A stretch of 33,651 nucleotides of DNA from Rhodoblastus sp. (GTDB taxonomy: Bacteria > Pseudomonadota > Alphaproteobacteria > Rhizobiales > Beijerinckiaceae): assembly GCA_020442275.1 (NCBI GenBank), contig JAGRKN010000056.1, forward strand, positions 6,682 to 40,332, read 5' to 3'. Positions 1-33,651 of this stretch are shown here, in pieces. A program made the translations under genes and the position numbers. The notes beneath the pieces were generated by a model. It was not told the DNA's origin, did not search any database, and saw nothing but the letters and a program-made list of their open reading frames with translations. Position 1 is the stretch's first letter, and each line of letters starts with the position of its first letter.

Positions 1-770
1 CGACCCTGCGCCGGCTGTGCGGCGTCGACGACGAGGACATTCTCGACATGGTCGCCGAGATCCGGCGGCTCGATCCCAAACCCGGCCGCGCCTTCGGCGG
101 CGAGACGCTGCAGCCGGTCGCGCCCGACGTGATCGTAAGGGCCGCCGCCGACGGCGGCTGGCGCGTCGAACTGAACACCGACGTGCTGCCGCGCGTGCTG
201 GTCAACCAGACCTATGCGGCGACCGTGAACGCGGCGCGGGTCAACGAGGCTGACAAGTCGTTCCTGACGAATTGCCTGCAGAACGCCAACTGGCTGACCA
301 AGAGCCTCGAGCAACGCGCCCGCACGATCCTGAAAGTGGCCAGCGAGATCGTGCGCCAGCAGGACGGGTTCCTCGCCCATGGCGTCGAGCATCTGCGGCC
401 CCTGAACCTGCGCACCATCGCCGATGCGATCGGCATGCACGAATCGACGGTCTCGCGCGTCACTTCCAACAAATACATGGCCACGCCACGCGGCCTGTTC
501 GAGATGAAATATTTCTTCACCGCCTCGATCGCGGCGCAGGCCGGCGGCGAGGCCCATTCGGCCGAAGCGGTTCGCTTCCGCATCAAGCAGATGATCGACC
601 AGGAACCGGCCGACGCGGTTCTTTCGGACGACGCCATTGTCACCCGGCTCAAGGACGCCAATATCGACATAGCGCGTCGAACCGTGGCGAAATATCGCGA
701 AAGCCTGCGCATCCCCTCCTCGGTGGAGCGCCGCCGCGAGAAATCGGCCCTGGCGGCGCAACTCGCGTAA
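1..770 (+). CDS. rpoN: RNA polymerase sigma-54 factor RpoN, C-terminal part (5' end outside window)
   Basis: The reading frame is already open at base 3 and ends with TAA at 768-770, so about 255 C-terminal residues are present and the start lies upstream of the window. Sigma-54 directs core RNA polymerase to -24/-12 promoters and needs AAA+ activators to open them. The visible part begins in the core-binding domain (DPKPGRAF segment). It continues through the helix-turn-helix that reads the -12 region (LRTIADAIGMHESTVSRV, about bases 409-460). It ends with the RpoN box ARRTVAKYR at bases 672-698, the family signature that contacts the -24 element. The RpoN box followed by a short basic tail and a stop is the normal end of the family, so the 3' end is intact. 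The downstream neighbours hpf and ptsN are the classic rpoN-locus genes of proteobacteria. The identification is very safe; only the N-terminal activator-interaction region cannot be judged. Confidence 0.97.
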   Translation, partial: TLRRLCGVDDEDILDMVAEIRRLDPKPGRAFGGETLQPVAPDVIVRAAADGGWRVELNTDVLPRVLVNQTYAATVNAARVNEADKSFLTNCLQNANWLTKSLEQRARTILKVASEIVRQQDGFLAHGVEHLRPLNLRTIADAIGMHESTVSRVTSNKYMATPRGLFEMKYFFTASIAAQAGGEAHSAEAVRFRIKQMIDQEPADAVLSDDAIVTRLKDANIDIARRTVAKYRESLRIPSSVERRREKSALAAQLA

Positions 771-964
771 AAGGTTGCCACATTCAAGATGGTATATGTG
801 TAAACGTTTGATTTATAACAGTTTTCAACAGGTCGCGACAGCGGTTGACTTCGCCGGCGCGCGCTTCTAACGGTTTCCCGCGCGCCGCCAGCCGCCCGAC
901 CGAACGCCGCCAGACCATCGAACGAACGAACAATAGACGAAACAGAAGCAGACCGAGGGATCAG
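771..964 (+). promoter_or_regulatory. rpoN-hpf intergenic region, probable hpf promoter/leader
   Basis: This 194-base spacer contains no gene. Bases 771-830 are noticeably AT-richer than the surrounding sequence, with TTGCCA at 775-780 and TATATG/TTATAA runs at about 793-818. TTGACT at 845-850 with TAACGG 17 bases further on is a second, weak candidate promoter. No single pairing is convincing, so this is recorded as a likely promoter region without a defined start point. A frame open back to 845 could extend hpf, but it lacks homology to the family. Confidence 0.3.
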
Positions 965-1552
965 ATGTCGTTGCGGGTATCGGGCAAGAACATGAACATC
1001 GGCGAAGCCTTGCGCGTGCATGTGCAGGGCAAGGTCGCCGCCGCCGTCGGCAAATATTTCGACGGCGAGCCCAGCGGCCATGTCACCATCGCGCCGGAAG
1101 GCTCGGGCTTTCGCGCCGATTGCACGCTTCACCTGAAGAACGGCGTGACCGTGCAGGCCGACGGCCGCGCGCAGGAGCCCTACGCCTGTTTCGATCAGGC
1201 CGCCGAGCGGATCGAGAAGCGCCTGCGCCGGTACAAGAGCCGGATCAAGGAACGCAAACACGAGAAGGCCGATGCTGGCGGCGTCATGGTCGCGAGCTAC
1301 GTGCTGGAGGCGCCGGACGAGGAAACGGACGCGCCCGCCGAACAGGATTTCGCCCCGACCGTCATCGCCGAGACCTCGACCCGTCTCGGCGCGATGACGA
1401 TCGCGGCCGCCGTCATGGAGCTGGACATGACCGGCGTGACGGTCCTGCCATTTCGTCATGCGGTCACCGGCCGTGTGAACGTCATTTACCGCCGCAGCGA
1501 CGGCAATATCGGCTGGCTCGATCCTGCCGGCGAGGACAAGGCGAAAGCCTGA
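965..1552 (+). CDS. hpf: Ribosome hibernation promoting factor, long form
   Basis: This encodes a 195-residue protein that binds the 30S decoding region and pairs ribosomes into inactive 100S dimers in stationary phase or starvation. The start ATG at 965 is preceded by GAGGGA at the right distance and gives MSLRVSGKNMNIGEALR, the usual N-terminus; the longer upstream frame is rejected. Residues 1 to about 110 form the S30AE ribosome-binding domain, with the basic RLRRYKSRIKERK stretch near its end. After an acidic linker (EAPDEETDAPAEQD), residues of about 135-190 (TRLGAMTIAAAVMELDM, then VNVIYRRSDGNIGWLDP) match the S30AE C-terminal dimerisation domain. The two-domain length marks the long HPF type rather than the short HPF/YfiA pair of enteric bacteria. 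It sits between rpoN and ptsN, the normal order in alphaproteobacteria. Confidence 0.94.
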   Translation: MSLRVSGKNMNIGEALRVHVQGKVAAAVGKYFDGEPSGHVTIAPEGSGFRADCTLHLKNGVTVQADGRAQEPYACFDQAAERIEKRLRRYKSRIKERKHEKADAGGVMVASYVLEAPDEETDAPAEQDFAPTVIAETSTRLGAMTIAAAVMELDMTGVTVLPFRHAVTGRVNVIYRRSDGNIGWLDPAGEDKAKA

Positions 1553-1567
1553 TCCTTCGCCGAAGAT

Positions 1568-1583
1568 CGGCATGGTTATTGCG
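1568..1583 (+). promoter_or_regulatory. Candidate sigma-54 (-24/-12) promoter of ptsN
   Basis: The sequence cGGCAtGgttaTTGCg fits the sigma-54 consensus tGGCAcGnnnnTTGCw at every core position: GG at 1569-1570, ten bases between, then GC at 1581-1582. It differs at the first base, at the sixth base and at the last base. The predicted start would be near 1594, leaving a leader of about 58 bases before the ptsN ATG. No activator site was identified. This is inference from sequence resemblance only, strengthened by the position just downstream of rpoN itself. Confidence 0.4.
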
Positions 1584-1651
1584 TGTTCGCGTATGCAAGT
1601 CGGGCGTAGTCAGGGAGGCTGCGCGCCGACGCCTGCGGCGAAAACAGGATA

Positions 1652-2125
1652 ATGCGGATGATGTCGCTCAACGATCTCATTTCCCCGCAGGCGGTCATTG
1701 CCTCGCTGAAAGCCAACGGCAAGAAGCAGGCGCTGATCGAACTCAGCGAGCGGGCGGCCGAAGTGTCGGGCCTCGATACGCGCGAGATACTCGACGCGCT
1801 GATCCAGCGCGAGCGCCTGGGCTCGACCGGCATCGGCGGCGGCATCGCCATCCCGCACGGCAAGCTCGCGGGCTGCAATCGCATTTTCGGCGTGTTCGCG
1901 CGGCTTGAGAAGCCGATCGATTTCGAGGCGCTGGACGAGGCGCCAGTCGATCTGATCTTCCTGCTGATCGCGCCGGAAAACGCCGGCGCCGATCACCTCA
2001 ATGCCCTCTCGCGCGCCGCGCGCATGCTGCGCGACCAGAGCCTCGTCGCGACGCTGCGCTCGACCCGCGACCCCTCGGCGCTCTATTCAATCCTCGTCCG
2101 CTCGCCGACGCCGAACGCCGCCTGA
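1652..2125 (+). CDS. ptsN: PTS IIA-like nitrogen regulatory protein PtsN (EIIA-Ntr)
   Basis: This 157-residue protein is the terminal phosphate acceptor of the PTS-Ntr phosphorelay (PtsP to NPr/HPr to PtsN). It does not transport sugar; in other proteobacteria it regulates potassium transport, nitrogen metabolism and stress responses by protein contacts. It is a single PTS EIIA type-2 domain. The phosphorylated histidine is His69 in GIAIPHGKL, preceded by the family pattern RERLGSTGIGGG. HLNALSRAARMLRD near residue 115 is also typical. The ATG at 1652 has AGGATA just upstream; ATGs two and three codons later are alternatives that change little. It lies 99 bases after hpf with a sigma-54-like site between them. 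Length and motifs are complete. Confidence 0.95.
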   Translation: MRMMSLNDLISPQAVIASLKANGKKQALIELSERAAEVSGLDTREILDALIQRERLGSTGIGGGIAIPHGKLAGCNRIFGVFARLEKPIDFEALDEAPVDLIFLLIAPENAGADHLNALSRAARMLRDQSLVATLRSTRDPSALYSILVRSPTPNAA

Positions 2126-2140
2126 GGCGTTCGGGGCGTC
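2107..2140 (+). terminator. Hairpin spanning the ptsN stop codon, likely terminator
   Basis: GACG-CCGAACGCC at 2107-2119 pairs with GGCGTTCGG-(GG)-CGTC at 2126-2140. The stem is 13 base pairs with a two-base bulge, and the six-base loop GCCTGA holds the ptsN stop codon. No T-run follows, so it may be a weak or bidirectional transcript end between the convergent ptsN and glk genes rather than a canonical intrinsic terminator. Confidence 0.5.
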
Positions 2141-2143
2141 CCG

Positions 2144-3181
2144 TCAGGCGCCTGACCTCCAGCGCCGCTTCTCATAATCGATGGCGTATGTGTCCGGCGC
2201 AGCGGCGAGCGCGGCCATGCCCGCGAGCACGGCGTCAGGCTGCACGATCAGGCGGATCGGAATGTCGGCGAGCGCCGCCTGCATCGGCGCCTTGGCCATG
2301 AAGGTCTCGCGAAACGCCTGCGCGTCGAGCCAGTCGACGAGCCGCGGCAGCACGCCGCCGGCGAGCGTTACGCCGCCGCGGGCGAGGAAGATCAAGGCGA
2401 GATCGCCGGCACAGCGCGCGACCAGCCGCCAGAACAGGCGGATCGATTCGACGGCCGATTCGTCGCCCGCCCGCGCGGCCGCCTGGACGCCGGCGGCGTC
2501 CAGACCGTCCGGGGCGCGCGCCCGCGCCGCGCCCAGCGCAGAATGCAGCCGCGCGAGCCCCGGCCCTGACAGCACGCTCTCGAAGGTCACGCGCCCCTCT
2601 ACGCGCTCGAGATGCGGCCAGACCTGTTCTTCCAGAGAACCGACGGGGCCGAAATCGACGTGGCCGGCTTCGGTCGTCGCCGGCAGCCAGCGACCATCAG
2701 CGGAAATCAGCGCCGCAGCGCCGAGCCCTGTGCCGGGGCCCAACACCACCATCGGCGCACCCGGCCGCGCCGCGCCCCGGAAAATTTCGCGCGTCATGTC
2801 AGGCGTCAGATGCGGCAGGGCGATGGCCTGCGCCTCGAAATCATTTAGCAGCAGCCCCTGCTCCAGCCCGAGTCGGCGCGCTATCTGAGGGCCATCGAGC
2901 GTCCAGTCGGCGTTGGTGAGGCGGACATGGCCGGCCTCGACGGGCCCCGCCGCGCAGACGATGACGGAACGCGCCTCCGCCCCGGCCGCTTTCGCCGCCG
3001 CGACGAGCGCGCCTTCGAGGCCATGATGGGCGGCTGTCGAATCTTTCAGGACGATGGCCGGCGCGCTCCCCGGCGCGCGGCTGACCGCTATGCGGAGATT
3101 GGTGCCGCCGACATCACAGACCATGACAGGATAGGGAAACCGCACATCCACCGCCGAGCGAAAGGGTTTGCAAATCAGCAA
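2144..3181 (-). CDS. glk: Glucokinase
   Basis: This is a cytoplasmic ATP-dependent glucokinase making glucose-6-phosphate, about 345 residues long and close to the family length. The N-terminal phosphate-binding motif is VMVCDVGGTNLRIAV. The glucose/adenosine region VVLGPGTGLGAAAL is followed by EAGHVDFGP, the signature of the bacterial glucokinase (Glk/ROK-related) family. A second nucleotide-binding loop is GGVTLAGGVLPRL. The longest frame starts at a TTG (3181) with AGGCGA upstream. GTG codons at 3151 and 3145, just before the conserved RFPYP segment, are alternatives. It is divergent from the otsB-GH15-otsA operon; together they link glucose phosphorylation to trehalose metabolism. It is convergent with ptsN. 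Confidence 0.92.
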   Translation of the reverse strand: MLICKPFRSAVDVRFPYPVMVCDVGGTNLRIAVSRAPGSAPAIVLKDSTAAHHGLEGALVAAAKAAGAEARSVIVCAAGPVEAGHVRLTNADWTLDGPQIARRLGLEQGLLLNDFEAQAIALPHLTPDMTREIFRGAARPGAPMVVLGPGTGLGAAALISADGRWLPATTEAGHVDFGPVGSLEEQVWPHLERVEGRVTFESVLSGPGLARLHSALGAARARAPDGLDAAGVQAAARAGDESAVESIRLFWRLVARCAGDLALIFLARGGVTLAGGVLPRLVDWLDAQAFRETFMAKAPMQAALADIPIRLIVQPDAVLAGMAALAAAPDTYAIDYEKRRWRSGA

Positions 3182-3188
3182 TCGCCTA

Positions 3189-3217
3189 AAGATAGGGCCG
3201 GCCGCTCAGCCTGTCTA
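3189..3217 (-). promoter_or_regulatory. Candidate sigma-70 promoter for glk
   Basis: Read on the minus strand, TAGACA (3217-3212) is followed after exactly 17 bases by TATCTT (3194-3189). The -35 element matches the consensus at 5 of 6 positions and the -10 at 4 of 6. It would start transcription almost at the TTG at 3181, implying either a leaderless message or that translation begins at one of the downstream GTG codons. Confidence 0.35.
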
Positions 3218-3274
3218 TCCTGGCTTGAGCGGAACCGGAACGAATGGATTGAGTTGAATCCGTTGGATTGCTAA

Positions 3275-3285
3275 CGTTGGCAACG
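3275..3285. promoter_or_regulatory. Short palindrome upstream of otsB
   Basis: CGTTG-G-CAACG is a perfect five-base inverted repeat around one central base, 28 bases before the otsB ATG in the glk/otsB divergent region. It could be half of a repressor operator or a small 5' leader hairpin. No regulator gene is adjacent, so the role is unknown. Confidence 0.2.
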
Positions 3286-3297
3286 AGCTGAGGATAA

Positions 3298-3321
3298 ATG
3301 AACGGCGTCACTCATGCCTGA
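3298..3321 (+). other. Seven-codon upstream reading frame overlapping the otsB start
   Basis: ATG at 3298 follows GAGGATAA closely and encodes MNGVTHA before TGA at 3319-3321. This frame covers the otsB ATG at 3314 in another phase. The only clear Shine-Dalgarno sequence in the leader belongs to this short frame, while otsB itself lacks one. It could couple or tune otsB translation; there is no proof that it is translated. Confidence 0.25.
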
Positions 3322-4075
3322 TACATTGCACATTAATCTATCGCTCGACAAAATTTGTCTTTTTGTTGACGCGGACGGCACTTTGCTCGACATAGCTTCA
3401 CGACCTGAAAGCGCCAAAGCAACTTCGGATACGCTGGAAATACTGGGGGCGCTATATCTCGCGCTCGGTGGCGCGCTGGCGATCGTCAGCGGTCGCCGGA
3501 TCGAGGACATCGACACGCTTTTCGCGCCGCTGCGGCTGCCGGCGAGCGGCATTCACGGCGCCCAGCTCCGTCGCGCGCCCGAGCATCCGATCAGCGACGC
3601 CGGCATCCCGGACATTCCGCCTTCCGTCCAGAAAATCGTCGAGGGGGTGGCCGCGCGGCATGCCGGCGTCTTCGTCGAGCACAAGCAAAAGGCGCTCGCC
3701 GTCCATTGGCGCGCGGCCCAGGAGCGCGAAACCGCGCTCTTGGACGAATTGGGCGCCGCCGTCGACCGCATGGAGCCGGAACTTGTCATCCTGCGCGGGC
3801 ATTGCGTGTTCGAGGTCAAGTCGCCGTCCAGCACCAAGGGCGAGGCGGTGCGGGACTTCATGGAAACCGAACCTTTCGCCGGACGCACGCCGATTTTCAT
3901 CGGCGACGATGTGACGGACATAGCCGGCTTCGCGGCGGTCAAGGCGCTCGGAGGCCACGCTTTCTCCGTCGGACGCAAGCTCGAAGGCGCGGACGCCGTC
4001 TTCGCCTCGCCGACGGAAGTTCGCGCCTGGCTCGGGCGCCTGATCGAAACTGGAAAGGAGGCGCGCAGCGCATGA
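3314..4075 (+). CDS. otsB: Trehalose-6-phosphate phosphatase
   Basis: This 253-residue HAD-superfamily enzyme removes phosphate from trehalose-6-phosphate to give trehalose, the last step of the OtsAB pathway. HAD motif I is DADGTLLD with the nucleophile Asp19 and acid/base Asp21. Motif II is the IVSGR segment. GIHGAQLR and VEHKQKALAVHWR are trehalose-phosphatase-specific cap contacts. Motif III lysine is in SSTKGEAV, and motif IV is GDDVTD at residues 197-202, which binds magnesium. The ATG at 3314 gives the usual short N-terminus but has no good ribosome site of its own. The stop overlaps the next start (ATGA at 4072-4075), so it is translationally coupled to the GH15 gene. First gene of a three-gene operon. 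Confidence 0.94.
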   Translation: MPDTLHINLSLDKICLFVDADGTLLDIASRPESAKATSDTLEILGALYLALGGALAIVSGRRIEDIDTLFAPLRLPASGIHGAQLRRAPEHPISDAGIPDIPPSVQKIVEGVAARHAGVFVEHKQKALAVHWRAAQERETALLDELGAAVDRMEPELVILRGHCVFEVKSPSSTKGEAVRDFMETEPFAGRTPIFIGDDVTDIAGFAAVKALGGHAFSVGRKLEGADAVFASPTEVRAWLGRLIETGKEARSA

Positions 4076-5868
4076 ACAACCCGCAGCCGCTCGATCTCGC
4101 TCTCGTCGGCAATTGCCGCGTCGCAGCCCTGATCGACCCGCAAGCCCGGATCGTCTGGTGGTGTTTTCCCCGCTTCGACGGCGATCCGATCTTCTGTCGC
4201 CTCCTGTCCGGCAACGAGGAAAAGGGGTTCAGCGACGTCGTGCTGCACGACCAGGTATCCTCGCGCTCTTCCTACGAGCGCAACACCGCCGTGCTGGAGA
4301 CGATCCTCGAGGACAAGAACGGCGGCGCGGTGCGCATCGTCGATTTCATGCCGCGGTTCGGCCGTTACGAGCGCATTTTCCGCCCGCCGCAACTCGTGCG
4401 CCGCATCGAGCCGATCGCGGGCCTGCCGCGAATCGCGATCCGCGTGCGCCCGACCTTCGGCTATGGCGGCAAGCCGACACAGGTCGTCGTCGGCTCCAAC
4501 CACATTCGCTATCTCGGCGGCGCCGACGTGCTGCGCCTGACGACAGACGCGCCGCTCTCCTACATCGCGGAAGAAACGAAATTCGCTCTGTCGCGCCCGG
4601 TTTCCCTGGTCTTCGGCTCCGACGAACCTTTCCTCAGCGATCTCGATTCCACCGCACGTGATTTCGAGAACCGCACGCGCGGCTACTGGCACGACTGGAC
4701 GCGCTCGCTCGGCGTGCCCTTCGAATGGCAGCGCGAGACGATCCGCTCCGCCATCACGCTGAAGCTGTGCAGCTTCGAGGAGACGGGCGCGATCATCGCC
4801 GCGCATACGACGTCGATCCCCGAAGCGCCGGGCACGTCGCGCAACTGGGACTATCGCTTCTGCTGGCTGCGCGACGCCTTTTTCGTCGTCGGCGCACTGA
4901 ACCGCCTCGGCGCGACGCAGACGATGGAGAGTTACATAGGCTACCTAACCTCCGTCGTCTCAGACCCCAACGGGTCCATGGCGCCGTTGCATTCGATCGT
5001 GCCGGGCAATTCGCTCGAGGAGAACGAGGCGTCGCTGCTCGAAGGTTTCATGTGCCAGGGACCAGTGCGGATCGGCAATGCGGCGGCCGAACAGGCGCAG
5101 CACGACGTCTATGGCAGCGTCGTGCTCGCGGCCAAGCAGATGTTCGTCGATCACCGCCTGCCGCGCATGGGCGACGAAGCGCTGTTCCGGCGGCTCGAGC
5201 CGCTCGGCGAACATGCGGCGGAATTCGCGCTCAAAGAGGACGCGGGCATCTGGGAATATCGCGGTCGGACGCGCGTCCACACCTATTCGGCGGCGCTGTG
5301 CTGGGCGGCCTGCGACAGGCTCGGCCATATCGCCGCGCGGCTCGGCCTGAAGGATCGCGCCGACTACTGGCGCAATCGCGCCGCGCCGATCCGGCGCGCG
5401 ATCGTCGAACAGGGCTGGAACGAGAAGCGTGGCGCGATCGTCGGCGCATTCGGCTACGACGATCTCGACGCGAGCGTGCTGATGACCGCCGAGCTCGGCC
5501 TGCTGCGGCCCTCCGATCCGCGCTTCGTCAAGACGGTCGAGGCGATCGGACACGAACTTAGGCGCAACGGACGCGTCATGCGCTACACGGCGGCTGATGA
5601 TTTCGGCGAGCCGGAAACCGCCTTCATCGTCTGCAACTTCTGGTACGCGGATGCGCTGGCGGCGATCGGGCGGCGGGAAGAAGCGCGCGAAATCTTCCAG
5701 GACATCCTGTCCAACGCCAACCGCTACGGTCTGCTGTCGGAGGATCTGCATCCGGCGAGCGGCCAATTGTGGGGCAATATTCCGCAGACCTATTCCATGG
5801 CCGGCGTCATCAATACGGCGATGCGCCTGTCCGACACGTGGGAGAACGCCTGGTGGCGCGCCTGGTAA
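4072..5868 (+). CDS. Glycoside hydrolase family 15 protein (trehalase- or glucoamylase-like)
   Basis: This 598-residue protein has no signal peptide, so it should be cytoplasmic. It has the bacterial GH15 layout: an N-terminal beta-sandwich of about 230 residues beginning DLALVGNCRVAALID, then an (alpha/alpha)6 barrel. Barrel motifs are RNWDYRFCWLRDAFF (Trp265-Asp268), GIWEYRG with Glu395 as probable general acid, and LLSEDLHP with Glu557 as probable base, followed by QLWGNIPQTYSMAG. Family members hydrolyse terminal alpha-glucosidic bonds by inversion; relatives include glucoamylases and mycobacterial-type trehalases. Being sandwiched between otsB and otsA, it may hydrolyse trehalose or a related glucoside, but the substrate is inference. 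The start ATG at 4072 is preceded by AGGAGG at 4055-4060. Its stop overlaps otsA by 16 bases. Confidence 0.9.
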   Translation: MNNPQPLDLALVGNCRVAALIDPQARIVWWCFPRFDGDPIFCRLLSGNEEKGFSDVVLHDQVSSRSSYERNTAVLETILEDKNGGAVRIVDFMPRFGRYERIFRPPQLVRRIEPIAGLPRIAIRVRPTFGYGGKPTQVVVGSNHIRYLGGADVLRLTTDAPLSYIAEETKFALSRPVSLVFGSDEPFLSDLDSTARDFENRTRGYWHDWTRSLGVPFEWQRETIRSAITLKLCSFEETGAIIAAHTTSIPEAPGTSRNWDYRFCWLRDAFFVVGALNRLGATQTMESYIGYLTSVVSDPNGSMAPLHSIVPGNSLEENEASLLEGFMCQGPVRIGNAAAEQAQHDVYGSVVLAAKQMFVDHRLPRMGDEALFRRLEPLGEHAAEFALKEDAGIWEYRGRTRVHTYSAALCWAACDRLGHIAARLGLKDRADYWRNRAAPIRRAIVEQGWNEKRGAIVGAFGYDDLDASVLMTAELGLLRPSDPRFVKTVEAIGHELRRNGRVMRYTAADDFGEPETAFIVCNFWYADALAAIGRREEAREIFQDILSNANRYGLLSEDLHPASGQLWGNIPQTYSMAGVINTAMRLSDTWENAWWRAW

Positions 5869-7304
5869 TCGTTTCCAACCGCGTGGCGCTGCCGGGCGAA
5901 AAGCGCGCCGGCGGCCTCGCGGTCGCGGTCAAGGCGGCGTTGCGCGGGCGTCAGGGCGTGTGGTGCGGCTGGAGCGGCCGCGTCACCGAAGAGACGCCGG
6001 CGGCGCCGGAGATCATCGAGGGACGCAACCTCAGCTACGTCGCGCTCGATCTGAACATCGACGACCATCAGGAATATTACAACGGCTTCGCCAACAGCGT
6101 GCTGTGGCCACTGCTGCATTATCGCGTCGACCTCGCGGAATATTCGCGTGCAGACCTGTCGGGCTACATTCGCGTGAACAGCTATTTCGCCGATCAGGTC
6201 TCGAAAATCCTGCAACCCGACGACATCGTCTGGGTGCACGACTACCACCTGATGCGCCTCGCGCTGGAATTGCGCGCGCGCGGGCACGACAATCCGATCG
6301 GCTTCTTCCTGCACATTCCCTGCCCGCCGCCCGACATATTGCAGGCGCTGCCGAAGCACGCGGAAACGCTCGGCGCGCTCGCCGCCTTCGACCTCGTGGG
6401 CTTTCAGACGGACAACGACACGGACAATTACGGCAAATATCTCGAGACGCGTGGCGCGAGCCCATCGCGCGGCGGACGTTATTTCGAGATCGAGGGCCGC
6501 CGCGTACAGATCGACACATTTCCGGTCGGCATCGAAACAGCGATCTATGCGCGCGCGGCGCGCGCGGCTGCGCATTCGCCATTCATCACGGACCTGCTCG
6601 CGAGCCTGGGCGGACGCAGCCTGCTGCTGGGCGTCGACCGGCTCGACTATTCCAAGGGCATCGTCCAGCGCCTGCAAGCCTTCGAACACCTGCTCGATGA
6701 GCAGCCGAAATGGCGCGGCGCGACGACATTTCTGCAGATCACGCCGAAGAGCCGCGAGCGCGCCGCCGGCTACAAGGAGATGGAAGATCTGGTCACGGCG
6801 CTCGTCGGCCATATCAACGGCCAGTACGGCGAAGCCGCCTGGACACCGATCCGCTATGTCAACCGGTCCTACTCGCGCAGGCAGCTGGCCGGCATCTATC
6901 GCTGCGCGCAGGCCGCGCTGGTGACGCCGCTGCGCGACGGCATGAACCTCGTCGCCAAGGAATTCGTCGCCGCGCAGGACGAGAGCGATCCGGGCGTGCT
7001 CGTCCTCTCGCAATTCGCCGGCGCTGCGGCCGAGCTCGACGGCGCGCTGATCGTCAATCCGCACGAGAAGGAGGCCGTGTCGGCGGCGATCGGGCACGCG
7101 CTGACCATGCCGAAGGAGGAGCGCATTTCGCGCCACGCGCGCATGCTGGCGCGCATCAGCGACTATGACGTGACGCGCTGGGCTGAGACATTCGTCGCGC
7201 GGCTCGCCGAGGCGCGTCACAAATGGTCGCTGATCGACGGCATCAGACACATCTTCGCGCCGCGCACGGCGGATGCGCGCCGCCCGGGCCGCCGCATCGG
7301 CTAG
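5853..7304 (+). CDS. otsA: Alpha,alpha-trehalose-phosphate synthase (UDP-forming)
   Basis: This GT20 glycosyltransferase of 483 residues joins UDP-glucose and glucose-6-phosphate into trehalose-6-phosphate, which OtsB then dephosphorylates. Family motifs appear in order: VIVSNRV at the start, [57 protein letters not shown] and [13 protein letters not shown], the last two lining the nucleotide-sugar site. The GTG start at 5853 lies inside the end of the GH15 gene, with GGGAGA about eight bases upstream, and gives the standard N-terminus; the longer frame has no family match. It closes the otsB-GH15-otsA operon; order and overlaps imply coordinated expression. Trehalose made here is likely an osmotic or desiccation protectant. 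Confidence 0.95.
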
Positions 7305-7417
7305 TTCCGGCGCGAACATTTCTCGTTTCGCCTAGCGGATTCTCCAACGGAAGTGTATAGGTGAACCATCCGCCGCGCGCGTCATCGCGAACGGCGCCGA
7401 GGGAGGATTTCGACGAC

Positions 7418-8611
7418 ATGCGCGCACACTTTTCCATGAAATCTCTGGCGCTCGCCGCTGGCCTCGCGCTCGTGGCGCACGGGGCTCTGGCCCAGGACAT
7501 CAAGATTGCGCTCATCGCGGGCAAGACCGGCCCGCTCGAGGCCTACGCCAAGCAGACCGAGACGGGCCTCAAGCTCGGGCTCGAATACGCGACCAAGGGC
7601 ACGATGGCAATCGACGGGCGCAAGATCACGCTGATCGTCAAGGACGACCAGACCAAGCCCGACGTCGCCAAGACGGCGCTGCAGGAAGCTTATGAAGACG
7701 ACAAGGTCGATCTGGCGATCGGCACGACATCGTCGGCCGCCGCGCTCGCCATGCTGCCGGTCGCGCAGGAATCGAAGAAGATCCTGATCGTCGAGCCGGC
7801 GGTCGCGGATTCGATCACCGGCGACAAGTGGAACCGCTACATCTTCCGCACCGCGCGCAATTCGTCGCAGGACGCGATCTCCAACGCGCTTGCCATCGGC
7901 AAGCCCGGCGTGACGATCGCGACGCTGGCGCAGGACTATGCTTTCGGCCGCGACGGCGTCGCCGCCTTCAAGGAAGCGCTCGCCAAGACCGGCGCGACGG
8001 TGGCGGCGGAAGAATATGCGCCGGCCAACACGACCGACTTCACCGCCGTCGGCCAGCGCCTGTTCGACGCGCTGAAGGACAAGCCCGGCCGCAAGATCAT
8101 CTGGGTGATCTGGGCCGGCGGCGCCAACCCGCTCGCCAAGTTGAAGGACATGGACCCGAAGCGCTATGGCATCGAGCTGTCGACGGGCGGCAACATCCTG
8201 CCCGCGCTGGCGGCCTACAAGGCCTTCCCCGGCATGGAAGGCGGCGCTTACTATTATTACGAAATCCCCAAGAACCCGATCAACGACTGGCTGGTCGCCG
8301 AACACCAGAAGCGCTTCAACTCGCCGCCGGACTTCTTCACGGTCGGCGGTTTCGCGGCGGCGCAGGCGGCGGTGACCGCGATCGCCAAGGCCAAGTCCAC
8401 CGACACGGAAAAGCTGATCGCGGCGATGGAAGGCATGGAATTCGATACGCCCAAGGGCAAGATGATGTTCCGCAAGGAAGACCATCAGGCGCTGCAGTCG
8501 ATGTACGCCTTCAAGGTCTCGGCCGACAGCGACAAGCCGTGGGCGCGTCTCGAGCTGACGCGCGAGCTCAAGATCGAGGACATGCAGGTTCCGATCCGCA
8601 ACAAGCGGTGA
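7418..8611 (+). CDS. ABC transporter periplasmic substrate-binding protein, branched-chain amino acid type
   Basis: This 397-residue precursor has a clear signal peptide (MKSLALAAGLALVAHGALA) with predicted cleavage after Ala25, leaving mature QDIKIALIAGKTGPLEAY. It has the type I periplasmic-binding fold of the LivJ/LivK family. VDLAIGTTSSAAALAMLPVA forms the ligand-contact loop region, and VTIATLAQDYAFGRDGVAAFKE opens the second lobe. The ATG at 7418 has GGGAGGA at 7401-7407; the frame open to 7361 and an internal ATG at 7436 are less likely starts. It is the first gene of a complete HAAT-type transporter. Members of this family bind amino acids, but also short amides, aromatic acids and other carboxylates, so the ligand cannot be named. 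A palindromic repeat separates it from the ATPase gene. Confidence 0.88.
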   Translation: MRAHFSMKSLALAAGLALVAHGALAQDIKIALIAGKTGPLEAYAKQTETGLKLGLEYATKGTMAIDGRKITLIVKDDQTKPDVAKTALQEAYEDDKVDLAIGTTSSAAALAMLPVAQESKKILIVEPAVADSITGDKWNRYIFRTARNSSQDAISNALAIGKPGVTIATLAQDYAFGRDGVAAFKEALAKTGATVAAEEYAPANTTDFTAVGQRLFDALKDKPGRKIIWVIWAGGANPLAKLKDMDPKRYGIELSTGGNILPALAAYKAFPGMEGGAYYYYEIPKNPINDWLVAEHQKRFNSPPDFFTVGGFAAAQAAVTAIAKAKSTDTEKLIAAMEGMEFDTPKGKMMFRKEDHQALQSMYAFKVSADSDKPWARLELTRELKIEDMQVPIRNKR

Positions 8612-8630
8612 AGGTCCAAGCGTCGCAACG

Positions 8631-8715
8631 CCGTCATTGCGGGCGAAGCGAAGCAATTCATGGGGCTGTAACCCAGCTCTGGATTGCTTCGTCGCTTCGC
8701 TCCTCGCAATGACGG
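8631..8715. repeat. Palindromic intergenic repeat inside the transporter operon
   Basis: Left arm CCGTCATTGCGGGCGAAG... (8631-8660) is the reverse complement of the right arm ...TTCGCTCCTCGCAATGACGG (8680-8715), apart from a few mismatches and a six-base insertion, around a 19-base centre. It folds into a long hairpin in either strand's RNA. Similar 'CGTCATTGCGAGCGAAGCGAAGCAATCC' elements are scattered between genes in many Hyphomicrobiales genomes. Here it lies between the binding-protein stop and livG, where it could give extra transcript stability or partial termination and so more binding protein than ATPase. Confidence 0.85.
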
Positions 8716-8734
8716 ATTATTGAAGCGAGTTCCC

Positions 8735-9504
8735 ATGTCCGTCTCGCTCGAAACCCGCGGCCTGACGATCCGCTTCGGCGGCCATGTCGCGGTGGACCAT
8801 GTCTCCTGCGTCTTTCGGCCGGGCGAACTGACCGCCATCGTCGGCCCGAACGGCGCGGGCAAGACGACCTATTTCAATCTCATCTCCGGCCAGCTGCGCG
8901 CGAGCGAGGGCCAGGTGCTGCTCGACGGCGCCGACATCACCGCCGAAAGCGCGCCACTTCGCGCGCGACGTGGACTTGGTCGGGCGTTCCAGCTCACCAA
9001 CCTCTTTCCCAATCTGACGGTCGCGGAAAATGTGCGACTGGCCGTGCAGGCGAAGGCGGGCGTGCACTACGACATGCTGCGGCCGTGGAGCCTGCGGCGC
9101 GACCTGATCGCGCGCGCCGACAAAATCCTCGAGAGCGTGGCGCTGGAGAGCCGGCGCGCGCATACGGCCGCGGCGCTGTCGCACGGCGACCAGCGCAAGC
9201 TCGAAGTCGCGCTGATGATGGCGCTGGAGCCGCGCGTCTACATGTTCGACGAGCCGACCGCCGGCATGAGCGTGGACGAGGCGCCCATCGTGCTCGACCT
9301 GATCGCCCGACTGAAACGGGATACGTCCAAGATCATCCTGCTGGTCGAGCACAAGATGGACGTCGTGCGCTCGCTCGCCGATCGCATCATCGTGCTGACC
9401 AATGGCGCCTGCGTCGCCGACGGCGAACCGGCCGCGGTGATCGCCAGCCCCGTGGTGCAGGAGGCCTATCTAGGCATTGCGCCGAAGGAGAAGGGGAACG
9501 CGGC

Positions 9505-9508
<4 letters not shown>
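8735..9508 (+). CDS. livG: Branched-chain amino acid-type ABC transporter ATP-binding protein LivG
   Basis: This 257-residue ATPase energises uptake through the LivH/LivM permeases. Walker A is GPNGAGKT at residues 37-44, the Q-loop follows at GRAFQLTNLFPNLTV, the ABC signature is the divergent LSHGDQRKLEVAL, and Walker B is VYMFDEPTAGM. The LSHGDQR form of the signature and the C-terminal segment QEAYLGI are LivG characteristics that separate it from LivF. The ATG at 8735 gives MSVSLETRGLTIRFGG; the region upstream is the palindromic repeat, so a longer protein is not credible. The ribosome site is weak (AAGCGAG). Its stop overlaps the GTG of livF (GTGA at 9505-9508). Confidence 0.92.
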
Positions 9509-10226
<718 letters not shown>

Positions 10227-10230
<4 letters not shown>

Positions 10231-11237
10231 GCGCAATCGATACCGGCGCGGCGCTGCCGCAACAGAAGACGGACTATATACCGGTTCTCCTACCGCTCGC
10301 GCTCGCGCTCGCGGCCTTCCCGCTCATCGGCTCGTTCTCGACCTGGACGACGCTGACGCTGGCCGGTCTCGCCATGGGCATGATGATCTTCGCGATGGCC
10401 TCTGGCCTCACGCTCGTGTTCGGCCTGATGGACGTGATGAATTTCGGCCACGGCGCCTTTGTCGCGGTCGGCGCCTACGTCGCCGTCGTGGCCTTCGCGC
10501 CGATGGTCGCGCTGACGCAATCGCCGTCGCTCGCCTCCAATCTGATGGCGCTGATCCCAGCCATGCTGCTGGCCATGGCGGTGACCGGCGTCGCCGGCTA
10601 TGTCTTCGAACGCCTGCTCGTGCGTCCCGTCTACGGCCAGCATCTCAAGCAGATCCTGATCACCATGGGCGGGCTGATCGTGATCGAGCAATTGCTCTAC
10701 GCGACCTTCGGCCCGCAATTGAACCCGCTGCCGCTGCCCGCCGCCCTGCGCGGCTCGATCCCGCTCGGCGCGGCGGCGATCGAGAAATACCGGCTGCTCG
10801 CAGTCGTCGTCGGCCTCATCGTCTTCCTCGCCCTGCAATTCACGCTGACGCGCACCAAGATCGGCCTCCTGATCCGCGCCGGCGTCGAGAATGGCGAGAT
10901 GGTCGAGGCGCTCGGCTATCGCATCCGCCGCCTGTTCGTCGGCGTCTTCATGGCGGGCTCGGCGCTCGCCGGCCTCGGCGGGCTGATGTGGGCGCTCTAT
11001 CGCGAACAGGCGCACGCCTCGATCGGCGGAGAGATGATGGTGACGACCTTCATCGTCATCATCATCGGCGGGCTGGGCTCGGTCGGCGGCTGTTTCATCG
11101 GCTCCGTCCTGCTGGCGCTGCTCGCCAATTACGCGGGATTTCTCGCGCCGAAGGTCGCGCTCATCTCCAATATCGCGCTGATGGTGGCCGTGCTCCTGTG
11201 GCGGCCGCGCGGTCTCTATCCCGTGACGAGCAGGTGA
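10227..11237 (+). CDS. livH: Branched-chain amino acid-type ABC transporter permease LivH
   Basis: This 336-residue integral membrane protein has about eight hydrophobic segments. It carries the LivH motifs GLTLVFGLMDVMNFGHGAFVAVGAY near the N-terminus, a cytoplasmic coupling segment GLLIRAGVENGEMVEALGYRIRRLFVGVF, and the C-terminal IIIGGLGSVGGCFIGS loop. With LivM it forms the transmembrane channel for the substrate delivered by the binding protein encoded at 7418-8611. The ATG at 10227 overlaps the livF stop. At 336 residues it is slightly longer than typical LivH because of the TQSPSLASNLMALIP insertion between membrane segments. The gene ends four bases before livM. Confidence 0.92.
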
Positions 11238-11241
11238 GGCC

Positions 11242-12303
11242 ATGATCCTTTCCGGCAATCCGCCGCGCGGCAAGCTTCTCACGGCGCTCCTCGTTCTCGT
11301 CGTGGTCGTGCTCGCGCTGGCGCCCTTTCTGTTCCCGGGCTCGAAGCCGGCGAATGTAGCGGCCAAGATCTGCGTCTTCGCGCTGCTGGTCGCCTCGTAC
11401 GACCTGCTGCTCGGCTATGCCGGCATCGTCTCCTTCGCGCATACGATGTTCTTCGGCATCGGCGCCTACGGGATCGCGATCACGCTCTATGCGCTCGGGC
11501 CGTCGTGGGGCGCGATCCTGCTCGGGCTCGGCGCGGCCATCCTCGTCGCGGCGCTGTTCGCGCTGGCGATCGGCCTGTTCTCGCTGCGCGTGCAGACGAT
11601 CTTCTTCGCCATGGTGACGCTCGCCGTCGCTTCCGCCTTCGCCGTGCTCGCCTCGCAATTGTCGTGGCTGACCGGCGGCGAGGACGGACGCACATTTCGC
11701 GTGCCCGAGATGCTGCGTCCGGGCTTCAGGCTGATCGAAAACGGACCGTTCGGCATCACGATCAGCGGCCGCACGTTGTCCTATTACCTCGTCTTCTGCA
11801 GCGTGGTCGTGCTCTTCCTCGTCATGCTGCGCATCGTCGAATCGCCCTTCGGCCGCGTCCTGCAGGCGATCCGCGAAAATCCCTTCCGGGCGGAAGCCTT
11901 GGGCTATCGCATCATCTATCATCGCACGCTCGCCAATGTGCTGGCGGCGGTCTTCGCTGCCTGCGCGGGCGCGCTGAATGCGCTGTGGCTGCGCTACACG
12001 GGGCCCGACACGAGCCTGTCGTTCAACATCATGATCGACATCCTGCTCATCGTCGTGATCGGCGGCATGGGCACGCTCTATGGCGCGATCATCGGCGCGG
12101 CCTTGTTCGTGCTCGCCGAGAACTATTTGCAGACGCTGATGGGCGCGGCCTTCGGCGCGCTCAATGCGTCCGGCGCGGGCTTCGTCGCCAATTTCTTCAA
12201 TCCCGACCGCTGGCTCCTGTGGCTCGGCATTCTCTTCATCCTCTCGGTCTATTTCTTCCCGACCGGCATCGTCGGCAAACTGCGCGCGGAACCGAAATCA
12301 TGA
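11242..12303 (+). CDS. livM: Branched-chain amino acid-type ABC transporter permease LivM
   Basis: This 353-residue permease has multiple membrane spans and is the partner of LivH. LivM hallmarks are DLLLGYAGIVSFAHTMFFGIGAYG, the coupling-helix region FGRVLQAIRENPFRAEALGY, and the C-terminal VVIGGMGTLYGAIIGAALFV. The ATG at 11242 has GTGAGG immediately upstream. After the last membrane segment (LFILSVYFFPTGIVGKL) only a short basic tail remains; this permease is not fused to an ATPase as some LivM proteins are. Its stop overlaps the start of the hydrolase gene (ATGA at 12300-12303), which ties that enzyme to the transporter. Confidence 0.92.
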   Translation: MILSGNPPRGKLLTALLVLVVVVLALAPFLFPGSKPANVAAKICVFALLVASYDLLLGYAGIVSFAHTMFFGIGAYGIAITLYALGPSWGAILLGLGAAILVAALFALAIGLFSLRVQTIFFAMVTLAVASAFAVLASQLSWLTGGEDGRTFRVPEMLRPGFRLIENGPFGITISGRTLSYYLVFCSVVVLFLVMLRIVESPFGRVLQAIRENPFRAEALGYRIIYHRTLANVLAAVFAACAGALNALWLRYTGPDTSLSFNIMIDILLIVVIGGMGTLYGAIIGAALFVLAENYLQTLMGAAFGALNASGAGFVANFFNPDRWLLWLGILFILSVYFFPTGIVGKLRAEPKS

Positions 12304-13139
12304 GCAGCCCGGTCTCGAAATACGTCACGGTTCTCGATCGCGAATTGCACTATGTGGAATGGGGCGATCCGGCAAAACGCAAGCTCGTGCTGTGGCACGG
12401 ACTCGCGCGCACCGGCCGCGATTTCGACGATCTGGCGGAGGCGCTTTGCGGGGACTGGCACATCGTCGCGCCCGATACGATCGGTCGCGGCCTTTCGCAA
12501 TGGAGCCCCGCGCCGCAGACCGAATATTGCCTCGACTTCTACGGCAAGCTCGCGACCGCTTTCGTCGACGCGCTCGGCTGGCAAGAATTCGACTGGGTCG
12601 GCACGTCCATGGGCGGCGCGATCGCGCTGCGCGCAGGCGCCGGGCCGCTCGCCGGACGCGTCCAGAAACTCGTGCTCAACGATATCGGGCCTGAACTCAA
12701 TCCTGCCGCGATCGAGCGCATCCGCTCCTATGCCGGCAAGCCGCCGCGCTTCGACAGGGTGAGCGAACTCGAAGCCTATCTGCGGCAGATCTACCTGCCC
12801 TACGGTCATCTCAGCGACGCGCAATGGCGGCGCATGGCCGAGACATCGGCGCGCCGCCTGCCCGACGGCGGGATCACCACGCATTACGATCCGAACATGG
12901 TGATGCAGTTCATCCATCATCCGCAGGATTACGACCAGTGGGACGAATGGCGGAAGCTGACTTGCGCCATGCTGTGCTTGCGCGGCGAGAATTCCGACCT
13001 GCTGTTGCGCGAGGCCGCAGAGCGCATGCCGCGGGAAAATGCGCGCTGTCGCTTGATTGAAATCGCGGGCTGCGGCCATGCGCCCGCCCTCAATGTGCCC
13101 GAGCAAATCGGGATCGTGCGGGACTTCCTGCTCGGTTGA
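12300..13139 (+). CDS. Alpha/beta-fold hydrolase coupled to the transporter operon
   Basis: This 279-residue protein has no signal peptide and is probably cytoplasmic. Alpha/beta-hydrolase features are LVLWHGLARTGRDFDDLAEAL (oxyanion-hole HG motif), the nucleophile elbow VGTSMGGAIAL with Ser103, a likely acidic residue in LCLRGENSDLLL, and the catalytic His260 in GCGHAPALN. The triad therefore looks complete. The family covers esterases, lactonases, amidases and C-C hydrolases, so the reaction cannot be named. Its start overlaps the livM stop, which suggests it acts on the imported compound, perhaps by opening an ester, lactone or amide; that is inference. The rquA start lies 59 bases after its stop on the same strand. 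Confidence 0.88.
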   Translation: MSSPVSKYVTVLDRELHYVEWGDPAKRKLVLWHGLARTGRDFDDLAEALCGDWHIVAPDTIGRGLSQWSPAPQTEYCLDFYGKLATAFVDALGWQEFDWVGTSMGGAIALRAGAGPLAGRVQKLVLNDIGPELNPAAIERIRSYAGKPPRFDRVSELEAYLRQIYLPYGHLSDAQWRRMAETSARRLPDGGITTHYDPNMVMQFIHHPQDYDQWDEWRKLTCAMLCLRGENSDLLLREAAERMPRENARCRLIEIAGCGHAPALNVPEQIGIVRDFLLG

Positions 13140-13198
13140 CCGGGGCCTTGCGGCAGCGCAACGCGGGCGGCCGGGAATCAGCGCCTGATCGCGCCGTG

Positions 13199-14014
13199 AT
13201 GGACGCCCTGGACGACAATCATTTTCGCGAAGCCGCCGGGGAGCCGAGCGCGAATGCGCCGGTTGCGCGTTCCAGCGCGCCGCCGTCCTATCTCGTCGAT
13301 CACTACTGGTGGGCCTATGTCCATCCGCGCGCCGTTCGCCTGTTCGAGCGGCAATGGCTCGTCAATGCGATCCTGTGGGGCAATTACCGGCGCCTGCGCG
13401 ATGCAGCCCTCGCCGAGCTCGGGCCGCTCGACGGTCGCACCCTGCAGGTCGCCTGCGCCTATGGCGATTTCACCAATGTCCTGGCCGCGCGCACGACCGA
13501 GAGCGGCGGCCGGCTCGACGTCATCGACGCGCTGCCGATCCAGATCGACAATCTGCGCGCCAAACTACAGCTCGCGGCGCCGGTGCGGACGCACGTCATG
13601 GACGCGGCGGCGATGGAATTTCCCGACGCGCGTTTCGACCGCGCCGTCCTGTTCTTCCTGCTGCACGAACAGCCCGAACGCGTTCGCCGACGCACGCTCG
13701 CGGAGGCTCTGCGCGTGGTGAAGCCCGGCGGCTCGGTCGTGGTCGTCGACTATGCGCGCCCGCAGCGCTCGAGCCCCTGGCGCTGGCTGATGCGGCCGGT
13801 TCTCGCGCTGCTCGAACCCTTCGCGCTGGACCTTTGGCGCGCGGAGATCCCGAGTTTCGCGCCTGAGGACGCGCGCGTCGTGACGGGACGGCGCTTCTTC
13901 GGCGGGCTCTATCAGCTCGTCGTGCTGACACGGCCTGCCGGCGCCACCTCGTTGTCCGGCAGCGCCGTCAATTCGTCCGAGACTGTCAGGAGCACGGGCG
14001 CGATCAGCGCATAG
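13199..14014 (+). CDS. rquA: Rhodoquinone biosynthesis protein RquA
   Basis: This 271-residue protein is related to class I SAM methyltransferases. Recognised RquA features are YWWAYVHPRAVRLFERQWLV at residues 36-55, ILWGNYRRLRDAAL, and the unusual substitute for methyltransferase motif I, VACAYGDFT at residues 84-92. LDVIDALPIQIDNLR, LLHEQPE around residue 156 and VVKPGGSVVVVDYARP follow. Published work on RquA shows it converts ubiquinone to rhodoquinone, with SAM unexpectedly supplying the amino group. Rhodoquinone lets cells run fumarate reduction at low oxygen. The ATG at 13199 is preferred; GTG at 13196 and TTG at 13136 are possible longer starts, and no strong ribosome site is visible. 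The last 25 or so residues after LVVLTRPAG lack family character and overlap the opposing MFS gene by 103 bases. It may be co-transcribed with the hydrolase. Confidence 0.87.
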   Translation: MDALDDNHFREAAGEPSANAPVARSSAPPSYLVDHYWWAYVHPRAVRLFERQWLVNAILWGNYRRLRDAALAELGPLDGRTLQVACAYGDFTNVLAARTTESGGRLDVIDALPIQIDNLRAKLQLAAPVRTHVMDAAAMEFPDARFDRAVLFFLLHEQPERVRRRTLAEALRVVKPGGSVVVVDYARPQRSSPWRWLMRPVLALLEPFALDLWRAEIPSFAPEDARVVTGRRFFGGLYQLVVLTRPAGATSLSGSAVNSSETVRSTGAISA

Positions 14015-15246
14015 GCGAAGGTGATCATCGCCACGCAGATCGTGAAACCGCCATAGGTCTCGTAGAGATGCGCGCCCCAGATGTCGCCAAGGTGCGAGGA
14101 GACATAGAAGAGGCAGGACGAGGCCATCATCGCCGTGCCCTGCAAGCGCGGCGGGCAGGAGCGGATCATCAGGTCGAGATAGGCCGCCGTCGCCATGCCG
14201 CCCATCAGCCCCATCGGCACGGCCGCGATCAGCGCCGCCTTGGTCGATGTGATGAACAGGAGCGGCACGAATTGCGGGATGGCGACGAGCGTTCCCCACC
14301 ACAGAAGCTTCTTCAGCGACACGCGTGTGCACAGCCATGCAAACAGGATGTAAGTCGGCACGAATGAGGCGGCGAAAATCGCGCTCCACTGGCCCCAGAC
14401 GGAATCCGGCGCCTTGAGCGTGTTCTGGAGGTAATATTGCAGCGGCGTGGATGAGCCCGGCGCGAAATTCCAGAGCATCCAGATGATCAGCGCCGGATAA
14501 ATCGGCCGGTGGCGCAGCAGGCGCTTCAGATCGCGCATGGGATGGTCCGATTCGAGCCTCTCGTCGCGAATGCCGTCGAAGACCGCGCGCGGCCTGAGCG
14601 TGGCATAGAGCACGATCATCCCCGAGGTCGCCGCGCCCACAAGGAACAGCGCACGGGCGGCGAGCGCGCCGTCCTGATGTTCGAGCCAATCCGAGAAATA
14701 ACCGCCGAGCAGAAGCGCGCCGACCGCCGGCACGGCGCTGAAGGCGCTCCAGGTGGCGCTCATCTGGCCGGGCATGGCGTGCTGCTGGCCGACGACAGAG
14801 GCGAGCCCGCTTTCGGCGGCGTCCATGAACAGCGTGCAGGCTGTGATCAGGAAGATCGCCAGCAGCAGAACATCGTAGCTCATCGGCGCGAAGGCGAAGC
14901 CGAGATAGAGCGCGGCGCAGACCGCGCCGAAGACCAGCATGAGGCCACGGTCGCGGCGGCCGAGCAGGTTCCAGCGGTCGCGCGCGAAGCCGAACAGGAA
15001 GGCGACGACCAGCGGGAGCCCGGCGATCGCCTGGAATATGGCGACCTGTTTGGCCGTGAGACCGAGCCGGTTCTTCAGATAGAAACTGAGGGGAATGTCG
15101 AGCAGGCCGCCCGCGGGGTCGGCGAGCGCGAGAATGACCGTCAGACCGCCGAAATAGAGGAGAATGCGAAAGCGCTCGGACGCCGGCAGGACGGTGGGCG
15201 CAACGGCGAACGCATCGCGATCGCTCGGCGCATCGGCAAGACTCAT
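13912..15246 (-). CDS. MFS transporter (12-helix, folate-biopterin/AmpG-like type)
   Basis: This is a 444-residue membrane protein with about twelve hydrophobic segments split by a central cytoplasmic loop (DGIRDERLESDHPMRDLKRLLRHR). The first half has FYLKNRLGLTAKQVAIFQAIAGLPLVVAFLFGFARDRWNLLGRRDR, a pattern of the folate-biopterin and AmpG-like branches of the major facilitator superfamily. APDSVWGQWSAIFAASFVPTY in the second half fits the same grouping. The substrate is unknown. The ATG at 15246 is preceded on the minus strand by GGAACG. The C-terminal coding end runs 103 bases into the 3' end of rquA, so the two genes are convergent and overlapping. No operon partner is visible on this strand. 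Confidence 0.82.
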   Translation of the reverse strand: MSLADAPSDRDAFAVAPTVLPASERFRILLYFGGLTVILALADPAGGLLDIPLSFYLKNRLGLTAKQVAIFQAIAGLPLVVAFLFGFARDRWNLLGRRDRGLMLVFGAVCAALYLGFAFAPMSYDVLLLAIFLITACTLFMDAAESGLASVVGQQHAMPGQMSATWSAFSAVPAVGALLLGGYFSDWLEHQDGALAARALFLVGAATSGMIVLYATLRPRAVFDGIRDERLESDHPMRDLKRLLRHRPIYPALIIWMLWNFAPGSSTPLQYYLQNTLKAPDSVWGQWSAIFAASFVPTYILFAWLCTRVSLKKLLWWGTLVAIPQFVPLLFITSTKAALIAAVPMGLMGGMATAAYLDLMIRSCPPRLQGTAMMASSCLFYVSSHLGDIWGAHLYETYGGFTICVAMITFAYALIAPVLLTVSDELTALPDNEVAPAGRVSTTS

Positions 15247-15565
15247 TCCATCGTTCCGGCCAAGCTGCCCCCTGCGCTCATCTAGGGCCGGGCGCCGGCG
15301 CGCGTCGAGTGGCGCGGCTCACAATCGGAGCGCCTTTCCCGCCGCAATTGCGGGCATTTCGCCGCAGGCGCAGCGGTCCTTGATGTCGCGCCGGTCGGAG
15401 CTGGATGGTTTGGGGAACGAGGGCAGGGAGAAGGGCGAACCGATCAGACGGCCCGTCCCTTCCCAGCCGGCCGATGCGCCAGCCTGCCTCCCTCTAAGCC
15501 TGCCGCTTTATTTGCAGGACCTGCCCCACCGGCAATGTGCAAAATGTCGGGTTGACGAGGCAAGC
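15247..15565. other. 319-base divergent intergenic region with a 12-base palindrome
   Basis: No credible gene is present; an open frame crossing it has no family character and continues the regulator frame upstream. It should hold the promoters of the MFS gene (minus) and the regulator gene (plus). CCGCAATTGCGG at 15342-15353 is a perfect 12-base palindrome about 96 bases from the MFS start. GCAGG-A-CCTGC at 15514-15524 is a smaller inverted repeat about 42 bases before the regulator ATG. No convincing -35/-10 pair was found. Confidence 0.4.
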
Positions 15566-16138
15566 ATGTCAGTGTCCAAAATGGACACCCATGAAAATTG
15601 CGATTTCGCCATGAAAGCCCGACTGCAGCGCAACAGCGCGCGCGACAACAGCCTGATCATCTCGTTCGGGTTCAACCAGTATCTGATGGAAATGTCGCGG
15701 CTGGTCACCCAGCGCTTCGAGGGCGACACCGACAGTTATTTCATCCTGGCCGCCATCTCGGTCGCGAGCATCGGGCATGTTCTGGCCGATCCCGCCAAGG
15801 CGCGCCGCTACGGCTCGATCAACACGCGCATCGAGGAGGACTACGCCTATATCCGCCTGCTGCCGCTGGCGGAGATCACGGGCATGCCGCGCACCACCGT
15901 GCGCCGGAAAGTGGCGACGCTGATGGCGCTCGGCTATGTCGAGCACGACCCGAAGCACGGCTACCGGGTCGTCAAGGGCTCGATGGCGAATTGCCCGCAT
16001 CTGCGCCAGATCATGCAGACGCAGATCGCGCTCGTGCTGCGGCTGTTCAACGTCATGCTCGGCGGCGCGCTGATCGAGTTCCAGCCGACCGAGAACCGTC
16101 ACAGGAAGCTGGCGTCGATCGGCAAGCCCATGAAATAG
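15566..16138 (+). CDS. Small winged helix-turn-helix transcriptional regulator
   Basis: This 190-residue protein has an all-helical N-terminal part (NSLIISFGFNQYLMEMSRLV through ILAAISVASIGHVL). A winged helix-turn-helix follows at about residues 100-140: LPLAEITGMPRTTVRRKVATLMALGYVEHDPKHGYRVVKG. The recognition helix TTVRRKVATLMALGYVE is of the kind found in MarR- and IclR-like proteins. No cyclic-nucleotide or receiver domain is visible, and the C-terminal segment is helical with no recognised ligand domain. The ATG at 15566 has GAGG at the right distance; upstream codons in the same frame are not supported. A 17-base inverted repeat covers codons 3-8. The gene converges with, and overlaps by 40 bases, the flavin-dependent gene at 16099-17250. 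Its targets are unknown. Confidence 0.72.
   Translation: MSVSKMDTHENCDFAMKARLQRNSARDNSLIISFGFNQYLMEMSRLVTQRFEGDTDSYFILAAISVASIGHVLADPAKARRYGSINTRIEEDYAYIRLLPLAEITGMPRTTVRRKVATLMALGYVEHDPKHGYRVVKGSMANCPHLRQIMQTQIALVLRLFNVMLGGALIEFQPTENRHRKLASIGKPMK
15572..15588. promoter_or_regulatory. Inverted repeat at the start of the regulator gene
   Basis: GTGTCC-AAAAT-GGACAC is a perfect six-base inverted repeat with an AT-rich five-base centre, six bases into the regulator coding sequence. The shape suits a dimeric helix-turn-helix operator and could serve autorepression; it could equally form a small hairpin at the ribosome-binding region. Function is inferred from symmetry and position only. Confidence 0.35.
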
Positions 16139-17250
16139 CGGCCGGTCAGCTCGTTGGTCGGCGGCGCGACCATCATGTGCTGCGCGCCGACGAAGGCGTC
16201 GCGCATGCGCCGTTGCAGCGGCGAGGACAGGAAGACGGAAGAGCCACCGCCGAGCTCGGCCATTTCGCGCGTCACCGCCGTCGCTGTGCGCGCCGCATGC
16301 GTGGCGGCAAGCCTCAACGCCGCGCGCTGCGCGAGATCGACTTCGCCGGTCGCGCGCGCCATGTCCCAGGCTTCCTCGACGGTTTCGCGCATCAGGGCGC
16401 GCGCAGCGCGCAGCCGGGCGACATTCTCGGCAAGGGTCGCCTGCGCCGCCGCGCGTTCGGCCAACACCCGCGCCGAGCCCTGCGGACGCTTGCCGCCGGC
16501 GAGCGCGACCAGTTCGTCCACCGCCGCGCGCGCATTGCCGAGCAGAACCGAGGCGACGCCGAGCGCGAGCAGACCGAAGACCGGAAAGGCGTAGAGCGCG
16601 CCCTGCGCATGCGGGCGGTCGGCGACGATGGAGGCCGAATGCGCCTTTCTCACGCGAATATCCTTCACGACCATTTCGCCGGAGCCGGTGCCGCAAAGGC
16701 CGCTGACGTTCCACGAATCGATCAGTTCCACCTTTTCGCGCGGGAAAATAATCATTCGCGAAGCGAGCGCGCCATTGGCGAGTTTTTTCGGCGCGCCGTC
16801 GGCGATGATCGCCGAGCCGCCCATCAGCCAGTCGCAATTGGCCGAGCCCGACGCCCATTGCCACTTGCCGCTGACGACGTAGTCGTCGCCCTCCTCCACC
16901 GCGCGGCCCATGGGCGCGAAAACGCCGCAGGTAATGACGTCAGTCGGACCGAAGATCGGCCGGGCGATGTCGGCCGGCAGCCAGGCCGAGGTCATGCCCG
17001 ACGTCGCCCCGATCATCACGCACCAGCCGGCGGAGGCGTCCGCCTCGCTCACCGCCTCGATGGCGCGGAAAATGTCGGCGGGCGACGCCTCGGCGCCGCC
17101 GATCTCGCGCGGCGTAGCCATGCGAAAAAGTCCCGCGCGCGCGATCGTCTGCGCGAGATCGCGCGGCAGGCGGCGCGCCCGCTCAATTTCGCCGGCGCGC
17201 GCGCCGACCTCCGGCTTCAGCGCCTCGGCCGCAGCGACGATGTCGGTCAT
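16099..17250 (-). CDS. Acyl-CoA dehydrogenase-fold flavoprotein, probably a flavin-dependent monooxygenase
   Basis: This 383-residue protein has the acyl-CoA dehydrogenase fold. It has an N-terminal helical domain (RLPRDLAQTIARAGLFRMATPREIGG), a middle beta domain (VSGKWQWASGSANCDWLMGGS, then SWNVSGLCGTGSGEMVVKDI), and a C-terminal four-helix bundle. The end, GAQHMMVAPPTNELTGRYFMGLP, resembles two-component flavin monooxygenases of the HsaA/DszC/HpaB type (group D) rather than classical dehydrogenases. The catalytic glutamate region of true acyl-CoA dehydrogenases is not recognisable. Such enzymes hydroxylate aromatic or heterocyclic compounds using reduced flavin from a separate reductase, which is not encoded here. 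The start ATG at 17250 has GGTTGGAAAC before it. A frame open to 17364 would begin inside the tRNA terminator hairpin and is rejected. The substrate is unknown. Confidence 0.8.
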   Translation of the reverse strand: MTDIVAAAEALKPEVGARAGEIERARRLPRDLAQTIARAGLFRMATPREIGGAEASPADIFRAIEAVSEADASAGWCVMIGATSGMTSAWLPADIARPIFGPTDVITCGVFAPMGRAVEEGDDYVVSGKWQWASGSANCDWLMGGSAIIADGAPKKLANGALASRMIIFPREKVELIDSWNVSGLCGTGSGEMVVKDIRVRKAHSASIVADRPHAQGALYAFPVFGLLALGVASVLLGNARAAVDELVALAGGKRPQGSARVLAERAAAQATLAENVARLRAARALMRETVEEAWDMARATGEVDLAQRAALRLAATHAARTATAVTREMAELGGGSSVFLSSPLQRRMRDAFVGAQHMMVAPPTNELTGRYFMGLPIDASFL

Positions 17251-17335
17251 GTTTCCAACCCTGGCGCTTCGCGATCTTCGCGCGAGGATATGCGAACCCG
17301 CCGCGCGCTGGCTATCGGGAGCCACAAGGAGGCCC

Positions 17336-17364
17336 AAAAGCAAAATGGCCGCTGTCGCGGCCAT
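17336..17364 (-). terminator. Intrinsic terminator of tRNA-Ala
   Basis: On the minus strand ATGGCCGC-GACA-GCGGCCAT (17364-17345) is a perfect eight-base-pair stem with a four-base loop, followed by TTTTGCTTTT. It lies about 20 bases after the 3' end of the tRNA gene in the same orientation, the expected layout for a rho-independent terminator. Confidence 0.8.
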
Positions 17365-17385
17365 GTCATCGGAACTTTAGAGAAT

Positions 17386-17461
<76 letters not shown>

Positions 17462-17506
17462 ACTTTTCAAGGGGTCGCGGGCTTGGGATGTCCGCGACGC
17501 GTGCGC

Positions 17507-17535
17507 TGTATAGGGGAAGCCTTCGGCCTCCGCAA
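17507..17535 (-). promoter_or_regulatory. Sigma-70-type promoter of tRNA-Ala
   Basis: On the minus strand TTGCGG (17535-17530), then exactly 17 bases, then TATACA (17512-17507). The -10 element matches at 5 of 6 positions. The implied start is near 17500, about 40 bases before the tRNA 5' end, giving a short leader for RNase P to remove. It lies just beyond the stop codon of the gene at 17557-17928, so the tRNA can be made independently of that gene. Confidence 0.6.
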
Positions 17536-17556
17536 GCCCCGTTTTCGGCGCGGGGA

Positions 17557-17928
17557 TCAACCTTCGTCGTCGTCCTCGATATCGCCGTCGATCAGGCCGG
17601 CGACGTCGTCGCCGTCCTCGTCTTCCTCCTCGAGGAAAGTGTCGTCGGAGGAATCGTCGTCCTCGACCTCGATATCGTCGTCGCCGACCGAGATCTTCTC
17701 GGCGGCTTCGGCGTCCGCCTCCTCAAGCGACACGACCTCGGCGTCGCCCTCGGCGTTCGGCTCCTCTTCATCGGTCGCGGCGGCCGCCGCGCGCTGGGCG
17801 CGCGCGGGCATGGCGACCTGGAACGCCGTGCCGCACTTCGGGCACAGGATCGGATCGCGATTCAGATCGAAGAATTTCGCGCCGCAGTTGAGGCACTGGC
17901 GCTTGCTGCCGAGCTCGGGTTTCGCCAC
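17557..17928 (-). CDS. Zinc-ribbon, acidic-tail protein of the TIGR02300 ('FYDLN acid domain') family
   Basis: This 123-residue protein begins MAKPELGSKRQCLNCGAKFFDLNRDP, with two CxxC knuckles (CLNC at about residue 12, CPKC at about residue 29) that should bind one zinc ion. The FFDLNRDP motif between them defines the family (usually FYDLN). The rest, from about residue 48, is highly acidic and low-complexity, with long runs of Asp and Glu, ending DGDIEDDDEG. The family is widespread in alphaproteobacteria beside aroA and has no established function; the ribbon-plus-acidic-tail build suggests contact with RNA polymerase, nucleic acid or a basic protein, but this is inference. It is divergent from aroA. 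Length and architecture are normal. Confidence 0.93.
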   Translation of the reverse strand: MAKPELGSKRQCLNCGAKFFDLNRDPILCPKCGTAFQVAMPARAQRAAAAATDEEEPNAEGDAEVVSLEEADAEAAEKISVGDDDIEVEDDDSSDDTFLEEEDEDGDDVAGLIDGDIEDDDEG

Positions 17929-18038
17929 GTTTCTCGTCCCTCGCCTCTCATCTTTCGGGTCAGGCGCCGCTTGCGCCCCGCATATCCGCGGCGCTCCGGT
18001 TAGTGGCGCGGAAGGCGCCTGTCAAATGGGAATTTTCC

Positions 18039-18063
18039 GTTGCAGCGCACATGGCGCTGCAAC
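18039..18063. repeat. Perfect inverted repeat upstream of the TIGR02300 gene
   Basis: GTTGCAGCGC-ACATG-GCGCTGCAAC has ten perfectly paired bases on each side of a five-base loop. No T-run follows on either strand, so an intrinsic terminator is unlikely. It lies 110 bases before the TIGR02300 start and about 190 before aroA, and may be an operator or a leader-RNA stem-loop. Confidence 0.5.
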
Positions 18064-18109
18064 CTGCCGTCCGCCCGTAATGACAGGTCCTGACGCCACG
18101 TGCTAGATC

Positions 18110-18149
18110 AGCCCCCGCTCGGGCGCGAAGCCGCGCGAAAGCAGGGGCT
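18110..18149. repeat. Imperfect inverted repeat in the aroA upstream region
   Basis: AGCCCCCGCT at 18110-18119 pairs with AGCAGGGGCT at 18140-18149 with one mismatch, enclosing a 20-base GC-rich loop. It lies about 105 bases before the aroA start. It may be part of the aroA leader; no known riboswitch class was recognised. Confidence 0.3.
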
Positions 18150-18155
18150 AGCTGA

Positions 18156-20215
<2,060 letters not shown>

Positions 20216-20224
20216 CGCGGCCCC

Positions 20225-21001
20225 TTACCCCGCCACCGGCCGCATCCGCACGCCCGACAGGTGAAACGCCCCGCCATGCGGAACATAGCCGCGCGCATTG
20301 GCGCGCTGCAGGACGCCGGCCGGATCGGCGCAGGCGAAGGTCAGGGCGCCGATGCATTCCGGCGCGCTGTCGGCGACCTGCACGAAGCGGATGTCAGCTT
20401 CCGCGAAACGCATCATTGGCGCGCCGTCCGTGTCCGCCTTTACGGGAACCTCAATGATGTCGGCCCAATGCGCGGCAAGCTCGGCGGGCTTCGGCGTCTC
20501 GACGTCGATTGCCACGATCTTGCGCGTCACATCGCTGCGGCAATGTCTCGTCCAGTCTTTTCCGGCCGGCGCGTAGTTCGACGAATCCTTCTCGCCGTCT
20601 GTCGTATGGTTGAACTCGATCATCGCCGCGCGGCAATCGCGCGGATGCAATTGCACGCCGGTATAGGCGCCGTGCGTGTGGTCGACGATCTTCTTCACGC
20701 CTATCTTTTCCGCATGGGCGCCACGTGTGCGCGGATCGTCGCAATCGAAGATCGCCATGTAGCCGCCGTGACCTCTCGACCGCGCCAGAAACCGTCCTGC
20801 GGCCGTATCCGGCTTCGTCGGCGCGACGATCTCGATGAACATGTCGCCGACCGGCCACAGTGCATTCTCGAGCCCGTACTTGCCGACCGCGGGATCGCGG
20901 AAGCAGATATCGAGCCCGAGGATGAAGGAAAGGTCGCTCGCCGCCGGCTCCAGCGCTGGGGCGACGAGGCACACCTGCCGAAAGCGCAGATAGGGCGCCA
21001 T
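20225..21001 (-). CDS. VOC (glyoxalase/dioxygenase-fold) superfamily protein
   Basis: This 258-residue cytoplasmic protein has two vicinal-oxygen-chelate-like halves. The first starts YLRFRQVCLVAPALEPAASDLSFILGLDICFRDP, a typical VOC opening, and continues with LENALWPVGDMFIEIVAP. The second half includes KIVAIDVETPKPAELAAHWADIIEV. Candidate metal ligands include the His in VQLHPRDCRAAMIEFNHTTDG and the acidic residues of the paired strands, but a complete metal triad cannot be assigned by eye. The start ATG at 21001 is one base after the stop of the enoyl-CoA hydratase-family gene (TGA-T-ATG), so it is the second gene of a two-gene operon. The reaction is unknown; VOC proteins include isomerases, epimerases, lyases and extradiol dioxygenases. 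Confidence 0.82.
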   Translation of the reverse strand: MAPYLRFRQVCLVAPALEPAASDLSFILGLDICFRDPAVGKYGLENALWPVGDMFIEIVAPTKPDTAAGRFLARSRGHGGYMAIFDCDDPRTRGAHAEKIGVKKIVDHTHGAYTGVQLHPRDCRAAMIEFNHTTDGEKDSSNYAPAGKDWTRHCRSDVTRKIVAIDVETPKPAELAAHWADIIEVPVKADTDGAPMMRFAEADIRFVQVADSAPECIGALTFACADPAGVLQRANARGYVPHGGAFHLSGVRMRPVAG

Positions 21002-21002
21002 A

Positions 21003-21797
21003 TCAGCGCCCCACGAAGGCGGGCTTGCGCTTCTCGACGAAAGCCTTGGAGGCTTCCTTGTGATCCTCGGTCGCCGACGACAGCGAGTGATGCAGAGCTT
21101 CCGCATCGAAAGCGGCCTTCAGCGCGCCAGCCTCGGCGGCGATGAAGTTCTTCTTGATGAGGCCGTAGGTGACGGTCGGTCCGTCCGCCATGTTTCTCGC
21201 GAGCGCGCGGGCCTCCTTCAGCACGTCCGCATCCGGCACGGCGCGGCTGACGATGTTCATGGCGGCGGCTTCCTTGCCCGACAGAACCGGCGACAGCAGA
21301 TAGAGTTCGCGCGCCTTGGCGGGGCCGACGAGCTGCGACAGGAAATAGGTGCCGCCGAAATCGCCCGACAGCCCTACCTTGGCAAAGGCCGTGGTGATTT
21401 TCGCGGTCTCGCCGCAGATGCGGATATCGCAGGCCATGGCGAGCGAGAGGCCGGCGCCCGCCGCCGCGCCTTCAATGGCGGCGATGCAGGGTTTCGGCAT
21501 TTCGTGCAGCAGGCGCGAGGATTCCATGGCCTGGCGCAGATTGGCCGCGCGCTGGTCCATCGGCAACCCGCCGCCAGCCCCGCCGCCAGCTGCAAAGCCC
21601 TTCACGTCGCCGCCAACGCAGAACGAACCTTCGGCGCCCGACAGCAGCACGCAACGCACCTGCGGATCCAGCGCCGCGCGTTGCAGGGCGGCGTTGAGCA
21701 TCGTCAGCATCTCGCCGCTCAGCGCATTCTTGCGCTCCGGGCGGTTGAAGACGATCGACAGGACGCCATTGTCGAAGGATTCGATGAGATCGGCCAT
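21003..21797 (-). CDS. Enoyl-CoA hydratase/isomerase (crotonase) family protein
   Basis: This 264-residue crotonase-fold enzyme acts on acyl-CoA thioesters. Family features are FNRPERKNALSGEML, the oxyanion-hole segment GSFCVGGDVKGFA, IAAIEGAAAGAGLSLAMACDIRI, and FAKVGLSGDFGGTYFLSQLVG. The two glutamates that hydrate enoyl-CoA in classical enzymes are missing: the first position is Ser118 (GLSLA) and the second is also not Glu. Asp146 in SGDFGG lies where PaaG-type and other isomerases carry their catalytic aspartate. An isomerase-type reaction is therefore more likely than hydration, an inference from motif comparison. The start ATG at 21797 has a strong GGAGAGGAAA ribosome site. It leads a two-gene operon with the VOC protein. 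Confidence 0.88.
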   Translation of the reverse strand: MADLIESFDNGVLSIVFNRPERKNALSGEMLTMLNAALQRAALDPQVRCVLLSGAEGSFCVGGDVKGFAAGGGAGGGLPMDQRAANLRQAMESSRLLHEMPKPCIAAIEGAAAGAGLSLAMACDIRICGETAKITTAFAKVGLSGDFGGTYFLSQLVGPAKARELYLLSPVLSGKEAAAMNIVSRAVPDADVLKEARALARNMADGPTVTYGLIKKNFIAAEAGALKAAFDAEALHHSLSSATEDHKEASKAFVEKRKPAFVGR

Positions 21798-21872
21798 GTT
21801 TCCTCTCCGGTATTTTTGTCGGACAGGATCATAGGCCGGAATGCAGCGCGGTCGATAGTGCAAGACCACGCA

Positions 21873-21945
21873 TGTCATCCCCGCGAAAGCGGGGAGCCGG
21901 AGCGAGTGCGGCGCGGGCTGGATGCCCGCTTTCGCGGTGATGACA
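21873..21945. repeat. Palindromic intergenic repeat between pbpC and the crotonase gene
   Basis: TGTCATCCCCGCGAAAGCGGG (21873-21893) and the reverse complement of 21925-21945 match at 20 of 21 bases around a 31-base centre, and the left arm can also fold on itself (CCCCGC-GAAA-GCGGGG). Elements of the 'GTCATCCCCGCGAAAGCGGGGA' type are common between genes in alphaproteobacteria. It lies right after the pbpC stop on the minus strand, so it may end or protect that operon's transcript. Confidence 0.85.
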
Positions 21946-21954
21946 AGGGCGGCT

Positions 21955-24204
21955 CTACTCTATCGTCACATGCACGGCCTTCGAGGCTCCCGCCCGGAGC
22001 GGCAGGCGCGCCTGGATGCGGTGCGCGCCCGGCCGCATCGGCCAGTAGACAGGCTTGTCCGGATCGGTGATCGCGAAAGGCTCGCCGTCGACATACCAGA
22101 CGATCTGTTCCACGCGTGGTTCGACGCGCGCCTTGAGCGTCAGTCGATTGAGCGACACCGGCTGTTCCGGATTGCTCCAGATGCGGCTGTTGTTTTCCGG
22201 CGTCGAGACGATGAGGCGGACATCGCCTTTGGCCGCCGCAGGCTCGGCGATGCGATAGCCCTCTTCGCGCGCCCAGCCGCGCAGGATCGGCGCGGGCGTC
22301 TCGACTGCTTCCGCCTTCGCGGGCATTTCATCGGGCCGCACCCATTCGGTCAGCGTCTGGCCGCAGGCGCCGGTCGAGACCTTGCCGCTGGTGGCGCAAA
22401 TGTCGACGGCGACGCGGCCGGACGGCGGCGGGAAGCGGCCTGCGGTAATGTCGCCGGGCTTCACGCGATGGATGGCGTCCAGCAGCGCATGGGCGATGCG
22501 CGCGGGCGCCGTCGCGCCGCCGACGCCCTTCATCGGGCCCGCGTCGCCGCGCCCGACCCAGACGCCGACGATGACCTTTTCCGAGAAGGTGACGATCCAG
22601 GCGTCGCGATAGCCCTGCGACGTACCGGTCTTGAGCGCGACGGGATAGTTGTATTCCGTTGCGCCATAGCGCGAAAAACTCGGGAGGCGCGCGACGGGAT
22701 CGGACAGGAACGACGTCACGAGCCGCGCGGAATCCGTCGAGAGCAGGCGGCGCGGATCGCGCCGCGGCTGATCCTTGGCATAGACAAGATCGGCGAGCTT
22801 GCCGTCCTCGGCCAGCGCGGAATAGGCGCGCACGAGATGCTCGAGCGTCGTCGGCAGCGAACCGATCGCCATCGACAGGCCGAAATTTTCCGCGGGAGCT
22901 TCGACATTGTGCAGGCCGAGATCGTGCAGGAATCGGAAACTCGTTTCGAGGCCGGTCTGCTTCAACAGATTGGTCGCCGGCACGTTGCGCGAATTGGCGA
23001 GCGCCTGGCGCGGCAGCAGCGGCCCGAGGAACATGCCGTCGGCATTGTTCACGCCGGACGCGCCTTCGGGCAGGTCCGCCATGATGTCGGTCGGTTTGAT
23101 GACGCCGCGCTCCAGCGCCAGCGCGAACAGGAATGGCTTGAGCGTCGAGCCGGGCGAGCGCTGCACGCGCGTGAAATCAAAGGCGCCGGCGCGCCGGTCG
23201 GAATAATCGGTCGAGCCGACGCGCGCGAGAATTTCGCGGCTGCCGCGTTCCAGAACGATAACGGCCGCCTGCTGCGCGCCAGCGTCGCGCCAGGGACCGA
23301 GATATTTTCGTGCGATTTTCGTCGCCTGCGCCTGTAGTCCAAGATCGAGCGTGGCGCGCACGCGCGGATCGTACTGCGTCGACGGCGCGATCTTTCCTTC
23401 GCGCGCGAGACGCTCGTAGAGCAGCGCGACATGTAGCGCATCCGGCCGGCGCAACGTGCGCGGCGTGTGCATGCGCGCCAGTTGCTTCTTCACGTCGATG
23501 AATTCGAGCGGCGGGATCACGCCCTGGCGCGCAAGCTCCTCGAGCACGCGCTGGCCGCGCCGGATCGCGCGATTCATGCCCTCGGGCTTGAGCAGGTTCA
23601 TCCGCGTCGGCGATTGCGGCACGGCGGACAGGAGCGCGATCTCCGCCCAGGAGAGATCGGCGACAGGCTTGTCGAAATAGAAGCGCGCGGCATGGGCGAT
23701 GCCGTGGCTGCCATTGCCGTAGGGCACGAGACGCAGATAGTGCGCGAGCAGCGCCTCGCGGCCGTAGCGCGCGGTCAGGGCAATCGCGGTCGCCGCCTCG
23801 ATCGCCTTGTTGACGAGATTGCGCGATTCCGGATGCTGCATGCGCGCGATCTGCATCGCGATGGTCGACGCGCCGGAACGATGGCCGCGCCCGCGAAAAT
23901 TTTTCCACAGCGCGCGCGCGACCGATTGCGGATCCACGCCGAAATGTTCCGCGAATCGCCTGTCCTCGAGCGCGAGCGTCGCGCGCACGACGCGGTCGGG
24001 CGTGCGTTCGAGCGGCCAATAGCCGTAGTCCGCCGAATTGCGGTCCGGCGCGAACGAGACCTGCGTGATGAAGGCGCCGTGGCGGTCGGTGACGATGAGG
24101 GTTGGTTTCGGGGCGGCGAGATGCGCGCGCGTGAGGGCGGTGAAGGCGAGGGCGATTGCGCCGACCGCGATGCAAGCCGCGGCGCCCGGCAGCAAGGCCC
24201 GCAA
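21955..24204 (-). CDS. pbpC: Penicillin-binding protein 1C (bifunctional glycosyltransferase/transpeptidase)
   Basis: This inner-membrane, periplasm-facing peptidoglycan enzyme is about 749 residues long. An N-terminal membrane helix (LLPGAAACIAVGAIALAF) is followed by a GT51 glycosyltransferase domain with LEDRRFAEHFGVD (catalytic Glu near residue 80) and SGASTIAMQIARM. The transpeptidase domain has SPGSTLKPF with nucleophile Ser353 and Lys356, a SRN motif, and KTGTSQGYRDAW at about residue 525. The C-terminus is the PBP1C-specific domain (RIWSNPEQPVSLNRLTLKAR onward). The start is uncertain: TTG at 24204 or 24195 lies just after a repeat element, while the frame is open to TTG at 24357 only because the repeat happens to be translatable. 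pbpC next to alpha-2-macroglobulin is a conserved pairing. The C-terminal stop precedes another palindromic repeat. Confidence 0.92.
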   Translation of the reverse strand: MRALLPGAAACIAVGAIALAFTALTRAHLAAPKPTLIVTDRHGAFITQVSFAPDRNSADYGYWPLERTPDRVVRATLALEDRRFAEHFGVDPQSVARALWKNFRGRGHRSGASTIAMQIARMQHPESRNLVNKAIEAATAIALTARYGREALLAHYLRLVPYGNGSHGIAHAARFYFDKPVADLSWAEIALLSAVPQSPTRMNLLKPEGMNRAIRRGQRVLEELARQGVIPPLEFIDVKKQLARMHTPRTLRRPDALHVALLYERLAREGKIAPSTQYDPRVRATLDLGLQAQATKIARKYLGPWRDAGAQQAAVIVLERGSREILARVGSTDYSDRRAGAFDFTRVQRSPGSTLKPFLFALALERGVIKPTDIMADLPEGASGVNNADGMFLGPLLPRQALANSRNVPATNLLKQTGLETSFRFLHDLGLHNVEAPAENFGLSMAIGSLPTTLEHLVRAYSALAEDGKLADLVYAKDQPRRDPRRLLSTDSARLVTSFLSDPVARLPSFSRYGATEYNYPVALKTGTSQGYRDAWIVTFSEKVIVGVWVGRGDAGPMKGVGGATAPARIAHALLDAIHRVKPGDITAGRFPPPSGRVAVDICATSGKVSTGACGQTLTEWVRPDEMPAKAEAVETPAPILRGWAREEGYRIAEPAAAKGDVRLIVSTPENNSRIWSNPEQPVSLNRLTLKARVEPRVEQIVWYVDGEPFAITDPDKPVYWPMRPGAHRIQARLPLRAGASKAVHVTIE

Positions 24205-24222
24205 GCGTCGTGCAACACCGCG

Positions 24223-24331
24223 CCCTCTCCCCGCTTGCGGGGAGAGGGAGGGGGCGAGGGGCAACGGGACTGATACGTGATGATCGCCCGGCCCCTCACC
24301 CCTGCCCTCTCCCCGTTGCACGGGGAGAGGG
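24223..24331. repeat. Pair of inverted hairpin repeats between the macroglobulin gene and pbpC
   Basis: CCCTCTCCCCGC-TT-GCGGGGAGAGGG (24223-24248) and CCCTCTCCCCGT-TGC-ACGGGGAGAGGG (24305-24331) are two perfect 12-base-pair hairpins. Their flanks (GGGGCGAGGGGC on one side and GCCCCTCACCCC on the other) show the two copies face each other. The 'CCCTCTCCCCG...CGGGGAGAGGG-CAGGGTGAGGGGC' element is a dispersed intergenic repeat of alphaproteobacteria. It fills the gap between the two genes and may attenuate transcription into pbpC. Confidence 0.85.
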
Positions 24332-24340
24332 AGAGTATCG

Positions 24341-27300
24341 TCACCGAGCGATGACAATCCGCGCTCCTGCGCTCGCGCCCTGCAGGCCCTTTTGATACAT
24401 GGTCTCCGCCAGACCCGCGGGCTGGGTGAAGCTGCCGGCGACCTGCGCCTTCACGCGATAGACGAAGCGGTAATTGCCCTTGGGCAAAGAATCGTAGGCG
24501 TAGAAGACGCGGTCGCCGAACGAGGTCCATGTCGGCGCGAGCGTCGGCGCGGCCGATGGCTGCGCTTCGGCCGGCGCCGTCGCCAGGTTCGGATTCATCG
24601 GCTCGAAGCCGGCCGCGAGCGGCAGCGCGATCGCGACATGCGTGCGGTCCTGCGGATTGACGAGTTCAACCGTCTCCTCGATGACGTCGCCGACCTTCAC
24701 GTTGATCGCGCCATCCGCGCCGGCAGCGATTTTTTCCGGGGGCGCGTTGGCAACAACCTTGGCGAGCGTGCGCGTGATCGCAAAGCCGTTCGAATAGCCT
24801 GTCGCCTTCGCGCCAGGCTCGTTCGACTCGTAGCGCGTATCGACCAGCACGACGATCGGCTCACGGCTCGTGTTGGCGAGCGTGACGGCGCCCGTCGCTG
24901 TGCTGACGACGCGCAGCACGGGATTGTTGGCGTCGAGCGTCAGAGCCTTGGCGCTTCCGCCTTCGGTCAGCGTCAGCGCGATCGGCGCGAGCGGCCGGCG
25001 CCAGGCGGCGGCGAGCGCGCGCACGGCCGCGGACGTGGCGTTGGTCGAACCCCAGCCGTCGCCCTCGCCGATGCGCATGAGGCCGTCGCGCAGCACGGGG
25101 AAGCGCGGATCGTCGGGCGCGGCGAGCGCGACCGCGCGCGTCATCTCCGCGAGGCTGCGCGCTTCCGAGGGGAGGATGCGCGGATCGCTGCTCTCGCCCG
25201 CGATGCCGCCATAGGCCGGCGCGCCATTGCGCGAGACGATTTTCACGCGAGCCCACATGGTTTCGAGCAGCGAGGCGACCGTGCGGCGGTCGACGTTTGG
25301 CGCGCGCGTGGCGGCCGAAGCCATTTCCGCGACGCTCGTTGGCCCCATGAAGTCGGCCCGGCGCGCGAGTTCGGCGACATAGGCTTCGTCGAGTTTGCCG
25401 CCGTCGGCGAGCGCGGTCAGCGCCTCGACGCGCTCGTGCAGTTCCAGGCCCGTCATCAGGCGCGGATAGTCGGAGCGCAGGGCGAGCTTCAACACATTGG
25501 CGAGACGTTCGGCGAGCTTGTCGTCGATCGGCTCGCCCGCGCGCTTTGCGTTGACGAGGAAGGAATAGGCCCACGCCGTCAGCGACACATTGCCCTTCGC
25601 GCGAGGCCAGAAAGCGACAAGACCGTCGGCGTCAACCGCCTGATCGATCGCGGTCTGCGTATTCTTCACGTCCTGGCCGATGCGTTTGTCGAGCCCGGCC
25701 GCCGACATGATCGGCGTGAAGTTCTTCAGCGCGACGCCGGCAGACGCCAGCGAGATGCGCTGCTCCGTACAGCCGTAGGGATATTCGACGAGCGCATCGA
25801 GACCGGCGATCAACCGCACGATCGCAGGATCGGATGCGAGCGCGAGCGTGCGACGGAAGGTTCCCGCGCGCGCATCCGACGGCGCGGCCGTGAGCGTCTT
25901 CGAGGCGCCTGCAGGCACTTCGACGATCTCGTAACGGCGCACCGGCGAACGGTCGGGCTTCACCGGCAGCGTAAGTTCGACGGCGTCGCGCGCCTTGTCG
26001 GCGTCGCGCGTGACGGCGAATGTCAGCTTCACGGGATCGGCGCGATCTTCGCCGACAACGGCTTTCGCATCGATGCGCGCGGGCTTGCCGCCGTCCCATG
26101 CGAAAGCCTGCTCTCCTGTCGCGAGCTTCAACCCGTCGGCGGCGAATGTCGCTCGACCCGCGCCGCCCGGACCTTCGACGACCCGCGCGATCAAGCCGGC
26201 GTCGAACGTATCGCCCGGCCGTACGAAGCGCGGCAGCACGGGCTGCGCGACGAGGGCCTGACGGATCAGCATTTCGCCGGTCGCGAAGCCGAAGCGGTCG
26301 GGACCGCTCACGGCTTTCGCGCGCAGCTTGAACACGGTCAGCGTATCCGGCAGCTTGATCTTGATCTTCGCGACGCCATCGGCGCCTATCTTCACGCTCG
26401 GCAGATAGATCGGCACCGGCGTGAAATTTTTCCGCACCGAGATATTCGTCTCCGCGCCCCATTCGTCGAGGCCGGCGTCGCCGCCGGGAATCTCTTCGAG
26501 CGGCAGTACGCCGAAGGCCATGTTGCGCGTGTCTCGCGCGGCCATCGTCGTGGGGCGCTCGACGATGAAATCGGGGAGCGGATCGAGACGGCGTTCCTTC
26601 GCCAGAGACAGCACTGCCTGATCGACCATCCAGAAGGTCGCTTCGCCCGAGAGGGGCGCGCCCTTCTCGTCGCTCAGCCGGATCGTCGCCTCGACCTCCT
26701 GGCCCGGACGCGCCTTGCCAGGCGCTTCGATCTTGACGTTGACGATGTTCTGCACGGCCGTGACCGTGACCCATTTGGTGGCGGCGATGGTCACGGGCTT
26801 GCCCTGATCGAAGGGCGCGGAGGGATTGGGCGCGGTCTCAGGCAGACGGCCGCGCATGATCAGGAAATGCACGGCGAGCTTCGGCATCTCCTCCTTCGCG
26901 AGCGTCGTCGTATAGCGGCCGAAGCCGTTGTCGATGTCGATCCAGTCGTAGCGCCAGGCGCCCGAAGGCTCCTCGACAATGGCGAGCGCGCGCGCTTTCT
27001 GGAACGGCGACTGCACGACGAGCGTCGCGGTCTCGCCGGGCGCGTAGGCTTCCTTGTCGGCCGTCACCGTCGCGGTCTGCGAGGGCGCCCGCGCCCAGGT
27101 GACCGGCGACTGGCCGCCGACGAAGAAGTCGACGCTCACCTGCTGGCGGCGGCCGATCTTGTCGTAGGCCTCGACCTGCACAAGATAGACGCCGGCCTCC
27201 TTCGCCTCGAAGGAGAGCTTCTGCGCCTCCTTCGCGCTCGTGACCTTCCGCTCGACCAGCGTGTCGTCGATCGTCTGCGTCACGTATTTCGTGGCGCCCT

Positions 27301-30277
27301 GCGAGAAATCGCTGGCCTGCAGCGTCGAGACCCAGTTGCGCTTGATGAAGCGCACGGTCATGTCGACGCCCGGAGCCGCATCGCCCTTGCCGTCGACGGC
27401 GATGATCTGCGGCTCGATGGCGCCGGGCTTCTCGACATAGCGGGGCGTCTTCACGCCGAGCGCGAAAGGCGGCGTCGCGATGATGTTGACGACATTGCGC
27501 ACTTCCGTGTCGTCGTCGCCGGTCACCGTCGCCTCGATCGAATAGCGGCGCGGCTGCGCGGTCGGTTCGATCGTCGTGTCGAAGGTCATGCGCGAGGCGC
27601 CGCCCGCGTCGGTGCGGCCGTCGCGCTCGAGCACAGGCGAGGACTTGAATTTCGCTTCGCCGGAGAAGCGCGAATCCGTCGAGAACAGGAAGCCTTCGCG
27701 GCCGGGCGGCGACCAGACGTGCGGGAATTGCGCCGCGCGCCATTTGACCGGGCGCTCGGCGACGAGGCCGCCCGCGAAATAGCGCGAGATCAGATCGACG
27801 GAGAACTGGCCGTCGAGCGGAACCATCTGCGGGGCGTTGAGCACGACCTCGAAGGTCGGCAGACGATAGGCTTCCTTCTTGAAGGCGGTGTCGCCGCAAG
27901 TCTGCGGGCCGTCGTTGGCTGCGACCTCGCTCTCGCTGTCGGGCTGCTCGGCGGCGGATTTCGTTCCGTCGCCGCCGTCCTCGACGGAAATGGCGTCCTT
28001 GTCGCCTTTCTTGTCCTCGGCGCCGTCCGCGTTCTCGTCCGCCTTCGGTTTCGGCTTGAAACCGTCCGGCTCGAATTTGGCGGTGTAGTCGCCGGTCGCG
28101 GGCGTGGCGACATCGAACTTGTGATAGAAGCCGCCGAAGGCGTCGACCTTCACGGGAATGCGCCATTCCTGATTGTTCGGACCGTTGACGACGAGCACGC
28201 CGCCCTTCTTCGCCGGCGTCAGCTTGCCGGCGCGATAGTCGCGCACGTAGCCCTTGAAATGCACGGGTTCCTCGGGCCGGTAGATCGGCCGTTCCGTGAA
28301 GACGTGGCAGAGATTCTTTGCGAGCGGCTTGCGCTCCTCGTCCGGGCTCGTCGTCCAGGAAAGCCAGCTCTCTTCCGGCTTGGTCCAGTTTTCCTGCGCG
28401 TACTGCGATGGCGCCTCGTCCGGCGACAGCACGAGCGTGTCGAGGCCCTTGGTCACGACGATACGCTTGATGTCGGCTTCGTCGCGCTTGTCGAGATTCC
28501 AGGAAAATTCGCCTTTGGCGTCGGTCGCCCCCTGCGCGAGCGTGACGAACTTGTCGTCCTTGAGCCCTTCGAGCCGCAGCTGCGCGCCGTCGACCGGCGC
28601 CGCGTTGGCGAGCGACGTCACGACGAAGCGCACGCCCTTCAATTCCTCGATCGACGCGAGCGAAAGATCAGTCACCTGCACGCGCAGCCAGCGGCGCTTG
28701 GTCCCATCGGTCGGTCGCAGGCCCACGAGATAGGCGCCGGGCTGATTGGCGCCGGCGACCTTGGCGAATTGCGCCTTCATGTCGAGGCCGAACTTGGCGT
28801 CGACGCCGCCACGGCGGATCGGCAGGTCGACCAGCGTCGAGACAGCAGGCGAGCCCAGCGCCTTGATGCGTTCGGCAATGGCGTCGGCTTCCGCATTGGC
28901 TGCCTCTTTCCAGGCGCGCGGCTCCTTGCCGGGCAGCGGCGGCGAGGCTGCGTCTTCTGTTTCCACGCCGTCGCCGGGGAAGGGCCAGAAGTCGCGCGAC
29001 AGGGGATCGATGGCGTGCACGCGCACATCGGCGCGGTCGTAGCCGCGACCGCGCAACGGCAGGAATTGAGGGCCGAGTCGCTCGACTATGCCCGAGCCCG
29101 CATCCCATGCGATCGAGGGCTTGTCGGAGGCGAAGGAGAATTTCTGCGCGTAGCTTTCGGCGAGCGGACGCTTGCGCTGGTCGGCCAGCGCGCCCTCGGC
29201 GAGCGCGATCTCGTAGACGCGATCCGACAGGAAGCGCGCGGTGAGTTTCAGCCGCGAGCCGTCGGCCTCCACCGCGAGGTCGTCCACGGCGGGCGTGATG
29301 CGCAGGGCTTCGCGCGCGCGCAAAACGTCGAGATTTTCGGGCGTCGCGGAAAAGCTCAGCGTCAGACGACGCTTCGGGGCGGCCTGATAGGAGGGCTTCT
29401 CGTCGTCGGAGTTGGCGTCGCTGTCTGAGCCCTGCGAGGCGCATTGCAGCACGTCGTCGCGCTTCGCGCCGCTCCAGCCGCGCCCGCAATCGGCGTCGCT
29501 GACCGTAAAGGGCGCGGCGGTGCGTGCGCGTAATTCGAAGATCGGATCGTCGAGACCGGGCTCGTCCGAAAGCTTCAGTCGCAGCACGGCGACGCGGCCG
29601 TCGGGAATCGTCGAGCGGAAGCGCACGACATAGGTCTGCTTGTCTTCGCGCTTGGCGCGTTCGAGCGGACGAATGTCGAAATCGCGGGCTCCCAGCGCCT
29701 GGGCGCCCTCGGGCGAAACGCCCGGCGCCTTGCGCAATTCGATAGTGATGAGACGCGCCAGAGCCGCCATGTCGACGGGCTCTGCGAAGGTCAGCGCGAT
29801 CTGGTCGAGATCGGTGACGGGATCGGCGCCTTCGGACGGCGAGGTCGATTCGGGCGCGGGCAGGAGCGCGACGAGTTTCGCGCGCGCGTCCTTGGTCTTC
29901 ACCTCGACGCGCTGCAGCGCCTTCCAAGGTTCGGCCGGGCGGAACTGCAGGGCCCGCGCGCCGATCCAGCGCCATTCGCCTGACGCCTTCGGCGCCATGG
30001 TCACGAAGCGTTCGGGCTTGTCCTCGGGGCCGCCCGCCGCCGGGCCCGTATCGGCATCGAAGAAGACGGTGACGGGATCCCACGCGCGCAGGAAGCGATC
30101 CGGCACCACGCGCGCGCCATCGGCGCGCACGAGTTTGTCGGTCGGAAATTCCGGCGCGGCGACGGCCGCCAGCGGCTTTGCCGGCGCGGGCTTCCTGTCT
30201 GTCTGGGCGAAGGCGACCTGCGTCAGCGTCGCAAGGCCCGCCGTGGCGAAAAGGAGCGCGAGGATGGAGCGTTTCAT
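24341..30277 (-). CDS. Bacterial alpha-2-macroglobulin family protein
   Basis: This exported protein of 1978 residues has a signal peptide MKRSILALLFATAGLATLTQVAFA (cleavage after Ala24) and no lipobox cysteine. It is longer than the E. coli homologue YfhM. Successive macroglobulin-like beta domains are seen, including the A2M_N segment ERPIYRPEEPVHFKGYVRDYR. The thioester motif YPYGCTEQ has Cys1503 and Gln1506, so the covalent protease-trapping chemistry looks intact, and the alpha/alpha thioester domain follows. Family members are thought to trap foreign proteases that breach the outer membrane while PBP1C repairs the wall. Odd features are a Lys/Asp/Glu-rich low-complexity insert at about residues 733-795 and four cysteines outside the thioester. 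The ATG at 30277 is nine bases after the upstream gene's stop. YfhM is its family reference; no symbol is assigned. Confidence 0.93.
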   Translation of the reverse strand: MKRSILALLFATAGLATLTQVAFAQTDRKPAPAKPLAAVAAPEFPTDKLVRADGARVVPDRFLRAWDPVTVFFDADTGPAAGGPEDKPERFVTMAPKASGEWRWIGARALQFRPAEPWKALQRVEVKTKDARAKLVALLPAPESTSPSEGADPVTDLDQIALTFAEPVDMAALARLITIELRKAPGVSPEGAQALGARDFDIRPLERAKREDKQTYVVRFRSTIPDGRVAVLRLKLSDEPGLDDPIFELRARTAAPFTVSDADCGRGWSGAKRDDVLQCASQGSDSDANSDDEKPSYQAAPKRRLTLSFSATPENLDVLRAREALRITPAVDDLAVEADGSRLKLTARFLSDRVYEIALAEGALADQRKRPLAESYAQKFSFASDKPSIAWDAGSGIVERLGPQFLPLRGRGYDRADVRVHAIDPLSRDFWPFPGDGVETEDAASPPLPGKEPRAWKEAANAEADAIAERIKALGSPAVSTLVDLPIRRGGVDAKFGLDMKAQFAKVAGANQPGAYLVGLRPTDGTKRRWLRVQVTDLSLASIEELKGVRFVVTSLANAAPVDGAQLRLEGLKDDKFVTLAQGATDAKGEFSWNLDKRDEADIKRIVVTKGLDTLVLSPDEAPSQYAQENWTKPEESWLSWTTSPDEERKPLAKNLCHVFTERPIYRPEEPVHFKGYVRDYRAGKLTPAKKGGVLVVNGPNNQEWRIPVKVDAFGGFYHKFDVATPATGDYTAKFEPDGFKPKPKADENADGAEDKKGDKDAISVEDGGDGTKSAAEQPDSESEVAANDGPQTCGDTAFKKEAYRLPTFEVVLNAPQMVPLDGQFSVDLISRYFAGGLVAERPVKWRAAQFPHVWSPPGREGFLFSTDSRFSGEAKFKSSPVLERDGRTDAGGASRMTFDTTIEPTAQPRRYSIEATVTGDDDTEVRNVVNIIATPPFALGVKTPRYVEKPGAIEPQIIAVDGKGDAAPGVDMTVRFIKRNWVSTLQASDFSQGATKYVTQTIDDTLVERKVTSAKEAQKLSFEAKEAGVYLVQVEAYDKIGRRQQVSVDFFVGGQSPVTWARAPSQTATVTADKEAYAPGETATLVVQSPFQKARALAIVEEPSGAWRYDWIDIDNGFGRYTTTLAKEEMPKLAVHFLIMRGRLPETAPNPSAPFDQGKPVTIAATKWVTVTAVQNIVNVKIEAPGKARPGQEVEATIRLSDEKGAPLSGEATFWMVDQAVLSLAKERRLDPLPDFIVERPTTMAARDTRNMAFGVLPLEEIPGGDAGLDEWGAETNISVRKNFTPVPIYLPSVKIGADGVAKIKIKLPDTLTVFKLRAKAVSGPDRFGFATGEMLIRQALVAQPVLPRFVRPGDTFDAGLIARVVEGPGGAGRATFAADGLKLATGEQAFAWDGGKPARIDAKAVVGEDRADPVKLTFAVTRDADKARDAVELTLPVKPDRSPVRRYEIVEVPAGASKTLTAAPSDARAGTFRRTLALASDPAIVRLIAGLDALVEYPYGCTEQRISLASAGVALKNFTPIMSAAGLDKRIGQDVKNTQTAIDQAVDADGLVAFWPRAKGNVSLTAWAYSFLVNAKRAGEPIDDKLAERLANVLKLALRSDYPRLMTGLELHERVEALTALADGGKLDEAYVAELARRADFMGPTSVAEMASAATRAPNVDRRTVASLLETMWARVKIVSRNGAPAYGGIAGESSDPRILPSEARSLAEMTRAVALAAPDDPRFPVLRDGLMRIGEGDGWGSTNATSAAVRALAAAWRRPLAPIALTLTEGGSAKALTLDANNPVLRVVSTATGAVTLANTSREPIVVLVDTRYESNEPGAKATGYSNGFAITRTLAKVVANAPPEKIAAGADGAINVKVGDVIEETVELVNPQDRTHVAIALPLAAGFEPMNPNLATAPAEAQPSAAPTLAPTWTSFGDRVFYAYDSLPKGNYRFVYRVKAQVAGSFTQPAGLAETMYQKGLQGASAGARIVIAR

Positions 30278-30286
30278 GGTCTCGTC

Positions 30287-33200
30287 TCAGCGGGGCTGGG
30301 TTGTCTTGGCGTTGGACTTGAGGCCGGCGAGGCCGAGAAACTTCTCGATCTCTTCCGGTGGCGGACCGGCGGGCGGCGGCTCGAGGCCGACAAGCGCGGG
30401 GCGCACGACGGCGGCCGGCGCATCGGCGGGCATGCGCGCTTCGAGTATGTAGCGGCCGGGCGCCAGCTTTCTGATTTGCGATACGCCGGTTCCAATCAGC
30501 TTGCCGCTTTCATCCATCAGGCGCGCCTCGGCGCGGTCGGGATCTGCGCGCAGGCCGATGCCGATCTCGGACGCCTTCTTCACCTCGAAGCCGAACAGGA
30601 CGCTCGCGCCCGGCGCGATGGCGACCGCATCGCCGACGCCTTCCTTGACCGGCAGAACCGGCGCCGAGGTCAAATCGAGCGCGCCGCCAAGCGGGCCGTC
30701 GTGCGGCGACCAGATCGTCAGCGTCGCCTCGCCCGCCGCGACATAGCGGCGAAAATCGGCGCCCGCCGCGTAGAGCTTCATTTCGCGCGCGCCGTTCTGT
30801 TCGAGCGCGACGACGACCGGCGCGCTGGTCGTGACGCCGAGGAGTTGCGGCTTGTCCTGTTTCAGAGTGAAGGCCATGGCGGCGCCTTCGAGCCTGACGG
30901 ACGCTGGCGCGGCAATCGCGCGGGCCTGCGCCTTCGGCCAGGGCGAAGCGCCCGCGCGTTCGAGCCAGGCCGCGACGAGACCCGGCTGGTAAGCCAGCGC
31001 GACCTCTCCGGGCCCATCGAGCGTCAGCGTCGCGCCACGCAACACGCGGCCGGATTTCGAAACGAAAGTCACTTCCGCGCCCTCGACGCGCAGCACATCG
31101 CCCTGCTGCGCATCGACGCGCAGCAGCGACGAGCCGGCCGCGCCGAAGAAGCGTTTGACGATGCGATCGACCGCGACCGGCTCGACCTTCGCCGGCGCCG
31201 CGGCGAGGCGCACGGGCTGCGGCTTGTCCGAGAGGTTGACGAGCCAGACCTCCGAGGCGCTGGCGCCGAGCGAGCGCGACAGAGCCGCATTGACCGCATG
31301 CAGCGCAAAGACCTCGTTCTCGATCGGCCCGACGAAGGCCGCCGTTCCGGGCGCGAGATCGATGTCGAGCTTCTTGTCGCCGGAAGCTAGCGTGACAGGC
31401 TGCGCGGTCAGCGGCGGCAAGAGGATCGAGACTTCGCCCGCCGCCGCGCGCTTGGCTGCGACCGCAACGTCGAGCGATTCAATGTCGATGCGCAACGCGT
31501 CCGCGCCGCCGGCGTTCCACACGCGCAGGGGCTTTGCGCCGGCGAGAGCGGCGGCGACATTGTCGCCGACCGCCATGCCGCGCCCGGCGTCGAGGCCGGG
31601 CTGGCCGAAGGCGGAGGAGGCGCGCCAGACGCGCGCCTTGCCTTCCGCCGGCTGCGGCGCCGGCAGGAGCGCGCTTTCGCCGGCGTCGAGCGCCAGCGCG
31701 AGCGGTTCGCCCTTCCACGCGAGCGTCGGCGCCTCGACCTTGTCGAGCCCCGCATCGCGCGCGACAAACCACAGGCGTTCCGATTGCGGCGCGAGCGCGC
31801 CGGCGTCGGCGCGGGTCAGCGCATGACCATTCTGCGAGCCCGCGAACAGATGCTCGCTCGCCGTCTTGAGATCGACAACGACGGCGGACGCGGCGCTTCC
31901 GAGACCGACGCGCAGCTTCTGGCCGACCGCGTCGAGCGCGAGCGGTTCGAGCGCGACCGACGTCGCGTCCTGCGCATTGCGTACGACGTTGCGCGCGAGA
32001 ATGTCGATCGGCGCATCGGCGCCGTCGATCGACCAGACGGAGGCGCGCCATTCAGCCTTGTCGGCGCCTGCGGGCCAGGCGACGAGCGGGGTCTGGCCGC
32101 GTTCGAAACCGACGACCCGCCAGTTGCCATCCGCGTCACGCCGCTCGACCGAGAGCACGAGTTCGGAAGCCGCGCGCGCGGCCACCAGCGCGAGCGAGCC
32201 TGCCGGCGCGGCGGGCAGAGCGAAACGATGGACGCCGGCGCCAGAAATCTGCGCCGCGCCTTCCGCCTTCAGGGCGGGCGCGTCCTTCTCGGCGGGCAGC
32301 GCGAGCCGCACCTCGATGCTGTCGTCGCTCTTTTCGACGCGCGCATCGGCGTCGTCGGAGGGCGTCTCGTCGGCGCCGGCTTCGGCCTTCATCGCGGTCA
32401 GGGTCAGCGCATAGCGCCCCGCCGGCAGGCGGCGCGACATGGCGATGTTCCAGTCGTTCTGGCGACCGGCGAGCCGTTCGACGATGGCGCCATTGGCGTC
32501 GCGCAGCACGCCCTTCAGATCCTTGCGGCCGAAGGAGGTAAGATTGACGACGCGGTCTTCCGCGATCGCGAAATCGAGCTTCGCGGGAAGATCGACGAAG
32601 CGCGAATCGTCGGGCTGCAATTCCGCTGACTTCAGCACCACCGAATAGTCGAGCCGGTCGTCGCGGCCGATGGCGCGCGCCTCGAGGCGATAGGCGCCGG
32701 CGCCGAGCTTGCCGGAGAAGGGCCGGTCCTTCGAGACCTTTCCGACCAATTCCTTCTCGCCGCGAACGATGTCGCCGATCATGCCGTCGGTGATCGTGAG
32801 ATCGATCTTCGACTCGCCCTTCAGCGCGAAGGTCCAGACATCAGGCGTGCGCGACGCGTCCTTGGTCGCCGGCTCGCGCCATTGCAGCTTGTACTCGTCA
32901 TCGTAGCCGAGCTTGTGCGGCCCGTGGCCCTCAAGGGCGACATCGGGCGTGATCTGACTAAGGCGCGCGACCATGCGCGCATCGACGGACACGGGCGGCG
33001 TCACGAGACGATATTTGCCGGGCTCGAGCCTGATTTCGAGGCTCTTGAGCGGGCCTGGCGCCGTCAGCGGCCAGCCATCCGCATCTTCGAGACGCGCGGA
33101 AAGCGTGCGGCCGAGCGCGTAGAGTTCGAGACGATAGAGCCCGGCTTCGCGGATCTCGATCGGCGTGATGGCGCCGCGTCCGTCCGACAGCGTGGCGCGC

Positions 33201-33651
33201 GCCGAACCGCCGGGGCTGAGCGCGCCGGTTTCAATCAGTTCGGCCGGCGTCGCCGTCAGGCCGAGACGGCCGCTCGAATCTTTCGCCGCGACCGCGACGC
33301 GATAGGAGCCGGCGCGCAGATAGGTCTGGACGAGGCCGTTATGGCCCGCGCCATTGTCTTCCGCCGAGCCGATGCGCGGCAGGAAATTCGTGCCGATGGA
33401 AACGCCGGTCTTCAAACGGCCGAGCGTCTCGACGCGATAGAGGCCGCCCTCCTTCGCCTCGACCCGGAATTCGCGACGCTGTCCCTCCGCGAGATCGAAG
33501 CGCAGCGGTTCGCCCGCCGCGATCGTCTGCAGGGGCTGGCGCGGGCGCGCGGCCTGCGCGGGCGGCGTCGGCGCGACCCAGGCGATTTCGAGCGCGCGCG
33601 GCGTAACAGAAGCGGGAATGCGCAGCGTGAAGACGCGCGAATCCTTCTCGG
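30287..33651 (-). CDS. Large beta-rich protein of unknown function, first seen gene of the macroglobulin operon (5' end outside window)
   Basis: The frame is open from the window edge to TGA at 30289-30287, so more than 1,120 residues are present and the N-terminus is missing. A TTG-initiated frame beginning at 33415 is not the real start, because coding-quality sequence (VTPRALEIAWVAPTPPAQ, then EGQRREFRVEAKEGGLYRVETLGR) continues upstream. I do not recognise a named family. The protein is built of repeated beta-sandwich-like units marked by a G-x-Y-R strand: EGGLYRVETLG, RAGSYRVAVAA, EAGLYRLELYALG, EPGKYRLVTP, GAGAYRLEARAIG, PAGRYALTLTAM and APGRYILEARM. These resemble bacterial pre-peptidase C-terminal (PPC) domains. 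The end is proline-rich (PPPAGPPPEEIEKF). Nine bases separate it from the alpha-2-macroglobulin gene, so it is probably periplasmic and a partner of it. Function is unknown. Confidence 0.75.
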   Translation of the reverse strand, partial: EKDSRVFTLRIPASVTPRALEIAWVAPTPPAQAARPRQPLQTIAAGEPLRFDLAEGQRREFRVEAKEGGLYRVETLGRLKTGVSIGTNFLPRIGSAEDNGAGHNGLVQTYLRAGSYRVAVAAKDSSGRLGLTATPAELIETGALSPGGSARATLSDGRGAITPIEIREAGLYRLELYALGRTLSARLEDADGWPLTAPGPLKSLEIRLEPGKYRLVTPPVSVDARMVARLSQITPDVALEGHGPHKLGYDDEYKLQWREPATKDASRTPDVWTFALKGESKIDLTITDGMIGDIVRGEKELVGKVSKDRPFSGKLGAGAYRLEARAIGRDDRLDYSVVLKSAELQPDDSRFVDLPAKLDFAIAEDRVVNLTSFGRKDLKGVLRDANGAIVERLAGRQNDWNIAMSRRLPAGRYALTLTAMKAEAGADETPSDDADARVEKSDDSIEVRLALPAEKDAPALKAEGAAQISGAGVHRFALPAAPAGSLALVAARAASELVLSVERRDADGNWRVVGFERGQTPLVAWPAGADKAEWRASVWSIDGADAPIDILARNVVRNAQDATSVALEPLALDAVGQKLRVGLGSAASAVVVDLKTASEHLFAGSQNGHALTRADAGALAPQSERLWFVARDAGLDKVEAPTLAWKGEPLALALDAGESALLPAPQPAEGKARVWRASSAFGQPGLDAGRGMAVGDNVAAALAGAKPLRVWNAGGADALRIDIESLDVAVAAKRAAAGEVSILLPPLTAQPVTLASGDKKLDIDLAPGTAAFVGPIENEVFALHAVNAALSRSLGASASEVWLVNLSDKPQPVRLAAAPAKVEPVAVDRIVKRFFGAAGSSLLRVDAQQGDVLRVEGAEVTFVSKSGRVLRGATLTLDGPGEVALAYQPGLVAAWLERAGASPWPKAQARAIAAPASVRLEGAAMAFTLKQDKPQLLGVTTSAPVVVALEQNGAREMKLYAAGADFRRYVAAGEATLTIWSPHDGPLGGALDLTSAPVLPVKEGVGDAVAIAPGASVLFGFEVKKASEIGIGLRADPDRAEARLMDESGKLIGTGVSQIRKLAPGRYILEARMPADAPAAVVRPALVGLEPPPAGPPPEEIEKFLGLAGLKSNAKTTQPR

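Follow-up and report, generated by a model that had tools for sequence, protein, structure and literature searches.

Annotation of a 33,651-nucleotide stretch of the Rhodoblastus sp. assembly GCA_020442275.1 (contig JAGRKN010000056.1; here called the window, and its genome G000) from the letters alone left a question about one gene. The first-pass annotation took it for a homologue of rquA, named a profile search and a tree against UbiG/UbiE as checks, and expected "probably fumarate-reductase-type respiration." We asked whether the gene encodes a genuine RquA and which respiratory partner its product would serve. RquA has the class I methyltransferase fold but is a non-methylating enzyme: it passes the amino group of S-adenosylmethionine to ubiquinone, where this group replaces a methoxy group. 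The product, rhodoquinone, is a low-potential quinone, an electron carrier for low oxygen. The conversion by RquA in vitro is reported to require SAM and Mn2+ (PMC9814641), and the single-step route is said to be experimentally confirmed in 15 species (PMC11707229).

Identity of the gene

The NCBIfam equivalog model NF038261, with a cut-off of 175 bits, matches the protein with E = 1.9e-86, far above that cut-off (Table 1). The alignment covers residues 29-245 and model positions 2-218 of 218; the runner-up family reaches 47.3 bits and the top UbiE-type model 33.7 bits. The exact N terminus is uncertain because an in-frame TTG lies upstream, at 13136. At the other end, 26 residues remain after the model match stops at residue 245, and their codons lie across the 3' end of the convergent MFS gene. 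This tail is probably without function and may come from translation through the MFS end, because it coincides with that overlap and because the syntenic rquA of a second genome of the genus (G134) has its stop codon where the tail begins.

Table 1. Features of the rquA locus (positions in the window)
Feature	Coordinates	Strand	Remarks
livK-G-F-H-M, branched-chain amino acid type ABC transporter genes	7436..12303	+	Pfam Peripla_BP_6, ABC_tran x2, BPD_transp_2 x2; upstream of rquA
Alpha/beta hydrolase gene	12300..13139	+	Pfam Abhydrolase_6; orthologue in 6/6 genus genomes
rquA, 271 aa	13199..14014	+	ATG at 13199 to TAG at 14014, zero internal stops; NF038261 289.3 bits; predicted UQ-to-RQ aminotransferase, class I methyltransferase fold
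N-terminal RquA signature YWWAYVHPRAVRLFERQW, residues 36-53	13304..13357	+	Y36, W38, Y40, P43, R51 invariant, 90/90 rows
Altered SAM motif I QVACAYGDFT, residues 83-92	13445..13474	+	Q83, A85, Y88, G89 invariant, 90/90 rows
D110, counterpart of R. rubrum D118	13526..13528	+	D in 90/90 RquA rows
D135, counterpart of R. rubrum D143	13601..13603	+	D in 85, N in 5 of 90 rows
H156-E157 pair within FFLLHE	13664..13669	+	Invariant, 90/90 RquA rows
MFS transporter gene	13912..15246	-	Pfam MFS_1; convergent, 103-base overlap with rquA 3' end

The protein was aligned with RquA from 80 named loci, which are the 80 top-ranking of 260 loci retrieved with the window protein as query and lean towards close relatives, and from nine loci of further genomes of the family. 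Leaving out three loci that repeat named ones, together with one fragment at a contig end, gave 90 rows. Twenty-eight columns are identical throughout, and the window protein carries the consensus at all 57 columns where at least 86 of the 90 rows agree, as does that of G134.

The RquA-specific pattern and the altered SAM motif described by the first-pass annotation both lie where it had put them, at residues 36-53 and 84-92 (VACAYGDFT). The D-x-G-x-G-x-G of motif I is replaced by Q-x-A-x-x-Y-G: the window reads QVACAYG, E. coli UbiE DLAGGTG, and UbiG DVGCGGG, and D stands in the place of Q83 in UbiE, UbiG, and four other aligned methyltransferases. The intact glycine-rich motif I of the methylating UbiE/UbiG type is thereby absent from the window protein in this alignment. 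The change agrees with published descriptions of RquA (Stairs 2018, PMC5953543; Neupane 2022, PMC9814641) and is accompanied by a kept post-I aspartate, D110. We equated D110 and D135 with D118 and D143 of R. rubrum RquA by motif and by their equal spacing of 25; the D118A/D143A double mutant of the R. rubrum enzyme is reported to make zero RQ8 (PMC9814641). H156 and E157 are candidate pocket or metal ligands, and LLHE is present also in at least one non-RquA methyltransferase row.

By these sequence features the window protein is a genuine and apparently intact RquA, a fresh member that is ordinary within the known family. The homology call is borne out by the profile score, by the invariant residues, and by membership of the RquA clade described below. 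The organism is quite likely to make rhodoquinone; a family match is no guarantee of activity, because one Desulfobacterota rquA is reported to have yielded zero rhodoquinone in E. coli (PMC13386864).

Respiratory and quinone partners

A 2024 study considered it worth learning whether the gain of a low-potential quinone came with the gain of a fumarate reductase (PMC11707229). We took FrdD (PF02313) as the marker of a dedicated fumarate reductase and searched U32 proteins as PF01136 at E 1e-20, a family that holds UbiU and UbiV but is wider. In the family, the answer splits. Nine of 397 sampled genomes, spread over three genera only, have FrdD, and every one is rquA-positive; yet no FrdD was found in 5 of the 14 rquA genomes. 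U32 proteins occur in 54 of the 397 genomes, and 9 of the 14 rquA genomes have one. From the order, 80 genomes were compared, 15 with an RquA match (14 above the cut-off plus a split match in G488) and 65 without. FrdD was found in 7 of the 15 versus 1 of the 65, which leaves 8 of 15 with rquA and without FrdD; the lone rquA-negative FrdD genome (G452) is 83% complete and congeneric with two rquA genomes. Fisher's test gave 3e-15 for FrdD and rquA in the family, 1e-5 for U32, and 1.5e-5 for FrdD across the 80-genome order set, treating genomes as independent, which they are not. UbiU/V have been described in 73 of 84 rquA genomes and so are not strictly required (PMC11707229). The split match (G488:C214:5532-6172) is broken into two pieces whose frames differ; an FrdD match is about 3 kb away, and the break reflects either a frameshifted gene or an assembly error.

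The window's genus falls on the side without the marker. FrdD was found neither in the three rquA-positive genomes, G000 (76% complete), G113 (93%), and G134 (57%), nor in any of the six genomes of the genus, and a U32 (UbiU/UbiV-type) protein at E 1e-20 was not found in G000, G113, or G134. Among the rquA genomes of the family, G205 joins these three in having neither; G006 has U32 only and G076 FrdD only. The U32-positive genomes of the genus, G016 and G088, are rquA-negative, opposite to the co-occurrence elsewhere.

A TIGR01812 (SdhA/FrdA) match was present in all 17 genomes tested, the canonical type being checked by identity in 12. Canonical SdhA is complete in G113, and G000 and G134 hold fragments of it at contig ends that share 85% and 87% identity, respectively, with SdhA of G076; the window's contig has no SdhA/FrdA match. 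Since canonical SdhA is present in all three genomes, ordinary complex II could serve. Cytochrome bd subunit I was found in all three rquA-positive genomes of the genus, with two copies in G000, and in one of the three rquA-negative ones. UbiA scored above its cut-off in every one of the 10 genomes tested, including G000. The TIGR01988 hydroxylase family did so in 14 of 17, again including G000, and gave some match in 16, all but G006. COQ7 was found in none of the 17 genomes and is uninformative for the window's genus, so that the aerobic ubiquinone route is traced only in part, through ubiA and the hydroxylase.

The expectation of fumarate-reductase-type respiration is not supported by the genes found: FrdD and U32 were not found in G000, G113, and G134, incomplete as G000 and G134 are, and a canonical SdhA is present. 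We propose that the substrate would be ubiquinone made in the same genome, in which ubiA and one member of a ubiquinone hydroxylase family were found. Rhodoquinone would then be formed at low oxygen from ubiquinone of the oxygen-dependent route and be used with ordinary complex II as fumarate reductase or electron sink. We infer the aerobic ubiquinone and the ordinary complex II because the searches gave no FrdD and no UbiU/UbiV-type protein. Formation of rhodoquinone from aerobic ubiquinone is well supported, and its work with ordinary complex II is the presumed part. Ordinary complex II is the likelier partner than a dedicated fumarate reductase, the main caveat being genome incompleteness.

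That caveat defines the strongest alternative, in which frdABCD and UbiUVT are in the organism but missing from the assemblies, and fumarate respiration as first proposed is right. Both the low completeness of G000 and G134 and the frequency of the markers in rquA-positive family genomes (9 of 14 for FrdD and for U32) speak for it. We nevertheless consider it unlikely: G113, rquA-positive and 93% complete, shows neither marker, and FrdD is in none of the six genus genomes. With completeness taken as the probability of seeing a locus, the chance of failing to see one locus in all three genomes is 0.24 x 0.43 x 0.07, about 0.7%, and for G000 and G134 alone about 10%. Use of rhodoquinone with ordinary complex II stays the preferred reading. 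The genus, with close relatives with and without rquA and FrdD found in none, suits the study of rhodoquinone use without frdABCD.

Locus, distribution, and selection

In the window, rquA follows the liv and hydrolase genes on the same strand, its start lying 59 bases after the hydrolase stop. The same order, with rquA after the liv-hydrolase genes and facing the MFS gene, is found in G134, where the MFS gene sits in the same place and is 84% identical. All five liv genes are present in G113, G016, G056, and G088, and G134 has livG-F-H-M up to its contig end. The liv-hydrolase run of those first four genomes is without rquA and has different genes next to it; in G113, rquA sits on another contig. 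No respiratory or quinone genes were seen beside the window rquA, the window showed no FNR-type site with one mismatch or fewer, and a scan of 6800-15700 found no promoter. Terminator-like matches in the same interval numbered 8 versus 5.2 in shuffled sequence, which is near-equal. Elsewhere in the window, a minus-strand run at 21955-33649 comprises genes for a penicillin-binding protein 1C-like transglycosylase/transpeptidase and for a bacterial alpha-2-macroglobulin of 1978 residues, along with an open-ended frame of 1120 residues that had no Pfam match.

RquA scored above the cut-off in 14 of 397 sampled family genomes (a contig-end fragment in G383 is left out of this count) and in 15 of 397 sampled order genomes, G000 being included in both, and rquA is present in three of six genomes of the window's genus. 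Stairs et al. reported it in 7 of 514 Rhizobiales (PMC5953543). One genome, G402, has two RquA genes (C33 and C44), both above the cut-off. The occurrence is thus as patchy as the first-pass annotation had said. Its phrase "typical rhizobial relative" was loose: the organism shares its database family with Rhodoblastus and Roseiarcus genomes, genera where rquA recurs. With a GC of 0.688 and a GC3 of 0.835, rquA lies within the GC3 range of 11 neighbouring genes (0.796-0.898), in line with the neighbour-like composition noted before. The accompanying view that any transfer was not recent or came from a similar genome fits a locus common to G134 and nearest rows from the same family in the 53-row tree.

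In this tree of 53 chosen rows, window and G134 group together (94/93), G134 on a long end branch, within a set of 11 rows that also holds Roseiarcus and Rhodoblastus (95/94); the RquA proteins of these two genera are 54-66% identical to the window's. G113 groups with a Caulobacteraceae row (96/88) inside a five-row set with Bradyrhizobium rows (97/93). The placement of Roseiarcus depends on the tree, because in a 99-row quick tree Rhodoblastus is the only partner of window and G134 (91), and Roseiarcus rows group with G113. AU tests did not reject a single clade for window, G134, and G113 (p 0.086), and barely rejected a clade of the 12 family rows together (p 0.046). The differing loci and clades hint that the genus may have gained rquA twice independently, a reading tempered by the unrejected single clade.

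The surroundings of rquA in relatives are of another kind. In eight of the 14 family rquA genomes the gene comes after pufL, pufM, and pufC; it shares the strand of pufC and is separated from it by 165-285 bases, counted between match edges. The loci concerned are L119, L120, L121, L122, L123, L124, L126, and L127, in genomes of Rhodoblastus and Roseiarcus genera. Pfam confirmed the pufLMC products of G100 as reaction-centre proteins and cytochrome subunit. The placement of rquA like the last gene of a reaction-centre operon suggests joint expression with phototrophy, and points to a possible link with anoxygenic photosynthesis. In G076, frdABCD and rquA form one same-strand run (L118:9656-13723) with rquA after a Pfam-confirmed frdD; this is a single-contig 4.3 Mb genome whose RquA belongs to a second deep group and is 41% identical to the window's. 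Among the 80 named loci (best 80 of 260), the fetched stretch, short in some cases, held an frdA match in 51, pufLM in 3 (contigs of genomes among the eight above), canonical sdhA in 1, and none of these in 25. Stairs et al. describe rquA near complex II genes and a second frd/sdh operon in 12 bacteria (PMC5953543). The literature searched, with most subscription papers outside its coverage, yielded no rquA-puf link and nothing on rhodoquinone in Beijerinckiaceae.

The RquA core gives a dN/dS of 0.35 for the G000-G134 pair, compared with 0.06-0.23 for seven Rhodoblastus/Roseiarcus pairs and 0.15 for a Bradyrhizobium pair, all by simple counting, which is rough at these distances. Being below 1, the value indicates purifying selection; its elevation could reflect a fading function. 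RquA is 63% identical between the two genomes and seven neighbour proteins are 70-95% identical. Fast protein change fits this low identity better than xenologous replacement, because the dS of rquA (0.74) is near that of the HTH, MFS, and hydrolase genes (0.63-0.67), though it exceeds that of ACAD (0.56) and of the liv genes (0.41-0.46).

These data bear on the possibility that the protein has taken on another role by drift, or that its function is fading, and that rhodoquinone is no longer made. The raised dN/dS, the long G134 branch, a place beside neither puf nor frd genes, unlike many homologues, and partner genes that were not found would all suit such drift, yet we regard it as improbable given open frames, a dN/dS below 1, and the fact that window and G134 alike retain all 57 highly conserved positions. 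A tentative scenario, possible rather than probable, is that one genus gained rquA more than once, without dedicated fumarate reductase or oxygen-free ubiquinone route, and would pass electrons from aerobic ubiquinone-derived rhodoquinone to ordinary complex II, as in a proposal for protists. The window copy would be a puf-linked rquA moved to a transporter operon, with selection relaxed after losing that setting.

Fold, UbiE/UbiG, and assembly

An AlphaFold2 model of the window protein, built with 35 aligned rows, has a mean pLDDT of 85.5. The 50 best PDB matches listed for it are nearly all SAM methyltransferases or same-fold proteins such as the cyclase SpnF; the first has a TM-score by query length of 0.58, and yeast Coq5 stands at rank 49. 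No close sequence match that would represent a solved RquA structure was found in the PDB (best E 3.1e-6). In a tree of 18 RquA rows including the window, E. coli UbiE and UbiG, and eight other methyltransferases, with UbiG as outgroup, the RquA rows form a 100/99 clade apart from UbiE and UbiG, with the bootstrap not fully settled and several outside branches long. Joining the window to UbiE was rejected by the AU test (p 0.0036), and the tree check thus agrees with the first-pass call.

An ordinary UbiE/UbiG-like methyltransferase would have the same fold and would account for Methyltransf_25/11 and Ubie_methyltran scoring above their own cut-offs, but this is very improbable in view of the NF038261 score, the altered motif I, the tree, and the AU test; at the sequence level, score, motif I, and tree refute a UbiE/UbiG-type methyltransferase. 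That contamination put a foreign rquA into the fragmented G000 assembly (433 contigs) has a very low probability, because another assembly, G134, repeats the hydrolase-rquA-MFS order, and all five genus-mates share the liv-hydrolase genes that lie on the rquA contig.

Comparison with known systems

The frdABCD-linked RquA proteins of Accumulibacter, Competibacter, and G076 are of the same enzyme family as the window's, which differs in having no SdhA/FrdA match on its contig and no FrdD found genome-wide. RquA of Rhodoblastus and Roseiarcus genomes supplies the nearest rows in the 53-row tree (the 11-row set, 95/94). Eight of nine such genomes carry rquA behind pufC, and the same eight have FrdD, whereas the window's locus is without puf or FrdD. 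Compared with R. rubrum RquA, the window gene differs in its neighbours, which are transporter and hydrolase genes, while its product lies above the same NF038261 cut-off, has the altered motif I, and keeps equally spaced counterparts of D118 and D143.
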